Positions 1-64,000 of a DNA stretch of 64,000 bases are shown here, in pieces. The notes below the pieces were generated by a model. The model was not told the origin of the DNA. It did not search any database and saw nothing but the letters and a program-made list of their open reading frames with translations. The DNA is taken from positions 1 through 64,000 of the forward strand of contig JAHIVC010000073.1 of assembly GCA_018816945.1 (NCBI GenBank). The letters run 5' to 3'. The stretch comes from Bacteroidota bacterium. Its GTDB lineage: Bacteria > Bacteroidota > Bacteroidia > Bacteroidales > GCA-2711565. The translations under genes and the position numbers were made by a program. The first letter of the stretch is position 1, and each line of letters starts with the position of its first letter.

Positions 1-181
1 CAGATTATTTTCATGAATCATTTATGCAAATTATTAGCCTTTATTAGCTTATTTAATAACCATCTCATTTTTGAAAACTAGATTTATTAAATTTTTTAAA
101 CCCTTGATTGTTCAACCTACAAACTGATTTTGAACGAATTATTATCATAAAACACAATTTATAATATTAATACTTAAGGCT

Positions 182-898
182 ATGAAAAGAAAGTCATTAC
201 AATTCGTTATTAGAACTTGTATCCTGCTAATAACCATTTTAAACACTAACCTAAAAGCTTATAATCAAGTAGGGCAAACCGAAGGATTTGCTAAATTTCA
301 AGTTGATTTCATCAGTGCAATTCATGATGATTCTTTTAGGGGCTTCACTCTAACGGAGAAAGATATTGCAGGATCCCCCTATCTTTCAAATGAATTTATA
401 TTTGGCTTAGTTATGACTAATGATAATGTAACTTATGCAGGGATTCCATTGCGCTATAATATATTTAATGATGAGATGGAATTTAAAATCTCAAATGACA
501 CCATACTTTCAATCACCAATCCGGAAATTATTAAAGAAATAAAATTTGGCGATGAGTCTTTTATATACCATAAAGTTAATAATAAAAAAGGTGGTTATTA
601 TAGTCTACGATGTACTGGTAAAGTTCAATTACTTGCAAAATATAAAATTATTTTCAATCCAGCTAAAGAACCTGAGCCGTACAAGGAAGCTACTCCTCCA
701 ACCTTTAGTAAGAAAAGCACAACTTACTGCATTAAACTAGAGGATGCCGATCCGGTATTAATCAATAATAATAAAGATATTGAAAATGCTTTTGGAAAAG
801 AAAGTGATGAAATACTGGGGATTATCAAGAAAAATAAATTAAATGTTAAAAAAGAAAAGGATTTGATTCAGTTGGTTCAAATGATAAATCAGAAGTAA
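182..898 (+). CDS. Secreted protein of unknown function
   Basis: This 238-residue protein has an N-terminal signal peptide (basic MKRK, hydrophobic residues about 9-24, probable cleavage near residue 26), so it is exported. The mature part contains a pattern I associate with uncharacterised Bacteroidota secreted proteins: a GSPYLSNEF segment near residue 64, then IPLRYNIFNDEMEF near 88, a GGYYSL segment, and a charged C-terminal tail. I recognise no enzymatic domain. It converges on yqeY with only 20 bp between the two stop codons, and no terminator hairpin is visible there. The 181 bp upstream are very AT-rich and hold no other gene; no convincing promoter was found. The existence of the gene is well supported; its function is unknown. 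Confidence 0.75.
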   Translation: MKRKSLQFVIRTCILLITILNTNLKAYNQVGQTEGFAKFQVDFISAIHDDSFRGFTLTEKDIAGSPYLSNEFIFGLVMTNDNVTYAGIPLRYNIFNDEMEFKISNDTILSITNPEIIKEIKFGDESFIYHKVNNKKGGYYSLRCTGKVQLLAKYKIIFNPAKEPEPYKEATPPTFSKKSTTYCIKLEDADPVLINNNKDIENAFGKESDEILGIIKKNKLNVKKEKDLIQLVQMINQK

Positions 899-918
899 GG
901 ATCAAATTTTTCCAGATA

Positions 919-1371
919 CTAAGTAAGTTTACTCTTTACAATTGAAGCAATTTGTTTGCTTTCAGCCTTACCGGCTAATTTTTTAGAGGCAAGCGCCATT
1001 ACTTTTCCCATATCTTTCATTGAAGATGCGCCGGTTTCCTGAATAATTTTCTCAATAATCCTACCTACTTCTTCCTCACTAATTTGCTCAGGCAGATATT
1101 TTTGGATCACCTCAACCTGAAACAGCTCGACATCTGCCAATTCTTGCCTTTCCTGATTAAGATATATTTCAGCCGATTCTTTTCGTTGCTTCACCAATCG
1201 TTGCAATAACGAAATTTCGGCATCTTTGGATATTTCACCATCCTTTGAATCCTTCCCTGTCTTAACCAATAATAATGAAGCCTTAACTGCTCTCAATGCT
1301 TCCAAAGCTTTTGGATCCTTAGCTAACATCGCTTTTTTAATGTCTGCATTTACTTGTTCTTCCAGGCTCAT
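919..1371 (-). CDS. yqeY: GatB/YqeY domain protein
   Basis: The 150-residue protein matches the YqeY family in full length. It has an N-terminal helical half beginning MSLEEQVNADIKKAML and a C-terminal half containing the IQKYLPEQISEEEV and GKVMALASKKL segments typical of the tail domain of GatB. The family resembles the tRNA-binding tail of the aspartyl/glutamyl-tRNA amidotransferase, but its free-standing members have no firmly established role. The gene is last in the division cluster, 20 bp after ftsZ, an arrangement common in Bacteroidota, so it is probably cotranscribed with ftsZ. Confidence 0.92.
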   Translation of the reverse strand: MSLEEQVNADIKKAMLAKDPKALEALRAVKASLLLVKTGKDSKDGEISKDAEISLLQRLVKQRKESAEIYLNQERQELADVELFQVEVIQKYLPEQISEEEVGRIIEKIIQETGASSMKDMGKVMALASKKLAGKAESKQIASIVKSKLT

Positions 1372-1391
1372 TGTTCAATTATTTAAAATTC

Positions 1392-2975
1392 CTAATCAAC
1401 ATTATCGTGTAAAAATGAATTATTCTGTTTTAAACTTATTGAATCATTCTCATCCGGTTCTGATAAAGAAAACTTTGAAACTAAAGATTCTGAAGATGGA
1501 CTGGGTTCAATTAGCTCAACATTCCTTCTCATGTAAGCCGGCTCTCTCTCGAGTTTTTCCAAATCTTCACGTGATTTAAGCCTGATGCTCAAATCTTTTA
1601 GCTTCCTTACCCTGTCATTTGTACGACGTTCAACTTCCTCAATATCCATTTGATCAGATGATTTTTCGGTATCGAAGCTTAATTTGGGTTTAGATAGTTC
1701 TGCTTCCTGATTATCAACCCTACTAACCAAAGTAGGTTCAGTTATCTGAATCTTGTCAATTGGGTTTTCTGATTTCTTTGTAAAATCAATTGGAGGAGGA
1801 TTTAGGCGAAACGTTATGGTACGCTCTAGTTTTTCCTCTATAGGCTTCATTTTTAATACATTTTCCTGAGTTGACTCTTGCCTATTCCTCATATCATTCG
1901 TAGATATAAGTTGGATTTCATCCATTGGATTCTCGGGCTTATCTTCCTTTTTCTTTTCAACCGTTAAAGGATCACGGTTTAAGGGAATAATTATTTTTTT
2001 TGCCCGTTCGATATCAGCTTTTGTTCTGGAATCAAATCCTGTTGCGACAATCGTAACACTAATTTTATTTCCAAGAGATTCATCAGTACCATTACCCCAA
2101 ATAATTTCTGCATTTCTGCCTGCTTCTGTTTGAATATACTCGGTAATTTCCGTAACCTCATCCATTGATATTTCCTCAATGCCTGAGGAGATGTAGAGAA
2201 GTATATCACTTGCACCCGCAATATCACTATCATTCAATAATGGAGAGGCAAGAGCAGCTTTCACCGCAACAATAGCCCTGCTTTCGCCTTCAGCGGATGC
2301 AGATCCCATCAGTGCTTTTCCACTGTTTTTCATTACTGTTTTAACATCCTCGAAATCAACATTTATATAACCAGTTACAGTAATGATTTCAGCAATTCCC
2401 TTTGCAGCTGTTGTTAAAATGTTGTCGGCTTGCGAAAAGGCCTGAGATAATTTCAGGTCACCATGTAACTCACGCAATTTATCGTTGCATACAACAAGTA
2501 AAGTATCTACATTTTCGCGCAGATCTTTTATCCCCTGTTCTGCCTGCAGTTTTCTTTTTCTTCCTTCAAAAGAAAATGGAATTGTAACAATCCCTACTGT
2601 TAAAATACCCAATTCTTTAGCTACTGCTGCAATAACCGGAGCAGCTCCCGTACCGGTACCGCCACCCATTCCGGCAGTGATAAATAACATTTTGGTATTT
2701 TTTTCCAAAAGCGTTTTTATCTCTTCTATTTTTCCTATCGCTGCCTCCTTGCCCACAGATGGGATGGACCCTGCTCCTAATCCATTGTTTCCGATCTGGA
2801 TTTTTGTTGGGACAGAACTTGTCTCCATTGCCTGAGCATCAGTATTACAGATGATAAAATCTACCCCTTTAATACCTTGATTAAACATGTGAGTTACGGC
2901 ATTGCTCCCACCACCTCCTACACCAATTACTTTTATTAAAGAAGACTGGTTCTTTGGATGATCAAATTTTATCAT
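1392..2975 (-). CDS. ftsZ: Cell division protein FtsZ
   Basis: FtsZ is the tubulin-like GTPase that assembles the cytokinetic Z ring. The GTP-binding signature GGGTGTG is at residues 104-110, the glycine-rich GVGGGGSNAV loop at about 18-27, and the synergy (T7) loop NVDFED at 205-210. The globular core ends near residue 330. It is followed by about 190 residues of charged, low-complexity linker, which is long compared with E. coli FtsZ (383 aa) but usual in Bacteroidota. The last residues, NSFLHDNVD, form the conserved C-terminal peptide that binds partners such as FtsA. The 90-bp gap from ftsA is the largest inside this cluster and could hold an additional promoter, though I could not pick one out. 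Confidence 0.98.
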   Translation of the reverse strand: MIKFDHPKNQSSLIKVIGVGGGGSNAVTHMFNQGIKGVDFIICNTDAQAMETSSVPTKIQIGNNGLGAGSIPSVGKEAAIGKIEEIKTLLEKNTKMLFITAGMGGGTGTGAAPVIAAVAKELGILTVGIVTIPFSFEGRKRKLQAEQGIKDLRENVDTLLVVCNDKLRELHGDLKLSQAFSQADNILTTAAKGIAEIITVTGYINVDFEDVKTVMKNSGKALMGSASAEGESRAIVAVKAALASPLLNDSDIAGASDILLYISSGIEEISMDEVTEITEYIQTEAGRNAEIIWGNGTDESLGNKISVTIVATGFDSRTKADIERAKKIIIPLNRDPLTVEKKKEDKPENPMDEIQLISTNDMRNRQESTQENVLKMKPIEEKLERTITFRLNPPPIDFTKKSENPIDKIQITEPTLVSRVDNQEAELSKPKLSFDTEKSSDQMDIEEVERRTNDRVRKLKDLSIRLKSREDLEKLEREPAYMRRNVELIEPSPSSESLVSKFSLSEPDENDSISLKQNNSFLHDNVD

Positions 2976-3065
2976 TGCGCTATATTTGGTTTCTTAAATT
3001 TATGTTTTAATATCCTCTAAAAAAATTGCTAATTTTAATTTTTTCAACAATTATTTTGTTAATTA

Positions 3066-4361
3066 TTATTCTATTCCATCTCGTTCAAACCAATCCTGAA
3101 TACTCTTTAAAAAGTTAGTAGGCTTGACTTCTTTTTTTGCTTTTTTAGGCGACCACATCAATTTTCTTTTTTCGCCTTTTTCAAACATTTCCCTATCCTT
3201 ATCTCTCTTATAACGATCAATCCCTACAATCACGAGACCTATACCAGTCGAGTACATCGGGCTTGCCATCTCATCATCTACGTCGTTTGCCAGGTGCTCA
3301 TTTGGATAGCCAATTCGTGTATCCATGCCGGTAACAAATTCGGTAAGCTGAGAAATATGGCTCAATAATGCACCACCACCGGTGAGAACTATTCCTGCTA
3401 TAAGTTTCTTTTCATAGCCTGAATTTCTGATTTCGTAATAAATATGCTCCACAATTTCTTCCATACGGGCCTGAATGATGCTGGCTAAATTTTTCAATGA
3501 GATTTCTTTTGCCGGACGTCCGCGAAGACCAGGAATTGCTACAATTTCTTCTTCTTTATTCTCACTTGCCAAAGCTGAGCCAAATTTCACTTTTAATTCT
3601 TCAGCATGTTTTTTGATAATCGTACATCCCTCTTTAATATCTTCGGTAATAATATCGCCTCCAAAAGGAATCACCGCAGTATGACGAATAATCCCATCCT
3701 GGAAGATAGCAATGTCTGTTGTTCCGCCACCAATGTCGACCAAAACTACCCCGGCTTCTTTTTCGTCATCGCCCAGCACTGCTTCAGCAGAGGCAATTGG
3801 CTCCAAAATCAGATCAACGACTTCAAGACCAGCTTTTTTAACACACTTGTAAATATTTTTGGCGGCAGCGGTTTGGCCGATGATGATATGAAAGTTGGCC
3901 TCCAGCGTATTTCCCAACATCCCAATTGGCTCTTTTACCCCTTGCTCATTATCGATAACGTATTCCTGAGCGATCACATCAATGATTTCTTCGCCGGGGC
4001 TCATGTTTAAATTATACATGGAGTTGTTCAGGAAATCTAAATCTTTCTGGCTTATTTCCTCATCACTGTTTTCACGTATAATATTGCCCCGATGTTGCAA
4101 ACTTTTAATATGTTGTCCTGCAATACCCACATTTACATATTTAATTTCCACACCTGAAGTTTGAGTGGCTTGCTCAACTGCAGTCATAATGGATTGTACC
4201 GTATGCTCAATATTAGATACGACACCACGTTTGACCCCTATGGATTCTGTTCTCCCGAATCCAAGTAACTCAATTTTACCTTTGTCGTTTTTACGTCCAA
4301 CAATGGCAGCAATTTTTGTAGTTCCAATATCTAATCCAACAATGATTTCTGATGTTTCCAT
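3066..4361 (-). CDS. ftsA: Cell division protein FtsA
   Basis: FtsA is the actin-like ATPase that tethers FtsZ to the membrane. Using the start METSEIIVGL gives 431 residues. Phosphate-1 motif GLDIGTTK lies at about 9-16, followed later by phosphate-2 (VDIGGGTTD) and the adenosine motif (LTGGGALL). The C-terminus (LKSIQDWFERDGIE) is a short amphipathic helix that fits the membrane-targeting sequence. An upstream in-frame ATG at 4385 would overlap the end of ftsQ and add residues unlike other FtsA proteins, so the start at 4361, four bases after the ftsQ stop, is preferred. No Shine-Dalgarno sequence is present. Confidence 0.97.
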   Translation of the reverse strand: METSEIIVGLDIGTTKIAAIVGRKNDKGKIELLGFGRTESIGVKRGVVSNIEHTVQSIMTAVEQATQTSGVEIKYVNVGIAGQHIKSLQHRGNIIRENSDEEISQKDLDFLNNSMYNLNMSPGEEIIDVIAQEYVIDNEQGVKEPIGMLGNTLEANFHIIIGQTAAAKNIYKCVKKAGLEVVDLILEPIASAEAVLGDDEKEAGVVLVDIGGGTTDIAIFQDGIIRHTAVIPFGGDIITEDIKEGCTIIKKHAEELKVKFGSALASENKEEEIVAIPGLRGRPAKEISLKNLASIIQARMEEIVEHIYYEIRNSGYEKKLIAGIVLTGGGALLSHISQLTEFVTGMDTRIGYPNEHLANDVDDEMASPMYSTGIGLVIVGIDRYKRDKDREMFEKGEKRKLMWSPKKAKKEVKPTNFLKSIQDWFERDGIE

Positions 4362-4365
4362 ATCA

Positions 4366-5142
4366 TTAAATTTTTGTACAAACAACCTGATTTTTAAACT
4401 TTATATTTATCATTTCATAAGCATCCCAGCCATTTATAGGCATTCCCTGCTCGTAGAATATCTGAAGCTTATTCAACTTTTCCTCAACATGTTCAGCCTT
4501 ACCTAACAATATATATTGCTTTCCAAGTTTTGGGATAAGTTCTATTTCTCTATCTTTATTTACATAGATTTGCTCAATTAAGGCACTCAAAAAGGTATCT
4601 TTTCGGATAAACTTTACCAATTCAATAATTGGTGCTATTTCTGAGTTTTCAGCTTGATTATTCAGATTTAATCCCTTTTCATTATTTATATCTATACTTT
4701 TTAAAAACCCGCTAACAATTACCAATCGCGGAACATACTGTGGACTTAACGGCATGTAACTTCCATAATTATCCACATAAAAACTTCCTCTGGGCATTTC
4801 AAGTCTGAAAATTGGCTGCCTTTGCACAATATCGATAATCAATTCACCTTGAATATTTGAATAAACATTGGCACTCCTGATATAAGGATTTTGTGAAAAC
4901 AGATTTTCAAGTTTCTCAGTACTAATTACGTTGATAGCTACAGAATAAATATCGCCATACGTTGTTTTAACTATTTCCTCAATTTCACTCTTTTCAATAA
5001 AAATATCCTGTTCGGGATAATTTATGCTAATTCGCATGCCAATGCATTTCACCTCTTCCTGCTTTAATGAAACGACATAGATCAACACTACCACTCCACA
5101 AGCAGCAATGATCCCGGCTAATATTTTAAGTATCCGTTTCAT
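4366..5142 (-). CDS. ftsQ: Cell division protein FtsQ/DivIB
   Basis: This is a bitopic membrane protein of 258 residues: a short cytoplasmic tail, one membrane segment at about residues 5-26, then a periplasmic POTRA-type and FtsQ domain. In the divisome FtsQ recruits FtsL/FtsB and controls activation of the FtsW-FtsI synthase. The sequence itself diverges from proteobacterial FtsQ, as is usual in Bacteroidota, so the assignment rests on topology, length and its position between murC and ftsA. The start codon overlaps the murC stop (ATGA), suggesting translational coupling. Confidence 0.9.
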   Translation of the reverse strand: MKRILKILAGIIAACGVVVLIYVVSLKQEEVKCIGMRISINYPEQDIFIEKSEIEEIVKTTYGDIYSVAINVISTEKLENLFSQNPYIRSANVYSNIQGELIIDIVQRQPIFRLEMPRGSFYVDNYGSYMPLSPQYVPRLVIVSGFLKSIDINNEKGLNLNNQAENSEIAPIIELVKFIRKDTFLSALIEQIYVNKDREIELIPKLGKQYILLGKAEHVEEKLNKLQIFYEQGMPINGWDAYEMINIKFKNQVVCTKI

Positions 5143-6485
5143 AATAATCTTTCCTTTATCGGTTGAACCAATTTATCAATATCACCTGCGCCAACTGTCA
5201 GCAATACTTTGGGTTTAGAATCTGAAATAAAATTTAGTACCTGCTCGTTTGTAAACAAATATTTGTTTTTCAAATTCACTTTATCTAATAAAAAAGTAGC
5301 GTTTATTTCTTCTATAGGCTTTTCACGTGCCGGATAAATTTCAAGCAAGATGAGTTCATCAAGTTGCTCCAGACTTCTGGCAAATTCATCGGCAAAATCG
5401 CGTGTACGGGAAAACAAATGCGGTTGAAATATGCCCGTAATTTTTTCCCCCGGGTAAAACTCTCTTACAGCCTGAATACATGCTCTCAATTCTTCCGGAT
5501 GATGTGCATAATCATCAATATAAACACAATCCGGTCTATTTATTAGAATATCAAAACGACGTTCTACGCCCATATATGTTTTGAGTGCTTCCTTGATAAA
5601 CTGATTTTTGATCCCATATAATTTGGCGACAGATACAGCTGCAATCACATTTTCAAGATTATGCCTGCCCGGAATCATAAATTGAAGATCATTCAGAACA
5701 CCCTCAGTTGTGTGAATTTTAAATTCATAGGCAGCATTTACTATCGCGATATCGTATCCATAAAAATCAGCATTATTATCCAAGTTGTAGGTGAAACACT
5801 TTTTAGATCCTAACTCTGATTTTAATCGGTGATTGACAACCAAATGTGAATTTGGCTTGCCTTGCCCAGCAAATAATTTAAAATATTCAACCAACTGCAT
5901 TTTATTATAATAAATATCCAGATGATCCGCATCCATAGAACTGATCAGGCTTATATTCGGGCTTAAACTTAAAAATGAACGATCGTATTCATCGGCCTCT
6001 GCAATGACAACTTCTGCATCAGCCGATCCAACAAAATTCGTGTTATAATTCTTTGTAATTCCGCCAACAAAAGCCGAAACTTTTATACCGGCCGTTATAA
6101 AAATATGCGCAACCAAAGATGTAATGGTTGTTTTACCATGTGTTCCCGCAATGGCAATGGTAAATTTATTTTTGCTAAGCTCACCAAGCAATGCTGATCG
6201 TTTAAGAACGGGAGTTTTGAGCGTTTTGAAATAATTAAATTGTTTATGATCGCTTGGTATCGCCGGAGTATATACAACCAAGTCTATTAATTCAGGGATT
6301 TCTGCTACTGCATCGATATAAGTTATATGAATGCCTTCCTCTTCAAGAAGCCTGGTGAGTTTGGTTTCTGTTTTATCATAACCACTTACCTTGACGCCTT
6401 TTTGCATAAAGTAACGAGCCAGGGCACTCATTCCAATGCCCCCGATGCCTATGAAATATATATGTTTCAGCTCGTTCAAATTCAT
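5139..6485 (-). CDS. murC: UDP-N-acetylmuramate--L-alanine ligase
   Basis: MurC ligates L-alanine to UDP-MurNAc, the first amino-acid addition in peptidoglycan precursor synthesis, in the cytoplasm. The 448-residue protein has the N-terminal nucleotide-sugar fold (FIGIGGIGMSALA at 11-23), the Mur ligase P-loop GTHGKTT at 114-120, and the C-terminal domain beginning near GVERRFD with the DDYAHHPEE motif. Its length is normal and no key motif is missing. It starts two bases downstream of the murG stop codon and overlaps ftsQ by four bases. Confidence 0.97.
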   Translation of the reverse strand: MNLNELKHIYFIGIGGIGMSALARYFMQKGVKVSGYDKTETKLTRLLEEEGIHITYIDAVAEIPELIDLVVYTPAIPSDHKQFNYFKTLKTPVLKRSALLGELSKNKFTIAIAGTHGKTTITSLVAHIFITAGIKVSAFVGGITKNYNTNFVGSADAEVVIAEADEYDRSFLSLSPNISLISSMDADHLDIYYNKMQLVEYFKLFAGQGKPNSHLVVNHRLKSELGSKKCFTYNLDNNADFYGYDIAIVNAAYEFKIHTTEGVLNDLQFMIPGRHNLENVIAAVSVAKLYGIKNQFIKEALKTYMGVERRFDILINRPDCVYIDDYAHHPEELRACIQAVREFYPGEKITGIFQPHLFSRTRDFADEFARSLEQLDELILLEIYPAREKPIEEINATFLLDKVNLKNKYLFTNEQVLNFISDSKPKVLLTVGAGDIDKLVQPIKERLL

Positions 6486-6487
6486 GA

Positions 6488-7588
6488 TTAATTTTTTTTA
6501 CCCAACAGTTTCATAATTTCGTCAACAATAATTTCACTTGCATTTGGTATTGCAAGTTTTCCAATATTAGCTTTGAGCTTAAGTTGAAGCTCTTTGTTAC
6601 CTGATAAATCTTTTAAAATTGGGCCTAACTTTTCTCCAATATTTGATTCTTTGATCATTAATGCAGCTTCAAGCTCAACCAATGCCACCGCATTTTTAGT
6701 TTGATGATCTTCTGCCGCTGATGGAAGAGGAATGAATATTACGGGGTTTTTCACCAAACACAATTCTGAGATGGCAATTGCACCAGCCCGTGAAATCACG
6801 ATATCAGCAGCTGCATAGGCCAAATCCATTTTTTCGATAAACTTAAATATTTTGATCCTGTCAGATGCATTCTGTAGAGCCTTATTATAAAATGTCGTTC
6901 CTGTTTGCCAAATCAATTGCAAATCATTTTTAATAAATTCAGGCAATAAATTCTCAATGCTTTTATTGATCGCAATTGCACCCTGACTTCCACCAACCAC
7001 AAAAACTACCTGTCGTGAATCCAGTTTAAAAAACTCCCTTGCCTGTTTTCGTTTTCCTGAAACATCAATCAACTCTTCTCTTACCGGGTTTCCTGTTTTG
7101 ACAATTTTTTCTTTTGGAAAAAAATGATCCATATGATCATAGGCCACACAAATTGAATTTACTTCTTTAGCCAGAAGCCTGTTTGTGATTCCCGGATATG
7201 AATTCTGCTCCTGAATCAGTGTTGGAATTTTTTGTCGTATTGCCATACGTAAAGTTGGTCCGCTGGCATAACCTCCCACGCCAATCACAATATCGGGTTT
7301 AAATCTCTTGATAATTTGTTGCGCTTTAAATAAACTAAAAATCAGTTTTATCGGGAATAGTAAATTATTGATTGTTAAGCTGCGTTGGAGGCCACTGATC
7401 CATAATCCTTCAATTTTAAATCCGGCCAATGGAACCCGCTCCATTTCCATTCTTCCTTTTGCCCCAACAAATAAAATCTCAGCTGCTCCTAACCTTTTCA
7501 TCAATGCCTTAGCAATAGCTATTGCCGGGAAAATATGCCCCCCGGTTCCACCTCCGCTAATGATTATTTTAGGATTGGCTCTCAACAT
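6488..7588 (-). CDS. murG: UDP-GlcNAc:lipid I N-acetylglucosaminyltransferase
   Basis: MurG is the GT28-family glycosyltransferase that adds GlcNAc to lipid I on the inner face of the membrane, making lipid II. The glycine-rich acceptor-side loop SGGGTGGHIFPA is at about residues 11-22, and the C-terminal donor-binding half carries GGSQGA and the SRAGAIAISEL segment. Its 366 residues are normal for the family. The first 20 bases overlap the end of ftsW, so the two genes are probably translationally coupled. Confidence 0.97.
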   Translation of the reverse strand: MLRANPKIIISGGGTGGHIFPAIAIAKALMKRLGAAEILFVGAKGRMEMERVPLAGFKIEGLWISGLQRSLTINNLLFPIKLIFSLFKAQQIIKRFKPDIVIGVGGYASGPTLRMAIRQKIPTLIQEQNSYPGITNRLLAKEVNSICVAYDHMDHFFPKEKIVKTGNPVREELIDVSGKRKQAREFFKLDSRQVVFVVGGSQGAIAINKSIENLLPEFIKNDLQLIWQTGTTFYNKALQNASDRIKIFKFIEKMDLAYAAADIVISRAGAIAISELCLVKNPVIFIPLPSAAEDHQTKNAVALVELEAALMIKESNIGEKLGPILKDLSGNKELQLKLKANIGKLAIPNASEIIVDEIMKLLGKKN

Positions 7589-8744
7589 TTTCTTGACTTT
7601 TATCTATTTTTCCTGTTAGATTAACTTCTTTACTCACACTTAAAATAATGCCAATGGATAAACTTGTAAACCAAATTGAAGTCCCACCCATACTGACCAA
7701 TGGCAAAGGCTGACCCGTAACCGGTAATAAATCGACTGCAACACCCATATTTATTAAAGCCTGAAAAACCAGATTGAAAGCAACTCCAATGGTTAAAAAT
7801 GCCCCAAATTTCTTTGGGATTATCGTAACAATTTTTACTGCCCTGTAAAACAAAATCATGTAAAGCAAAACGATGACACTTGCCCCGATTAATCCATATT
7901 CTTCAATAATGATGGCAAAAATAAAATCAGAATATGGATGAGGTAAAAAATTCCTTTGGGTACTGTTTCCAGGCCCTTTACCTATTATTCCTCCTGATGC
8001 GATTGCTATTTTGGATTGATCAACCTGATAAGTACTCTCACTGCTGCCATCCGGAGAAATAAAGTTTTCTATTCGGTTTTTCCAGGTTCCTATCCGTCCC
8101 TTCTTATCTCCGGAAGAATTGTAAAGAATAAAGATGAAAACAGTTAATATAACAACCCCTATCATAACCAGGGATAAAATATAAGTCATGTTTACCCGTC
8201 CAATAAACATCAGTACCAAACATGTGACAAACAGTAATGCAGCAGTTGAAAAATTAGAAGGCAAGATTAATCCACAAACAATTAAAATTGGCAACATTAA
8301 TGGTACAAACGCCGATCTAAAATCCTTGATTTGATCTTGTTTTTTTGTCAGAAGGCGTGCCAGATATACGATTAAAGTAAGTTTGGCCAAATCGGATGTT
8401 TGAAAACTCAAATTAAAGGGCAAGGGCAGAACACGTTTTGCATCGTTCAAATCTATCCCAATAACCAATGTAAGGGCAAGTAAGGGAACCGCAATAAAAA
8501 GTATTATTTGAAAAATCCTGGAATAGTAGGTATAGTTAACCAGATGGGCCAAATACATGAGTCCAAAACCAAAAGCAAGTATCGTAAAATGCTTGATCAT
8601 ATAGTACTCCGTGTTCCCACCTTTGTATTTATAAGCCAGTGTGCCAGATGAACTATAAACAGCCAATAAAGAAAATACAGACAATAGTATCACTACCGCC
8701 CAAATTACTTTATCCCCTTTTATTTTATTTGCAAAGCTTGACAT
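7569..8744 (-). CDS. ftsW: SEDS peptidoglycan glycosyltransferase FtsW
   Basis: FtsW is the polytopic SEDS-family glycosyltransferase that polymerises septal lipid II together with the transpeptidase FtsI. The 391-residue sequence is dominated by about ten hydrophobic segments. It includes the SEDS hallmark regions FQTSDLAKL (about 113-121), the GKGPGNSTQRNFLPHPYSDF loop and the C-terminal LPLVSMGGTS signature. RodA is the alternative member of this fold, but placement between murD and murG favours FtsW. It starts 18 bp after the murD fragment. Confidence 0.96.
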   Translation of the reverse strand: MSSFANKIKGDKVIWAVVILLSVFSLLAVYSSSGTLAYKYKGGNTEYYMIKHFTILAFGFGLMYLAHLVNYTYYSRIFQIILFIAVPLLALTLVIGIDLNDAKRVLPLPFNLSFQTSDLAKLTLIVYLARLLTKKQDQIKDFRSAFVPLMLPILIVCGLILPSNFSTAALLFVTCLVLMFIGRVNMTYILSLVMIGVVILTVFIFILYNSSGDKKGRIGTWKNRIENFISPDGSSESTYQVDQSKIAIASGGIIGKGPGNSTQRNFLPHPYSDFIFAIIIEEYGLIGASVIVLLYMILFYRAVKIVTIIPKKFGAFLTIGVAFNLVFQALINMGVAVDLLPVTGQPLPLVSMGGTSIWFTSLSIGIILSVSKEVNLTGKIDKSQENVESQS

Positions 8745-8762
8745 CCCAGCTATTTCTTATTA

Positions 8763-9311
8763 TTATAACCCGTTAACGGCTTGTTTAAATTGATTACCCC
8801 TATCCTCATAATTTTCGAATAAATCGAAGCTTGCACAAGCGGGTGAAAAAAGAACAGAATCACCTCTTTTAGCCAATTGATATGAAATATTAACAGCTTC
8901 AGTGATCGATTGCGTATCAATAATTGTCTCAACTTCTCCTGCAAATGCTTCATGAATTTTTGAGTTATCCAATCCTAAACAAATAACCGCTTTAACTTTA
9001 TTGCGAACCAAGGTTTTCAAAATTTCATAATCATTGTCTTTATCAATTCCTCCTGCAATCCATACAACTTTGTTCTGCATGCATTCAAGTGCATACCAAG
9101 TAGAATTTACATTTGTGGCTTTTGAATCGTTGACAAATTCGATCTCGCTTATGGATGCCACAAACTCAAGACGATGTTCGATATTTTGAAAATCCGTCAG
9201 GCATTTTTTAATTGTCTCCTTCCGAATACCTATCAATTTAGAGTTTATACCTGCTGCCATTGATTTGTAAGCTCTTTGCTTACCCTGTAATGCTAATTCT
9301 TCTAGAGTCAT
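8763..9311 (-). pseudogene. murD: MurD C-terminal fragment; N-terminal and most of central domain absent
   Basis: The encoded 182 residues match only the end of UDP-N-acetylmuramoyl-L-alanine--D-glutamate ligase: the last part of the central domain (LEELALQGK, SMAAGI) and the C-terminal domain with its signatures HRLE, FVNDSKATNVNST, WIAGGIDK and SPACASFDLFENYEDRGN. MurD is normally about 440-450 residues. The N-terminal UDP-binding domain and the ATP-binding P-loop (GxxGKT) are missing. Only 42 bp separate this ATG from the mraY stop, and reading upstream in frame meets a TAG after ten codons, so about 260 residues are not hidden in another frame. As it stands the product cannot bind ATP or ligate D-glutamate. 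This could be a real deletion, with another murD elsewhere, or an assembly error. The flanking genes are intact and in the usual order. Confidence 0.9.
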
Positions 9312-9353
9312 GTTAATTTTATTTGAGTATTTATATAAATCCTAATTATTCTA

Positions 9354-10592
9354 TTATCTAAGTTTAAGCGTAACAATCGTAAATACTGCGAGCATGATTC
9401 CAACAATAAAAAATCGCTGAACGATTTTTGGCTCCGAATAACCCAGTACCTGAAAGTGATGATGAAGCGGTGACATTTTAAAAATTCGTTTCCCAATGCC
9501 GGACTTCCTTTTTGTATACTTGAAATAGCTTACCTGAAGTACAACCGAGAGATTTTCAACAACAAAAATTCCGCATAAAATTGGGATTAATAACTCTTTT
9601 CGAATGATAATGGCAATTACGGCTATAATCCCGCCAATAGCCAAACTTCCGGTATCGCCCATAAATACTTGTGCAGGATAGGAGTTGTACCATAGAAAAC
9701 CTATGCAGGCCCCAACAAAGGCACTGATATAAATGGTCAATTCCCCTAAATTGGGGATATACATGATATTTAGGTAATTGGCAAATACGATATTTCCAGA
9801 AACCCAGGTTAAGACAGCAAGTGTAGCTCCGATAATCGCGGAAGTTCCGGTTGCCAGGCCATCCATCCCATCCGTTAAATTGGCTCCATTTGAAACAGCC
9901 ATGATGATCAAGATTACAATTGGAATGAAAATCAAATAAGCTAAGTTTGCATAATCTTTGCCCATCCAGGATATCAGGATAGAATAGTCAAACTCATTAT
10001 TTTTTACGAAAGGGATACTTGTTTTTGTTGATTTTACTGCATCCAGTTCAAAATTCGCTTTGGCATCACCAAGATTGATCCCCTGTGCAATTGCAGTTTC
10101 AACACTGATTTTTTCCCTTATGACAATCGAATCATTAAAATACATGACCGAGCCAACTACCAATCCTAAAATTATTTGTCCTAATAACTTAAATCTTCCG
10201 GCCAAACCTTTTTTATCTTTTCTGAATACCTTGATATAATCATCCAACAAACCAATTCCGCCTAACCAAATGGTTGTGAAGATCAAAAGCAAAACATAAA
10301 TATTATCAAGTTTTACAAATAGAAGTGTTGGGATCAGGACCGCTCCTATTATGATAAGTCCTCCCATTGTTGGCGTTCCTTGTTTTTCAATTTGCCCTTC
10401 CAACCCTAAATCCCTTATCGATTCGCCAACCTGCTTTTTAACAAGCACATTTATCAGTCGCTTACCAAAAAGTAGTGAAATGATGAGAGAGAAAATTATT
10501 GCCATTGCCGCACGGAATGAGATATACTGAAATACCCCTGCACCCGGGAAGTTGAAATGCTGATCGAGATAACTGAATAAATAATAAAGCAT
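9354..10592 (-). CDS. mraY: Phospho-MurNAc-pentapeptide translocase
   Basis: MraY transfers phospho-MurNAc-pentapeptide to undecaprenyl phosphate, forming lipid I in the inner membrane. The 412-residue protein has about ten membrane segments, the catalytic aspartate pair in GLLDDYIKV, the [15 protein letters not shown] loop, the [12 protein letters not shown] motif and the MSPLHHHFQ histidine motif near the C-terminus. It is about 50 residues longer than E. coli MraY because of an insertion between the fourth and fifth segments (about residues 155-215), a normal feature in Bacteroidota. The gene lies 10 bp downstream of murE and is immediately followed by the truncated murD. Confidence 0.97.
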
Positions 10593-10602
10593 AATTTCTG
10601 TC

Positions 10603-12060
10603 TTATAAATTCATTAATAATTGCTTAACAATCTCTTTTTCATCAAAAGGCAATTTTTCACCTTTAATAATTTGATATTTTTCGTGGCCTTTTCCTGCTA
10701 CTAAAATGATATCGCCATCTTTCGCAAACATGATCGCAGTTTTTATTGCTTCTCTTCTATTCGTTATTGATAAAGCTTTTCTCATCTGAACTGCATCAAG
10801 TCCGGCTTTCATATCTTCAATAATTTGATCAGGATCTTCATTGCGCGGATTATCAGAAGTAAGGATGACACGATCACTATTATTGCAGGCAATTTGCGCC
10901 ATAACAGGTCGCTTTAATTTGTCACGATTCCCTCCAGTTCCAATCACCGTAATGAGCTGTTCATTTCCGGTTCTGATCGACGCAATCGTTTTCAAAACAT
11001 TCTCTAAAGCATCGGGTGTGTGGGCGTAATCAATTATTACGTTTATATTACTTTCATATCGTATTTGATCAAATCGACCTTCGGCAGCCTCCATATTGCT
11101 CATCAATGTGAGCACCTTTAATTTATCCTCACCCAACAAAACTGCCGTGGCATAAACGGCGAGTAAATTATAAGCATTGAATTTCCCAATTAATTTAAAC
11201 CATACAGGATGATTCTCAATTTCCAATTCCAATCCTTCAAATTGATTGGTCATAATTTTTGTATTGAAATCTGCAACACCTCTTAAACCATAAGTAAATT
11301 TATCTGCCTTGGTATTTTGCAGCATAATTTGTCCGCGCTTATCATCGGTATTGCAAAGTGCAAATGAAGAGGAAGGCAATTGATCGAAAAATTTCTTTTT
11401 AGCTTTTAAATATTCATCAAAAGTCAGATGATAATCTAAATGATCATGTGAAAGATTGGTAAAAACAGCCCCTGAAAAATGAAGTCCATAAATACGCTCC
11501 TGATCCACTGCATGAGAGCTAACTTCCATAAAACAAAACTCCACACTTGCTTTCACCATTTTATCAAGTAATTGATTCAGTTGAACGCTATCCGGCGTAG
11601 TATGTGTAGAAGCAATGCACTCTTGTCCAATTTTATTTTCAATGGTAGAGAGCAATCCTGTTTTATAGCCTAGCTTTGAGAATAAATCATGAAGTAAAGT
11701 AACTATCGTGGTCTTGCCATTTGTTCCTGTTATTCCTATCAATTTTAGCTTAGTAGATGGGTGATTGTAAAACTCCGTTGCCAATATTCCCAAAGCTTTT
11801 TTTGAATCCGGAACTTGAATATAACAAATGGAATCATTAATGATAGCAGGGATTTTCTCACAAACAACAGCAAGAGCACCTTGCTGAATAGCCAAATCGA
11901 TAAACTGATGACCATCTACATTTGTTCCAGCCTGAGCAACAAATAAAGATCCTTTTTTAACCTTCCGTGAATCAAAAATAATTTCTTTGACCTGAAGATC
12001 GTTAGATCCAATCAATTGCTCGATTTGCAAACTACCTGATATGTCGATCAAATTCTTCAT
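10603..12060 (-). CDS. murE: UDP-MurNAc-tripeptide synthetase (meso-DAP adding)
   Basis: MurE adds the third amino acid of the peptidoglycan stem peptide. The P-loop [10 protein letters not shown] is intact and the C-terminal substrate motif reads SDNPRNEDP. The DNPR form is the signature of enzymes specific for meso-diaminopimelate rather than lysine, so this organism should have DAP-type peptidoglycan. Its 485 residues are normal for the family. It starts 5 bp after ftsI and ends 10 bp before mraY, consistent with a single long transcript. Confidence 0.97.
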
Positions 12061-12065
12061 TATAC

Positions 12066-14174
12066 CTAGCTTGATAGATTTAATATTATCATCATTCCAC
12101 TTGATATTTTTGTTCCGGCACTAATAGATTGGCTCGAAACAATACCTCTGCCAATCACTTGTGTTTTTACACCTATACTTTCCAATAAATAAACTGCATC
12201 CTTCACGCCCATTCCGCTAACATCGGGTATCAAACCTTCTGTAACTTCTATTTTGCTTATTTCAATACGTCTTTCTTTTGGTTGGGAAATCACCCAACTG
12301 CTATCAGAAATAGTTTTGATCGGATAAGCAAGTGCCTGATAAAGCAATTTGAAATCCGAGTTTTCGCCTTTAATTTCACCCGGAAAGATTGTTTTTGGCT
12401 GCAGATTTGGCGTACCCAGTTGGTTTGCCAATTGTGTAGCTACGATTTTATCAGCTATTTCTTTGAAAACAGGAGCTGCAACAGAGCTTCCATAAATCTT
12501 ACCCTTTGTAGGATTATTTACTACAATGATGCATGAATACTGTGGATCATCAGCCGGGAAATAACCAACAAACGATGCATTATAATCAGACTTATTATAA
12601 CCACTCTTGCCTCTTGCAATCTGCGCGGTACCTGTTTTCCCTGCAACTCTATATTTTATGTTTTCAAATGCAATATCTCCGGTGCCTCTCAAAACAACTC
12701 CTTCCAGCAGAGCTTTGACCGAATCAATTGTTCGTTGCGAACAAATTGATTTATTGATCACAATTGGGCTAAAAGTCTTTAATACCTGATTTTCCTGCCG
12801 TATCGCCATCACAAATTGAGGTTTTACCATCACTCCATTATTTGCGACAGCGTTGTAATAAGTCAGGGTTTGAAGAGGTGTCAGAGTCAATTCGTAGCCA
12901 ATCGACATCCATGGTAAAGTGGTACCATACCAATTACTTTTATCTTTTGGGCTTTTAATATATGGTTTACCTTCTCCTAAAATATCCAGGCCCAAAGGTT
13001 CATTAATTGACATTTTAGTTAAATAATCAACAAATTTTTGCGGATTGTCTTCAAATATTTTAGTTATAACTTTTGATATTCCGACATTTGAGGATTTCTC
13101 GAAAGCTTCGCGAACGGTTATCCATCCTTCGCCAATCTTATGATCATCCTTCATAATCCGGTCATAATATTTGACCCATCCTTCACCGGTTTCGACGTAA
13201 TCATCCACCTTTACTTTTCCCGATTCCAAAGCAGCAATTATAGAAGCCAGCTTAAAAGTTGAACCGGGTTCTACATTTTCGGCTATTGCGTAATTGTATG
13301 ATTCTTCATATGTTCCTGTGGATGGCTCATAACGCAGGTTTGCAATCGCCTTAATAAATCCGGTTTTTGTCTCCATTAACACCGCACAACCCTGATATGC
13401 GCCATGCTCGACCAAATGCTGGTATAATGCATTCTCTGCAACATCTTGGATATCTACATCTATCGAGGTAAAAATATCCTTTCCGTCAACCGGAAGAATA
13501 TCATTTTCGTCATTTAACGGGATCCAATCTCCATTATTTATTCTCCTTTGCAATTGCTGACCTTGAATTCCTTCAATATGATCGGCATAAGCACCCTCTA
13601 AACCAACAAATAATTTTTCTTCTTTATTCTGATAACCAATGGTGCGTTTAGCCAGATTGCCAAAAGGCATTTTTCTCGTAGTATTTGAAATTGAGATTAA
13701 CCCACCAAGGTATTTACCTCTTCTCAAAATTGGGAATGTTCGCAGCTCTTTCAATTGTTCATAAGTAACATTCCTGTTTATTAAAAAATATCGATTCCCA
13801 TCTTTACGGGCTTTTTGCAACTTATTTTTATACGATTGTTTTGAATTATCACCAAACAATTTTGAAAGACATAAAGCCAAAGAATCCACTTCTGAGTTGA
13901 ATAAATCATCTGTTATATGCTCCGAATCCACATCCATTCTGATTTCAAAAACAGGCACAGAAGTTGCGAGCAATCTTCCATCGTCGGAATATATATTACC
14001 ACGGTTAGCTTCTAAGCTTACATACTGCATTTCTTGCTTCTCTGCCTTCTGAAGCAACTTATCGGATTGATAAACCTGAATTTGAACGACTTTAGCAATA
14101 ACAGCAATTCCTGCGAGCAGTACAAAAATGTACAACAAATAAACCCGCCATAGTATGTCACGTTTGTCGTTCAT
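12066..14174 (-). CDS. ftsI: Septal peptidoglycan transpeptidase FtsI (PBP3) with PASTA domain
   Basis: This class B penicillin-binding protein cross-links septal peptidoglycan in the periplasm. Its single N-terminal membrane anchor spans about residues 11-30, followed by the dimerisation domain and the transpeptidase domain. Active-site motifs are complete: S305-T-F-K308 (the acylated serine), SSN at 361-363 and KTG at 513-515. A PASTA domain occupies about residues 640-702 (IPDVSGMGVKDAVYLLESIG). E. coli FtsI is shorter (588 aa) and lacks PASTA, but a C-terminal PASTA is common in Bacteroidota. It lies 8 bp after ftsL and is the probable partner of FtsW. Confidence 0.96.
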   Translation of the reverse strand: MNDKRDILWRVYLLYIFVLLAGIAVIAKVVQIQVYQSDKLLQKAEKQEMQYVSLEANRGNIYSDDGRLLATSVPVFEIRMDVDSEHITDDLFNSEVDSLALCLSKLFGDNSKQSYKNKLQKARKDGNRYFLINRNVTYEQLKELRTFPILRRGKYLGGLISISNTTRKMPFGNLAKRTIGYQNKEEKLFVGLEGAYADHIEGIQGQQLQRRINNGDWIPLNDENDILPVDGKDIFTSIDVDIQDVAENALYQHLVEHGAYQGCAVLMETKTGFIKAIANLRYEPSTGTYEESYNYAIAENVEPGSTFKLASIIAALESGKVKVDDYVETGEGWVKYYDRIMKDDHKIGEGWITVREAFEKSSNVGISKVITKIFEDNPQKFVDYLTKMSINEPLGLDILGEGKPYIKSPKDKSNWYGTTLPWMSIGYELTLTPLQTLTYYNAVANNGVMVKPQFVMAIRQENQVLKTFSPIVINKSICSQRTIDSVKALLEGVVLRGTGDIAFENIKYRVAGKTGTAQIARGKSGYNKSDYNASFVGYFPADDPQYSCIIVVNNPTKGKIYGSSVAAPVFKEIADKIVATQLANQLGTPNLQPKTIFPGEIKGENSDFKLLYQALAYPIKTISDSSWVISQPKERRIEISKIEVTEGLIPDVSGMGVKDAVYLLESIGVKTQVIGRGIVSSQSISAGTKISSGMMIILNLSS

Positions 14175-14182
14175 TACTTCAA

Positions 14183-14581
14183 TTAATTTTTGATTTCAGG
14201 TTTTACCAAAACCAGTTTATAGGGAGGAACCACAGATTCCTTTATTCCACTCCCTAGCAGCCGTTTTGTAATTTCAGATTGTTTACTAATATTCATCAAG
14301 TTTGATTTACACGTAATGTATTCGTATCTCAATTCCTTCAGCTCTTTATTCAATGCATTGAATTCTCTAATATCCTTCTCCGCATAATAGATATTTGCGA
14401 TATAAAGGATGGCTAAAAATGTGGCATAAAGCAAAAAAGTCAATTGGTTTACTACTCCATCTTTCGTTAAAAATCCCCCACCCAGAATACTTTGAATTGT
14501 CCGACGAAAAGAGGAAGTTTTAGCTGAAGAACCAGCCGAACTTGATCTTTGACCCGTTTTTAATTCATTTCTTTGTATCAT
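14183..14581 (-). CDS. ftsL: FtsL-like cell division protein
   Basis: The 132-residue bitopic protein has a basic, serine-rich cytoplasmic tail, one membrane segment at about residues 47-66 and a predicted periplasmic coiled coil (KDIREFNALNKELKELRYEY onward). This is the layout of FtsL, which bridges FtsQ and the FtsW-FtsI synthase. Sequence conservation in this family is very weak, so identification rests on topology and on location between rsmH and ftsI. Its ATG overlaps the rsmH stop by four bases. Confidence 0.82.
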   Translation of the reverse strand: MIQRNELKTGQRSSSAGSSAKTSSFRRTIQSILGGGFLTKDGVVNQLTFLLYATFLAILYIANIYYAEKDIREFNALNKELKELRYEYITCKSNLMNISKQSEITKRLLGSGIKESVVPPYKLVLVKPEIKN

Positions 14582-15471
14582 ATCTTTTCAGCGATACGAA
14601 GCTTTGCACTTCGTGATCTTGGATTTAAATTCAATTCCTCATTTGATGCGGTTACAGGCTTTCTTGAAATTTGGCGAAACAGTGTGATCGGGTTTCCATA
14701 AAAATCCTTCTCGAGTTTTCCTTCAAAATTTCCTGTCTTAATAAAATTTTTCACCAATCGATCTTCCAATGAATGGTACGACATTACGACCAATCTGCCA
14801 CCCGGTTTAAGCACCTCAGCTGCTTGTTCCAGCATACTTTTCAAAGCACTTAACTCATCGTTAACTTCTATACGTAGGGCTTGATATAGTTGAGCAAGGA
14901 ACTTATTTTCTTTGCCTCTTGGCATACAAGACTCCAAGGTTTTCTTCAATTCAACGGTGGTTGAAATCGGATGTTCTGCCCTGCCAATAACAATTAATTT
15001 TGCGATATGCTTTGAGTTTTTTAGTTCTCCATAAGTTTTAAAAACAGCACTTAATTCCTCCAATGAATAATTATTTAAAACATCTAAAGCAGAAGTTTCG
15101 ATTGACTGGTCCATTCGCATATCAATTTTTCCGTCGACACGAGTAGAGAAGCCTCTTTCTGCAGTATCAATCTGGTGTGACGAAACTCCTAAATCAGCCA
15201 AAATCCCATCCACCGGAAGCAACTGAAATAATTGTAAATGCTTTTTTAACTCTTTGAAATTTGCCTGAATAAAAATGAGTTTGCTATCTTCAACTTTGTT
15301 TTGGATAGAATCCTTATCCTGATCGAAGGCAATTAATTTTCCAATCTCTAAGTTTTTCAATATTTCTTTTGAATGGCCTCCTCCACCATAAGTCACATCC
15401 ACGTAATGACCATTCGGTTGAATAGCCAAACCTTCTATACATTCATGTAGTAATACTGGATTGTGGTACAT
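14578..15471 (-). CDS. rsmH: 16S rRNA (cytosine(1402)-N(4))-methyltransferase RsmH
   Basis: RsmH (MraW) uses SAM to methylate the N4 of C1402 in 16S rRNA. The 297-residue protein starts MYHNPVLLHE and has the SAM-binding motif YVDVTYGGGGHS at about residues 23-34, the LADLGVSSHQID segment, the RMD motif and the C-terminal VMSYHSLEDRLVK and RSRSAKLR signatures. Length and motifs are complete. It lies 8 bp after mraZ, in the standard cluster order. Confidence 0.97.
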   Translation of the reverse strand: MYHNPVLLHECIEGLAIQPNGHYVDVTYGGGGHSKEILKNLEIGKLIAFDQDKDSIQNKVEDSKLIFIQANFKELKKHLQLFQLLPVDGILADLGVSSHQIDTAERGFSTRVDGKIDMRMDQSIETSALDVLNNYSLEELSAVFKTYGELKNSKHIAKLIVIGRAEHPISTTVELKKTLESCMPRGKENKFLAQLYQALRIEVNDELSALKSMLEQAAEVLKPGGRLVVMSYHSLEDRLVKNFIKTGNFEGKLEKDFYGNPITLFRQISRKPVTASNEELNLNPRSRSAKLRIAEKI

Positions 15472-15479
15472 TAATTAAT

Positions 15480-15938
15480 TTATTCAGTTTCATTATCACC
15501 CATCACTTCTTCAGCCAAACTTGCAAATTCATCAGGATTGTAATCCACAGCTTTTTCATATTCCGCACGATCCCAGATTTCAATTTTATTTACAACTGAT
15601 GCAAGAACGATTTCGCTCTTTATTTCTCCATATTTTAACAGATCTTTCGGGATCAGGATTCTCCCTGCTTTATCTAATTCGGCAGTTTTCACACCGGCCA
15701 TAAATTTTCTGATAAAATCAACATTCTTCTTTTTAAATCGGTTTAGCGTATTAATTCGTTTGCTTTCCAATTGCCATTCCTCTTTCGGATATAACTCCAG
15801 GCATTTCATAAAAATGCTCCTCTTGATCACGAATCCTTCCGTTGAGGCGGATGGGATTTGTGTCCTCAATTGCGATGGAAACATCAGTCTTCCTTTGACA
15901 TCCACCTTACATTCGTATGTACCTATTATTTCAGCCAA
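15480..15938 (-). CDS. mraZ: Transcriptional regulator MraZ (TTG start)
   Basis: MraZ is an AbrB-fold regulator of the division cluster that forms rings and binds tandem boxes in its own promoter. The 152-residue protein carries two MraZ repeats, with GTYECKVDVKGRLMFPS at residues 6-22 and TAELDKAGRILIPKDL at about 84-99. The start codon appears to be TTG. The frame is closed by TAA five codons upstream, and the next ATG (residue 19) would remove the first conserved strand. A weak initiation codon would fit a low-abundance autoregulator. The gene is first in the cluster and is preceded by three MraZ-type boxes. Confidence 0.94.
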   Translation of the reverse strand: MAEIIGTYECKVDVKGRLMFPSQLRTQIPSASTEGFVIKRSIFMKCLELYPKEEWQLESKRINTLNRFKKKNVDFIRKFMAGVKTAELDKAGRILIPKDLLKYGEIKSEIVLASVVNKIEIWDRAEYEKAVDYNPDEFASLAEEVMGDNETE

Positions 15939-15958
15939 GAATCTTGATTTTTATGGAG

Positions 15959-15966
15959 TAAATATA
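15959..15966 (-). promoter_or_regulatory. Possible -7 element of the mraZ promoter
   Basis: On the minus strand this reads TATATTTA, seven of eight positions of the Bacteroidota -7 consensus TAnnTTTG counting the free ones. It lies 20 bp upstream of the TTG start of mraZ and 9 bp downstream of the MraZ boxes. No good -33 element is visible because that area is occupied by the boxes. The assignment is weak. Confidence 0.35.
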
Positions 15967-15975
15967 AATAATTAT

Positions 15976-16005
15976 TTACCACTTTTTACCACTTTTTACC
16001 ACTTT
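15976..16005 (-). promoter_or_regulatory. MraZ operator: three tandem 10-bp boxes
   Basis: Three perfect head-to-tail copies of the 10-mer TTACCACTTT occupy this span; on the mraZ strand they read AAAGTGGTAA. Tandem GTG-containing boxes at about one-helical-turn spacing upstream of mraZ are the known binding sites of MraZ (AAAGTG-type boxes in Mycoplasma, TGGG-type in E. coli). The boxes lie just upstream of a possible -7 element, overlapping where a -33 element would be, so bound MraZ should repress the cluster. Identification is from pattern and position. Confidence 0.75.
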
Positions 16006-16183
16006 GTTAATAAAAAGTTACATTTAAATGGGTATTTTTTTTTGACACATGAAGAAATTGGGTTACAGAATTGATTGCCTGCTATTTATCTTTGAAATAT
16101 TTTATAAACATTTCAAGCTCTTTAATCTAATTAAACTCAGAAAAAAAATACCGGTTATGAGGTTAAAGAATGACTATTAATCC

Positions 16184-16191
16184 TAAATTTG
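16184..16191 (+). promoter_or_regulatory. Bacteroidota -7 promoter box before glsA
   Basis: TAAATTTG matches the Bacteroidota sigma-ABfr -7 consensus TAnnTTTG exactly and lies 49 bp upstream of the glsA start codon. A -33 element is not clear. The rest of the roughly 300-bp space between mraZ and glsA is AT-rich and contains only this box, the MraZ operator and the possible mraZ -7 element. Confidence 0.5.
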
Positions 16192-16240
16192 TATAGAATG
16201 CATAACAAAACCGATGGACTGATACAACAAAGGCAAAAGC

Positions 16241-17077
16241 ATGAAGCAAAAAGTGATAGATATTGACAATGTTTTTAGAAGCAAGAATCCAAAACTATTT
16301 AAATTAATTCCGGGATTTTTACTCGCTTATTTAAAAAGGATTGCCCATGAAGATGAAATGAATAGCTTTCTTGAAGAACATTCTCAACTATCGGCATTTG
16401 AGTTTATCGACACCGTATTGTTCGATGAATTTGGAGCAAAGGTTTTTTCAGAAGGCCTCGAAAAAATACCACAAACAGGAAAATACATTATAGCTTCGAA
16501 TCATCCATTAGGAGGGCCAGACGGGTTGGCATTAATGCACGAAGTTAGAAAAGTCAGGAGTGATTTAATCGTCCCTGCTAATGACCTTTTATTGAATGTA
16601 CCAAATCTTAAAGAGATTTTTATTCCAATCAACAAACATGGAAGCAATGCCGATAATGTACGGATAATCAATGATACTTTCGCCTCTGAATCTATTTTGC
16701 TTTATTTCCCGGCCGGCCTCGTTTCTCGTAAAAAATCGGGACATATTTCGGATTTACCTTGGAAACAAACATTCATCAAAAAAGCAATCCAACACCAAAG
16801 AGACATAATCCCTACGCATATTAGCGGGCGTAATTCCAACTTTTTTTATAACCTTGCAAATTTACGTGAGAAACTTAAAATTAAGTCAAATATAGAAATG
16901 CTTTATCTGGTTAATGAGATGTATAAACAACGAGATAAAACAATTAAAATTACATTCGGAAATCCAATTCCTTACCAAACTTTTGATAAGAGAATGAGCA
17001 GCATTGCTTGGGCGCAGAAAGTGCGAGAACATATTTATTCCATTGAAACAAACCCTGAAAGTGAATTTAAATATTAA
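16241..17077 (+). CDS. glsA: PlsC-family O-acyltransferase, probable glycine-lipid synthase GlsA
   Basis: This 278-residue protein belongs to the PlsC acyltransferase superfamily: the catalytic block is SNHPLGGPDG (H88, D94), with the later FPAGLVSRKKSG substrate motif. It lacks the long hydrophobic segments of PlsC and resembles the OlsA-like acyltransferases of Bacteroidota. Adjacent genes of this type and a GNAT N-acyltransferase make glycine lipids in Bacteroides thetaiotaomicron (GlsA adds the second, ester-linked acyl chain). The following GNAT gene starts 21 bp later, supporting that role. Generic annotation would be 1-acylglycerol-3-phosphate acyltransferase or hemolysin. Confidence 0.78.
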   Translation: MKQKVIDIDNVFRSKNPKLFKLIPGFLLAYLKRIAHEDEMNSFLEEHSQLSAFEFIDTVLFDEFGAKVFSEGLEKIPQTGKYIIASNHPLGGPDGLALMHEVRKVRSDLIVPANDLLLNVPNLKEIFIPINKHGSNADNVRIINDTFASESILLYFPAGLVSRKKSGHISDLPWKQTFIKKAIQHQRDIIPTHISGRNSNFFYNLANLREKLKIKSNIEMLYLVNEMYKQRDKTIKITFGNPIPYQTFDKRMSSIAWAQKVREHIYSIETNPESEFKY

Positions 17078-17098
17078 GTTGAACTGAAATTGAACTGT

Positions 17099-18025
17099 AT
17101 GGAAACCATAATACCACCTGTCGATAAAGCCTTGCTTGAAAAAGAATTGAATGATAAAATCTTTATCCGTAACACAAATTTTGGCAATAACGAGATTTAC
17201 GTTTTTACGGTACATGATTCACCAAATCTGATGCAAGAAGTTGGTCGTTTGCGTGAAATCACCTTTAGGGATGCAAAAGGAGGAACCGGAAAATCTATCG
17301 ATATTGATAGTTTCGACATTTCTGAAATTCCATTCAAACAACTTATTGTTTGGAATCCTGAAGACAAAGAAATCATTGGCGGCTATCGGTTTATCCATTG
17401 TAAAAATTTACAAATCAATGAGAAAGGTGCTGTTAGTACACCAACTGCAGAATTATTTAAATATTCTGAAAAATTCGTGAAGGAATTTTTACCATATACG
17501 ATTGAACTAGGACGATCTTTTGTTCAACCACTTTACCAACCCTCAAACAATATCAGAAAAGGGATGTATTCATTGGACAATATCTGGGACGGTTTAGGCT
17601 CAATAATGGTTGACAATCCGGATGTTAAATATTTATTCGGCAAAGTAACCATGTACCCACATTTTAATGTTTATGCCCGCGATATCATTCTTTTTTTCAT
17701 GGAAAAATATTTCCCTGACAAGGATGAGCTGGTTCGCCCGCATAAACCCATGAATTACACCACTGATGCGGATGAATTAAATCGGGTTTTTACTTCAAGA
17801 AGTTACGATGAAGATTACAAAATATTGGTGCAAAAAGTAAGAAGTTTGGGTGAGAACATTCCTCCACTTTTCAACGCATACATGAATCTTTCTTCAACAA
17901 TGAGGACTTTTGGCACTGCTTTAAATGATCATTTTGGACTGGTAGAAGAAACCGGGATCATGGTAACCGTTGACGATATTTTTGAGGTTAAAAAAGACCG
18001 TCATGTTACCACTTATAAAATTTAA
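17099..18025 (+). CDS. glsB: GNAT-family N-acyltransferase, probable glycine N-acyltransferase GlsB
   Basis: The product (308 residues from METIIPPVDK) matches the OlsB/hemolysin-like GNAT acyltransferases, with EVGRLREITFRDAKGGTGK near residues 43-61, the GGYRF motif at about 95-99 and the ELGRSFVQPLYQ segment. With GlsA it should form N-acyl-glycine and then the diacylated glycine lipid, an outer-membrane and stress-related lipid of Bacteroidota. The acceptor amino acid cannot be read from sequence; ornithine is the alternative. An upstream in-frame TTG at 17090 is less likely than this ATG. Confidence 0.76.
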   Translation: METIIPPVDKALLEKELNDKIFIRNTNFGNNEIYVFTVHDSPNLMQEVGRLREITFRDAKGGTGKSIDIDSFDISEIPFKQLIVWNPEDKEIIGGYRFIHCKNLQINEKGAVSTPTAELFKYSEKFVKEFLPYTIELGRSFVQPLYQPSNNIRKGMYSLDNIWDGLGSIMVDNPDVKYLFGKVTMYPHFNVYARDIILFFMEKYFPDKDELVRPHKPMNYTTDADELNRVFTSRSYDEDYKILVQKVRSLGENIPPLFNAYMNLSSTMRTFGTALNDHFGLVEETGIMVTVDDIFEVKKDRHVTTYKI

Positions 18026-18034
18026 TAAATAACA

Positions 18035-18643
18035 ATGATTATTAAATCCGCAGATTTTGTTGTTAGCAATCAGGAGGTATCAAAATGCCCTAAAACCGAT
18101 TTGCCCGAATACGCTTTTATTGGCAGGTCAAATGTTGGTAAATCTTCACTGATCAATATGTTAACGAACAGAAAGAAACTGGCAAAGACTTCCTCAACTC
18201 CCGGAAAAACGCAATTGATCAATCATTATTTAATAAATGAAGAGTGGTATTTAGTGGATTTACCCGGATATGGTTTTGCTAAAATCTCAAAATCGGCCAG
18301 AGAAAAATGGGGTGAATTGATCCACAAATACCTGATGAAAAGAAAGAATTTGCGTTGCACATTTATTTTGATTGATGCGCGCATTGAACCTCAAAAAATA
18401 GATTTGGAATTTATGGAATGGCTTGGGATAAATCAATTGCCATTCGTGATCGTATTTACCAAATCTGATAAATTGAACAAAACCGCACTGATCAATAATA
18501 TTGAGCGTTATAAGTTAACTTTGTTCGAAAAATGGACAGAATTACCTCAGTTCATTGTTAGTTCATCAATCACATCCCAAGGAAGGGATGCGATTTATGA
18601 TTTGATTACGGAAACCAATAATTTAGGCGATTTCAACAAGTAA
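18035..18643 (+). CDS. ysxC: Ribosome biogenesis GTPase YsxC/EngB
   Basis: The 202-residue TRAFAC-class GTPase is needed for late assembly of the large ribosomal subunit. The motifs are in order: G1 GRSNVGKS at 30-37, G2 around STPGKTQ, G3 DLPGYG, G4 TKSDK and G5 SSS near residue 170. Its length is normal. It follows glsB by 9 bp, so it may be cotranscribed. Its 3' end overlaps the 3' end of the oppositely oriented biotin-carrier gene by 21 bp, so no separate terminator separates the two. Confidence 0.96.
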
Positions 18644-18943
18644 CTGACCTTTGGTTACTTGTTCTCCTGAAACTACATGGATTTTCTTTATAACTCCGTC
18701 ATTGGCTGCTCTGATGACATTATTCATCTTCATAGCCTCCAGATAAAGCAGGATATCTCCTGCTTTAACCTTTTTACCCTTTTTCACTTGAATTTTATTA
18801 ATTGATCCGGATATAAATGCAGATATCAATTTCTGATCAACTTCTTTAAAATTCTTTCGGGCAATGTATTTTTTGGTCAACAATGTCTTATAATTTACAC
18901 CGTCGATGGTTAACGTTTTATATTCAGATTCTTTCTCTTCCAT
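18623..18943 (-). CDS. Biotin carboxyl carrier protein
   Basis: This 106-residue biotinyl domain protein has the biotinylation motif EAMKMNN with target lysine K72, in a lipoyl/biotinyl fold covering about residues 38-106. The first 35 residues form a short extension. It carries CO2 between a biotin carboxylase and the carboxyltransferase encoded 9 bp upstream, so the two genes form one unit. The complex is either acyl-CoA (propionyl-CoA) carboxylase or methylmalonyl-CoA decarboxylase. No biotin carboxylase or membrane decarboxylase subunit is encoded in the window, so the direction of the reaction is open. Confidence 0.9.
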
Positions 18944-18952
18944 AACACATTA

Positions 18953-20500
18953 TTAAAATGGTGGAACACCGTGCTTCCTCTTTGGAGTTATCTCTTCTTT
19001 ATAGGTAGAAATCCCCAATGCATGAATAAGTTTGTTGCGGGTTTCAAGAGGCTCGATTACAGCATCGACATATCCGTAAGTAGCTGCCACGTATGGATTT
19101 GCAAATTTTTCTTTATATTCTGCAACCTTTTGTTTTCTCATTTCATCCGGATTTTCAGCTTCCATAATTTCCTTACGGAAAATAATATTAGCAGCTCCTT
19201 CCGGTCCCATTACGGCAATTTCTGCAGTGGGCCATGCAAAAACAAAATCAGCACGTAAATGATGCGAACACATGGCAATGTATCCACCACCATAAGCTTT
19301 TCGCAGAATTACAGTTATCTTTGGGACTGTGGCCTCTGAGTATGCATACAATACTTTTGCACCATGCCTGATTACACCTGCATGTTCCTGATCAACTCCG
19401 GGCAAATATCCTGGCAAATCAACCAGGGTAATAATTGGAATATTAAATGCATCGCAATAACGGATAAAACGACCAGCCTTATCTGATGAATCTACATCAA
19501 GTACACCGGCTAAAACCAAAGGCTGATTTGCAACAAAAGCGACTGTTTCGCCTTGCAAACGTGCATAACCAACAACAATATTAGCTGCGAAAAGTTCCTG
19601 AACCTCTAAAAACTCGCTATCGTCAACGATGGCTCTAATTACATCCCTTACATCGTATGGTTCTTTTGGATCAGTAGGCAAAACTTCATCGATCGGGAAT
19701 TGTCGCGTCTTTGGATTTTTCTTGGGAAAGGACATTGCCTTCTTCGTGTTATTCCATGGGATAAAGCTGATCAATTGTTTAATTTGTCCGAAACATTCTT
19801 CTTCGCTCAAGGCATAAAAATGTGCATTGCCTGTTATTTCGGCATGAACCCTAGCACCACCAAGTTCTTCCATCGAAATTTCCTCACCAAGAACTGTTTT
19901 TATTACCTCTGGTCCTGTAATAAACATTTTTGAAATATTTTCTACTACAAAAACAAAGTCGGTTAATGCAGGAGAATAAACAGCACCACCTGCACAAGGT
20001 CCTAAAATAACAGATAACTGAGGCACAACGCCCGATGCTCGTGTATTTCTATAAAAAATTTCGCCATAACCTGCCAACGAGTTTACGCCTTCCTGAATCC
20101 GGGCTCCGCCTGAATCGTTAATTCCAATAATTGGGACTTTCAATTTGATTGCATGATCCATTATTTTGGTAATTTTTTTGGCATGTGCCCAACCTAATGA
20201 ACCTCCGGCAACTGTAAAATCCTGAGCATAAATACAAACTGGCTTGGTTCTTATTGTACCAGTACCCGTAACCACTCCATCGCCCGGAAGGCTCTTTTTA
20301 TCCATGCCAAAATCTTTGGCTGCATGTTCTACAAAAAGATCATACTCATGAAATGAATTGGGATCCAATATGGCAATGATCCGCTCACGTGCGGTTAATT
20401 TGCCAATGGCTTTTTGTTTTTCAATTGCTTTAGTACCACCTCCTTTGAGGGCATCTTTCACCCTCCGACTTAAATCAGAGGATTTTTGTATTGATGGCAT
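18953..20500 (-). CDS. Acyl-CoA carboxyltransferase subunit (propionyl-CoA carboxylase beta / methylmalonyl-CoA decarboxylase alpha)
   Basis: Starting at MPSIQKSSDL, the 515-residue protein is a full-length carboxyltransferase with two crotonase-like halves. The N-half contains GKLTARERI and INDSGGARIQEG; the C-half contains VDLPGYLPGVDQEHAG and RKAYGGGYIAM. It moves carboxyl groups between biotin and propionyl-/methylmalonyl-CoA, central to succinate-propionate metabolism in Bacteroidota. The neighbouring gene supplies the biotin carrier. A longer reading from a TTG at 20545 adds a hydrophobic stretch absent in relatives and was not used. MmdA and PccB cannot be separated on sequence alone. 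Confidence 0.92.
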   Translation of the reverse strand: MPSIQKSSDLSRRVKDALKGGGTKAIEKQKAIGKLTARERIIAILDPNSFHEYDLFVEHAAKDFGMDKKSLPGDGVVTGTGTIRTKPVCIYAQDFTVAGGSLGWAHAKKITKIMDHAIKLKVPIIGINDSGGARIQEGVNSLAGYGEIFYRNTRASGVVPQLSVILGPCAGGAVYSPALTDFVFVVENISKMFITGPEVIKTVLGEEISMEELGGARVHAEITGNAHFYALSEEECFGQIKQLISFIPWNNTKKAMSFPKKNPKTRQFPIDEVLPTDPKEPYDVRDVIRAIVDDSEFLEVQELFAANIVVGYARLQGETVAFVANQPLVLAGVLDVDSSDKAGRFIRYCDAFNIPIITLVDLPGYLPGVDQEHAGVIRHGAKVLYAYSEATVPKITVILRKAYGGGYIAMCSHHLRADFVFAWPTAEIAVMGPEGAANIIFRKEIMEAENPDEMRKQKVAEYKEKFANPYVAATYGYVDAVIEPLETRNKLIHALGISTYKEEITPKRKHGVPPF

Positions 20501-20570
20501 ATGTTTTCTTTTTAAAAATAATTGATTTAAAAAAAATGAGCGCAAAGATTTTAAAACATTGAAATGATTA

Positions 20571-20727
20571 AATGAACTACCACGCAGCAGAACTGCGAGG
20601 TATCTAGAATACAGAATACAGTAGTCAGAAGTCAGAATTTTTTGAAGATATTTTAATCCCTCTTCTGGATTCTGAATTCTGGATTCTTACCACGAAGCAG
20701 AGCTTCGAGGAATTCTTTTGATTAAAC
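20571..20727 (+). repeat. Dispersed intergenic repeat with two hairpins, copy 1
   Basis: A stretch of about 157 bp recurs, diverged but clearly recognisable, at 62763-62913. Shared landmarks in order are AATGAACTAC, a CGCAGCAGAACTGCG hairpin, ACAGTAGTCAGAAGTCAGAA, TATTTTAATCCCTCTTCTG, an inverted repeat around CGAAGCAGAGCTTCG, and CTTTTGATTAAAC. It encodes nothing. It lies between the divergent carboxyltransferase and yjbR genes, whose gap is 373 bp; the remainder is AT-rich. It is probably a non-autonomous dispersed element of this genome. Confidence 0.8.
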
Positions 20728-20817
20728 ATTAAACAATACTTTAACAATCTGCCCTCAAAACTGGGGCAAAGTTAGCTTATTTTGATAAAACAACAATTTT
20801 ATCTTTTTATTTTATCC

Positions 20818-20858
20818 TTTGAAATTAAATTTGAATTTTTATAGAATCCTTAACTTAG
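20818..20858 (+). promoter_or_regulatory. Possible promoter of the yjbR-like gene
   Basis: TTTG occurs at 20818-20821 and 20830-20833, and TAACTTAG, close to the -7 consensus TAnnTTTG, at 20851-20858, 15 bp before the start codon. The 17-bp spacing from the second TTTG is slightly shorter than usual. Weak support. Confidence 0.3.
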
Positions 20859-20873
20859 CCATAAAAAAATTCG

Positions 20874-21227
20874 ATGAATATTGAAGAAATCCGTGAATAT
20901 TGTTTAGCAAAAAAAGGAGTTACGGAAAGTTTTCCTTTTGATGATGAAACCCTTGTTTTTAAAGTAATGGATAAGCTTTTTGCCTTAATAAGTCTTGACG
21001 CTGATTTGAGTATCAATTTAAAATGTGATCCGGAAACTGCCATTCAGCTGAGAGTACAATATCCTTCGGTACTACCTGGTTATCATATGAATAAAAATCA
21101 CTGGAACACAATTTTGATTGATGGATTAGTGAATGATCAACTCATTTGTGAATGGATCGATCATTCTTATCAATTAGTAGTTGAAAGATTAACGAGAAAG
21201 CAAAAAGACGAACTTGGTAAATTATAA
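20874..21227 (+). CDS. MmcQ/YjbR family protein
   Basis: The 117-residue protein has the YjbR double-wing fold pattern: an N-terminal helix (MNIEEIREYCLAKKGV), the TESFPFDDETLVFKV strand region, LNLKCDP-type sequence (INLKCDPETA at about 48-57), and the C-terminal HMNKNHWNTI and DHSYQLVVERL segments. The family resembles the MotA/CyaY-like DNA-binding fold, but no member has a settled physiological role. The gene stands alone, and its last six bases overlap the converging downstream gene. Confidence 0.9.
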   Translation: MNIEEIREYCLAKKGVTESFPFDDETLVFKVMDKLFALISLDADLSINLKCDPETAIQLRVQYPSVLPGYHMNKNHWNTILIDGLVNDQLICEWIDHSYQLVVERLTRKQKDELGKL

Positions 21228-21497
21228 CTCGTCCTTGACTGTTTTTTTCAGTTCCTTTTTCTTTTTATTGAACATATCAAACAATAAATAACCAAGGGCT
21301 GCTCCCCACAGCATACTTAGCCATGGATTTGAAGTGATGGCACAAGTGCCGTTAACACAACCAACTTTAAGATAGTATAGGTATCCTCCAATAGTTCCTA
21401 ATATTATTCCGAGTATTGATAATGGTGGGAAAATTGTAAATATTTTTTCTTTAAATGATTTTTTTGATTCTTGTGGGGTTTTGTCAGCTTCGCTCAT
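21222..21497 (-). CDS. Small membrane protein, DUF6132-like
   Basis: This protein of 91 residues has two hydrophobic segments (about 27-45 and 60-76) joined by a short loop with YYLKVGCVNGTCAITSNP. The paired cysteines in a GCxxGTC arrangement followed by SNP are characteristic of the DUF6132 family of Bacteroidota. The ends are strongly charged (lysine-rich tail). Function is unknown; the CxxxxC loop could bind a metal or be redox active. It lies 40 bp downstream of mutS2 on the same strand and converges on the yjbR-like gene with a six-base overlap. Confidence 0.8.
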   Translation of the reverse strand: MSEADKTPQESKKSFKEKIFTIFPPLSILGIILGTIGGYLYYLKVGCVNGTCAITSNPWLSMLWGAALGYLLFDMFNKKKKELKKTVKDEL

Positions 21498-21536
21498 TTT
21501 ATATGTATTTATTTACATATATCAAATTTAATGCCA

Positions 21537-23966
21537 TTACCTGAGTTCTACAATGGTGATTCCGTTGCCCCCTCTTTCCAAATTCTGGTCCTGACACTTT
21601 TTAACCTGATCAATTGTATTCAGATATTCCCTTATGATTTTTCTTAATATCCCATCGCCTTTGCCATGAAGCACATAGACTTCTTTTACACTTAATAAAA
21701 TTGCTTCATCAATATATCGACTCACTTCACTTAATGCTTCATCAGCCCTTTTACCTCTGACATCAATGGAAAGATTGAAATTTGCCATTTTGTCATTTAG
21801 CTCATTAATGACACCGGAATAGGACGATTTTGTTGATCTGGTTTCTTGCCTGACTTGTTTCTTACTTACTTTTTGTAATCGATCAAGCGGTGTCCTGAAT
21901 TTGATTGAATTAAATGAAATAACAGCCTCATCATCCTTAATTTCGGTCACTTCCCCAATGGTATCCTGCTCTTTTATTTTTACCGAATCACCAAGTTTAA
22001 TTATCTTATCCAAAGGTTCACTTTCCTCCTGATCCCGGTTTATAACTTTCTTGTTTTTTTTATTGTCAGACTTTAGAGAATTCTTTTTTAGCTCTTCCGA
22101 TTTTTGCTTTATTTTTTCACGAAGTTCTTTGGTTTTTTCCTTATCGGCTTGCGATTCTTTAATTTCTTTGATGGTTCTTTCAATCAGCTGATTTGAATTT
22201 TCAATCAACTGAAGCGCCTCAGTTTTGGCCTTTGAAATAATGTCCTTTTTGGAATTTTGTATTTCTTCGAGCAAATTTTCGTACTTGGACACTATTTCAG
22301 CCAAAAATCCATCTGCCACGTTTACTTCTTCTTCTTTTCTTTGTAATGACAACTTATCCACTTCTAACTGTTGTAACTGCTGATCGAAATCCAACTGGGT
22401 TTTTCCGGTTTTATTAGCAGCATTTTGTAGGACGGTTTTTGGAAAACCGATATTTTTAGCTATCTCAAATGCAAATGAACTGCCGGGCCTGCCTATTCTT
22501 AACTGATAAAGTGGCTGCATTTGAGTGGTATCAAAAAGCATGGCTCCGTTTACAATTCCTTCCTGCGAATCTGCCAATAATTTTAAATTAGAATAATGGG
22601 TAGTGATTACACCAAAAGATTTATTTTCATTGAGTTTTTCAAGCGCTGCTTCTGCAATGGCACCTCCAAGTTGTGGTTCGGTACCTGTCCCGAATTCATC
22701 AATCAGAAAGAGTGTTTTTTCATCACTGTTTAAAATAAAATGTTTGATGTTCAGCAAATGAGAACTGTAAGTACTTAAATCATTTTCGAGCGACTGTTCA
22801 TCCCCAATATTAATAAAGAGATTATCGAATATTCCGGTTTCCGAACTTTCGTCGAGAGAAGGAAGCAAACCACATTGCAGCATATACTGGTTTATCCCAA
22901 CTGTCTTTAAACAAACTGATTTACCACCTGCATTTGGTCCGGAAATAATGAGTATACGCTGATTTTTGCCCAATTGAATATCGAGCGGGACAACCTTTTT
23001 CTTTTGTGCTTTGTGCGATATAAATAGTAATGGATGCCTAGCTTTGACCCAATTAACAATTTGCTTATCCAGAAAAACAGGAATTTGAGCTTCAATTTCA
23101 ATAGCCAGTTTTGCCTTGGCCCGAATAAAATCAATCAATCCCAAATATTGGTAAGCCAATCGTAGGTCCTCCAAATGAAGTCGCAAGAAATCTGTGAACT
23201 CGAGCAAAATTTTTAGAATCTCACGTTTTTCAGCATTTTCCAGGTCCCGAATTTCGTTATTTGCATCAAAAATTTCAGCAGGTTCGATGTACACCGTTTG
23301 TCCGGTAGCGGATTCATCGTGAATAAACCCTTTCAACTTACGTTTATGGGTAGCCTGAACAGGAATAACAAGTCGATTATTTCTTAAGGTTGGTTCAACA
23401 TCTGCAGCGGTCCAACCCTCACTTTTCGCATGATTGAGCGATTGGATAATCTTCCGGTCAATTTGCCCTTGCTTTTTTCTCAACTCCGTTCTGATTTCTT
23501 TCAGCTTTTTAGATGCTCCATCCTTGATCTTACCTCTTTCATCCACAATTACATCAATTCTTTGCAGTATTCCTTTATCTAAATATAGATTTGCACCCAG
23601 TTCTTTTAAGGTTGGAAATTGTTCGGGTTCTGCCTTCTTAAAAAAAAATAAAATGTTTGTGATAGTAACTAAAGATGCTTTCAAATCGAAGAGTGCAGCT
23701 AATTCAATGATGGTTCCGTTAATCCGGATTCTGGAGAATTCGGGCCTTAGATCAAAATAATCATGAGACGAGAAGTTTTCAGAAAACCTAAGGATTCCGG
23801 AAAATTCATGAACCTGAACTAATAATTTTAAGATTAATTCGTGATTACTGCTAAATCTGATTTTATCAACATAATCCTCACCCATCCGGCTCAAACAAAA
23901 TTGTTTCAGCTTAACACGGATTTGATCAAATCCAACTTTCTTTTCAAAATCATCGGGGTAAATCAT
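21537..23966 (-). CDS. mutS2: Endonuclease MutS2
   Basis: MutS2 is a MutS paralogue without mismatch-recognition domains; family members bind branched DNA or collided ribosomes and carry a C-terminal Smr domain. In the 809-residue protein the core and clamp come first, then the ABC-type ATPase with Walker A GPNAGGKS at 343-350 and Walker B LFLIDEFGTGTEP. Next come a long coiled coil at about 510-635, a KOW-like segment near 650-690, and the Smr domain from about 730, with IDVRGKRADEA and LHGKGDGIL. All motifs are intact. It is divergent from cutC across 82 bp. Confidence 0.96.
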   Translation of the reverse strand: MIYPDDFEKKVGFDQIRVKLKQFCLSRMGEDYVDKIRFSSNHELILKLLVQVHEFSGILRFSENFSSHDYFDLRPEFSRIRINGTIIELAALFDLKASLVTITNILFFFKKAEPEQFPTLKELGANLYLDKGILQRIDVIVDERGKIKDGASKKLKEIRTELRKKQGQIDRKIIQSLNHAKSEGWTAADVEPTLRNNRLVIPVQATHKRKLKGFIHDESATGQTVYIEPAEIFDANNEIRDLENAEKREILKILLEFTDFLRLHLEDLRLAYQYLGLIDFIRAKAKLAIEIEAQIPVFLDKQIVNWVKARHPLLFISHKAQKKKVVPLDIQLGKNQRILIISGPNAGGKSVCLKTVGINQYMLQCGLLPSLDESSETGIFDNLFINIGDEQSLENDLSTYSSHLLNIKHFILNSDEKTLFLIDEFGTGTEPQLGGAIAEAALEKLNENKSFGVITTHYSNLKLLADSQEGIVNGAMLFDTTQMQPLYQLRIGRPGSSFAFEIAKNIGFPKTVLQNAANKTGKTQLDFDQQLQQLEVDKLSLQRKEEEVNVADGFLAEIVSKYENLLEEIQNSKKDIISKAKTEALQLIENSNQLIERTIKEIKESQADKEKTKELREKIKQKSEELKKNSLKSDNKKNKKVINRDQEESEPLDKIIKLGDSVKIKEQDTIGEVTEIKDDEAVISFNSIKFRTPLDRLQKVSKKQVRQETRSTKSSYSGVINELNDKMANFNLSIDVRGKRADEALSEVSRYIDEAILLSVKEVYVLHGKGDGILRKIIREYLNTIDQVKKCQDQNLERGGNGITIVELR

Positions 23967-24048
23967 AGTTGCAAATGTAAGATTTATAAGTTTTAAAATA
24001 GATGCAGAAATAAGAGGTTTTTACTAATTTAGAAGATTATTCATTCAA

Positions 24049-24798
24049 ATGAAGAAAGATGTTAAAATAGAAGTTTGTGTCGATTCTGTCGAATCTGCCA
24101 TGATTGCCCAACAAGCAGGGGCTCATCGTATTGAGTTATGCAATAATTTAATTGAAGGCGGGACCACTCCGAGTGCTGCAAGTATTGAAATTGCACGAAA
24201 ACACCTTAAGATTGGGTTAAATGTAATTATCAGGCCAAGAGGCGGCGATTTTCTTTATTCGGCATTGGAACTGGAAATAATTAAGAAGGATATCCAGATC
24301 GCCAAATCACTTGGAACTGAGGGTGTAGTTTTCGGGATGTTAACTCCGGAAGGGAAAATTAATGAAGAAATCTGCAAATCCCTGATTGAAATCGCACGAC
24401 CCATGAGCGTTACATTTCATCGCGCTTTTGATCTTTGCGTTGATCCATTTGAAGGAATGGAAACTTTAATCAATTTGGGAGTTGACCGGATCCTCACTTC
24501 CGGACAAAAAAACAAAGCTGAAGATGGATTGACATTACTTACAGAATTGGTAGAAACAGCAAACAACCGTATTATTATCATGCCCGGAAGTGGCATCAAT
24601 GAACAAAATTTCTCAAAAATCATGAACCAATGCAAGGCCAGAGAATACCATGTTTCGTGCAGGACGGAAATAGAAAGTAAGATGTTGTTCCGCAGAGAAG
24701 ATGTAAAAATGGGAAGCTTCCCCAATTATAATGAATATGCTTACAAACAAAACGACTTGCAAAAACTGAAATCAATCATCCATGTAATCAATCATTGA
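24049..24798 (+). CDS. cutC: CutC family protein
   Basis: This full-length (249 residue) TIM-barrel protein of the CutC family shows the hallmark VDSVESAMIAQQAGAHRIEL block (11-30) and the GGTTPS, RPRGGDF and TFHRAFD motifs. CutC was named from copper-tolerance work in E. coli, but a direct copper role is disputed. Here it sits three bases before a beta-mannosidase, so it is in an operon with a glycoside hydrolase rather than with copper genes, which hints at a glycan-related role in Bacteroidota. That last point is inference from context. Confidence 0.93.
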   Translation: MKKDVKIEVCVDSVESAMIAQQAGAHRIELCNNLIEGGTTPSAASIEIARKHLKIGLNVIIRPRGGDFLYSALELEIIKKDIQIAKSLGTEGVVFGMLTPEGKINEEICKSLIEIARPMSVTFHRAFDLCVDPFEGMETLINLGVDRILTSGQKNKAEDGLTLLTELVETANNRIIIMPGSGINEQNFSKIMNQCKAREYHVSCRTEIESKMLFRREDVKMGSFPNYNEYAYKQNDLQKLKSIIHVINH

Positions 24799-24801
24799 TT
24801 T

Positions 24802-27327
24802 ATGTTTAAAAAATACATCTTTGGCATAATAATCTTAATGGCCTTTTTGGTTTCGGGTTGTTTTAAGTCAAATCAAAAAGTTTCAAAAATTGAATTGAAC
24901 AGTAACTGGAAATTCAGACAAGCCGGAAATTCTGATTATTTGCCGGGAAAAGTGCCGGGTTCGGTCCATCTTGATTTACTAAATGCAGGTTTGATCGAAG
25001 ATCCTTTTTACCGATCAAATGAAGACAGCATACAGTGGGTTGCCGATGAAGATTGGGAATATTTGAATGAGTTTGAGCTTAATAAACAGTTTTTGAAAAG
25101 CAATAAAACATTCCTCGTTTTTGAAGGCATTGACACTTACGCCAAAGTCTACCTGAACGATTCACTTCTACTCCAAACCGATAATATGTTCAGGCAGTGG
25201 AAGATTGATGTTACGAACCTCCTCAAGCAAAAAAATAAGATTTTAGTACACTTCTATTCGCCAATAAAGAAGAATGCAGAAATGGCCAAATTATCAAACA
25301 TTACATTACCTGAACAAAGAGCTTTTACCCGCAAGGCACCCTATCAGTTCGGCTGGGATTGGGGTCCTCGAATTGTCACCTCAGGAATTTGGAAGCCGGT
25401 ATATCTAATCAGCGAACCAGAAACCCAAATTCATTCAACCTACTTCTCGACCGATTCTATCGTCATTGGAACAGCTTTTATTTCAGCCGAAATCGAAATT
25501 CATTCTGAAATAAATAAGGAAATTGATATAAAAATACTGAATGATGATCAGCCCTTTTTTTTGGAAAAAAGAGAGTTGGTAATTGGTAAATCCATCTTTA
25601 AGATAAACTTTCAAATTCCTCAGGCAAAACTTTGGTGGACGAATGGTTTGGGAGAAGCAAATCTTTATCATTTCAACACGGTAATTTCTGCAAAAGACAA
25701 AATCATTGATAAAAAAGACGACCAAATAGGAATCAGAACGATAAACCTTATTGAAGAGGAGGATGAAGTTGGAAAGTCATTTTATTTCGAACTAAATGGA
25801 ATTCCTGTTTTTATGAAAGGAGCCAATTATATACCACAAGATAATTTCCTGACGAGGGTTGATTCTTCAAAATATAAATCGATCATCGAAAGTGCCCGAC
25901 TGGCTAACATGAATATGTTGCGTATTTGGGGCGGCGGTGTTTATGAAAGCGATTTGTTTTATAAACTCTGTGATGAAAACGGAATCCTTATCTGGCAGGA
26001 TTTTATGTTTGCCGGGAGTATGTATCCGGGAGACGATCATTTTATTGAGAATTGCAGACTGGAAGCCATTGATCAAATTATTCGTTTAAGAAATCATCCA
26101 AGCCTTGCGCTCTGGTGCGGGAACAATGAAGTTGACGAAGCCTGGCATAATTGGGGTTGGCAGCAACAATTTAACTGGACGGAGGAACAACAAAATGAAA
26201 TTTGGGATGCTTATGAATTACTCTTCCATCAAACACTTCCTGCACAAATTAAAAAATATGATCCGGGCCGCAAATACTGGTCTTCTTCTCCAAAAATAGG
26301 TTGGGGACACAAAGAAAGTTTACAGGAAGGCGATTCGCATTATTGGGGTGTTTGGTGGGGAAGAGAACCATTCAGTATTTACAACGAAAAGGTCGGGAGA
26401 TTCATGAGCGAATATGGATTTCAGGGCTTCCCTGCGAATGCAACTTTCGATTCAGTCTTACTACCGGAAGATAAACACTTTTATTCGCCTGCCCTCAAAA
26501 CCCATGAAAAACACAATCAGGGTTTTGAAATTATTAATGAGTACATGAAGGATGAGTACAAAATCCCTGAAAAATTTGAAGATTATGCCTATGTAAGCCA
26601 ACTTTTACAAGCCAAAGGGGTAGGCATCGCTTTAGAAGCCCATCGACGGGCAAAGCCTTATTGCATGGGCACTTTGTATTGGCAATTGAACGATTGCTGG
26701 CCGGTTATTTCATGGTCGGGCATCGATTATTACGGCAACTGGAAAGCATTACATTATCAAGCTCAGAAAGCCTTTAAAGATTTAATGATTTCATATGAAC
26801 AAAAGGATGATTCGGTATTTGTATGGATTGTTTCTGATCGGATGAAGAATTTAGATAGCGAACTTGATTTACAGCTTATTGATTTTGATGGAAATGTTTT
26901 ATGGAATGATCAGGTAAAAATCAATATTCCATCAAACTCAAGTCAAATATATAACCGACTTTCCATCAGAAATCAATTCAAAGCATTTGATCGGAATAAA
27001 ATCGTTTTAGCTGTCTCATTCAGAGATGAAAAGGGAATGGTGATCGACAGGCTTCACTATTTTATCCCGGTTAAGGAACTTATTTTACCTAAACCCAAAA
27101 TGACGACTTCTATTACTAAAATACCTGAAGGATACAGTATAAGTATTGAAACCGATAAATTGGCTAAAAACATTCTTTTAGATTTCCCTGGTTTTCACGG
27201 AAGTTTTACCGATAATTATTTTGACTTACTACCGGGTAAAGCAAAAACCTTAAAATTCCTTACACTGGAGACAGTTGATGATCCGTCTGAACTTCTGAAA
27301 ATAAAGACCCTCACTGACAGTTATTAA
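24802..27327 (+). CDS. Lipoprotein beta-mannosidase, glycoside hydrolase family 2
   Basis: The 841-residue protein begins with a lipoprotein signal peptide (lipobox LVSGC, cysteine C20), so it is exported and lipid-anchored. It then follows the GH2 beta-mannosidase plan: a jelly-roll sugar-binding domain (about 30-205, with GWDWGPR at 184-190), an Ig-like domain, and a TIM barrel from about 320. The acid/base is E443 in WCGNNEVDEAW, the nucleophile is E537 in FMSEYGF, and RIWGGGVYE is also present. It releases terminal beta-1,4-mannose from N-glycan cores or mannan fragments. It is in an operon with cutC. No SusC/SusD pair is nearby, so this is not a complete polysaccharide utilisation locus. 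Confidence 0.94.
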   Translation: MFKKYIFGIIILMAFLVSGCFKSNQKVSKIELNSNWKFRQAGNSDYLPGKVPGSVHLDLLNAGLIEDPFYRSNEDSIQWVADEDWEYLNEFELNKQFLKSNKTFLVFEGIDTYAKVYLNDSLLLQTDNMFRQWKIDVTNLLKQKNKILVHFYSPIKKNAEMAKLSNITLPEQRAFTRKAPYQFGWDWGPRIVTSGIWKPVYLISEPETQIHSTYFSTDSIVIGTAFISAEIEIHSEINKEIDIKILNDDQPFFLEKRELVIGKSIFKINFQIPQAKLWWTNGLGEANLYHFNTVISAKDKIIDKKDDQIGIRTINLIEEEDEVGKSFYFELNGIPVFMKGANYIPQDNFLTRVDSSKYKSIIESARLANMNMLRIWGGGVYESDLFYKLCDENGILIWQDFMFAGSMYPGDDHFIENCRLEAIDQIIRLRNHPSLALWCGNNEVDEAWHNWGWQQQFNWTEEQQNEIWDAYELLFHQTLPAQIKKYDPGRKYWSSSPKIGWGHKESLQEGDSHYWGVWWGREPFSIYNEKVGRFMSEYGFQGFPANATFDSVLLPEDKHFYSPALKTHEKHNQGFEIINEYMKDEYKIPEKFEDYAYVSQLLQAKGVGIALEAHRRAKPYCMGTLYWQLNDCWPVISWSGIDYYGNWKALHYQAQKAFKDLMISYEQKDDSVFVWIVSDRMKNLDSELDLQLIDFDGNVLWNDQVKINIPSNSSQIYNRLSIRNQFKAFDRNKIVLAVSFRDEKGMVIDRLHYFIPVKELILPKPKMTTSITKIPEGYSISIETDKLAKNILLDFPGFHGSFTDNYFDLLPGKAKTLKFLTLETVDDPSELLKIKTLTDSY

Positions 27328-27381
27328 ATTCATCTGCTAACCTGGGATGACATCGATACAATTTTGATTTTTTCTTTTGTC

Positions 27382-27401
27382 ATTCCTGCGAATGCAGGAA
27401 T
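27382..27401. repeat. Short palindrome of dispersed REP-like type
   Basis: A perfect 8-bp stem ATTCCTGC / GCAGGAAT encloses the loop GAAT. The CATTCCTGCGAATGCAGGAATC word is a familiar dispersed palindrome in many bacterial genomes and may help terminate transcription from the mannosidase gene. Confidence 0.6.
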
Positions 27402-27416
27402 CTCTGTAGAAAAAAG

Positions 27417-27451
27417 GGATGGCTTCCCTCATCTTTTCAGGGATGCCATCC
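27417..27451. terminator. Bidirectional rho-independent terminator
   Basis: The two-part stem has a GGATGGC / GCCATCC outer stem and a TCCCT / AGGGA inner stem with a 9-nt loop. It is preceded by an A-run (27409-27415) and followed by a T-rich stretch, so it can serve the converging beta-mannosidase and FN3-like genes. Confidence 0.75.
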
Positions 27452-27472
27452 TTCTATTTTATTGAAAAATGC

Positions 27473-28165
27473 TTATTTCTTTTTTTCTCTATTCTTATTG
27501 GGTAAGATCATTATTTCCAAGTCCACGATGACGTCTTCTACCTTAATTGCAATTTTTGCTTTACCATTATGTGTTCCGGTAAAAAAAACCGAAAAATCGC
27601 CTTGGTTATCTGTTACTGTATTTGCTGGGTTAAAAATCCCCCTGCCTTCACCACCAGGTGAACCATTCACAATACTGAATGATACCTCCCGACCATAAGC
27701 TGCTCCTTGACTACTTTGTGCATTACCTGAAATTACAATGGTTTCACCCTGATTAATCATATAAGATTGTGCAAATACTTCTATATAATCAACCGGCCCG
27801 GATGAACCCAAAGTAGTAAAAGTTGCCGGGTTGCTTCCGTCATCGCATGGAACGTAACTTCCCATCATCTCGTCAAAAGTCATTGCTTCAGCCCTATAAT
27901 TTGTTAAGGGGCTTAAATTACTAAGGGGATATTCGTGAGTGCAGGTATTGGATGATGATATTTTTGGTAAAAGCGAATAAATATAATTACCATCAGGTTG
28001 TTGAACGCCCAGCCTTAATTCTGTAGTACCACGCTCAAAAGTCCTCCAGGTTACAATTGCTGAATTCTCAGTAATATTGTTTATACTAACACTGTATATT
28101 CCCCCATAGCCCTCTATCATAACAAAGTTTAATAAGAGCACGAATATTATACTCAGTTTTTTCAT
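27473..28165 (-). CDS. Secreted protein with fibronectin III-like and Ig-like domains
   Basis: The 230-residue protein has a signal peptide (MKKLSIIFVLLLNFVMIEG). Residues about 22-118 resemble a fibronectin type III / purple acid phosphatase N-like domain (SVSINNITENSAIVTWRT; LSPLTNYRAEAMTF). Residues about 127-222 resemble a bacterial Ig-like group 1 domain (INQGETIVISGNAQ; GIFNPANTVTDNQGDFSVFFTGT). It ends in a basic tail. Such domains mediate adhesion or scaffold extracellular proteins; no catalytic domain is seen. Unusually for this genome, a good Shine-Dalgarno (GGGAGG, 28174-28179) sits 8 nt before the ATG, suggesting strong translation. Confidence 0.72.
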   Translation of the reverse strand: MKKLSIIFVLLLNFVMIEGYGGIYSVSINNITENSAIVTWRTFERGTTELRLGVQQPDGNYIYSLLPKISSSNTCTHEYPLSNLSPLTNYRAEAMTFDEMMGSYVPCDDGSNPATFTTLGSSGPVDYIEVFAQSYMINQGETIVISGNAQSSQGAAYGREVSFSIVNGSPGGEGRGIFNPANTVTDNQGDFSVFFTGTHNGKAKIAIKVEDVIVDLEIMILPNKNREKKK

Positions 28166-28650
28166 TGATCATTCCTCCCTTAAATTAATGAATTTACAAT
28201 AGATATTTAGCTGAAATTTACGACATTAATCTTATCTTGTCAATCCCACTAAGATCTTAAAATTAATCTTTCATTTTAGTCTAAAATTTGATGAATCCGG
28301 GTTTTTTATTCTTAAAACCCAATCTCAGTCCAGCTATTCCATGAGAATAATAAACTATTCCTATTAATTAACAACCAATTATTTCATAGAAATGGGTTCA
28401 TAAATTAGGTAAATTGCCTATAAATATTTTTACCTACAAAACTATCTTTGAGATTAGTTTTCAAACTATTGATATATTGAGTTTAAATGCACGTAAAAAA
28501 ACTCGATAAAGAATACAACAAACTTATACAATTGAGATAATTGAAACAGCTTATCGCATGAAGCTCATTGTCAATTGCAAACTCAACTATTTATAAAAAG
28601 ATGGATGTTTTTAAGTAAACAAAGGCTCTAACAGCTAATAAAACCTGACC
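28166..28650. other. Divergent intergenic region without genes
   Basis: These 485 bp separate the FN3-like gene (minus) from cheR (plus). They contain the Shine-Dalgarno of the former at the left edge. For cheR there is a possible promoter with TTTG at 28447-28450 and TATATTG at 28473-28479, spaced 22 bp, leaving a long leader of about 165 nt. No open frame of note, repeat array or RNA gene was recognised. Confidence 0.5.
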
Positions 28651-29484
28651 ATGAAGAATGATGCACTTAAAAACATCCTAAATTTTTTAAACGATCAAAG
28701 AGGATTTGATTTTACCGGATACAGAACTGCCATGCTCGAAAGGAGGATTCAGAAAAGACTTTATACCACTAAAATTCAAAATATTGATGACTATTTAAGT
28801 TTTCTTCATGAAGATCCGGATGAATTGGATTACTTAATCGACGTATTTACCATCAATGTCAGTCGATTCTTCCGAAATTCATTATCATTTGAACACATTC
28901 GTAAAACCATTATTCCTGAAGTTTTTCTGGATAAAATAAAAGCGCAGGATCAACATTTAAGAATTTGGTCGGCAGGTTGTTCATTTGGTGAAGAGCCATA
29001 CTCCATGGCCATCCTCATTAACGAATTTGTAGAGAAAGAGAAATTAAGTATGGATCTAAGCATTTTTGCTACCGACATCGACAAAAAAGCGCTAAAAAGG
29101 GCCTCAGAAGGAAGTTATACCGCGAATAGCATTAAGAATGTCAAATATGGACTCATTGAAAAATATTTCACTTTTAACCATGATCGCTTTGAAATTGATC
29201 CAAAAATAAAAAAAATGGTCCGGTTTTCATTTTACGATATGCTCGACAAACATCATTCAGTGCCATCTGAAAGCATTTATGGGGGCTTTGATTTGGTGCT
29301 ATGCCGAAATGTTTTAATTTATTTTGAATTAGAGCATCAAAAGCTTATATTTAATAAGTTATATAAGTCGCTAAATCCGAATGGATATTTGATATTGGGG
29401 GAAGCAGAAGTACCCATTGAAGGGTTTAAACATAAATTTAACAGAGTAAATAATTGTTGTAAAATATATAGAAAGATTGGGTAG
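28651..29484 (+). CDS. cheR: CheR-type protein-glutamate methyltransferase
   Basis: CheR methylates glutamates of chemoreceptors with SAM. The 277-residue protein has the helical CheR N-domain (1-65), the substrate-contact strand with NVSRFFRNS (69-77), SAM motif I IWSAGCSFGEEPYS (105-118) and the C-terminal VLCRNVLIYFE motif. It ends without a receptor-binding TPR. No receptor, CheA, CheW or CheB is encoded nearby. It heads a row of PAS proteins and histidine kinases, so it may modify a cytoplasmic sensor rather than serve classical chemotaxis. Its stop codon leads straight into the first GTGAGTAAG-type repeat array. Confidence 0.93.
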   Translation: MKNDALKNILNFLNDQRGFDFTGYRTAMLERRIQKRLYTTKIQNIDDYLSFLHEDPDELDYLIDVFTINVSRFFRNSLSFEHIRKTIIPEVFLDKIKAQDQHLRIWSAGCSFGEEPYSMAILINEFVEKEKLSMDLSIFATDIDKKALKRASEGSYTANSIKNVKYGLIEKYFTFNHDRFEIDPKIKKMVRFSFYDMLDKHHSVPSESIYGGFDLVLCRNVLIYFELEHQKLIFNKLYKSLNPNGYLILGEAEVPIEGFKHKFNRVNNCCKIYRKIG

Positions 29485-29558
29485 TGGGGTGAGCAGGGTG
29501 AGTAAGTTGAGTGGTTGAGTGAGGTGAGTTGGATGAGTGGATGAGAAGGTTAAGTAAT
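29485..29558. repeat. GTGAGTAAG-type repeat array, left arm of locus 1
   Basis: Starting on the base after the cheR stop, degenerate 8-9 nt units (GGTGAGCAG, GGTGAGTAA, GTTGAGTG, GTTGAGTGA, GGTGAGTTG) run for about 70 bp, then give way to the leader of the four-helix-bundle gene. The same repeat family fills five loci of this region. Confidence 0.8.
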
Positions 29559-29582
29559 TACAGAAAAATATTATCTAAGAAA

Positions 29583-29969
29583 ATGAATGAAACAAAATCG
29601 ACATTTGAAACTTTAGAGGTCTGGATTAAATCCAGAGAAATGCGAAAGAAAATAGCAATCCTTTCAAAAAGCTTTCCCATGGAAGAGAAATATAAACTAA
29701 TGGATCAAATGATTCGGGCTTCACGCTCCGTTACTGCAAATATTTCAGAGGGTTATGGCAGATTTCATTTTCAGGAAAATATTCAGTTTTGCCGACAAGC
29801 AAGGGGATCATTATACGAACTAATTGACCATCTTTATGTAGGTTTAGATGAAGGGTATATTGATAATGACAATTTTATTAATCATAAAACTGAAATATTT
29901 GAACTTATAAAAATATTGAATGGATATATTAAATATCTGAAGGAGAGAAAAGAAGGAGAAATTAGGTAA
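29583..29969 (+). CDS. Four-helix bundle protein, 23S rRNA intervening-sequence protein (S23/IVP) family, copy 1
   Basis: From MNETKSTFETLEVW the product is 128 residues and almost entirely helical. It has the IVP-family signatures FETLEVW, LSKSFP, DQMIRASRSVTANISEGYGR, FCRQARGSLYEL and NGYIKYLKER. Relatives are encoded inside intervening sequences of 23S rRNA genes, and Avd of diversity-generating retroelements has the same fold; a nucleic-acid role is suspected but not established. Translation from a TTG at 29529 would start inside the repeat array, and the second copy (45751-46134) starts at the matching methionine. Repeat arrays flank the gene on both sides; the right-hand array begins at its stop codon. 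Confidence 0.9.
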   Translation: MNETKSTFETLEVWIKSREMRKKIAILSKSFPMEEKYKLMDQMIRASRSVTANISEGYGRFHFQENIQFCRQARGSLYELIDHLYVGLDEGYIDNDNFINHKTEIFELIKILNGYIKYLKERKEGEIR

Positions 29970-30121
29970 GTGGTTAAGTAGGTTTATTATGGTGAGTAAG
30001 AAAATTAGCACTCAACAACTCAACACACTTAACCTACTTAACCACTCAACTTACTTAACTACTCAACTTACTTAACTACTCAACTTACTTAACTACTCAA
30101 CTTACTTAACTACTCAACTAA
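29965..30121. repeat. Inverted repeat array, right arm of locus 1
   Basis: GGTAAGTGG and GGTTAAGTAG type units overlap the stop codon of the four-helix-bundle gene and continue to GGTGAGTAAG (29991-30000). A short centre, AAAATTAGCACTCAAC, then flips to the complementary orientation (CTCAACAACTCAAC, CTTAACCTACTTAAC). At 30051-30118 the right side holds four perfect copies of the 17-mer TTACTTAACTACTCAAC. Left and right sides can pair imperfectly into a long hairpin. The array stops 10 bp before the next start codon. Confidence 0.88.
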
Positions 30122-30131
30122 ATATTGAGAT

Positions 30132-31880
30132 ATGAAAAAATCTAATGAACAACTTCTAAAGGAGATCGCTCAATTACAGGCTAAAATTGCTGATCTGGAA
30201 AAATCTTACGAAGAACATAAGAATACTGAAAATGCGCTTAAGCAGAGTGAAGAACGATACAATGGCATCTTTCAAAGCATGGCAAGTTGTGTGGCCGTTT
30301 ATAAACCTATCGATAATGGAAAGAATTTTATCATTGTTGATTTTAACCAGTTAGCCGAGAAAATTGAAAACATATCAAAAAATGAAATTATCGGGAGAAA
30401 AGTTACTGAGGTTTTTCCGGGAGTACTGGAATTCGGCATCTTTAAGGTGTTTCAAAATGTTTTGAAAACCGGAAAACCGGAGCATTTTCCTGTATCAGTT
30501 TACAAAGATGAAAGAATTCAGGGATACAGGGAAAATTATGTGTATAAATTGTCATCGGGAGAAATTGTTGCAGTTTATCAGGATTTGACCGAACGTAAAA
30601 AAGTCGAAAATGAATTGGCAAAGCTTCAACTTTTATATGATGAAACTGAAAAGGCGGCTAAAATTGGTGGATGGACATTTGATATAGAAACGATGGAACA
30701 AACCTGGACAGATGGAATTTTTTGCATACTCGAAATCGACTTGAGCATGGGAGCACCTAAAGTGCCGAAAGGGATTACGTTTATTGATCCTCCTTATCGT
30801 CAAATGGCTGAATCAGCCATTCAGAAGTCCATAGAAAATGGTGAACCCTACGACCAAGAGTGGATAGTTACAACATCAAAAGGGAATAAAAGATGGGTGC
30901 AGGCTATTGCAAATCCTCATGTTGAAAATGGGAAAACGATTAAAATTTCAGGCTCATTTCAGGATATTACAGATCGGAAACAGGTTGAAGAAGCATTATC
31001 TAAAAGTGAACAAAAATTTAAAATGCTGGTCACCAATATTGAAGAAATTATTTATTTAGTGGATAAGAACGGTATATTTACTGTTTCTGAAGGGAAAGGG
31101 CTTGAAAAACTTGGACTTAAACCTGGTCAGGTTGTGGGAATGTCAGTTTTTGATTTCTATAAAGACTATCCTGGTATTTTAAAAGGAATAAAGAAAGCCT
31201 TAAATGGGGAAACTAACGGCATTGAGGTTCAAATTGGGCCAAATTATTTCACAAACTGGAGCACCCCACATTTTAATCCTGAAGGTGAAGTGATCGGATT
31301 AATTGGTCTCGCAATAAACATTACCGAACGTAAACAGGCAGAAATTAAGCTCCTGAAAGAAAAAGAATACTCAGATGAAATGATAAATGCGCTTCCCGGT
31401 GTATTTTACCAGATAAGCAATGAAGGTAAATTTTTAAACTGGAACAAGGATTTTGAAATAGTTTCAGGTTATTCTGCTGAAGAGATGAGCAAAATTAGTC
31501 CAATTGATCTATTTGAAGGCGAGGATAAAAAAAGAATAGCAGAAAGCATAGCACAGGTTTTTTCACATGGGAGTGTTTATGTAGAAGCGAATTTAACCTC
31601 TAAAACAGGGAGTAAAGTACCTTATTTTTTTACCGGAAAAAGAATTATGATCGATGCATTAGCGGTTTTAGTAGGAATGGGAATGGATGTTTCCGAATTG
31701 AAAAAGGCCGAGAATGAATTAAAAAAACATCGTGAACATTTAGAAGAACTTGTAAAAGAACGTACCAAGGATTTGGAAACTAAAAATAAAGAACTCGATA
31801 ATGCCATGAAGGTATTTGTTGGAAGGGAATTGGCCATCCGGAATTTGCAGGATAGGATCAGGGCTTTGGAGGGGAAGTGA
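30132..31880 (+). CDS. PAS-domain sensor protein without output domain
   Basis: The 582-residue cytoplasmic protein has an N-terminal coiled coil (1-38), four PAS domains (about 40-155, 160-283, 290-402 and 410-523) and a C-terminal coiled coil (524-582) ending FVGRELAIRNLQDRIRALEGK-like. There is no membrane segment, histidine-kinase core, receiver or cyclase domain. Similar PAS-only proteins are encoded next to hybrid kinases in Bacteroidota and may deliver a signal by hetero-oligomerising with the kinase. The next gene, after a repeat array, is the four-receiver hybrid kinase. Bound ligands cannot be predicted. Confidence 0.85.
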   Translation: MKKSNEQLLKEIAQLQAKIADLEKSYEEHKNTENALKQSEERYNGIFQSMASCVAVYKPIDNGKNFIIVDFNQLAEKIENISKNEIIGRKVTEVFPGVLEFGIFKVFQNVLKTGKPEHFPVSVYKDERIQGYRENYVYKLSSGEIVAVYQDLTERKKVENELAKLQLLYDETEKAAKIGGWTFDIETMEQTWTDGIFCILEIDLSMGAPKVPKGITFIDPPYRQMAESAIQKSIENGEPYDQEWIVTTSKGNKRWVQAIANPHVENGKTIKISGSFQDITDRKQVEEALSKSEQKFKMLVTNIEEIIYLVDKNGIFTVSEGKGLEKLGLKPGQVVGMSVFDFYKDYPGILKGIKKALNGETNGIEVQIGPNYFTNWSTPHFNPEGEVIGLIGLAINITERKQAEIKLLKEKEYSDEMINALPGVFYQISNEGKFLNWNKDFEIVSGYSAEEMSKISPIDLFEGEDKKRIAESIAQVFSHGSVYVEANLTSKTGSKVPYFFTGKRIMIDALAVLVGMGMDVSELKKAENELKKHREHLEELVKERTKDLETKNKELDNAMKVFVGRELAIRNLQDRIRALEGK

Positions 31881-32212
31881 GCGGGTGAGTGAGGTGAGTA
31901 GGTAAAGTAGGGTGAGTAGGTAAAGTAGGGTGAGTAGGTAAAGTAGGGTGAGTAGGTAAAGTAGGGTGAGTAGGTAAAGTAGGGTGAGTAAGGTGAGTAA
32001 GGTGAGTAAGGTGAGTAAGGTGAGTAAGGTAAGCAGGAAAGAGTTGAAGGCTATAAAACTCAACAAATCAATAACTTAACTTACTCAACCACTTAACTCA
32101 CTCAACCACTGAACTCACTCAACCACTAAACTTACTCAACCAATGAACTTACTTAACTACTTAACCTACTCAACAACTCAACCACTGAACTTACTCAACC
32201 AATAAACGGATA
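31876..32212. repeat. Inverted tandem repeat array of locus 2 (no enclosed gene)
   Basis: The array begins in the last codons of the PAS gene. Five exact copies of the 18-mer GGTGAGTAGGTAAAGTAG run from 31893 to 31982, followed by five exact GGTGAGTAA 9-mers (31983-32027) and a variant. After a short centre (about 32037-32075) the array flips to units such as CTTAACTTACTCAACCA up to 32212, 12 bp before the next gene. This fills nearly all of the 344-bp gap. Forward units contain stop codons in all three frames. Exact copies indicate recent expansion. Confidence 0.92.
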
Positions 32213-32224
32213 AAAAATTAAGAA

Positions 32225-35200
32225 ATGAAACTACGAAAATTCAAAAGCATCCGGTCGCAATTAACTTTTTGGTTTCTGTTGCTATCGCTTTCGCCCATTA
32301 TTGTTGCACTTGCCATCACATATCTTCAAAGGGCGAATAACATCAGGGTGATGGAATTTAATAAACTGTCGGCTATCAGGGATTTGAAGGTGCGCGAAGT
32401 ATCTAACTGGATTGATGAAAGAATCGGTGATTTGCATAATATGGCTGGCGATTACGAGATCAGAAGCCTGGAGAATGTTTTTGGCAAAACCTCATTGTCT
32501 GAACAAGATCAGGAAAAAATATCAGCTGCCGTTGAACTGTTCAAAAGAAATATGCTCAATTATAAAGTTTACAGCGAAATATTTTTCGTTAAGGCCGGTA
32601 CAGGTGTGGTTGCAATATCCACAATAAGTGAAGTTGAAGGCACCAATGTAGCCCATAACGATTATTTTACGAAACCGCTACAATCCGGGAATTTTTATAT
32701 ACAGGATATTTACCGCTTGCACGAAACCAATAAAACCGAAATGGCTTTTTCGATCCCGGTCTATTGCATAGCGCATAATGCGCATATAATTGGTGTTTTG
32801 GTATGCCGGATTGATCTTGATAATTCGTTATACAAGCTTTTGAAAAATCCGGTGGGATTGGGCAGTACTGGAGAAACATTGATCGTAAATAAAGAGGGGT
32901 TAGCTCTAAACGAACTTCGCTGGCATGATAATGCAGTGCTGAACCTGAAAATTTCTGCGGAACCGGCCTTGAATGCAGCAAAAGGAAATACCGGAATTAC
33001 GAAAGCAAAAGATTATCGGGGCGAAAAAGTATTGGCGGCATATACCTATATACCCCAAACCGGATGGGGCTTTGTTTGCAAACAGGACACCTATGAGTTA
33101 AATGCCCCCATGCGTGAAATGCTTTTAAACTTTGTAATTCTGTTCATCATCTCTTTAGTTGCTATTTCATTCGTTGCATTATTTGTCAGCAATTCTATTT
33201 CCAAACCCATTGTTGCCATGAACAAAGCTGCTCAAAAAATTGGGGCAGGCGATTTTTCCATCCGAAACCAAATCAATTCTGCTGATGAATTGGGTTCTTT
33301 GGCTCTTGAGTTTAATAAAATGGCAGAAATGACCGAATCGAAAATCAAGATCAATAAAGGAATAGCAGATATTTCAGAAACCATGATTGGTAAATCCGGC
33401 ATGCAGGAGTTTGGCAAATCGCTGCTCAAACGATTGATGAAAATAACCGATGCCAACATGAGCACTTTCTATATTCTGAACGAGGGAAGCATGGAATATG
33501 AACATTTTGCATCGGTAGGTGCCAATGAAGAAATGCTTAAACCTTTCAGTGCTAAGAACCCACAAGGAGAATTTGGCAATGCATTGTCCACTAAAAATAT
33601 TTTTCACATACAAAATATACTGGCCGATACCATTTTTAAGTATAATACTGTTGTGGGAGAAGCCATCCCAAAAGAAATTATTACCATTCCTATCCTTGTT
33701 GAGGAAAGCATAATTGCAATCATTTCACTAGTAAACATTCAGAAATTCAGCAAGGAAAGCCTGGAAATACTCCAACAATCTTGGGTAAGCATCAACACTT
33801 CATATTCAAATTTAATAGCTAACGAAAGAACGAGGGTTTTAGCTGAGCATTTAGGACGGATTAACCAACAACTTGAGGCCCAAACCGAAGAATTGCAGGA
33901 TCAGGCAGAAGAATTGCAGGATCAGGCTGCTGAGTTGCAACAAAATGCGGAAGAACTTCTGGAACAAAATACTGAGTTGGATGCACAGAGAAAACAAGTG
34001 GAAGCCGCAAATAGACTAAAAAGCGAATTCCTTTCCAACATGAGTCATGAGTTGCGTACCCCGTTGAATTCAATCATGGCGCTTTCACGGGTTTTAATGA
34101 TGCAGGCAAATAATAAACTTAGTGAAGAAGAAAACCATTATCTCGAAATAGTTGAACGCAATGGCAAAAGGCTTTTAGCACTCATCAACGATATTCTCGA
34201 TCTTTCGAAAATTGAAGCAGGGAAAATGGAGATAGAACCAAAACCATTTTCTCTATCATCATTCCTTTCAATCATAAAAGAGAATATGCAAGAATTGGCC
34301 GAGCAGAAAGGGCTTTCCATAACCTTGAATATTCCTGATGGCATAAATCAAATAGAAACCGACGAATCGCGACTTCATCAGGTATTAACGAATATTGTTG
34401 GGAATGCCGTAAAATTTACAGATAAAGGAACTATTGCGATTGAAGTGAAACATGATTTAGAATATGCATTTATTGAAGTTAAGGATAGCGGTATAGGAAT
34501 TGCTGCCGAAGAACTTCCATATATTTTTGATGAGTTCAGGCAGGTAGACGGAACCTCTTCACGCCAATATGAAGGTACAGGCCTGGGCTTGGCTATTGCA
34601 CGAAAAATGATGAATATTTTGAGAGGTGAAATTAAGGCTGAAAGTGAACCGGGGAAAGGCTCAATTTTCACCATTACTATTCCAATAAAATGGTCTGAGG
34701 AATTTGAAACACCTAAGTCATATCATTTCGAAGACACCAACATAAGTCCCGGACAAAATACCATACTGGTAATTGATGATGATCCAAAAACGGTAAAACT
34801 CATTTCGGAATACCTCAACGAAGCCGGATACAAAACCATCACTACTACCAGCGGAAAAGATGCCCTGAAACTTGCTGAATACCATCAGCCTTTTGCCATA
34901 ACCCTGGACATTATAATGGAAGATATGGATGGTTGGGAAGTTTTGCAAAAATTAAAAAGTAATTTAAGAACCAAAGACATACCAGTAATTGTGGTTTCTG
35001 TTTCCGATGACCGGGATACAGGAATTGCATTGGGCGCTGTTGGATTTATTAATAAGCCTGTCAATAAACATACATTGATATCCCAGATTAGGGAGATTGT
35101 CGAATTGCCACATTCTGTAATGATAGTTGATGATAATGAATTTGAATTGACCCAAATATCAAAAATAATCGAGTCGCAAAATATAAAACCCATTTTAGCA

Positions 35201-36358
35201 AGCGGAGGAAAGGAATGCCTCAAATTATTAGAAGTAAAAAAACCCGATATATTGATCCTTGATCTGATCATGCCCGGGATGGATGGGTTTACGGTTTTGG
35301 ATGAAATACGCAAGAACAAAGAAACCCAAAACTTGCCTGTAATTATTGTAACAGCAAAAGATTTAAGTAAAGAAGAGAAAAACAGACTAAGTGGAAACGT
35401 TTCGGCCCTTATTTCAAAAAGCCAGGTGAATTCTGAAAATTTATTGAGTGAAATTAAGCGGATTATCATGGAACTTGAAATAACCAGAAAAATCCGTATT
35501 TCAGAAAATCAGGATCCAAAAGCTTGTATTCTTCTGGTAGAGGATAATCCGGAAGCAATCATTCAGGTAAAAACCGTATTAGAAAAAGAGCTTTATAAAG
35601 TAGTTGTGGCAAGTGGGGGCCGGCAGGCACTGGACTACATGAAACATAACAATCCCGACGGAATTATCCTCGACCTGATGATGCCTGATATCGATGGGTT
35701 TGAGGTTTTAGAGAAACTTCGGGCCACCGAGAAGAGTCAAAAAACACCGGTCCTAATTTTAACGGCCAAAGATTTGACCCGAAAGGATATGGCAAAACTC
35801 AGTGCCAATAATATTCAGCAACTCATCCACAAAGGCGATGTTGATATTGACGGTTTGCTTTATAAAGTAAAACTCATGTTAGGAAATGGGGCAAAAGAAG
35901 AATTCAAAGTTGACCTGCCTTCGCTAAAGCCACAGCAGGTGAAAAAGGAAGAACCGCAGCAACAAGCAACAAGCAACAAGCAACCAGCAACAAGCCTTCC
36001 AAATATACTCATCGTAGAAGACAATCGTGACAATTTAACAACGATAAAAGCCATTTTAAAAGGGAAATACCATATATCAGAAGCTATTGATGGTGAAATA
36101 GGGTTAAGGAAGGCACAATCGGAAAAACCGGATTTGATTCTTCTTGATATGTCGCTCCCCAAAAAGAGTGGTCAAAAGATAATAGCAGAATTGAAAGCAA
36201 ATAATGAAACTAAACACATCCCTGTTGTTGCAGTTACAGCTCAGGCTATGAAAGGTGATAAGGAAAAATTCTTAAAGTCGGGATGTGATGGATATGTGTC
36301 GAAACCGATTGATCATCTGGAATTACTTGCAGAGATTGGGAGGTTGTTGAGTAGGTGA
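32225..36358 (+). CDS. Hybrid histidine kinase, Cache-HAMP-GAF-HisKA-HATPase with four receiver domains
   Basis: Domains of this 1377-residue membrane kinase in order: membrane segment (12-33), periplasmic double-Cache sensor (about 40-290), second segment (300-323), HAMP (323-375) and GAF (385-530). A coiled coil follows (540-600, with repeated EELQDQA), then HisKA with phospho-acceptor H608 in MSHELRTP, and HATPase with GTGLGLA. Four receivers end the protein, with aspartates D895, D1014, D1151 and D1309. Receivers 2 and 3 have SK and HK at the usual lysine site. The linker before receiver 4 is a CAACAAG-type repeat (35956-35996). No DNA-binding output is present, so phosphate probably moves to other proteins of the island. 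The stop codon lies inside the next repeat array. Confidence 0.93.
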   Translation: MKLRKFKSIRSQLTFWFLLLSLSPIIVALAITYLQRANNIRVMEFNKLSAIRDLKVREVSNWIDERIGDLHNMAGDYEIRSLENVFGKTSLSEQDQEKISAAVELFKRNMLNYKVYSEIFFVKAGTGVVAISTISEVEGTNVAHNDYFTKPLQSGNFYIQDIYRLHETNKTEMAFSIPVYCIAHNAHIIGVLVCRIDLDNSLYKLLKNPVGLGSTGETLIVNKEGLALNELRWHDNAVLNLKISAEPALNAAKGNTGITKAKDYRGEKVLAAYTYIPQTGWGFVCKQDTYELNAPMREMLLNFVILFIISLVAISFVALFVSNSISKPIVAMNKAAQKIGAGDFSIRNQINSADELGSLALEFNKMAEMTESKIKINKGIADISETMIGKSGMQEFGKSLLKRLMKITDANMSTFYILNEGSMEYEHFASVGANEEMLKPFSAKNPQGEFGNALSTKNIFHIQNILADTIFKYNTVVGEAIPKEIITIPILVEESIIAIISLVNIQKFSKESLEILQQSWVSINTSYSNLIANERTRVLAEHLGRINQQLEAQTEELQDQAEELQDQAAELQQNAEELLEQNTELDAQRKQVEAANRLKSEFLSNMSHELRTPLNSIMALSRVLMMQANNKLSEEENHYLEIVERNGKRLLALINDILDLSKIEAGKMEIEPKPFSLSSFLSIIKENMQELAEQKGLSITLNIPDGINQIETDESRLHQVLTNIVGNAVKFTDKGTIAIEVKHDLEYAFIEVKDSGIGIAAEELPYIFDEFRQVDGTSSRQYEGTGLGLAIARKMMNILRGEIKAESEPGKGSIFTITIPIKWSEEFETPKSYHFEDTNISPGQNTILVIDDDPKTVKLISEYLNEAGYKTITTTSGKDALKLAEYHQPFAITLDIIMEDMDGWEVLQKLKSNLRTKDIPVIVVSVSDDRDTGIALGAVGFINKPVNKHTLISQIREIVELPHSVMIVDDNEFELTQISKIIESQNIKPILASGGKECLKLLEVKKPDILILDLIMPGMDGFTVLDEIRKNKETQNLPVIIVTAKDLSKEEKNRLSGNVSALISKSQVNSENLLSEIKRIIMELEITRKIRISENQDPKACILLVEDNPEAIIQVKTVLEKELYKVVVASGGRQALDYMKHNNPDGIILDLMMPDIDGFEVLEKLRATEKSQKTPVLILTAKDLTRKDMAKLSANNIQQLIHKGDVDIDGLLYKVKLMLGNGAKEEFKVDLPSLKPQQVKKEEPQQQATSNKQPATSLPNILIVEDNRDNLTTIKAILKGKYHISEAIDGEIGLRKAQSEKPDLILLDMSLPKKSGQKIIAELKANNETKHIPVVAVTAQAMKGDKEKFLKSGCDGYVSKPIDHLELLAEIGRLLSR
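35956..35996 (+). repeat. In-frame CAACAAG microsatellite in interdomain linker
   Basis: About 40 bp of near-perfect 7-nt CAACAAG/CAACCAG repeats encode a Gln/Ala/Thr/Ser/Asn-rich linker (about residues 1245-1258) between receivers 3 and 4 of the hybrid kinase. The repeat unit is not a multiple of three, so length change would shift frame unless it occurs in multiples of three units. Confidence 0.75.
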
Positions 36359-36609
36359 GTAGATGAGTAGGGTAAGTGAGGTGAGTAAGTGTAGTAGGGT
36401 AAGTGAGATGAGTAAGGTAAGTAAGGTGTGTAAGTTTAGTAAGGTGAGTAAGGTAAGTAAGGTAAGCAAGGAAATTAGCACTTTCACACTGAGCTGTACA
36501 TTGAGTTTATCGAAATGTTGTCGAAGTGCAACAACTCAACAACTTAACTTACTCAACAACTTAACTTACTCAACATACTCAACTACTTGACTCACTCAAC
36601 CACTAAACT
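36350..36609. repeat. Inverted repeat array of locus 3, with an embedded palindrome
   Basis: It starts at TTGAGTAGGTGAG, overlapping the stop of the hybrid kinase. Forward units (GGTAAGTGAG, GGTGAGTAAG, GGTAAGTAA and others) run to about 36468. The centre GGAAATTAGCACT matches that of locus 1. A different imperfect palindrome (36486-36529, CACTGAG to CGAAGTG) is inserted here, followed by complementary units (CAACTTAACTTACTCAA) up to about 36605. The array ends about 10 bp before the next ATG (36617). Confidence 0.88.
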
Positions 36610-36616
36610 AAAAAAA

Positions 36617-39600
36617 ATGAAAAAAATACTAGCAATCGACGACCAACAAGATAATTTAACCACCCTAAAGGCGGTTATAAAAAGCCAAATGCCGGATTGT
36701 ATGGTTTTGACTGCTTTGTCGGGGAAAGTAGGGATTGAAATAGCCCAAAAAGAACAACCCGACACCATTCTGTTGGATATCATCATGCCAAAAATGGATG
36801 GTTATGAGGTTTGTAAAAAACTCAAGGCCGATGAATTGACCAAACATATCCCGATCATCATGGTAACAGCCATTAAAACCGATTCAGAAAGTCGTGTTAA
36901 AGGGCTTAATTTAGGTGCGGATGCTTTTCTTTCAAAACCAATCGATGCGGTTGAACTCATGGCTCAGATAAAAGTTATGCTCCGAATCAAGGAAGCGGAA
37001 GATAAATTGCGTAAGGATAAAAACATGCTGGAAGAGTTGGTCAGGGAACGAACCAAAAAGTTGACGGAAAGTGAAGAGCAATTTCGATTAATTGCAGAAA
37101 ACACAAGCGATAATATTGGCATTACAACATTCGATCTCAAGGCGAAGTATCTTTATGTCAGTCCCTCCATAAAATCTGTTCTGGGTTATGAAGAGGAAGA
37201 CTTGATCGGAAAATCTTTTTTCGATTTTATCCATCCTGACGATAAAAAATTATTACTCCCTTTGCTCGCAGAATACGTGAGATCAAAAGCTAAAAAATTA
37301 TTCACGGGCAAGGAATTACCAACAAGCAGAACCATTGAATTCCGTTTTAAAAATAAAGCAGGCGAATGGCGTTTCCTTCAAAGCGCACTAAACATTGCGG
37401 GTGAGCATATTCTTGCGGTTTCGCGAGATATCACCGAACAAAAAGCTTTTGAATCAAAACTAAAAAGCAACGAAAGAATGCTCCGAGATATCATCGATAC
37501 TTCTCCAAATTTAATTTTTGTAAAAGACAGGAATGGGAAATATCTGTTAGTAAACAAAGCAATGGCTGATTATCACAGGACAACTCCTGAAAAATTAATT
37601 GGGACCTATGATTATCAGTTAGCAAAAGATTATTTTAAAACGAATGATTATAATGAGCTTCGAAAAACAGAACGGAATGTCATCTACACCAAAAACCCAT
37701 TTCATCTCATTGAAGATCATTTTATTAATGATTTTGGCGATGAACGATGGTTCCAAACAGTGATGCTTCCTTTCGACAACGCTGATAATCAAAACTGTAT
37801 TATGATTATCGCTATTGATGTGACAGATTTTGTCAGGACACGAGAAGCACTTAAAGAAAGTAATCTTCGGTTTCAGGAATTGGTTGAATTATTACCGGAA
37901 GCTGTCATTGAAACTGACCAAAACTTAACAATAACTTACGCGAATAAGCGTGCCAAAAAGTTATCAGGCTTTTCCAAAAATGATATTGCTAAAGGGGTAT
38001 ATGGGCTCGATTTATTAATTCCTGAAGATCGGGAAAGGGCAAGAGCATACTTTAACAATCGTGCAAAAGGATTAAGCCCTCCAAGAACAATACAATATCA
38101 AGCCATAAAAAAAGATGGCACCAAATTTCATGTTCATTTTCATGCCAGTCCAATTATTAAGGATGGTTCATTTAAAGGAATCAGAGCTGTCATAGTCGAT
38201 GTTTCCGGTCAAATAAAGATTGAACAGGAACTCCTTGATAGTCGTGATCAATATGAATCCCTTTTCAACCAAATCGCTGACCCAGTGATTGTTTTTGATC
38301 AGGAAACAAAATTATTTTTACATTTCAATACTGAGATGATCACAAAATATGGATTTTCAGCATCGGAATTGTATAAGATGACTCCCCATGATCTACATCC
38401 TGCTGATGCAGATTTGGAACAGATTAATAGGAACATCAATGATAAGACGCATGATACTCCAAACGAGTATATTCATAAAGGAAAAGACGGAACCCTTTTT
38501 TATGTTGAAACCCATACACAGGAAATCTTTTACAATGGCAGGGAAGCATGGATTACTATTATCAGAGACATCACCGATCGGAAGAAAACAGAAAATAATT
38601 TGAGGAAATCCGAGCAAGATTTCCGAGGTTTATTCGAGAATTCACACGATGCCATCATCATATTTGCGCCCGAAAGTGAAATAGTATTGGATGTGAACGA
38701 ACGCGCGTGTAAACTATACGGTTTAAGTCGCGGCGAGTTTATTGGAATGTCGTTAAAAAACATTTCACACGATGTAGCTGAAGGAGAAAAAAAAGTTCAA
38801 CGGATCCTGAAAGAAGGCTTTTTCAATCAACTTGAAACAATACATTACAAAAAAGACGGGAATCCATTATATCTGGAAATCAATGCTTCAATGGTTGAAT
38901 TTGGGGGCCAAAAGGCTATTTTAAGTAATAATCGGGATATTACAGAACGTAAACTGGCCGAAGATGCATATCACGAAAGTACAGAGAAATATCAAAATAT
39001 CTTCAATTCAATCAATGACGCAATTTTTATTATGAAGGATTACATCTTTACCTCTTGTAATCCAAGAACGCTCGAGATGTTTGAATGTAGTGAAGAAGAT
39101 ATATTAGGGCATCCTCCGAGTGATTTTTCACCGGAATATCAACCCGACGGAAAAAGCTCAACGCTCAAGGCTCAGGAAAAAATTGATGCTGTAATGGCAG
39201 GAATGCCACAATCCTTTGAATGGGTCCATTTGAAAAAAAATGGCAGTCAGTTTATCGCAGAAGTTTCATTAAACAAAATGACACTTAAAGATGGTGAATA
39301 CATCAATGCAATATTAAGGGATATTACTGAACGTAAACGTTCAGAAAAAATCCAAAAAGTACTGTACAATATTTCTGATGCGGTGAGCACCAGTAAAAAT
39401 ATTGAAGAGTTTATTGTCGCTGTAAAAGAAGAATTAGGGAATATCATCGACACCACGAATTACTACATCGCTTTTTATACTAAACAAACCGATACCTTTT
39501 ATATTCCATTTTATGCCGACGAATATGATGATTCCGAATTATTTCCTGCCGGGAAAAGCATGAGCAAGTATGTGGTAAAAAACCGAAAATCCTTATTGGC

Positions 39601-41014
39601 AACTTATGTACAACAACAAGAAATGGCAGATAAAGGGCTGATTGAATTCGTTGGGACTCGTTCTAAAACATGGCTTGGGGTGCCACTTGAAGTTGACGGA
39701 GAGGTCATGGGCGTGCTGGCTGTGCAAAGCTATACCGATGAAAATGCTTATAATGAAACCGATTTGAAATTACTTGAATTTGTATCTGATCAAATCAGCA
39801 TTTCACTCGAACGAAAAAAAAATGAGCAGGATTTAAAGGTAGCACTTGCTAAAGCAACCGAATCCGACCAGTTGAAATCAGTGTTTCTGGCAACCATGTC
39901 GCACGAATTGCGAACGCCACTTAATGCCATTATTGGGTTTTCCGATATTATCAATAAAGATTTACCAATAGATGATATAGTCCAATTTAATCAGACGATT
40001 AATAACAGCGGGAACCATCTGCTTACAATCGTTGAGGATTTATTCGATATTACGCTTATTGATACAGGAGAAATAAAAATCATCCCAGAAGTTATTAACA
40101 TAGGCTCTTTGCTTAATGAAGTAAAGGAAATAATAAAAATTGAACAGCAAAAACTTAAGAAGAATGAGGTTGAGTTGAAACTTATCATCCCGCCTGAAGG
40201 AAACGGTTTAATGATTAAAACTGATCCTGCACGGTTGAAACAAATTTTGATCAATCTATTAAAAAATGCCCTTAAGTTTACTGATAAAGGCTCTGTTAAG
40301 TTTGGCTTTACCTTAAATATGGTCAGTGAGCCTCAGGTTACTGAGCGTAGCCGAAGTACCGAACTGAAATTTTTTGTAATAGATACGGGTATAGGTATTC
40401 CAAAAGACAAACAGAAACTAATTTTCGATATTTTTCGTCAGGTTGAAGATACAGATACCAGAAAATATGGAGGAACAGGTATTGGATTGTCGATTTCAAA
40501 AAAATTATCACAGCTGCTTGGAGGTGATATTTGGATTGAATCGGAAAAGGGCCGGGGTAGTTCATTCTTTTTTACAATACCAATGGAACAAAGCATTGCA
40601 GTAAATACTTCTATAACTAATGGCAACGACTTAAAAGGCAACCCGAAGGATAATATAATTCTGGTGGTTGAGGATGATGAACCAAGTTTTGAATTTTTAA
40701 AAGTTATCCTAAGCAAGTCGGGCTATAAAATAATCTGGGCCCTAAATGGAGAGGAAGCAGTAACAATATGTAAAGAAAATATGGATATTGATTTAGTGCT
40801 GATGGATATCAATATGCCTGTTATGAATGGTTATGATGCGACAAAGGCCATAAAAAAGCTTCGTCCATCACTCCCGATCATAGCACAAACGGCATATGCT
40901 GTATCCGGGGACCGTGAAAAGGCAATAGCTGCCGGATGCGATGATTATATTTCAAAACCGATCAAAAATGAGTTGTTATTAGATAAAATTGGGAAATTAT
41001 TTTCCAATTTATAA
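36617..41014 (+). CDS. Giant hybrid histidine kinase, REC-PAS(6)-GAF-HisKA-HATPase-REC
   Basis: From MKKILAIDDQ this is 1465 residues, soluble, with no membrane segment. An N-terminal receiver (1-125, D54) is followed by six PAS domains (about 150-880) and a GAF domain (about 890-1060). The kinase core has H1096 in MSHELRTPLNAIIGF, then HATPase, and a C-terminal receiver covers about 1345-1465. Receivers at both ends suggest a relay kinase that takes phosphate from one partner and passes it on. It is a close paralogue of the kinase at 46345, most similar in the first receiver and from GAF to the end. A palindromic repeat is read in frame inside the ATPase domain. Translation from a TTG at 36587 would start in the repeat array and is unlikely. 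Confidence 0.93.
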   Translation: MKKILAIDDQQDNLTTLKAVIKSQMPDCMVLTALSGKVGIEIAQKEQPDTILLDIIMPKMDGYEVCKKLKADELTKHIPIIMVTAIKTDSESRVKGLNLGADAFLSKPIDAVELMAQIKVMLRIKEAEDKLRKDKNMLEELVRERTKKLTESEEQFRLIAENTSDNIGITTFDLKAKYLYVSPSIKSVLGYEEEDLIGKSFFDFIHPDDKKLLLPLLAEYVRSKAKKLFTGKELPTSRTIEFRFKNKAGEWRFLQSALNIAGEHILAVSRDITEQKAFESKLKSNERMLRDIIDTSPNLIFVKDRNGKYLLVNKAMADYHRTTPEKLIGTYDYQLAKDYFKTNDYNELRKTERNVIYTKNPFHLIEDHFINDFGDERWFQTVMLPFDNADNQNCIMIIAIDVTDFVRTREALKESNLRFQELVELLPEAVIETDQNLTITYANKRAKKLSGFSKNDIAKGVYGLDLLIPEDRERARAYFNNRAKGLSPPRTIQYQAIKKDGTKFHVHFHASPIIKDGSFKGIRAVIVDVSGQIKIEQELLDSRDQYESLFNQIADPVIVFDQETKLFLHFNTEMITKYGFSASELYKMTPHDLHPADADLEQINRNINDKTHDTPNEYIHKGKDGTLFYVETHTQEIFYNGREAWITIIRDITDRKKTENNLRKSEQDFRGLFENSHDAIIIFAPESEIVLDVNERACKLYGLSRGEFIGMSLKNISHDVAEGEKKVQRILKEGFFNQLETIHYKKDGNPLYLEINASMVEFGGQKAILSNNRDITERKLAEDAYHESTEKYQNIFNSINDAIFIMKDYIFTSCNPRTLEMFECSEEDILGHPPSDFSPEYQPDGKSSTLKAQEKIDAVMAGMPQSFEWVHLKKNGSQFIAEVSLNKMTLKDGEYINAILRDITERKRSEKIQKVLYNISDAVSTSKNIEEFIVAVKEELGNIIDTTNYYIAFYTKQTDTFYIPFYADEYDDSELFPAGKSMSKYVVKNRKSLLATYVQQQEMADKGLIEFVGTRSKTWLGVPLEVDGEVMGVLAVQSYTDENAYNETDLKLLEFVSDQISISLERKKNEQDLKVALAKATESDQLKSVFLATMSHELRTPLNAIIGFSDIINKDLPIDDIVQFNQTINNSGNHLLTIVEDLFDITLIDTGEIKIIPEVINIGSLLNEVKEIIKIEQQKLKKNEVELKLIIPPEGNGLMIKTDPARLKQILINLLKNALKFTDKGSVKFGFTLNMVSEPQVTERSRSTELKFFVIDTGIGIPKDKQKLIFDIFRQVEDTDTRKYGGTGIGLSISKKLSQLLGGDIWIESEKGRGSSFFFTIPMEQSIAVNTSITNGNDLKGNPKDNIILVVEDDEPSFEFLKVILSKSGYKIIWALNGEEAVTICKENMDIDLVLMDINMPVMNGYDATKAIKKLRPSLPIIAQTAYAVSGDREKAIAAGCDDYISKPIKNELLLDKIGKLFSNL
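40324..40377 (+). repeat. Palindromic repeat inserted in frame in HATPase domain, copy 1
   Basis: These 54 bases are identical to 50406-50459 in the paralogous kinase. The core GGTTACTGAGCGTAGCCGAA plus GTACC is an imperfect hairpin of the dispersed CTGAGCGTAGCCGAAG type, normally intergenic in Bacteroidota. It encodes about 13 extra residues (SEPQVTERSRSTE) between two ATPase strands, where related kinases have a short turn (residues about 1236-1254). Confidence 0.75.
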
Positions 41015-41062
41015 CAGCTATAAAAAATGCTTTTGTTAAATTGAACTTTAAAATAAATTAAC

Positions 41063-41701
41063 ATGAACCAGGTAAAAAGATACAGCGTTTTGCTGGAGCA
41101 AGCCTTACTCTCCTTGGATCAGGAAGCAGCCGAACGAATCATTCTGGAGGCAGAAATTGCCAGTTCGCCAATTAAAACAGCGGGTGACTTAATATCTGCT
41201 ACTTTAGTAAGAATAGGCGATTCATGGGAGTCGGGAAATCTATCTTTATCGCAAGTATATATGAGTGGTATCATTTGCGAAAAAGTAATTGATAAAATTT
41301 TACCGCCACAAAGCCCGATCAGAAAAAGCCAACCTAAAATGGCCATTGCCGTAGTCGAAGACTTTCATTTGCTGGGTAAAAGAATCGTTTATTCAACTTT
41401 ACGTGCAAGTGGATTTGAACTTATGGATTTAGGTGGAGGATTAAGTATTGAACGCATTGTTGACATTGTAAGAACCGAAAAAATAAAAATCTTACTGCTT
41501 TCAGTCCTAATGTTACCCTCCGCACTTCGGATTAAAAAATTGAAAGATCAATTAAAAGACAAAGATGTGATTATTGTGGTTGGAGGTGCACCTTTTAGGT
41601 TTGATGATGAATTATGGAAAGAGGTTGGAGCCGATTATTATGGTAAAGATTCATCTGAAGCTTTGGGAATTGTAAATAAAATTATGGAGGGAAGCATATG
41701 A
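41063..41701 (+). CDS. Corrinoid (B12-binding) methyl-carrier protein
   Basis: The 212-residue protein resembles MtbC/MttC-type corrinoid proteins: a helical cap (about 1-85) followed by a B12-binding Rossmann domain (about 90-212). The signature DxHxxG is intact as D100-F-H102-L-L-G105, placing H102 as the lower cobalt ligand; SVLMLPS (147-153) and VVGGAPF follow as usual. Such proteins carry a methyl group between two methyltransferases; the fold is also used in B12-based sensors. The stop overlaps the start of the methyltransferase-like gene by four bases, so the products are made together. A kinase gene lies on either side. Confidence 0.9.
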   Translation: MNQVKRYSVLLEQALLSLDQEAAERIILEAEIASSPIKTAGDLISATLVRIGDSWESGNLSLSQVYMSGIICEKVIDKILPPQSPIRKSQPKMAIAVVEDFHLLGKRIVYSTLRASGFELMDLGGGLSIERIVDIVRTEKIKILLLSVLMLPSALRIKKLKDQLKDKDVIIVVGGAPFRFDDELWKEVGADYYGKDSSEALGIVNKIMEGSI

Positions 41702-42738
41702 AAACATCTGAAATGACCCCGATGGAGCGTGTTTTAACCACACTGTCGCATAAAGAACCCGACCGTGTTCCTTTGTTTTTATTACTCACCATGCGTGGCG
41801 CAAAAGAACTGGGATTGGGGATAAAAGAGTATTTTTCGAAAGCTGAATATGTTGTTGAAGGGCAAATAAAACTGCAAAAGAAATACAATATAGATTGCTA
41901 TTTTCCATTTTTTTATGCCCCTATTGAAGTAGAAGCTTTTGGCGCAGAAGTAATTTACAGAGAAGACGGGCCCCCAAATTCAGGACTTCCCCTTATTCAT
42001 AACATCAACGATATTAAAAAGCTGGAAGCGCCAAAGGTTCGTGACTCGCAAGTATTGCATAAAGCATTAAAATCAATTGAGATACTGAAAGAAGAAAGCA
42101 AAGGAAATATCCCTATCATTGGAGTTGCCGTGTCGCCCTTTTCATTACCTGTAATGCAACTTGGATTTGAAAAATATCTTGAACTCATGTTTTATCACGA
42201 AGATTTATTCAATCATTTAATGCAGATCAACGAAGCCTTTTGTGTGGATTGGGCGAATGCACAATTAGCAGCCGGAGCTACTGCCATATGCTATTTCGAT
42301 CCGGTCTCCTCTCCTACCCTCATCCCTAAAGAATTTTATATTAAAACGGGCTTTCAGGTGGCTAAACGAACCATCGCTAAAATTAAAGGCCCGACTGCTA
42401 CTCACCTCGCTTCAGGAGATTGTTTAGCACTGGCCGATTTACTGCCCGAAACAGGAACAGCGGTTGTAGGGGTCAGTACACATGAAAATATCAGCGAACT
42501 TAAACAGGCCTACAAAAACAAATTAACTATTTTGGGAAACTTAAATGGAATTGAAATGAGGCGTTGGACAAAAGAGGAAACTAAAAATATTGTTAAGGAG
42601 GTGATTAAAAAAGCAGCTCCGGGGGGTGGATTTATCTTGGCCGATAATCATGGTGAAATACCATTTCAGGTTAAAGACGAAACCTTGCTCTCAATAACAG
42701 AGGCTGTAAGAGAATACGGAACTTACCCTATTAAATAA
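41698..42738 (+). CDS. MtaA/CmuA-like methyltransferase (uroporphyrinogen decarboxylase superfamily)
   Basis: The 346-residue TIM-barrel protein aligns with the methylcobamide:CoM methyltransferase branch of the UroD superfamily (MTPMERVLTTLSHKEPDRVP start, FGAEV, ATHLASGD, ILGNLNG, GGGFILADN-GEIP). Known members hold catalytic zinc with a His-x-Cys pair plus a distal Cys. Here the first block reads H236-L-A238 and the distal block reads N317-H318-G-E-I-P, so two cysteine ligands appear replaced; C242 is the only cysteine nearby. It may bind metal differently or serve as a non-catalytic methyl or corrinoid partner. It is coupled to the corrinoid protein upstream and is 11 bp from the DUF1638 kinase downstream. 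Confidence 0.85.
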   Translation: MKTSEMTPMERVLTTLSHKEPDRVPLFLLLTMRGAKELGLGIKEYFSKAEYVVEGQIKLQKKYNIDCYFPFFYAPIEVEAFGAEVIYREDGPPNSGLPLIHNINDIKKLEAPKVRDSQVLHKALKSIEILKEESKGNIPIIGVAVSPFSLPVMQLGFEKYLELMFYHEDLFNHLMQINEAFCVDWANAQLAAGATAICYFDPVSSPTLIPKEFYIKTGFQVAKRTIAKIKGPTATHLASGDCLALADLLPETGTAVVGVSTHENISELKQAYKNKLTILGNLNGIEMRRWTKEETKNIVKEVIKKAAPGGGFILADNHGEIPFQVKDETLLSITEAVREYGTYPIK

Positions 42739-42749
42739 ACGCAAGTCAG

Positions 42750-45641
42750 ATGAATGAAAAATTGGTAATAGCAGCTTGTAACTTTTTAATACCCGAAATT
42801 GCACAGGTTATTAAAAATGGGGATTATCCGGAGGTACAATTGATCTCCTACCCGGTCAATTGCTCCTCGAATGCACTTAATTCGGCCAAGGTCTCTGAAA
42901 TCGCATCGAAATCGGTTTCAGCGTCTGACATTATCGTTATAGGGAGCTTTTGTCATTCACCGCAAAATTCAGAAATCCAGGGCAGTAAAGATGTTAAGGT
43001 TGTTCAATTGGAACAATGTTTTGAACTTATTTTAAACCCCGAAACCATTTATCATTTTGTGCAACAAGGTTATTATATTGTAACCAATGGTTGGCTGAGA
43101 ACTTACGAACGCAATATTCACGATTGGGGATTCGACAAAGCATCTGCCCGGTCGTTTTTTAAGGAATCGATGAAATCCATCTTGCTTTTGGACACAAAAA
43201 TTCCGGGCGATTATATGCCAAACCTTTTGGCTCTTTCCGAATATATGGGATTGCCATTCGAGATTATCCCGGTTGGATTATCTCATTGCAAAAAATATCT
43301 TGATTCGGTAGTATTGAATTGGAGAAACGAGCACGAACAAATAAAACTAAGCAATAAACTTTCAGCAATTTCCAAACAAAGTGCCGATTACAGAGTTATA
43401 TTCAATCAATTGGAAACGCTTGTTTTACTTACAAACGAAACAGAAATTACTCAAATTGCCTTCGAACTGATAAATATATTATTCGCTCCTTCCAAAATTG
43501 TTTATAAGCTTATTAATAATAAGCAGGAAGAATTATTTGATTTTAAGGGAATTTTCAATAATGAAGATTTCAATGCTGAAAATACATTTAATATAGAAAT
43601 TAAACATACGAACGAATTGTTGGGAACCTTTGAAGTAAAAGGTCTTCAGTTTCCGCAATTTAAAAAGAAATATGAGGAGATGGGTGTTGTGATCAGTCAG
43701 ATATTTGGAATGGCCATTGCAAATGCACGTAAATATTCTGAACTCGAAGATGCCAAATGGCTTATTTCTGAAAGTGAGATAAAATATCGAAGCTTATTTG
43801 ACAATATGCACGATAGTTTTGCTTTACACCAGATCGTACTGAATAAAGAAAATGAAGCGATAGATTATATTTTTACTGAGATTAATTATGCTTTTGAAAA
43901 GCAAACAGGATTAAAAAGGGAAAACATTATCGGACATAAAGTTACGGATGTTTTACCCGGGATTGAGAATGACCCTACCGGATGGATTGAACTATATGGG
44001 AAAGTAGCCCTGACAGGAGAAAGTGTGAGATTTGAAAGTTTCGCAAAGCCCATAGGTAAGTGGTATAATATATATGCATATTGCCCTAGAAAAGGTTTTT
44101 TTGCCACAATTTTTGAAGATATAACCCAACGTAAACTGGCAGAAGAACAAATCAGAAAACTTTCTACCGCCGTTGAGCAGAGCCCGGTTTCAGTTGTAAT
44201 AACTGATACTGATGGGAATATTGAGTACGGAAATCAAACAGTCTTCGATTTGACGGGATATACGCCTGCTGAAGTTTTAGGAAAAAATCCGCGCATCTTC
44301 AGTTCAGGGGAAATGCCAAAGAGGGAATATGAAAATTTATGGAACACCATTTTATCCGGGGAAATCTGGCATGGTGAATTTCATAATAAAAAGAAAAATG
44401 GAGAATTGTATTGGGAACGAGCATCTATATCAGCCATTAAGAATTCACAAGGCGAAACAACAAACTTTTTAGCAATAAAAACCGATGTTACCGAGTTTAA
44501 AAACATCCTTCATTCAATTGAAAAAAGTGAAGAAAAATACCGGCTCATTACCGATTTCGCTTCGGATGTAATTTGGGTGTTGAACCTTACACAAATGAAA
44601 TTTACCTTTATCAGCCCTTCAATCATTCATTTAAGGGGATATTCGGTTGAAGAGGCAATGGCGCAAGGGTTGGAAGAATCATTAACTCCTGAATCTGTGC
44701 TAACCGTGCGCAAATTAATTGAAGAAAGTATAAATAAATTTATCAAAGATTCCAAAGAAGAAAATTTCTACATCAATGAAATCCAGCAGCCCTGTAAGGA
44801 CGGGCGTATTATTTGGGTAGAGGTATCTACAAAACTCAAATTAAACAATGATGGTGAAATTGAGGTAATTGGTGTCAGCAGGAACATTGATCAACGTAAA
44901 CAAACTGAAAAAGAATTGCGGGAAAATGCATCGAAACTCAGTGAACTAAATGCCACCAAGGATAAATTTTTCAGCATCATTGCCCACGATTTAAAAGGGC
45001 CCTTCAATTCATTGCTGGGATTCAGCGAATTATTGAAGGATGAAATTGAAAATGGCGATTTTTCAGAAGTTTCAAGATTGAGCTCCTTCATTCACGAAAC
45101 CTCAAATAAAACCTATGATTTATTATTAAATCTATTGGAATGGTCGCGTTCGCAAACCGGTAAAATTAAATTTAACCCTGAGTCTGTAAAATTATCTGAA
45201 TTAGTGGATAAAATTTTTGAATTATCAAACAATCAGGCAGAGAAAAAAGAGATATCATTGAACAGTGAGATTCCGGGAGATTTAAAAATATTTGCCGACA
45301 AATACATGCTGGAAACCATTATCCGGAATTTGGTTTCGAACGCGATAAAATTTACTCCAAAAAATGGAGAAATTATTGTAAAATCTATTATTCAGGATGA
45401 TGTTGCTCAAATTATTGTATCAGATTCAGGAGTTGGGATTCGTAAAGAAAACATTGAAAAACTTTTTTCGATCGACAGCAATATAAGTACCAATGGAACA
45501 GATAATGAAAAAGGAACAGGTCTTGGGCTTATTCTGTGTAAAGAGTTTGTTTCGGCTCATGGTGGCGAAATTTGGGCAGAGAGTGAGATTGGAAAAGGAT
45601 CAACATTTTATTTTACGATACCTTTGGTAATAGGTAAGTAG
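42750..45641 (+). CDS. Histidine kinase with N-terminal DUF1638-like domain, GAF and PAS
   Basis: Residues 1-195 of this soluble 963-residue protein match the layout of DUF1638 proteins: IAAC near the start (C10), further cysteines C68 and C90 (VQLEQCFELI), the YYIVTNGWLRTYE and GFDKASARSFF segments, then LLLDT and GLPFEI. A degenerate GAF (about 215-328), three PAS domains (338-462, 470-585, 592-715) and a kinase core (H746 in IIAHDLKGPFN; ATPase about 850-960) follow. DUF1638 genes are known next to corrinoid methyltransferases. Here the domain is fused to a kinase and follows a corrinoid protein and a methyltransferase homologue, suggesting it senses their state. There is no receiver domain. 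Confidence 0.85.
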   Translation: MNEKLVIAACNFLIPEIAQVIKNGDYPEVQLISYPVNCSSNALNSAKVSEIASKSVSASDIIVIGSFCHSPQNSEIQGSKDVKVVQLEQCFELILNPETIYHFVQQGYYIVTNGWLRTYERNIHDWGFDKASARSFFKESMKSILLLDTKIPGDYMPNLLALSEYMGLPFEIIPVGLSHCKKYLDSVVLNWRNEHEQIKLSNKLSAISKQSADYRVIFNQLETLVLLTNETEITQIAFELINILFAPSKIVYKLINNKQEELFDFKGIFNNEDFNAENTFNIEIKHTNELLGTFEVKGLQFPQFKKKYEEMGVVISQIFGMAIANARKYSELEDAKWLISESEIKYRSLFDNMHDSFALHQIVLNKENEAIDYIFTEINYAFEKQTGLKRENIIGHKVTDVLPGIENDPTGWIELYGKVALTGESVRFESFAKPIGKWYNIYAYCPRKGFFATIFEDITQRKLAEEQIRKLSTAVEQSPVSVVITDTDGNIEYGNQTVFDLTGYTPAEVLGKNPRIFSSGEMPKREYENLWNTILSGEIWHGEFHNKKKNGELYWERASISAIKNSQGETTNFLAIKTDVTEFKNILHSIEKSEEKYRLITDFASDVIWVLNLTQMKFTFISPSIIHLRGYSVEEAMAQGLEESLTPESVLTVRKLIEESINKFIKDSKEENFYINEIQQPCKDGRIIWVEVSTKLKLNNDGEIEVIGVSRNIDQRKQTEKELRENASKLSELNATKDKFFSIIAHDLKGPFNSLLGFSELLKDEIENGDFSEVSRLSSFIHETSNKTYDLLLNLLEWSRSQTGKIKFNPESVKLSELVDKIFELSNNQAEKKEISLNSEIPGDLKIFADKYMLETIIRNLVSNAIKFTPKNGEIIVKSIIQDDVAQIIVSDSGVGIRKENIEKLFSIDSNISTNGTDNEKGTGLGLILCKEFVSAHGGEIWAESEIGKGSTFYFTIPLVIGK

Positions 45642-45711
45642 TTGAGTGGGTGAGTAAGTTGATTGGGTTAAGTGGGTGAGTGAGTTGGGTTGGTGAGTTG
45701 ATAAGTGGTAA
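45630..45711. repeat. GTGAGTAAG-type repeat array, left arm of locus 4
   Basis: Repeats begin in the last codons of the DUF1638 kinase (GGTAAGTAG, with the stop TAG inside) and continue as GTTGAGTGGGTGAGTAAG and similar units for about 70 bp. A 40-bp leader to the second four-helix-bundle gene follows; it contains GAAAAATAT, as does the leader of copy 1. Confidence 0.82.
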
Positions 45712-45750
45712 ATAAAGTCGTATAGTTATACCGAAAAATATAATTAAAAA

Positions 45751-46134
45751 ATGAGTGATACAAAATCAACGTTTGAGACATTGGAAGTTTGGATTAAATC
45801 TAGAGAATTGAGAAATCAAGTTTCTAGACTTTCAAAAAGTTTTCCTACTGAAGAGAAATACAGATTAATAGATCAAATGATCCGAGCTTCTCGTTCTGTT
45901 ACTGCGAATATTGCAGAAGGATATGGGAGGTTCCATTATCAGGAAAACATTCAGTTTTGCAGACAAGCAAGAGGTTCATTATATGAACTAATAGATCACT
46001 TATCCGTTGCTCATGATGAAAATTATATTGATGAAGAAGCTTATAGAAAGGCAAAATTGGAAATACTGGGAATAGTAAAATTATTGAACGGATATATAAA
46101 ATATTTGAAAGAGAGAAAGGAAATGGGAAAATAG
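45751..46134 (+). CDS. Four-helix bundle protein, S23/IVP family, copy 2
   Basis: The protein is 127 residues and closely similar to the copy at 29583-29969 along its whole length. Shared blocks include TKSTFETLEVWIKSRE, DQMIRASRSVTAN, FCRQARGSLYELIDHL and NGYIKYLKERKE. The amino-terminal half is nearly identical and differences gather in the third helix. It begins at the methionine that sets the start of copy 1. The gene is enclosed by the same repeat arrays, and its stop codon again abuts the right-hand array, so gene and arrays look like one repeated unit. No ribosomal RNA gene is nearby. Confidence 0.92.
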   Translation: MSDTKSTFETLEVWIKSRELRNQVSRLSKSFPTEEKYRLIDQMIRASRSVTANIAEGYGRFHYQENIQFCRQARGSLYELIDHLSVAHDENYIDEEAYRKAKLEILGIVKLLNGYIKYLKERKEMGK

Positions 46135-46336
46135 GAGAGTAGGTAAGTAGGTGAGCAGGTGAGTGAGTTTAGTAGGGTGAGTAAGGAAATTATAACTCAA
46201 CAACTTAACTTACTCAACTACTTAACCACTTAACTTACTCAACAACTCAACTTACTTAACAACTCAACAACTTAACTACTTAACATACTCAACAACTTAA
46301 CTTACTCAACCACTGAGCATACTCAACCACTTAACG
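46132..46336. repeat. Inverted repeat array, right arm of locus 4
   Basis: The array starts at the stop codon of the four-helix-bundle gene. Forward units (GAGTAGGTAA, GTAGGTGAG, GGTGAGTGAG) run to GGTGAGTAAG (46177-46186). The centre GAAATTATAACTCAAC, similar to loci 1 and 3, follows, and then complementary units (CTTAACTTACTCAACTA and variants) run to 46336, 8 bp before the next ATG. Confidence 0.88.
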
Positions 46337-46344
46337 AATAGCAT

Positions 46345-49300
46345 ATGAAAAAAATACTTGCCATCGACGACCAACAGGATAATTTAACCACCCTAAAGGC
46401 GGTTATTAAAAACCAGATACCTGATTGTATTGTTTTGACTGCCTTGTCGGGGAAAGAAGGGATTGAAATAGCCCAAAAAGAACAGCCCGATACCATTTTG
46501 CTCGATATCATCATGCCTAAGATGAATGGTTATGAGGTTTGCAGGAATTTGAAAAACGATGAATTGACCAAACATATCCCGATCATCATGCTGACTGCCA
46601 TCAAAACCGATTCAGAGAGTCGAGTTAAGGGCCTTAACATGGGTGCAGATGCTTTTTTGGCAAAGCCTATTGATCACGCGGAACTAACAGCGCAGATAAA
46701 AGTAATGTTTCGGATTAAAGATGCAGAAGATCGTTTGCGAACCGATAAAAAAGGATTGAAAGAAATAGTTAAGGAACAGTCTTTCTCATTGCGAGAGAGC
46801 GAAGAAAAATACAAAGCTCTTTATGAGAATGCTCCTTTACCCTATCAATCATTAAATGAAGATGGCAGTTTTAAAGATATTAATCCAGCCTGGCTTACAA
46901 CACTAGGTTATAAGAAGAGCGAAGTTATTGGAAAGTTTTACAAAGACTTTCTTCATCCTGATTCGCAAAAACATTTTGAGAAAAATTTTCCGGCTTTTAA
47001 AAAACGGGGGTATGTGAGTGATGTTCAGTTTAAGATCCGACACAAAGACGGCCATTATCTCGACATCTCCTTTGAAGGCTGCATTGGTTATTATCCTGAT
47101 GGTAGTTTCAGACAAACTTATTGCGTTTTTCAGGATATCACTGAACGTAAACTTATCGAAAAAACACTACAGGAGAGTGAAACGAATTATAAAAACCTTT
47201 TTGATCAATCCCCTGCCGGTTCGGTGATTGTAGGTTTGGATAAACGGTTTGTAAAATGCAATAAAGCATTCTGTAATTTTTTAGGATATAACGAGAGCGA
47301 ACTTATTGGCAAAACCATAGCAGAGATTACTCATCCCGACGATATTGAGATCGGAATGGCAGAAATGAAACAGATTCTAGAAGGTAAAATTAAAACCGTT
47401 TCGCTTGAGAAACGTTACCTTCATAAAAATGGAAGTAGTTTATGGGGCCAGGTTGTTATTTCCATAGTGCGAGATACAACAAATAAACCCTTGTATTTTC
47501 TGCCAATTATAGAAGATATCACCGAACGAAAATTAGTAGAAATAGCATTAAAAGTAAGTGAAGAAAAGTATAAATACCTGTTTAATTCTATCAGGGATGC
47601 AATTCTGGTGTCAGATAAAGATCGAAATATTATTGATTGCAACACTGCTTTTACCAAACTCTTTGGATATTCCAAGAATGAAATCATTGGCAGGAAAACA
47701 TTGTGTTGTTACGAGAGCGAAGAGCAATTTATGGCACTTGGAAAGGCTTTAAAAGAAAACTTTACTAAATCAACCCCTTTCTTGTACACGGTCAACTATA
47801 AGAAAAAGAATAAGGTTGTATTTCCAGGCGAAACGGGTGTTTATTACCTGAAAGACAATGATGGTAATGTATCCGGATTTATCGGTTTAATTCGGGATGT
47901 TACCGAACGAAAATTAGCAGAACAGAAACTCATTGCAGCTAAAAATGAAGCCGAAGAAAGCGAACTGAAATACCGTTCCCTTATTGAAAACACAAATGAT
48001 GTTGTTTTTTGTGTTGATGAAAAAGGTGAATATAAATTTACCAACCAGGTATTTGCAAAAACATTTGGAAAGACTCCCGATTTTTTTGTTGGCAAAAATT
48101 TTTGGGATATTTATCCAAAAGAAGAAGCCGATCATCGTTTTGCCGCGGTTAAAGAAATGTTCCGTACAGGAGAAGTTCAAACTATTGAAGTGAGTGTTCC
48201 TCTGCCCGACAGAACATTATACTATTTGGCAAAGGCAAATCCCATCAAAGATGAAACCGGCAAAATAATTTTAAATCTGACAACTGCAATTGACATCACG
48301 GAGCGTAAGCAAGCCGAACTTGAACTTGCCGAAAGCGAAGAACGTTTTAAATCGTTGCATAATGCCTCTTTTGGCGGCATAGCAATTCATGACAAAGGAA
48401 TAATTCTTGAATGTAATCAAGGTCTTTCGGAGATGACAGGATATTCTTTGGACGAACTTATAGGAATGGACGGTTTATTGCTTATTGCCACCGAACACAG
48501 AGAAATGGCTATGAATAAAATCGTAACTGGTTATGAAAAACCATACGAAGCCAATGGTTTGCGTAAAAATGGAGAACAATTCCCAATGCAATTAGAGGCG
48601 AGGAATGTTCCATACAAAGGTAAAAATGTCAGAACAGTTGAATTTAGAGATATTACCGACCGAAAATTAGCAGAAATAGCATTGAAAAATAGCGAAGAAA
48701 AGTTTCGCAAAGCATTTATCACCAGTCCCGATTCTATCAATATTAACCGCCTTGATGATGGATCTTTTGTTACCATCAACAATGGTTTCACACAAGTTAT
48801 GGGTTATACAGAAGAAGACGTTATTGGCAAAACCTACATGGAATTTAATATTTGGAGAAATCAGGAAGACAGAAAAAAATTAATTGAAGGATTAAAAGCA
48901 AAGGGTATCGTTGAGAATCTTGAAGCAGAATTTTGTGCTAAAAACGGGGACATCAAAAACGGCTTGATGTCGGCAACTATCATCGAATTTGACGGAACAG
49001 CACATATTTTAAGCATTACAAGAGACACTACTGTTCAAAAAAAAGCAGTAGAAGGGATCATGCAAAGAGAATCACTCTTAAAAACAATTTTTGATTCAAC
49101 GGCCGATGGACTTTTAGTGGTAGATAATAAAGGGTTTGTAACCCATAAAAACTCGGAGTTTATTCAGATGTGGAGAATTCCTGCAAATCTGCATAATTCG
49201 GTAGATGACAATGAGTTAATTAAAACGGTATTGGACCAATTAATTGATCCGGATCAATTTGTATCAAAGGTCAAAAAATTATACAACAGTAAATTGTCCG

Positions 49301-51090
49301 ACCGGGATATGCTTTATTTTAAAGATGGGCGCATATTTGAACGGAAGTCTCAACCACTTATTATCGAAGATAAGATTTCAGGCAGGGTCTGGAGCTTTTC
49401 AGATATTAGTGAACGAAAGCGCTCGGAACAAATTCAAAAGGTTTTATACAACATCTCCGATACGGTTACCAGTAGCGATAACATCGAAGAACTCATTGCC
49501 AAAATAAAAGATCATTTATCCGGTATTATCGATACCACGAATTATTATATTGGCCTATATGATGATCGAACAAAGATGATTTCCCTCCCATTTGTTGCTG
49601 ATGAAAAAGATGAGATTGAATCATTTCCTGCAGAAAATTCCCTGACCGGTCATGTAATCAAAACACAAAAATCATTATTGGTCACTGCCTATCAACAGGA
49701 AGAAATGATGAAGAAAGGGATTATCAAATATGTGGGTTCACGCTCCCAAGTATGGCTAGGAGTGCCCCTTACAATTGATGGAGAAGTGAAAGGCGTACTT
49801 GCCGTACAAAGTTATTCTGATAAAAATGCATACAATGAATCTGATCGGCAGTTACTTGAATTTGTGTCTGATCAAATTGGTTTATCCATTGAAAGAAAAC
49901 AAAAAGAACAAGAATTAATCAGTGCCCTTGAAAAAGCAACGGAATCCGATCGCTTAAAATCCGCTTTCCTTGCTACCATGTCGCACGAATTACGCACACC
50001 GCTAAATGCCATTATCGGATTCTCCGACATTATAAAAGAAGATTTGCCCATCAACGAGATCATCGAATTCAATCATACAATTAATTCAAGTGGAAACCAT
50101 CTTTTGACCATTGTTGAGGATTTATTTGATATTACCTTAATCGAAACCGGAGAACTCAAAATTATAAAAACTGACGTTAATCTGGATGCATTGCTGAACG
50201 AGGTGAAGGAAATAATTAAAATTGAACAATTGAATTTAAAAAAGGCAGATTTAGAATTGAACCTGACCATTCCCGGTTCAAAAAAGCAACTAAATGTAAA
50301 AACAGATCCCTGGCGTTTGAAACAAATCTTGATCAACCTGTTAAAAAACGCACTAAAATTTACGCATAAAGGCTCTGTTAATTTTGGCTTTACCTTAAAT
50401 ATGGACAGTGAGCCTCAGGTTACTGAGCGTAGCCGAAGTACCGAACTGAAATTTTTTGTCAGGGATACCGGTATTGGGATTCCAAAAGACAAGCAAGAAT
50501 TAATTTTTGATGTATTTCGCCAAATCGAGGATTCACATACCCGAACTTATGGAGGGACCGGAATTGGTTTGTCCATTTCCAGAAGATTAACTGAACTTTT
50601 GGGAGGCCGTATGTGGGTTGATTCAGATACAAATGGCAGTTCTTTTTATTTCACCATTCCGTTAGAACTGATTATTGATCAGGATAAACCAGGCATAAAA
50701 GCTGAATTAAGTTCAGCATCTATTAAGGATAATACCATACTGGTAGTTGAAGATGACGAATCAAGTTTTGAATTCTTAAAAGTGATACTTAAAAAGACAA
50801 CTCAATTTATACTCTGGGCCCCAAATGGGGAAGAGGCAATCAGACATTGTAAAAATAATCCTGCTATTGATTTGGTGCTTATGGATATCAATATGCCGGT
50901 TATGAATGGTTATGACGCCACCAAAGCCATAAAGGAGTTTCGGCCCAATCTCCCAATCATTGCACAAACAGCCTACGCAATCGCAGGTGATCGTGAAAAA
51001 TCTCTTGCAGCCGGTTGTGACGATTATATTTCAAAACCGATAAAGAGAGACGAGCTTTTGGATAAAATAAAAAAATTGTTGAGTAGTTGA
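46345..51090 (+). CDS. Giant hybrid histidine kinase, REC-PAS(7)-GAF-HisKA-HATPase-REC
   Basis: This protein of 1581 residues is paralogous to the kinase at 36617. The first receiver is nearly identical (MKKILAIDDQQDNLTTLKAV; D54), then come seven PAS domains (about 150-1010) that are mostly different from the paralogue's. GAF, kinase core (H1214 in MSHELRTPLNAIIGF), ATPase and a C-terminal receiver (about 1460-1581) are again closely alike. The two genes thus share input and output receivers but differ in sensing modules, as expected after duplication and PAS shuffling. No membrane segment is present. The same palindrome-derived insertion is found in the ATPase domain (residues about 1354-1372). 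Confidence 0.93.
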   Translation: MKKILAIDDQQDNLTTLKAVIKNQIPDCIVLTALSGKEGIEIAQKEQPDTILLDIIMPKMNGYEVCRNLKNDELTKHIPIIMLTAIKTDSESRVKGLNMGADAFLAKPIDHAELTAQIKVMFRIKDAEDRLRTDKKGLKEIVKEQSFSLRESEEKYKALYENAPLPYQSLNEDGSFKDINPAWLTTLGYKKSEVIGKFYKDFLHPDSQKHFEKNFPAFKKRGYVSDVQFKIRHKDGHYLDISFEGCIGYYPDGSFRQTYCVFQDITERKLIEKTLQESETNYKNLFDQSPAGSVIVGLDKRFVKCNKAFCNFLGYNESELIGKTIAEITHPDDIEIGMAEMKQILEGKIKTVSLEKRYLHKNGSSLWGQVVISIVRDTTNKPLYFLPIIEDITERKLVEIALKVSEEKYKYLFNSIRDAILVSDKDRNIIDCNTAFTKLFGYSKNEIIGRKTLCCYESEEQFMALGKALKENFTKSTPFLYTVNYKKKNKVVFPGETGVYYLKDNDGNVSGFIGLIRDVTERKLAEQKLIAAKNEAEESELKYRSLIENTNDVVFCVDEKGEYKFTNQVFAKTFGKTPDFFVGKNFWDIYPKEEADHRFAAVKEMFRTGEVQTIEVSVPLPDRTLYYLAKANPIKDETGKIILNLTTAIDITERKQAELELAESEERFKSLHNASFGGIAIHDKGIILECNQGLSEMTGYSLDELIGMDGLLLIATEHREMAMNKIVTGYEKPYEANGLRKNGEQFPMQLEARNVPYKGKNVRTVEFRDITDRKLAEIALKNSEEKFRKAFITSPDSININRLDDGSFVTINNGFTQVMGYTEEDVIGKTYMEFNIWRNQEDRKKLIEGLKAKGIVENLEAEFCAKNGDIKNGLMSATIIEFDGTAHILSITRDTTVQKKAVEGIMQRESLLKTIFDSTADGLLVVDNKGFVTHKNSEFIQMWRIPANLHNSVDDNELIKTVLDQLIDPDQFVSKVKKLYNSKLSDRDMLYFKDGRIFERKSQPLIIEDKISGRVWSFSDISERKRSEQIQKVLYNISDTVTSSDNIEELIAKIKDHLSGIIDTTNYYIGLYDDRTKMISLPFVADEKDEIESFPAENSLTGHVIKTQKSLLVTAYQQEEMMKKGIIKYVGSRSQVWLGVPLTIDGEVKGVLAVQSYSDKNAYNESDRQLLEFVSDQIGLSIERKQKEQELISALEKATESDRLKSAFLATMSHELRTPLNAIIGFSDIIKEDLPINEIIEFNHTINSSGNHLLTIVEDLFDITLIETGELKIIKTDVNLDALLNEVKEIIKIEQLNLKKADLELNLTIPGSKKQLNVKTDPWRLKQILINLLKNALKFTHKGSVNFGFTLNMDSEPQVTERSRSTELKFFVRDTGIGIPKDKQELIFDVFRQIEDSHTRTYGGTGIGLSISRRLTELLGGRMWVDSDTNGSSFYFTIPLELIIDQDKPGIKAELSSASIKDNTILVVEDDESSFEFLKVILKKTTQFILWAPNGEEAIRHCKNNPAIDLVLMDINMPVMNGYDATKAIKEFRPNLPIIAQTAYAIAGDREKSLAAGCDDYISKPIKRDELLDKIKKLLSS
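50406..50459 (+). repeat. Palindromic repeat inserted in frame in HATPase domain, copy 2
   Basis: It is identical over 54 bases to 40324-40377, in the same place of the ATPase domain of the paralogue. Sequence around it is also very similar (a few mismatches in about 40 bases upstream) while more distant parts of the domain differ more, suggesting gene conversion or strong constraint. Confidence 0.75.
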
Positions 51091-51112
51091 GTATGGTAAT
51101 TTGGTGAGTGGT
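51082..51112. repeat. Short remnant of the GTGAGTAAG-type array
   Basis: TTGAGTAGTTGAG spans the stop codon of the giant kinase and is followed by GGTGAGTGG (51103-51111). There is no complementary arm. This looks like a seed or decayed relic of the arrays found after the other genes of the island. The remaining 130 bp up to the next gene are AT-rich and hold no other feature, except a possible -7 box TAAGTTTA at 51214-51221. Confidence 0.55.
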
Positions 51113-51241
51113 CATTCGATCTTTGAAAATAATGAATAGGGTATAAAAATTAGGCTGATTTTAAATGTTTAGAAAGATGTAACTTTCTTAACTATTTCAG
51201 TTTATTTTTCCTTTAAGTTTAATTTAAATACGATTTTAAAT

Positions 51242-51829
51242 ATGCTAAACAAAATTGGGATTTACAAAACATTATACTTCTTAATCATCTTTAATGTTTT
51301 TTTTCTTTCATCACGGTCACAGAAATTTTCGTTTCTCGAATTTGAGAGCTTATCCAATTTGAATAGCTCATCATATTTTAAACCGCAGATGAATTTTTAT
51401 TCAAACTCATTTAAAAATGGTTCGAATATTGGATTTTATTATTTTACACTGTTAAACGAAAATTGGGCTCAGGCATATGCAGGTTTGATTTTCAAACCAT
51501 CCGAATGGCTATCGCTCAGTGTTGGAGCAGGCATGGAAGTAAACAAAAACCCTTACCGTTTTAATGTGAGCATGCAAATTATAAAAAATAAAATAAATTT
51601 TCTGCAGATATACGAATATGGGGGATCCGGATTTTGGTACAATCTAATTTTTAATTATAAGGTTCATGAACAAAACTCTATCGGGCTCATACTAAAAAGA
51701 TACTATGGCCTGGGACTAAACTATGAACATGAATTTAAAAATTTCCCCATAAGTTTTATCATTTCTCCACTCTACGATTTGGAAGATGAAAGTTATAAGC
51801 TATTGATGATGATCAGGTATTATTTATAA
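51242..51829 (+). CDS. Probable outer-membrane beta-barrel protein, unknown function
   Basis: The 195-residue protein has an N-terminal signal peptide (about residues 1-26, ending SSRSQ). The mature part alternates aromatic and polar residues in short strands (NIGFYYFTLL, WAQAYAGLIF, LSLSVGAGMEV, IGLILKRYYGLGL) and ends in the aromatic MMIRYYL, the usual final strand of small outer-membrane barrels. No family is recognised. It lies 13 bp before the CHASE-domain kinase, so the two are likely cotranscribed, and it could be part of that sensor's pathway. Confidence 0.7.
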   Translation: MLNKIGIYKTLYFLIIFNVFFLSSRSQKFSFLEFESLSNLNSSSYFKPQMNFYSNSFKNGSNIGFYYFTLLNENWAQAYAGLIFKPSEWLSLSVGAGMEVNKNPYRFNVSMQIIKNKINFLQIYEYGGSGFWYNLIFNYKVHEQNSIGLILKRYYGLGLNYEHEFKNFPISFIISPLYDLEDESYKLLMMIRYYL

Positions 51830-51842
51830 AAGGACGGAGCAA

Positions 51843-53807
51843 ATGAAAAAAATGATGATAAAAAATTCCATTAAGCAATCAATGCCTTTTCTTATCGCGG
51901 TATTGTCATTTACTATATTGGTTATGAGCGCCATAAGTTATACTGAGTTTAAAAAGGACTCCTGGGAGAAAGATGTAAAAACAAGGCTTTTTGAAATTTT
52001 GATGACCAAAAAAACCATGCTTGAGAAGGCTTTGTATTCGAGAATTCACTATACAAGAAGCGTAGCTGCCTATGTCTCATTAAAGCCAAATATTTCAACA
52101 CTCGAATATTATAATTTAGCCCATGAACTTATTGATAACGACTCCGTTATCTGCACTATGAGCTTGTCAAAAGATTGTATTATCGGGGCAGTATATCCAC
52201 TTGAGGGTCATGAGGCTGCAATCGGACTAAATTTACTTGCACATCCCGAAAGGTTTGAGATTGTTCAAAAAACAATAGAAACTCACGAATCGTTCATTGC
52301 AGGTCCTGTAGAACTTATGGAAGGCGGGCTTGCATTTATTAGCTACACCCCTATTTTCGATAAAACCATAGATAAAAATGGCAAATTTTGGGGCGTAACC
52401 GATATCGTTGTTTATCAAAACCAATTACTTGAACAAGCCGGTTTGATCGATCGTGAGTCAGGATTTTTGTTTGCACTCAGAGGTTATAACGGACTGGGAA
52501 ATAAAGGTGCTATTTGGTGGGGCGACGATAAGGTTTTCAGTCAAAATCCGGTAACTGTCAATATAGATATCCCAAACGGGAGCTGGGTTTTAGCGGCTGT
52601 ACCGGAAATCGGCTGGACCTCTTACCTCAACCAGGATCAGGTTTTGTTAAGCTTACTCATTGTTAGTTCTTTTATAATCAGCATTTTAATTTGGCTGCTT
52701 AGCCGAGGGTTGGTAAAAATCAAAAGAAATGAGCAGGAATTGAGCGCTATTTTTAAATCAATGGATAGCCTGATCATAGAATTTGATCATGAAGGAAGGT
52801 ACATTAAAATTCCTCCCGTTAATCCAAAGCTATTATACAAAACCGAAGCCGAATTGATAAATAAAACGGTTTATGAAATTTTTCCGTATGATTATGCAAA
52901 ATTGTTTCACAATGCCATTCTTGAATGTTTAAATAGTAAAAAGATAATCGAACTTGAATACCCACTTAATATTGATGGAAAGGAAATTTGGTTTTCAGCC
53001 AAGTTTTCGAGAAAATCTGAACAGAGGGTGATTATGCATGCATTTGATAATACAGAAAAGAAAAATGCCATGGAAGCGACATTGAGGTCGGAACAACGAT
53101 TAAAAGAACTGAATGCCACCAAAGACAAGTTTTTCTCGATTATTGCCCATGATTTAAAAAGCCCATTTAATGTGATTTTAGGATATAGCGATTTATTAAG
53201 CACTGAATATGAATATCATATTGAAGATCAACGAAGAAAAATAATTGAAGAGCTAAACAATGCATCCAAAAGCGCATATAGCCTATTGGAAAATTTACTC
53301 CTTTGGGCGAAATCACAAAATGATAAATTTAAAATTGTAAAGGAAAATTTAAATTTATTGAATTTAATTAATGAATCTATTGACATTTATATTCCATTAG
53401 CCAGGAATAAGCAAATCAGTTATCATGTTGAAGTGAATGATAAAATTACAGTTTACGCAGATAAATTCGCGCTCACCTCAGTTATTTCAAATCTTTTCAA
53501 TAATGCGATTAAATTCACGCCAAAAAATGGTAATATAATTATTGAAGCAATTGTAAAAGCTGAAACAATTGAAATTAGCATTGCTGATAATGGCATTGGA
53601 ATTCCACATGAAATTATCCCAAAACTTTTTCGTATTGAGGAGGGTATTTCCACCTCAGGCACGAATAATGAAAAGGGCACAGGCTTAGGTTTGATACTTT
53701 GCAAAGAATTTATTGAAAAGCATGATGGCAATATTTGTGTCGAAAGCAGCCTGAAGGGATCAACTTTTTATTTTTCTTTGCCAAACGATAAGGTTTCTGA
53801 GCTATAG
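51843..53807 (+). CDS. CHASE-domain sensor histidine kinase
   Basis: In this membrane kinase of 654 residues, the first membrane segment (15-33) is followed by a periplasmic CHASE domain (about 55-255; signature VYPLEGHEAAIGLNLLAHPERF at 117-138). The second segment (267-287), a PAS domain (about 292-405), HisKA with H436 in IIAHDLKSPFN, and HATPase (about 525-650) come next. CHASE domains bind small ligands. The kinase core resembles that of the DUF1638 kinase (KELNATKDKFFSIIAHDLK), so the two share ancestry. There is no receiver and no adjacent response regulator on this strand. Confidence 0.92.
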   Translation: MKKMMIKNSIKQSMPFLIAVLSFTILVMSAISYTEFKKDSWEKDVKTRLFEILMTKKTMLEKALYSRIHYTRSVAAYVSLKPNISTLEYYNLAHELIDNDSVICTMSLSKDCIIGAVYPLEGHEAAIGLNLLAHPERFEIVQKTIETHESFIAGPVELMEGGLAFISYTPIFDKTIDKNGKFWGVTDIVVYQNQLLEQAGLIDRESGFLFALRGYNGLGNKGAIWWGDDKVFSQNPVTVNIDIPNGSWVLAAVPEIGWTSYLNQDQVLLSLLIVSSFIISILIWLLSRGLVKIKRNEQELSAIFKSMDSLIIEFDHEGRYIKIPPVNPKLLYKTEAELINKTVYEIFPYDYAKLFHNAILECLNSKKIIELEYPLNIDGKEIWFSAKFSRKSEQRVIMHAFDNTEKKNAMEATLRSEQRLKELNATKDKFFSIIAHDLKSPFNVILGYSDLLSTEYEYHIEDQRRKIIEELNNASKSAYSLLENLLLWAKSQNDKFKIVKENLNLLNLINESIDIYIPLARNKQISYHVEVNDKITVYADKFALTSVISNLFNNAIKFTPKNGNIIIEAIVKAETIEISIADNGIGIPHEIIPKLFRIEEGISTSGTNNEKGTGLGLILCKEFIEKHDGNICVESSLKGSTFYFSLPNDKVSEL

Positions 53808-53882
53808 AAAATATACCACAGAGATTTTTGGTTAACGATATCTGTTTCTAAGATTAAGAATAGGAAAATCTATGGCTGCTCT

Positions 53883-54581
53883 TTAAGGAACTATAAAATG
53901 ATACCCCATCCCTTTCAAGGTAACAATTTCAATACGTTTATCTGAAGAAAGGTATGCTCTTAATTTTCTGATATACACATCCAGATTTCTGGAATTAAAG
54001 TATGAATCGTCGCCCCAAACACACATGAGGAGCATTTTTCTTTCAACCGTTTGGTTTTGATGAGCAGCTAAAATAGTTAATATTTGTGATTCACGAGAGG
54101 ATAGTTTTATTTGCTTCGTATCCGAAATTAATTCAAATTTTCCGGGAATAAAACGGATATTGCCCAGTATAATTTCTTCGGCCTGCACATTATTCTTAGA
54201 AGATCCAACCGTATTTATTAATTGCAATTGATTTTGAATCCGAACGATCAGTTCTTTTACGCTAAATGGCTTTTTGATATAATCAGTTCCTCCACTTTCA
54301 AAACCCATAACAAGATCGTCAACACCGACTTTTGCCGTTAAAAAAATAATGGGTAATGCAGGATAAAGATTCCTGATTTGTTTGCCCAAACTTAGTCCAT
54401 CCACATTAGGCAACATAATGTCCAAAACGCATATATCCGGTGTAAACCCTTTAAAAGCATTTAGAACCAATGCGCCATCATTAATTAATAACAGCTCAAA
54501 ACCTTGACTCTCCAATGTTTCCTTGACTATTTTCCCAAGGAAAGGCTCGTCCTCTACGTATAAAATTTTATGCTTTTTCAT
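53883..54581 (-). CDS. OmpR/PhoB-family response regulator
   Basis: The response regulator has 232 residues from the ATG at 54581; a GTG one codon earlier is possible. The N-terminal receiver carries acidic residues in YVEDEP, phospho-acceptor D54 in VLDIMLP, and the lysine in YIKKP. The C-terminal winged helix (about 135-232) has LSSRESQILTILAAHQNQTVERK and the NSRNLDVYIRKLRAYL recognition region. It is cotranscribed with the kinase upstream (14-base overlap). Three TTAACCTT boxes in front of the kinase gene are likely binding sites, so it may control both its own operon and the divergent GLPGLI/outer-membrane operon. Confidence 0.95.
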   Translation of the reverse strand: MKKHKILYVEDEPFLGKIVKETLESQGFELLLINDGALVLNAFKGFTPDICVLDIMLPNVDGLSLGKQIRNLYPALPIIFLTAKVGVDDLVMGFESGGTDYIKKPFSVKELIVRIQNQLQLINTVGSSKNNVQAEEIILGNIRFIPGKFELISDTKQIKLSSRESQILTILAAHQNQTVERKMLLMCVWGDDSYFNSRNLDVYIRKLRAYLSSDKRIEIVTLKGMGYHFIVP

Positions 54582-56064
54582 CACCTGTCGGGACTTTTAA
54601 AATAAATTCACATCCACCTTCTGTGCGATTAAAGACATTGATACTGCCTTTATGATGTTCCATCACTAATTTCGCATAGTTCAAACCCAATCCATAACCT
54701 TTCACATTGTGTTTGTTGTGGGTTGGCACTCTAAAAAATTTATCGAAAACCCTTTTAAGGTATTCTTCCGGAATACCGGGACCATTATCTTTTACTGAAA
54801 TTTCGAAATATCCGGCTTTACGGCATAGGTTCAAGCTGATAATCGCCGGTGCTTTGCAATATTTCAGGCTGTTATCGATCAAATTAATTATCACTCCCTG
54901 CAAATGGATACTATCAACCTTTGCAATAGCTTCACTTAAAACTGTCGAAAAGTTCAAACTGGCATTATTTTTACTCAAGCGATATTGTAACGATTTTATC
55001 ACTTCTTCAATAAGAGAATTTATATCTGTATCTTCCGTTTCAAATAAATTTTCCCCATTTTCGAGAACCGAATTATTCAATACTTTCGAAACCAGCAAAT
55101 CCAAACGATTCATTTCTAACAGCGACATTTCCAAATAATCTTTCACAACCTCAGGATCCTTGCTCATGTCAAAATCAAGCAATGCTTCTAATGCAACTTT
55201 TACTGTCGACACCGGAGTTTTAAGTTCATGCGTGATATTACTAATAAACTCATTTTTAATCAACAAAAGCTTTTTCTGTTTTTTAATATTTAAGTACGAC
55301 AGTCGGAAAGATCCTGCAGTAATGATCAAAAGTATTAGGGCAAAAAACAGTTGAGGGCCCATCGCAAATAGAAGGTAACTATTAAACCCTTCCAATTTAA
55401 CAGCAAATGAATTATTGAAAATCCTACTTGAAATCGTAATTCCTTCATGAGAAGGCTTAATCACCTCTTTAGAAGAAATCCAAGTTAAAGAAAAATCAAA
55501 TTCATTCTGTTGAAGGAATTTTTTGAAATTATCCTGTAAAATCAAGGTATCTGCTTTTGACCCAAAAAAAGAGGTTCTTCCGGATCTATAATTTCCCATG
55601 CCTTCCATTCGATTTACAAACATCCGAACCCCTTGATATAAATATGCATTCGTGGTATCTCCGCTTGGGACAATATGAAAAACAGGTTTTTTCTCCTTAG
55701 TCATCGAATCCTTTACAATATTTAAGCTTTTAATTTCCACATTCCCACGGTGCCTTTCTATGGAATGTGGATCAGCTATGGTCACCAATGTGTCAAAACT
55801 ATTTCTATCTGCTGAATCCGATCTCAGATCAAGCTGAATGGTGAAATTGCTTGAGTCACCTAAAATAGGATTGATCAAATGTATGGACATCAGGGAATCA
55901 ATCATTGATCTTTCAGCAGTATCAAATCCCCTTGATAATTCCCTCTGAAGTGTGAATTTCTCCATTCGGTATTGTCCAATTAACCAATACAAAACAAAAA
56001 ATGTGAGCAATAACTGGCTCAGCAACATCAGGAAAACGATCGGTATTTTTTTAAAAGCTTTCAT
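54568..56064 (-). CDS. Sensor histidine kinase partner of the OmpR-family regulator
   Basis: This 498-residue kinase has two membrane segments (8-28 and 230-252) enclosing a periplasmic region of about 200 residues with no recognised domain. HisKA follows with H279 in NITHELKTPVSTVKVAL, and HATPase_c (about 385-495) contains NLIDNSLKYC, DNGPGIPEEY and GYGLGLNYAK. It is of the type often paired with RprY-like regulators in Bacteroidota. It has no HAMP or PAS domain. The gene precedes and overlaps the response regulator gene. Confidence 0.93.
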   Translation of the reverse strand: MKAFKKIPIVFLMLLSQLLLTFFVLYWLIGQYRMEKFTLQRELSRGFDTAERSMIDSLMSIHLINPILGDSSNFTIQLDLRSDSADRNSFDTLVTIADPHSIERHRGNVEIKSLNIVKDSMTKEKKPVFHIVPSGDTTNAYLYQGVRMFVNRMEGMGNYRSGRTSFFGSKADTLILQDNFKKFLQQNEFDFSLTWISSKEVIKPSHEGITISSRIFNNSFAVKLEGFNSYLLFAMGPQLFFALILLIITAGSFRLSYLNIKKQKKLLLIKNEFISNITHELKTPVSTVKVALEALLDFDMSKDPEVVKDYLEMSLLEMNRLDLLVSKVLNNSVLENGENLFETEDTDINSLIEEVIKSLQYRLSKNNASLNFSTVLSEAIAKVDSIHLQGVIINLIDNSLKYCKAPAIISLNLCRKAGYFEISVKDNGPGIPEEYLKRVFDKFFRVPTHNKHNVKGYGLGLNYAKLVMEHHKGSINVFNRTEGGCEFILKVPTGDEKA

Positions 56065-56118
56065 TATTTATAATGATATCGGCAAAAGTAGCCTAAATGA
56101 AAAAGAAGTAATAATAAA

Positions 56119-56157
56119 TTAACCTTAATTAACCTTTATTGGGTTTTCCTTAACCTT
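56119..56157. promoter_or_regulatory. Three TTAACCTT boxes, putative response-regulator operator
   Basis: TTAACCTT occurs at 56119-56126, 56129-56136 and 56150-56157. Start-to-start distances of 10 and 21 bp put all three on one face of the helix, as with tandem half-sites of OmpR/PhoB-family regulators. The site lies between the divergent kinase and GLPGLI genes, so it could act on both. Confidence 0.6.
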
Positions 56158-56180
56158 GCAATCCATCCACCCCAACTACC

Positions 56181-56214
56181 TTTGACTAATTATTTCACTT
56201 AATTTTTAAATTGG
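56181..56214 (+). promoter_or_regulatory. Possible promoter of the GLPGLI operon
   Basis: TTTG (56181-56184) and TAAATTGG (56207-56214) approximate the Bacteroidota -33 and -7 elements with 22 bp between them. The TTAACCTT boxes end 23 bp upstream of the TTTG, a suitable place for an activator. Confidence 0.4.
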
Positions 56215-56260
56215 AATTAACCATAAAAAGTATTAATAATTTATAAAAATTTATTTAAGG

Positions 56261-57022
56261 ATGAAAAATATTATTTTAACAATTTGCGCAATTGGCCTTG
56301 GTTTGGGAGTTTCTGCACAAGAACCTGCAAAGCAAGGAGAGGTTACTTATTTAGAAACCGTAAAAATCGAAATTCGGTTCGAAGGCATGACCGAAGAAAT
56401 GATCAACCGCATGCCAAAGGAAAGAAAAATGAAAAAGGTACTTTACTTTAATGAGGCTGAATCCAGCTATCAAAACTCGAAAGAAAATGCGGATGCACCT
56501 GTACCCGGTAGCGGTGGGATGAGAGGTGGAGGAATGCGCTTTATGATGGGTGGGGGAAGTCCTGATGAAATGGTATATCTGAACTTTAACGATAAGATCA
56601 AAATTGAACAAAAAGATTTCATGACCCGAATATTTTTAATTACAGAAGATCTTGCAATCGAAAATTGGAAATTTACTGGCAATCAGAAAACCATACTTGA
56701 TTACCCGTGTATGGAAGCATCCCAAATTACTGATAAAGATACTATTTTAGCCTGGTTTGCCCCTAGTATTCCTGTATCTGCAGGACCGGGGAATTATGTA
56801 AACTTACCGGGTTTGGTATTGGGAGTTGATATAAATAATGGTAAAAGAGTGATTATGGCAGAAACCCTTGAACTAAAACCAATAGATAAGGATCTCATCT
56901 CAAAACCCAAAAAAGGGAAAAAAACCACCAGAGAAGAATTTAAGAAAATTGTGGATGAAAAAACCAAAGAAATGGGTGAAAATTCACAAGGTGGAACCTT
57001 TAGGGTAATGGTACAACACTAA
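56261..57022 (+). CDS. GLPGLI family secreted protein
   Basis: The protein of 253 residues has a signal peptide (cleavage after about residue 19, GVSAQ). It has the family pattern of an N-terminal beta-rich segment, a central TGNQKTILDYPCMEAS block and the WFAPSIPVSAGPGNYVNLPGLVLGVDINNG region that carries the name-giving motif (here LPGLVL). A methionine/glycine-rich stretch (MRGGGMRFMMGGG, about 87-99) is unusual and might bind metal. The function of the family is unknown; members are regularly paired with an outer-membrane barrel gene, as here (117 bp downstream). Confidence 0.92.
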   Translation: MKNIILTICAIGLGLGVSAQEPAKQGEVTYLETVKIEIRFEGMTEEMINRMPKERKMKKVLYFNEAESSYQNSKENADAPVPGSGGMRGGGMRFMMGGGSPDEMVYLNFNDKIKIEQKDFMTRIFLITEDLAIENWKFTGNQKTILDYPCMEASQITDKDTILAWFAPSIPVSAGPGNYVNLPGLVLGVDINNGKRVIMAETLELKPIDKDLISKPKKGKKTTREEFKKIVDEKTKEMGENSQGGTFRVMVQH

Positions 57023-57138
57023 TTTTTAAAAAAAATCTTGCTGAGTTTTATACGAGGAAATCATTCCAATACAAAGGGATAAACCTGAAAAAATTCATAT
57101 TAAAAATCGATACAACTTTTAACAATAATTATAGACTA

Positions 57139-59898
57139 ATGAAGAATTTATTTGTTTTTTTAATATTACTGGGCTCTACCGTTGCATATTCACAACAAAC
57201 TACCCTTCAAGGAAACATCCTTGATGAAGAAGGAGCACCTTTGATTTATGCAACGGCGGTATTGCTGAACCCTACAGATTCAACAATGGCATATTATGGT
57301 ATCACCAATGCAGAGGGCCATTTTTTAATCAAAGACATTAAAAAGGGGAAATACATTTTACAAACCGGATTTACCGGTTACAATTCCTATTTTAAAGAAA
57401 TTGATTATCCGCTTCCGTCAGGCAATGATCTGGGTGTGATTGTCATGAACCCTAAATCCAACCTTTTAAATGAAGTGCAAATTAATGCTGACAGGGTCCC
57501 TATTTTGATTAAAAAAGATACCGTCGAATATATTGCAAATTCATTTAAAACAAAAACAGATGCTGTAGCCGAAGATTTGCTGAAAAAATTACCCGGTGTT
57601 GAAGTTGACCGTGCCGGAAACATCAAAGCCCATGGAGAAAATGTACAGCGTGTACTGGTAGATGGAAAAGAATTTTTCAGCAATGATCCAACCGTTGCCA
57701 CTAAAAACTTACCTGCCAATTCGGTGGATAAAGTTCAGGTTTACAATAAAAAATCCGATGAATTTGAATTGTCGGGGATTGATGATGGCAGCTATTCAAA
57801 AACCATTAACCTGATCTTGAAAGAAGGTAAAAAAACAGCCTATTTTGGAGATGTAACTGCAGGATACGGATCCGATAACCGTTATCAGGTTGGCGCGAAG
57901 TTATTTCGCTTTACTAAAACACATCAGTTCGCTGCTTTAGGAATGTTAAATAATATCAATAAATCAGGCTTTTCATTTCAGGATTATCTTGAATTTCAAG
58001 GCGGGCTACAAAGCCTGATGTCAGGCGGTGGCGGATCTGCTCATGTTGGACTGGATGATGATAGTGGCATCCCGGTAAATTTCGGACAAAGTGTAAACGG
58101 ACTTGTAAACACAGGTGCAGCAGGTTTAAATTTCACACGCGAAGCACGATTAAACAACCGATTTAATATTAGTTATTTGGGTAACGGTTCCAATAAAAAA
58201 TTGGAAGAATCTACTTATACCCAAAACTTTTCAGAAAACGGAAATTTCATCCAGAACGGTGAATTGGATCAGGATACAAAAAACCGAGTTCACCGGTTGA
58301 ATTATAACTGGAGAAATCGCATTGACAGCACTCAAAACCTCACCATGTTTGGCGGTGTTAGTTTGAATAATGGGTCGGGTAATAAAAATTCATTTACTGA
58401 AAGTTTTAAGGACGATATTCTGATGAACGACCTATCCAGTTTAAGTACAGATAAATCGAACGGAATGAGTGCCAATACCAGGGCAACCTATCTAAAAACA
58501 GGCAATGGCAATTGGAAGCTTTTTAAATTCAATGCAAATGTTTCGCACAGCCAAAGTCTTTCTGAAACTGAATGGGAAAATATCACCCGTTTTTTGAGTG
58601 TTAACCAACAATCTCTTGATAACCGTTATCAGGAAGATGAAACTGCAAAAACCGACTATTCTGCAAATGTATCCGGAACTTTAAAACTGAGCAGCTTATT
58701 GTATTTGGTACCAACAATCGTAACCGGGGTAACCGATGAGTCCATCAATCGTATTCTTGCACTCACTGATGCGGATGATGCAATCGCTGAACTTAGCCCT
58801 GATTTTAGCCGAAAATACATGTATTTTCGTCCGGGTCTTTCCTTTAAAAGAAATACGCAGAAAACACAACTGGATGTGACAGCCAGAGTTGAAACTTTGA
58901 AATTAAAAAACACCCTCAATACTGTTGTAACAGAGGATAACAACTATTTTTATTTTCTGCCAACTTTCTCATGGCAATACGAATATAGTACAGGTAAAAG
59001 ACTATCATTCAATTACAATTCCAGTTTGAATACCCCTTCGGCTCGTCAATTATTACCGGTAGCAAATACTTTCAATACGCTGCAACAATCATTTGGAAAT
59101 AGTAAATTGATACCTGAATACACTAACAATGTGCGTTTTAGTTGGCTGATGTTCGATCAGTTTTCTCAAACCTCGATTTTTGCCAGTGCGAGTGGAACTT
59201 ATACCCGCGATAAAATTAATTTTTCCAGAACTATACTTGAAAATTTATCACAAAAGATCAATTTAATCAATGTTGATAATGACTACAGGGCCAATGCCAA
59301 TCTCGATTTTTCAACTCCAATCAGGAAACTTGGGATTGATATTAATGCACGCATAAGTGAAAGTTGGAATCGGGGAATTAGTTATGTGAATGAAGTTGAA
59401 AATGTAAACACAAATTTCAGCCACACCTTTAGTCTTACAATTAATAACCGTAAAAAGGAAAAATGGGACTTAATGATTGGTGGTCGGATCCAGATTTCAG
59501 ACGCAAAATATTCTGTTCAGGAATCATTGAACCGTACCTACACAAATATGAGCGCATATTCAGATTTAGGCTTTAACCCGAGTGATAAATGGCACATTTC
59601 ATTTTCAGCCGATATCACCCGTTATAATGAGGAAAGCTTTGGAGATGCCGTTAATATTCCAATACTCAGATCAGAAATCAGTCATTATTTCTTAGCTAAC
59701 AAAAGAGGTTCATTAACCCTTGAAGTATTCGATATACTAGATAAAAACAAAGGATTGGAGCGAATCAGCGAACTAAATTATTTGCTTGAACGTACCACCA
59801 ACGTGTTAAGAAGATATGCCATGTTGACCTTCAAGTACCGACTCAATAAAGCTGAGAAACCGGATTCAGGAATTCACATCAGAATGAATAGAAGATAG
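57139..59898 (+). CDS. TonB-dependent-receptor-like outer-membrane beta-barrel protein
   Basis: This outer-membrane protein is 919 residues long. A signal peptide (1-19) is followed by a carboxypeptidase-regulatory-like domain (about 21-105; LQGNILDEEGAPLIYATAVLL) and a plug-like domain (about 115-230; LLKKLPGVEVDRAGNIKAHGE, VLVDGKEFFSNDP). The rest is a long barrel of the OMP_b-brl_3 type ending in MLTFKYRLN. A short non-barrel tail (KAEKPDSGIHIRMNRR) follows the last strand. It differs from SusC: there is no SusD partner. With the GLPGLI gene it forms the likely target operon of the divergent two-component system. Confidence 0.92.
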   Translation: MKNLFVFLILLGSTVAYSQQTTLQGNILDEEGAPLIYATAVLLNPTDSTMAYYGITNAEGHFLIKDIKKGKYILQTGFTGYNSYFKEIDYPLPSGNDLGVIVMNPKSNLLNEVQINADRVPILIKKDTVEYIANSFKTKTDAVAEDLLKKLPGVEVDRAGNIKAHGENVQRVLVDGKEFFSNDPTVATKNLPANSVDKVQVYNKKSDEFELSGIDDGSYSKTINLILKEGKKTAYFGDVTAGYGSDNRYQVGAKLFRFTKTHQFAALGMLNNINKSGFSFQDYLEFQGGLQSLMSGGGGSAHVGLDDDSGIPVNFGQSVNGLVNTGAAGLNFTREARLNNRFNISYLGNGSNKKLEESTYTQNFSENGNFIQNGELDQDTKNRVHRLNYNWRNRIDSTQNLTMFGGVSLNNGSGNKNSFTESFKDDILMNDLSSLSTDKSNGMSANTRATYLKTGNGNWKLFKFNANVSHSQSLSETEWENITRFLSVNQQSLDNRYQEDETAKTDYSANVSGTLKLSSLLYLVPTIVTGVTDESINRILALTDADDAIAELSPDFSRKYMYFRPGLSFKRNTQKTQLDVTARVETLKLKNTLNTVVTEDNNYFYFLPTFSWQYEYSTGKRLSFNYNSSLNTPSARQLLPVANTFNTLQQSFGNSKLIPEYTNNVRFSWLMFDQFSQTSIFASASGTYTRDKINFSRTILENLSQKINLINVDNDYRANANLDFSTPIRKLGIDINARISESWNRGISYVNEVENVNTNFSHTFSLTINNRKKEKWDLMIGGRIQISDAKYSVQESLNRTYTNMSAYSDLGFNPSDKWHISFSADITRYNEESFGDAVNIPILRSEISHYFLANKRGSLTLEVFDILDKNKGLERISELNYLLERTTNVLRRYAMLTFKYRLNKAEKPDSGIHIRMNRR

Positions 59899-59920
59899 AA
59901 AAAAGGCCTTAAGAAATTAT

Positions 59921-59951
59921 AACGGGTGACACCCTGAGGGTGTCACCCGTT
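59921..59951 (+). terminator. Perfect 14-bp hairpin after the outer-membrane receptor gene
   Basis: AACGGGTGACACCC pairs perfectly with GGGTGTCACCCGTT around a TGA loop, 22 bp after the stop codon. Only a short T-run follows, so it may need the next hairpin for full termination. Confidence 0.75.
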
Positions 59952-59974
59952 TGCCACGTTAATACCCTGTTGTC

Positions 59975-60003
59975 ATCCCGGCCGAAGTGCCGGGATCTTT
60001 TTT
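59975..60003 (+). terminator. Rho-independent terminator
   Basis: Stem ATCCCGG / CCGGGAT with an 8-nt loop is followed by CTTTTTT. The TGTCATCCCGGCCGAAGTG word is of the dispersed REP-like type; an outer TTGTCAT / ATGACAA pair joins it to the palindrome at 60014-60045. Confidence 0.75.
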
Positions 60004-60013
60004 GTACACTTAG

Positions 60014-60045
60014 ATTCCGGTATTCCGCTTCGCTTCAACCGGAAT
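60014..60045. repeat. REP-like palindrome
   Basis: The 8-bp stem ATTCCGGT / ACCGGAAT encloses ATTCCGCTTCGCTTCA, a common dispersed palindrome of Bacteroidota genomes. The rest of the 357-bp gap to the permease gene has no gene; a possible promoter with TTCG (60165-60168) and TATATTTA (60188-60195), spaced 19 bp, precedes the permease. Confidence 0.6.
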
Positions 60046-60255
60046 GACAATCAATATTTATAGTTTGGCATTTCGTTTCATCTCTCCGCTCAATGTTACA
60101 AGTTTTTGAATATGTTGTCTTTTTAGACCGACTCCTTTTTATGCACGTTAGTTTATTGATACACCTTCGTAAAATCTAAAAAAATTGTATATTTAGTCCT
60201 TCTTTTGCACCAAAGAAATTTTTCTGCCTGATTAATTTAACCTAAATAAAAAGCA

Positions 60256-62673
60256 ATGATTAGAAATTTTTTATTGGTGGCCTTTCGTAATCTCTGGAAA
60301 ACCAAATTATTCTCACTGATCAATATTCTCGGACTAACAATTGGAATGACTGCCTGTCTTCTGATTCTGGTTTATGTTCATTACGAAAAAAGTTATGATC
60401 GTTTTTATGACAGAAGTAGCGAAATTTACAGACTGCGGTATGAACGTGTCAGCGAAACAGGTGAAGCAGTGCGCTTTGCTTCGTGCTGCCCTCCGGCTGC
60501 ACCAAGAATGCGTGAGCGATTCCCGGAAGTAGAAATTGTTGCACGCTGTTTTACCCGCCAGGCTACTTTCACCTACGATGATGAACATAAGTTTATTGAA
60601 GATAATAACTATTTTGTTGAGCAAGAATTCTTTGACATTTTTAATCTTGAATTTATTGCCGGCGATCCAAAAAAAGGGATTAGTGAAGCCAACACATGCT
60701 ATATTTCCGAATCGATTGCTTTAAAGTATTTTGGCGACCAAAATCCCATTGGTAAAACGCTGAGCCGCGACAATAAACTGAATTTTAAAGTTACCGGTGT
60801 ATTTAAAGATTTCGCAGAAAACTCCCATATGAAAATTGACATTGCCTTGTCATATCCTAATTTATGGGACGTTTATGGCAGAGATATTGAGAACTCGTGG
60901 GGTGATAGTGGATTTTATACTTTTTTCATTTTGGTTCCAGGTACCGATATGGAGGCTTTTAAACTTAAACTTGCCAATTTGGTGGAAACAGAATTCGGGG
61001 AGGCTTTACGGCACTACAAACTTACCTGTGAACTAATACCACAAAAGCTTACCGACATCCATCTAAATTCAAACTTTCAACAGGAATTAAAAGTGAATGG
61101 GGATAAGCAAACGGTAAATTTTCTTTTCATCATAGCGCTATTCATTATTATCATAGCTTGGGTCAATTATATTAATTTATCAACTGCCCGATCTTTAACA
61201 CGTGCAAAAGAAGTAGGTCTGCGAAAAGTGGTCGGTGCAGCAAGAGTTCAATTAATGGGTCAGTTTTTTGTGGAAACACTGATTTTAAATTCAATAGCCC
61301 TGATATTGGCAGTTGGCTTAATGGAAATTCTTCGTCCGGTATTTAGCCAAACCACAACAATCCCAATAAATTTTATCCTTTTTAACCAAATTTGGTTTTG
61401 GATTATTTTAATCATTCTGTTTTTTGTAGGAGTATTTCTTTCCGGATTATATCCTGTTTTGGTACTAAGTTCATTTAAACCAATTTTTGCATTAAAAGGG
61501 AAAATTGGCATTTCAACCAAAGGGATCAATCTTCGAAAAGCCTTAGTTATATTTCAGCTCATCATGGCTTTAATATTGATTACCTCAACCCTGACCGTTT
61601 TTAAGCAAATTTCTTATATGCAAAATCAAACATTGGGAATTTCGATTGAAAATGTTATTGCAGTTAGGGCTCCTCGAATTAGGGACAATGCAAGTATCGG
61701 TACAAAGATGGCTTCGTTCAAGGAGGATTTAATTAAAAACCCAAACATTCGCAAAGTAAGTGTGGTAACGGAAATACCGGGCCGACAAATTTATTGGGAT
61801 GCAGGAGGAATTATGCCTGCCGGGACACAGGATAGCAAGAATTATCAAATTGTTGGCATTGATTATGATTTTGCGGATCTGTTTGAAGTTGAACTCGCGG
61901 CGGGCCGGAATTTTTCAAAAGATTTCGTTACCGACGAAAACCAGGCATTAATTTTTAATGAAACTGCCGTTAGATGGATGGGATTTGCTGATGCGGAAAG
62001 TGCAATTGGACAACGGGTTGATTATTGGGGGAACATTTATAATATCGTGGGCGTATTCAAAGACTACCATCAACAATCGCCTAAGCAGGATTATGAGCAG
62101 CATATTTACCGATACTTACCAACAGGTAGGGATGTAAGAGGAATGATTGCGATCAAAATCGGGGATCAAAACGTCAAGGAAACAATTAACTATATCCAGA
62201 ATCTATATGATGAATTTTTCCCCGGCAACCCATTCGAAGTTGTTTTTGTAAAAGATTATTATGAAGAACAATACAAGTCGGAACGCATGTTTGGAACCGT
62301 CTTTGGCATTTTTGCAATACTTGCGATATTCATCACCGCCATGGGGATTTTAGGACTGACCTCTTTCATGATTGAACAAAGGACCAGGGAGATTAGTATT
62401 CGAAATGTTCTGGGTGCAAGTCTTTCTCGTATCCTGATTTTATTTGGGAAAGAATTTCTGATTTTAATCCTCGTTTCATTCGTAATAGCTGCTCCGCTTA
62501 GTTATTGGGGTCTTTCGACCTGGCTTGATGCTTTTAGTACCCGCATGAACCTGGGTTTTGTTTTATTCATTATTCCTTTACTGATCACTTTAATCATTAC
62601 AGGTGGTACCATCGGATCACTGGTATTTTATGCATCGCGTAAAAATCCTGTAGATACGCTGAAGTATGAATAG
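60256..62673 (+). CDS. FtsX/MacB-type ABC transporter permease
   Basis: The 805-residue inner-membrane protein has two copies of the MacB periplasmic core plus FtsX domain. The first membrane segment is at about 20-42 and MacB_PCD about 50-255. FtsX 1 follows (about 285-405, with STARSLTRAKEVGLRKVVGAARVQLM at 304-329). After a central segment (425-447), a second periplasmic domain and FtsX 2 (about 685-795, EQRTREISIRNVLGAS) complete the protein. Proteins of this size are the Bacteroidota version of ABC permeases for mechanotransmission or export of lipids, peptides or antibiotics. No ATPase gene is adjacent, so its partner is encoded elsewhere. Confidence 0.92.
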   Translation: MIRNFLLVAFRNLWKTKLFSLINILGLTIGMTACLLILVYVHYEKSYDRFYDRSSEIYRLRYERVSETGEAVRFASCCPPAAPRMRERFPEVEIVARCFTRQATFTYDDEHKFIEDNNYFVEQEFFDIFNLEFIAGDPKKGISEANTCYISESIALKYFGDQNPIGKTLSRDNKLNFKVTGVFKDFAENSHMKIDIALSYPNLWDVYGRDIENSWGDSGFYTFFILVPGTDMEAFKLKLANLVETEFGEALRHYKLTCELIPQKLTDIHLNSNFQQELKVNGDKQTVNFLFIIALFIIIIAWVNYINLSTARSLTRAKEVGLRKVVGAARVQLMGQFFVETLILNSIALILAVGLMEILRPVFSQTTTIPINFILFNQIWFWIILIILFFVGVFLSGLYPVLVLSSFKPIFALKGKIGISTKGINLRKALVIFQLIMALILITSTLTVFKQISYMQNQTLGISIENVIAVRAPRIRDNASIGTKMASFKEDLIKNPNIRKVSVVTEIPGRQIYWDAGGIMPAGTQDSKNYQIVGIDYDFADLFEVELAAGRNFSKDFVTDENQALIFNETAVRWMGFADAESAIGQRVDYWGNIYNIVGVFKDYHQQSPKQDYEQHIYRYLPTGRDVRGMIAIKIGDQNVKETINYIQNLYDEFFPGNPFEVVFVKDYYEEQYKSERMFGTVFGIFAILAIFITAMGILGLTSFMIEQRTREISIRNVLGASLSRILILFGKEFLILILVSFVIAAPLSYWGLSTWLDAFSTRMNLGFVLFIIPLLITLIITGGTIGSLVFYASRKNPVDTLKYE

Positions 62674-62680
62674 AAAGTGG

Positions 62681-62740
62681 ATTGGTGAACTGGTGAACTG
62701 GGGGATTGGTAAATTGGTGAATTTGTGAATTTGGTGTATA
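62681..62740. repeat. Degenerate GGTGAAYTG tandem repeat
   Basis: Units GGTGAACT, GGTGAACT, GGTAAATT, GGTGAATTT and GTGAATTTGGTG run for about 60 bp, starting 7 bp after the permease stop. It recalls the GTGAGTAAG arrays in unit size and in location right behind a stop codon, but its sequence is different and there is no complementary arm. Confidence 0.6.
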
Positions 62741-62762
62741 AATACTAGAATATCACCTGTTT

Positions 62763-62913
62763 AATGAACTACCCCGCAGCAAAGCTGCGAGATATCCGGA
62801 ATATAGAATACAGTAGTCAGAAGTCAGAATTTTTTTTTTGATATTTTAATCCCTCTTCTGAATTCTAAATTCTTACCTCGAAGCAGAGCTTCGAGGAATA
62901 CTTTTGATTAAAC
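62763..62913 (+). repeat. Dispersed intergenic repeat with two hairpins, copy 2
   Basis: This is the second copy of the element at 20571-20727, in the same orientation, with shared blocks AATGAACTACC, GCAGCAAAGCTGC, ACAGTAGTCAGAAGTCAGAA, TTTTAATCCCTCTTCTG, CCTCGAAGCAGAGCTTCGAGG-type hairpin and CTTTTGATTAAAC. It differs by several substitutions and small length changes. The remaining 209 bp before the next gene contain no recognisable feature. Confidence 0.8.
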
Positions 62914-63122
62914 CTTTTTTAGAGCAAAATCTAAGGTGTATGCACGGGCAACGTATCCTCCATCCATAAAATAATCATAACTTTGGATGAGATGTCATGG
63001 ATATTACATAATGACCCTTACATTTGTACTCAGTAGCTAGTAGATTAGTCATTTATATCAAGAGTTAGCATCATAATGACACACATTAAAATAAAACGAT
63101 CTATGTTTTTAATTTTTTCATT

Positions 63123-64000
63123 ATGAGCAGGCATCATTCACATCTCAATTCAGCGGTGGCCATATTGTCTTCTTATGATGGAACTGTCCCTTTTGCGCAA
63201 GCACTAAGGCGTTTTTTTGCAGATCAAAAGAAATATGGTAGTACCGACCGTCGTCAAATCGGGCATTTGTGTTATTGTTATTTTAGGGCACTTAGAATTT
63301 TGGCTGACGATATGAGCCTCAACGAAAAAATACTGCTAAGCCATCTTCTTTGCACATCCGAACCTGATGCGTTTATAGAAACATTAAAACCTGAATGGAC
63401 CCAATACATCGGACTTTCGGTGGACGAGAAGTGTGGCAAATTTGGCTTAGATTTTAATAACATTTTCCCAAATATTGAGGCTGCTGAGGATTCCATTGAG
63501 AAAATAAAGTTTAGCTTATCTCATTTCGTTCAACCCGATTTGTTTCTCCGCATCAGACCGGGAGAAGCTGAAAAAGTCAAACAAAAACTGGACAAAGCGA
63601 TGCTCAATTATCAACAGCTTGATACCGATTGCTTAGTACTGCCAAATAAAACGAAAATTGAAGAACACCTGCATGTCAACAAACAAGTTGTGATCCAGGA
63701 CTATGCTTCACAAAGAGTTGGCAAGCTGCTCGACAGAGTTAGGAATCTAACCCCTTCTTCGATTGCCAAGCTCAAGGTCTGGGATTGCTGTGCAGCGAGT
63801 GGCGGAAAATCTATCCTGGCTATCGACAAGTTGGGTCCAATAAATCTTACCGTAAGTGACAATCGCGAAACGATATTGCACAATTTAAAAACAAGACTTC
63901 ATCAGGCCAATATCCGGGATTACAATTGTCTGAATATAGACCTGACTGATCAAAAAATGATCGAAGATCTTGATTCATTTGACTTGATCATAGCTGACGT
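63123..64000 (+). CDS. RsmB-like rRNA (cytosine-C5)-methyltransferase, 3' end beyond window
   Basis: The first 292 residues are present and the frame is open to the window edge. The N-terminal 130 residues resemble the NusB-like RNA-binding domain of RsmB (AQALRRFFADQKKYGSTDRRQIGHLCYCYFRAL). A linker with DLFLRIRPGE and the start of a Rossmann methyltransferase follow: SAM motif I DCCAASGGKS at 221-230, and FDLIIADV at the very end, where the catalytic PCSG cysteine would come next. The family methylates C967 (RsmB) or related cytosines in 16S rRNA; the exact target is not certain. Confidence 0.88.
   Translation, partial: MSRHHSHLNSAVAILSSYDGTVPFAQALRRFFADQKKYGSTDRRQIGHLCYCYFRALRILADDMSLNEKILLSHLLCTSEPDAFIETLKPEWTQYIGLSVDEKCGKFGLDFNNIFPNIEAAEDSIEKIKFSLSHFVQPDLFLRIRPGEAEKVKQKLDKAMLNYQQLDTDCLVLPNKTKIEEHLHVNKQVVIQDYASQRVGKLLDRVRNLTPSSIAKLKVWDCCAASGGKSILAIDKLGPINLTVSDNRETILHNLKTRLHQANIRDYNCLNIDLTDQKMIEDLDSFDLIIAD

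Follow-up and report, generated by a model that had tools for sequence, protein, structure and literature searches.

A corrinoid protein, an MtaA-fold protein and a DUF1638 histidine kinase encoded together in Bacteroidota suggest a metabolic enzyme turned sensor

The window operon and its surroundings

The window, that is, the whole 64,000-nucleotide stretch of DNA analysed here (contig JAHIVC010000073.1 of the Bacteroidota assembly GCA_018816945.1), carries three consecutive genes on the plus strand that form a tight operon (Table 1). They code for a corrinoid carrier, a URO-D protein of the MtaA fold and a histidine kinase headed by a DUF1638 domain. The corrinoid and URO-D genes overlap by 4 bases and a gap of 11 bases separates the latter from the kinase gene. 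ORF coordinates and Pfam domains agree in this with the original prediction, which had been drawn from the sequence alone.

Table 1. Features of the window operon and of the two flanking hybrid genes
Feature	Position in window	Strand	Length or residues	Basis and remarks
Hybrid RR-PAS-GAF-HK-RR gene	36587..41014	+		Pfam; ends 48 bases upstream of the operon
Corrinoid-carrier protein gene	41063..41701	+	212 aa	Pfam B12-binding_2 cap and B12-binding
DxHxxG cobalt-ligand motif	41360..41377	+	D100-F-H102-L-L-G105	Kept intact
URO-D / MtaA-fold gene	41698..42738	+	346 aa	Pfam URO-D; alignment to MtaA 4ay7
DUF1638-PAS-histidine kinase gene	42750..45641	+	963 aa	Pfam; hydropathy
DUF1638 domain with C10, C38, C68, C90	42750..43349	+	residues 1-200	Alignment A1; model
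Conserved stretch after DUF1638, GAF-like by eye	43338..43748	+	residues 197-333	Common to group IA members
HisKA dimerisation/phosphoacceptor domain	44958..45161	+	residues 737-804	Pfam; phosphoacceptor His in FFSIIAHDLKGPF
HATPase_c domain	45300..45626	+	residues 851-959	Pfam
Second hybrid RR-PAS-GAF-HK-RR gene, similar architecture	46345..51090	+		Pfam; downstream of the operon

The corrinoid protein matches the Pfam families B12-binding_2 (3.6e-8) and B12-binding (3.6e-17), and phmmer relates it to the solved trimethylamine and monomethylamine corrinoid proteins 7xcn and 3ezx. Its relatives also include 8j2w-8j2y, named as cobalamin-binding and GGDEF proteins, which we take to be photocobilins. 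The DxHxxG motif was predicted to be intact, and D100, H102 and G105 are indeed read in the protein; the motif is likewise preserved in 23/23 corrinoid proteins of the loci described below. The score against TIGR02370, the family of methyltransferase-cognate corrinoid proteins, lies below the curated NCBIfam cut-off (84.4 vs 215.3 bits). Within its 212 residues Pfam gives the two B12-binding domains only, with no helix-turn-helix of the CarH type.

The URO-D protein (Pfam URO-D, 1.1e-54) also falls below the curated cut-off of its enzymatic relatives, 117.4 vs 235.4 bits for TIGR01463 (MtaA/CmuA), and its zinc site is altered. Alignment to MtaA 4ay7, whose His-x-Cys...Cys residues are presumably the zinc ligands, shows that H236 is retained and that both Cys ligands are missing, with H318 occupying the position of the last MtaA Cys ligand. 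The HxC...C site is kept in none of the readable kinase-linked URO-D proteins. The URO-D model of a relative, from locus L020, compares to 4ay7 with a TM of 0.86 by target length.

The third protein displays HisKA (1.2e-7), HATPase_c (1.7e-25) and PAS domains in Pfam, and its H, N and G boxes are readable by eye, as in a histidine kinase. Hydropathy predicts no membrane segment. With a threshold of a 19-residue stretch at or above 1.6, no such stretch is present in this kinase, in four other checked kinases of group IA of the URO-D tree or in both Azoarcus kinases (see below), and three other window kinases reach 2.5-3.1 in the same scan. Stretches above 1.6, one or two per protein and 2.06 at most, occur in seven of nine group IB kinases and in that of L027, and some linked kinases are hence not clearly soluble.

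The presence of DUF1638 at the kinase amino terminus, another element of the original prediction, is supported by PF07796 (2.9e-9, residues 46-183, 37.5 bits vs a gathering cut-off of 27), and residues 1-200 are modelled by AlphaFold with a mean pLDDT of 89. Members of the family share three invariant cysteines, plus a Cys or His close by (alignment A1). The invariant residues lie at or just past the ends of strands 1, 3 and 4, places from which we infer that they cluster; together with the nearby Cys or His they are a possible metal site. At the fourth position 6/30 rows have a Cys, and the remaining 24 have a His in the following column; C38 of the window protein lies one column ahead of this conserved His. 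As the columns differ, this position may not be a single shared ligand. The best Foldseek relative of the DUF1638 fold, the PrpR domain 2pju (E 7e-4, TM 0.46, rmsd 9.1), was rejected as a guide to function, and in the VIA comparison no row reached Z 8. Residues 197-333, between DUF1638 and the PAS domains, bear no Pfam name. A local HMM of this stretch matches seven proteins, all of them its own seeds, and also the Azoarcus kinase, which is not a seed (1.8e-13).

The two flanking hybrid genes are possible phosphorelay partners of the kinase. The claim that all neighbours are signalling proteins did not hold: this applies to 7 of the 13 flanking proteins scanned (of 43 window ORFs), the other six being two PF05635 proteins, an outer-membrane barrel, a Porph_ging protein, a MacB/FtsX protein and one without match. 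The accompanying claim that no substrate methyltransferase or reactivase lies nearby stands for these 13 proteins, none of which is a corrinoid methyltransferase or reactivase. The scanned part of the window does not add up to a complete corrinoid methyltransferase operon, for which an MTII and a reductive activator are needed besides MTI and the corrinoid protein. RACE (PF14574) and MttB (PF06253) gave no match in the whole genome, a draft 99.5% complete, where the search for MTII covered MttB as the sole family. The only DUF1638 of this genome is that of the operon. PF07796 has no match in five genomes of the same genus (0/5, completeness 68-100%) and the locus is absent from four members of the genus in a further listing, indicating a patchy rather than lineage-wide distribution.

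Linkage to a kinase across loci and phyla

The URO-D type of the window was found in 26 Bacteroidota loci, 24 of which could be judged for kinase linkage. The kinase is fused or encoded by the next gene in 20/24, and the linkage persists down to 17-30% identity. It adjoins 0/9 MttB-type DUF1638 loci (Fisher p = 1.9e-5, with the relatedness of the loci ignored). The search for conserved linkage that the original prediction had proposed as a check thus gave a strongly positive result, and the layout recurs in a betaproteobacterium. DUF1638-kinase fusions are present in the window, L018, L019, L065, L085 and Azoarcus, while in L020 a URO-D-DUF1638 fusion has the kinase directly after it; the domain arrangement in the model of this fusion (pTM 0.64) was set aside. 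Where the kinase is a separate gene, 13/14 begin at most 24 bases from the preceding gene or overlap it, with start codons set mechanically. The kinase HMMs had among their seeds some of the loci to which they were then applied; a Pfam check covered the kinases of the window, L018, L019, L020, L026, L027, L029, L088-L091 and Azoarcus, those of L056-L061, L064, L065 and L085 lying outside it. The several hybrid kinases of the window could suggest a chance adjacency in a kinase-rich region. This is scarcely credible given the close spacing of the separate kinase genes, the existence of fusions and a gene order found again in another phylum; the recurrence already contradicts it.

The three proteins diverge together across 18 loci, their identity matrices correlating with r = 0.90, 0.93 and 0.77 (0/2000 permutations as high). 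In four group IA loci, identity to the window proteins spans 54-83% (URO-D), 45-78% (corrinoid protein) and 24-81% (DUF1638). Some loci depart from the common layout. L063 and L087, from one genus, keep the corrinoid, URO-D and DUF1638 proteins with no kinase within the stretch seen, and L086 keeps the URO-D alone, without a kinase beside it. The URO-D proteins of these three loci nest within group IA in the tree, so that the missing kinases look like losses. In L089-L091 a kinase follows this URO-D type and DUF1638 was not found, nor did hhalign uncover a hidden one in the kinases of L089 and L090. DUF1638 is therefore not indispensable, and would not be the sole reader.

In the URO-D tree, a quick one with long branches among the enzymes, a branch with SH-aLRT 95 separates the locus proteins from MtaA, CmuA, the protein of a RACE locus and that of Thiodictyon. 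The original prediction had seen the corrinoid pair as the input of the kinase, to be refuted by relatives in which the pair sits with a substrate methyltransferase and a reactivase and lacks the kinase. That picture occurs in Bacteroidota in distant proteins only: the MttB clusters have DUF1638 in common with the window and not URO-D, and the URO-D of the L025 RACE cluster branches with MtaA/CmuA. The original reading is hence partly supported: the linkage is conserved, and the input role stays conditional, since gene neighbourhood cannot separate an input from a co-regulated enzyme. Signalling genes are also found near more enzyme-like clusters, as shown by L023, where 242 bases separate a RACE/DUF1638 cluster from a large kinase downstream, and by Thiodictyon, where the module is accompanied by a RACE. 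A MEDS protein and a PocR kinase lie near L019.

Among the 23 locus-bearing genomes, MttB has no match in 22 and RACE none in 18; RACE is found elsewhere in the genome in the other five, in which enzymatic cycling is possible. PQQ alcohol dehydrogenase, taken as a marker of methanol use, is over the cut-off in 0/23 of these Bacteroidota genomes. Some members escape PF07796: G496, G620 and G627 were recovered by the URO-D search only. A URO-D search of 385 genomes of the phylum found the locus in 5/385, all already known.

The same three-part layout is carried by a plasmid of the betaproteobacterium Azoarcus sp. KH32C, within a methanol-oxidation island where it is flanked by genes of H4MPT C1 oxidation on one side and a PQQ dehydrogenase for methanol/ethanol on the other. 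Vitamin-B12 methyl-transfer proteins are thus fused to or beside a kinase in at least two phyla. The Azoarcus URO-D falls in group IA, which together with the patchy occurrence of the locus fits horizontal spread. In plasmid searches the L060 URO-D returned the Azoarcus record only, and neither the DUF1638 of L056 nor the kinase domain of L091 had a match.

A putative sensory input and competing explanations

Corrinoid methyltransferases are, to our knowledge, known as metabolic enzymes and not as sensors, and we know of only a poor understanding of how bacteria sense methanol or other one-carbon compounds. The sensor kinases MsmS and RdmS of Methanosarcina are tied to corrinoid methyltransferases; they act as redox sensors based on heme or thiols and are not known to have a corrinoid/URO-D/DUF1638 input module. 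No description of a corrinoid/URO-D/DUF1638 kinase system was found in the literature searched, subscription journals being mostly outside it.

The arrangement suggests an old metabolic enzyme turned sensor, probably of simple methylated compounds. We favour, with moderate confidence, the hypothesis that the window triad is a converted corrinoid methyltransferase that now provides a two-component system with its cytoplasmic input. The URO-D protein would bind a small methyl (C1) compound and exchange a methyl group with the corrinoid protein, whose state (methylated, Co(I) or Co(II)) would be read by DUF1638, possibly via its conserved cysteines. Since DUF1638 is built into the window kinase, we propose that docking or electron exchange at this domain would alter autophosphorylation, the phosphate then moving on to a neighbouring hybrid regulator. 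Genes and sequences would accordingly assign to the module the role of kinase input, to methyl transfer or cobalt state that of signal and to DUF1638 that of reader. As to the ligand, we guess foremost at methanol or a similar C1 methyl donor; the methanol link rests on a single Azoarcus plasmid. More tentatively, the corrinoid methyltransferase may have become a general sensory input, in which the corrinoid protein and an MtaA-fold protein with a rebuilt active site report cobalt methylation or redox state to DUF1638 and adjacent sensor domains, and these drive a histidine kinase; in Thiodictyon the output is perhaps a diguanylate cyclase, with its own reductive activator.

On this broader reading, small C1 compounds would be sensed through cobalt chemistry instead of simple binding. 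A conserved corrinoid-to-kinase module would provide a concrete candidate for a C1 sensor that can be cloned, would give DUF1638 a role in signalling and would exemplify the recruitment of an enzyme system to sensing.

The corrinoid and URO-D proteins could also be an ordinary small demethylase, the kinase merely regulating it or its pathway. Their folds and families are those of MtaA/CmuA and of the corrinoid proteins MtaC and MtbC, from which the window pair differs by its changed zinc ligands, its scores far below the NCBIfam cut-offs and an operon without acceptor enzyme or reactivase. The mec cassette (MecA-J) of anaerobic dichloromethane degraders is a precedent for such regulation: in it a corrinoid protein and URO-D family proteins are encoded together with a response regulator and a PocR histidine kinase, its proteins increase on dichloromethane, and a reactivation role is described as likely for MecG/H (PMC9768040). 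The clustering of kinase, corrinoid protein and URO-D protein resembles that of the window; the cassette as described there differs in having an MTII, several URO-D proteins, a transporter and a proposed catabolic role, as well as a kinase with PocR input encoded by a separate gene instead of the DUF1638-fused kinase. The window kinase has no PocR, there is one URO-D, and the rest is absent among the scanned proteins. The intact corrinoid motif and the RACE genes present in a minority of genomes would suit a demethylase. We regard it as unlikely, in view of a window genome devoid of MttB and RACE matches, a kinase that itself carries DUF1638, zinc ligands altered in every readable kinase-linked URO-D and the recurrence of this minimal set in two phyla.

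B12-binding domains do serve for sensing in CarH and the photocobilins, which are one-protein light sensors with no known methyltransferase partner. The system could similarly respond to corrinoid itself (B12 supply) or to cellular redox state by way of cobalt and the cysteines of DUF1638, independently of any methyl donor, an idea that gains from the kinship of the window corrinoid protein to 8j2w-8j2y and from the strand-end location of the three invariant cysteines. We find it rather improbable, as it explains neither why the MtaA-fold protein is the best-conserved part of group IA nor the methanol-island setting in Azoarcus. It is favoured in turn by a link of DUF1638 to B12 reactivation: the Phaeobacter DUF1638 protein PGA1_c13340 is required for B12-dependent methionine synthesis (PMC5764234), which ties the domain to corrinoid chemistry. 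PGA1_c13340 is of the same family as the window domain and also has a corrinoid protein gene adjacent to it; according to the same source it stands alone and its distribution tracks a RamA-like protein, whereas the window DUF1638 is fused to a kinase in a genome with no RACE match.

The operon and its surroundings

The three genes of the operon (212, 346 and 963 codons) are consecutive and tightly packed, as first read, with a 4-base overlap between the first two and an 11-base gap before the third. Pfam assigns to their products a B12-binding cap and domain, a URO-D domain, and DUF1638 (PF07796) ahead of PAS, HisKA and HATPase_c domains. In NCBIfam, the first two proteins fall near methanogen corrinoid proteins and the corrinoid methyltransferases MtaA/CmuA, but score far below the curated cut-offs. 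The original prediction also held that no substrate-specific methyltransferase or reactivase lies nearby and that all neighbours are signalling proteins. The former stands: no corrinoid methyltransferase or reactivase was found among the 13 flanking proteins scanned, and neither the reactivase RACE (PF14574) nor the methyltransferase MttB (PF06253) has a match across the whole draft genome, which carries a single DUF1638 copy. The latter was too broad, only 7 of the 13 being signalling proteins (CheR, a PAS protein, two hybrid kinases, a CHASE kinase and an OmpR-type pair). The operon kinase has no receiver domain, and the hybrid kinases on either side are candidate partners.

Coordinates of the operon and of features at the loci compared
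Locus	Coordinates	Feature
Window	41063-41701 (+)	Corrinoid protein
Window	41698-42738 (+)	URO-D protein
Window	42750-45641 (+)	DUF1638-PAS-histidine kinase
Window	36587-41014; 46345-51090	Hybrid RR-PAS-GAF-HK-RR genes flanking the operon; like architecture, very similar N termini
Window	29529-29969; 45751-46134	Two PF05635 (23S rRNA intervening-sequence-type) proteins among signalling genes
L019	4013-8051	MEDS-domain protein and PocR-PAS histidine kinase directly after DUF1638-kinase
L021	1-12620	Cluster: methionine synthase part, MTHFR, corrinoid protein, two MttB, hydantoinase-like protein, DUF1638, pterin-binding protein, SAM methyltransferase, SAH hydrolase
L026	9377-11257	Chemoreceptor with zinc-binding CZB domain directly upstream of class I operon
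L053	5894-9384	DUF1638 immediately behind sigma-54 response regulator and histidine kinase; no corrinoid/URO-D gene in the visible 11 kb
L088	8412-9896	Single 494-aa frame joining URO-D, DUF1638 remnant and kinase; perhaps deletion or assembly fault
L093 (Thiodictyon plasmid)	7332-12323	Corrinoid protein, URO-D protein, RACE, then GAF-GGDEF protein (4-base overlap)

Linkage to the kinase

PF07796 was detected in 5 of 395 phylum genomes, 6 of 119 relatives and 23 of 393 order genomes (overlapping sets), giving 29 distinct loci. By neighbourhood, 17 are class I (corrinoid protein, URO-D and DUF1638) and nine class II (MttB type; MttB is visible in seven, and L048 and L055, cut by contig ends, were assigned by their remaining neighbours). 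Two others have RACE (L023, L025) and L053 has only a sigma-54 regulator and a kinase. Clusters with gene sizes like those of L021 occur in L022, L049, L050, L052 and L054. A URO-D search of the 393 order genomes added seven class I loci, a scan of genome contigs yielded L018 and L019, and loci holding a window-type URO-D total 26. L019 and L089 begin at the contig start, so that any corrinoid gene would lie outside the visible stretch; L086 is URO-D only.

In 20 of 24 judgeable loci, L064 (broken DUF1638 frame) and L088 included, the last gene either carries a fused kinase or is immediately followed by a kinase gene on the same strand. L024 and L062 were set aside, the contig edge falling just past DUF1638 or inside the following gene, which in L062 carries PAS domains. 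Four loci break the pattern: L028, whose kinase lies directly upstream, L063 and L087 (same genus, none seen) and L086. None of the nine class II loci has an adjacent kinase (class I versus class II, Fisher p = 1.9e-5, a guide value only since the loci are related). The proposal that the corrinoid pair acts as the input of the kinase is well supported by this comparative genomics. MEDS and PocR, present in L019, are both predicted to sense small hydrocarbon derivatives, going by a title cited in PMC9768040.

In 13 of the 17 loci compared, all three proteins share just 17-30% identity with those of the window, and the set is nonetheless kept. Across 18 loci, the identity matrices of the three proteins are correlated (0.90, 0.93 and 0.77), with 0 of 2000 permutations equally high. 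Judged by sequence, the linked proteins are old. A URO-D tree (29 rows, quick method, partial L019 and L088 omitted) separates the 25 URO-Ds of these loci from MtaA, CmuA, RACE-locus L025 and Thiodictyon (SH-aLRT 95, with long enzyme branches and a tool warning); those of three kinase-less loci nest inside group IA.

Groups, active-site residues and probable site of input

Loci with this URO-D type form three groups. In IA (window, L018, L019, L028, L063, L065, L085-L088, Azoarcus), His replaces the last zinc Cys of URO-D (NHGE; DHGE in L086; unread in L088). In IB (L020, L024, L026, L056-L062, L064), URO-D mostly has SNADIP and DUF1638 is a separate gene, except for a URO-D fusion in L020. 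In IC (L027, L029, L089-L091), URO-D has Tyr-Tyr-Cys-Gly and GT-xVMP. An HMM of the N-terminal kinase domain of L089-L091 matches the kinases of L027 (1e-64) and L029 (2e-55) and a second kinase of L091, with no match among the remaining ORFs of the loci; Pfam gives it only a weak GAF hit (L091). The MtaA-type His-x-Cys...Cys set is absent from every readable kinase-linked URO-D. It is present by eye in CmuA and L025, where the aligner shifts both last Cys and the L025 middle Cys by one column, and the Thiodictyon URO-D retains the first His and last Cys. DxHxxG is kept in all 23 corrinoid proteins seen.

In DUF1638, C10, C68 and C90 are invariant across 30 aligned members; the fourth position is Cys in six IA rows (window C38), the other 24 having Leu, then His one column on. 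The window model (pLDDT 89) puts C10 at the end of strand 1 and C38, C68 and C90 after strands 2, 3 and 4; this location at or after strand ends suggests that the four residues may form one metal or cluster site. PMC5764234 reports that B12-dependent methionine synthesis in Phaeobacter requires DUF1638 together with a RamA-like protein.

Hydropathy (19-residue mean >= 1.6) detects no membrane-like stretch in the window kinase, so its input probably lies in the cytoplasm, the expected place of a corrinoid protein. None was detected either in four other IA kinases, four of five IC kinases or both Azoarcus kinases. One stretch exceeds the threshold in the L027 kinase (1.65), and one or two do so in seven of nine IB kinases (maximum 2.06). 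Of the remaining window kinases, five were scored: three peaked at 2.5-3.1 and two lacked such a stretch.

Modules on plasmids and the closest published system

No corrinoid-input kinase system of such layout was found described in a literature search; among the published systems it brought up, the mec cassette comes closest. The Azoarcus and Thiodictyon plasmid loci suggest, short of proof, a role in C1 sensing and a capacity for different outputs. Plasmid pAZKH of Azoarcus sp. KH32C has the same order (corrinoid protein, URO-D, DUF1638-kinase), then a hybrid kinase. Its URO-D gene (4-base overlap) encodes a protein 55% identical to that of the window, and its DUF1638 scores 22.5 in Pfam, below the cut-off of 27, with a local HMM match of 9.5e-18. 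Formylmethanofuran dehydrogenase and fae genes lie on one side of the module. On the other is a gene block containing a methanol/ethanol PQQ dehydrogenase and more H4MPT genes, and RuBisCO lies ~15 kb away. The Thiodictyon run (L093) is possibly a corrinoid input to a diguanylate cyclase.
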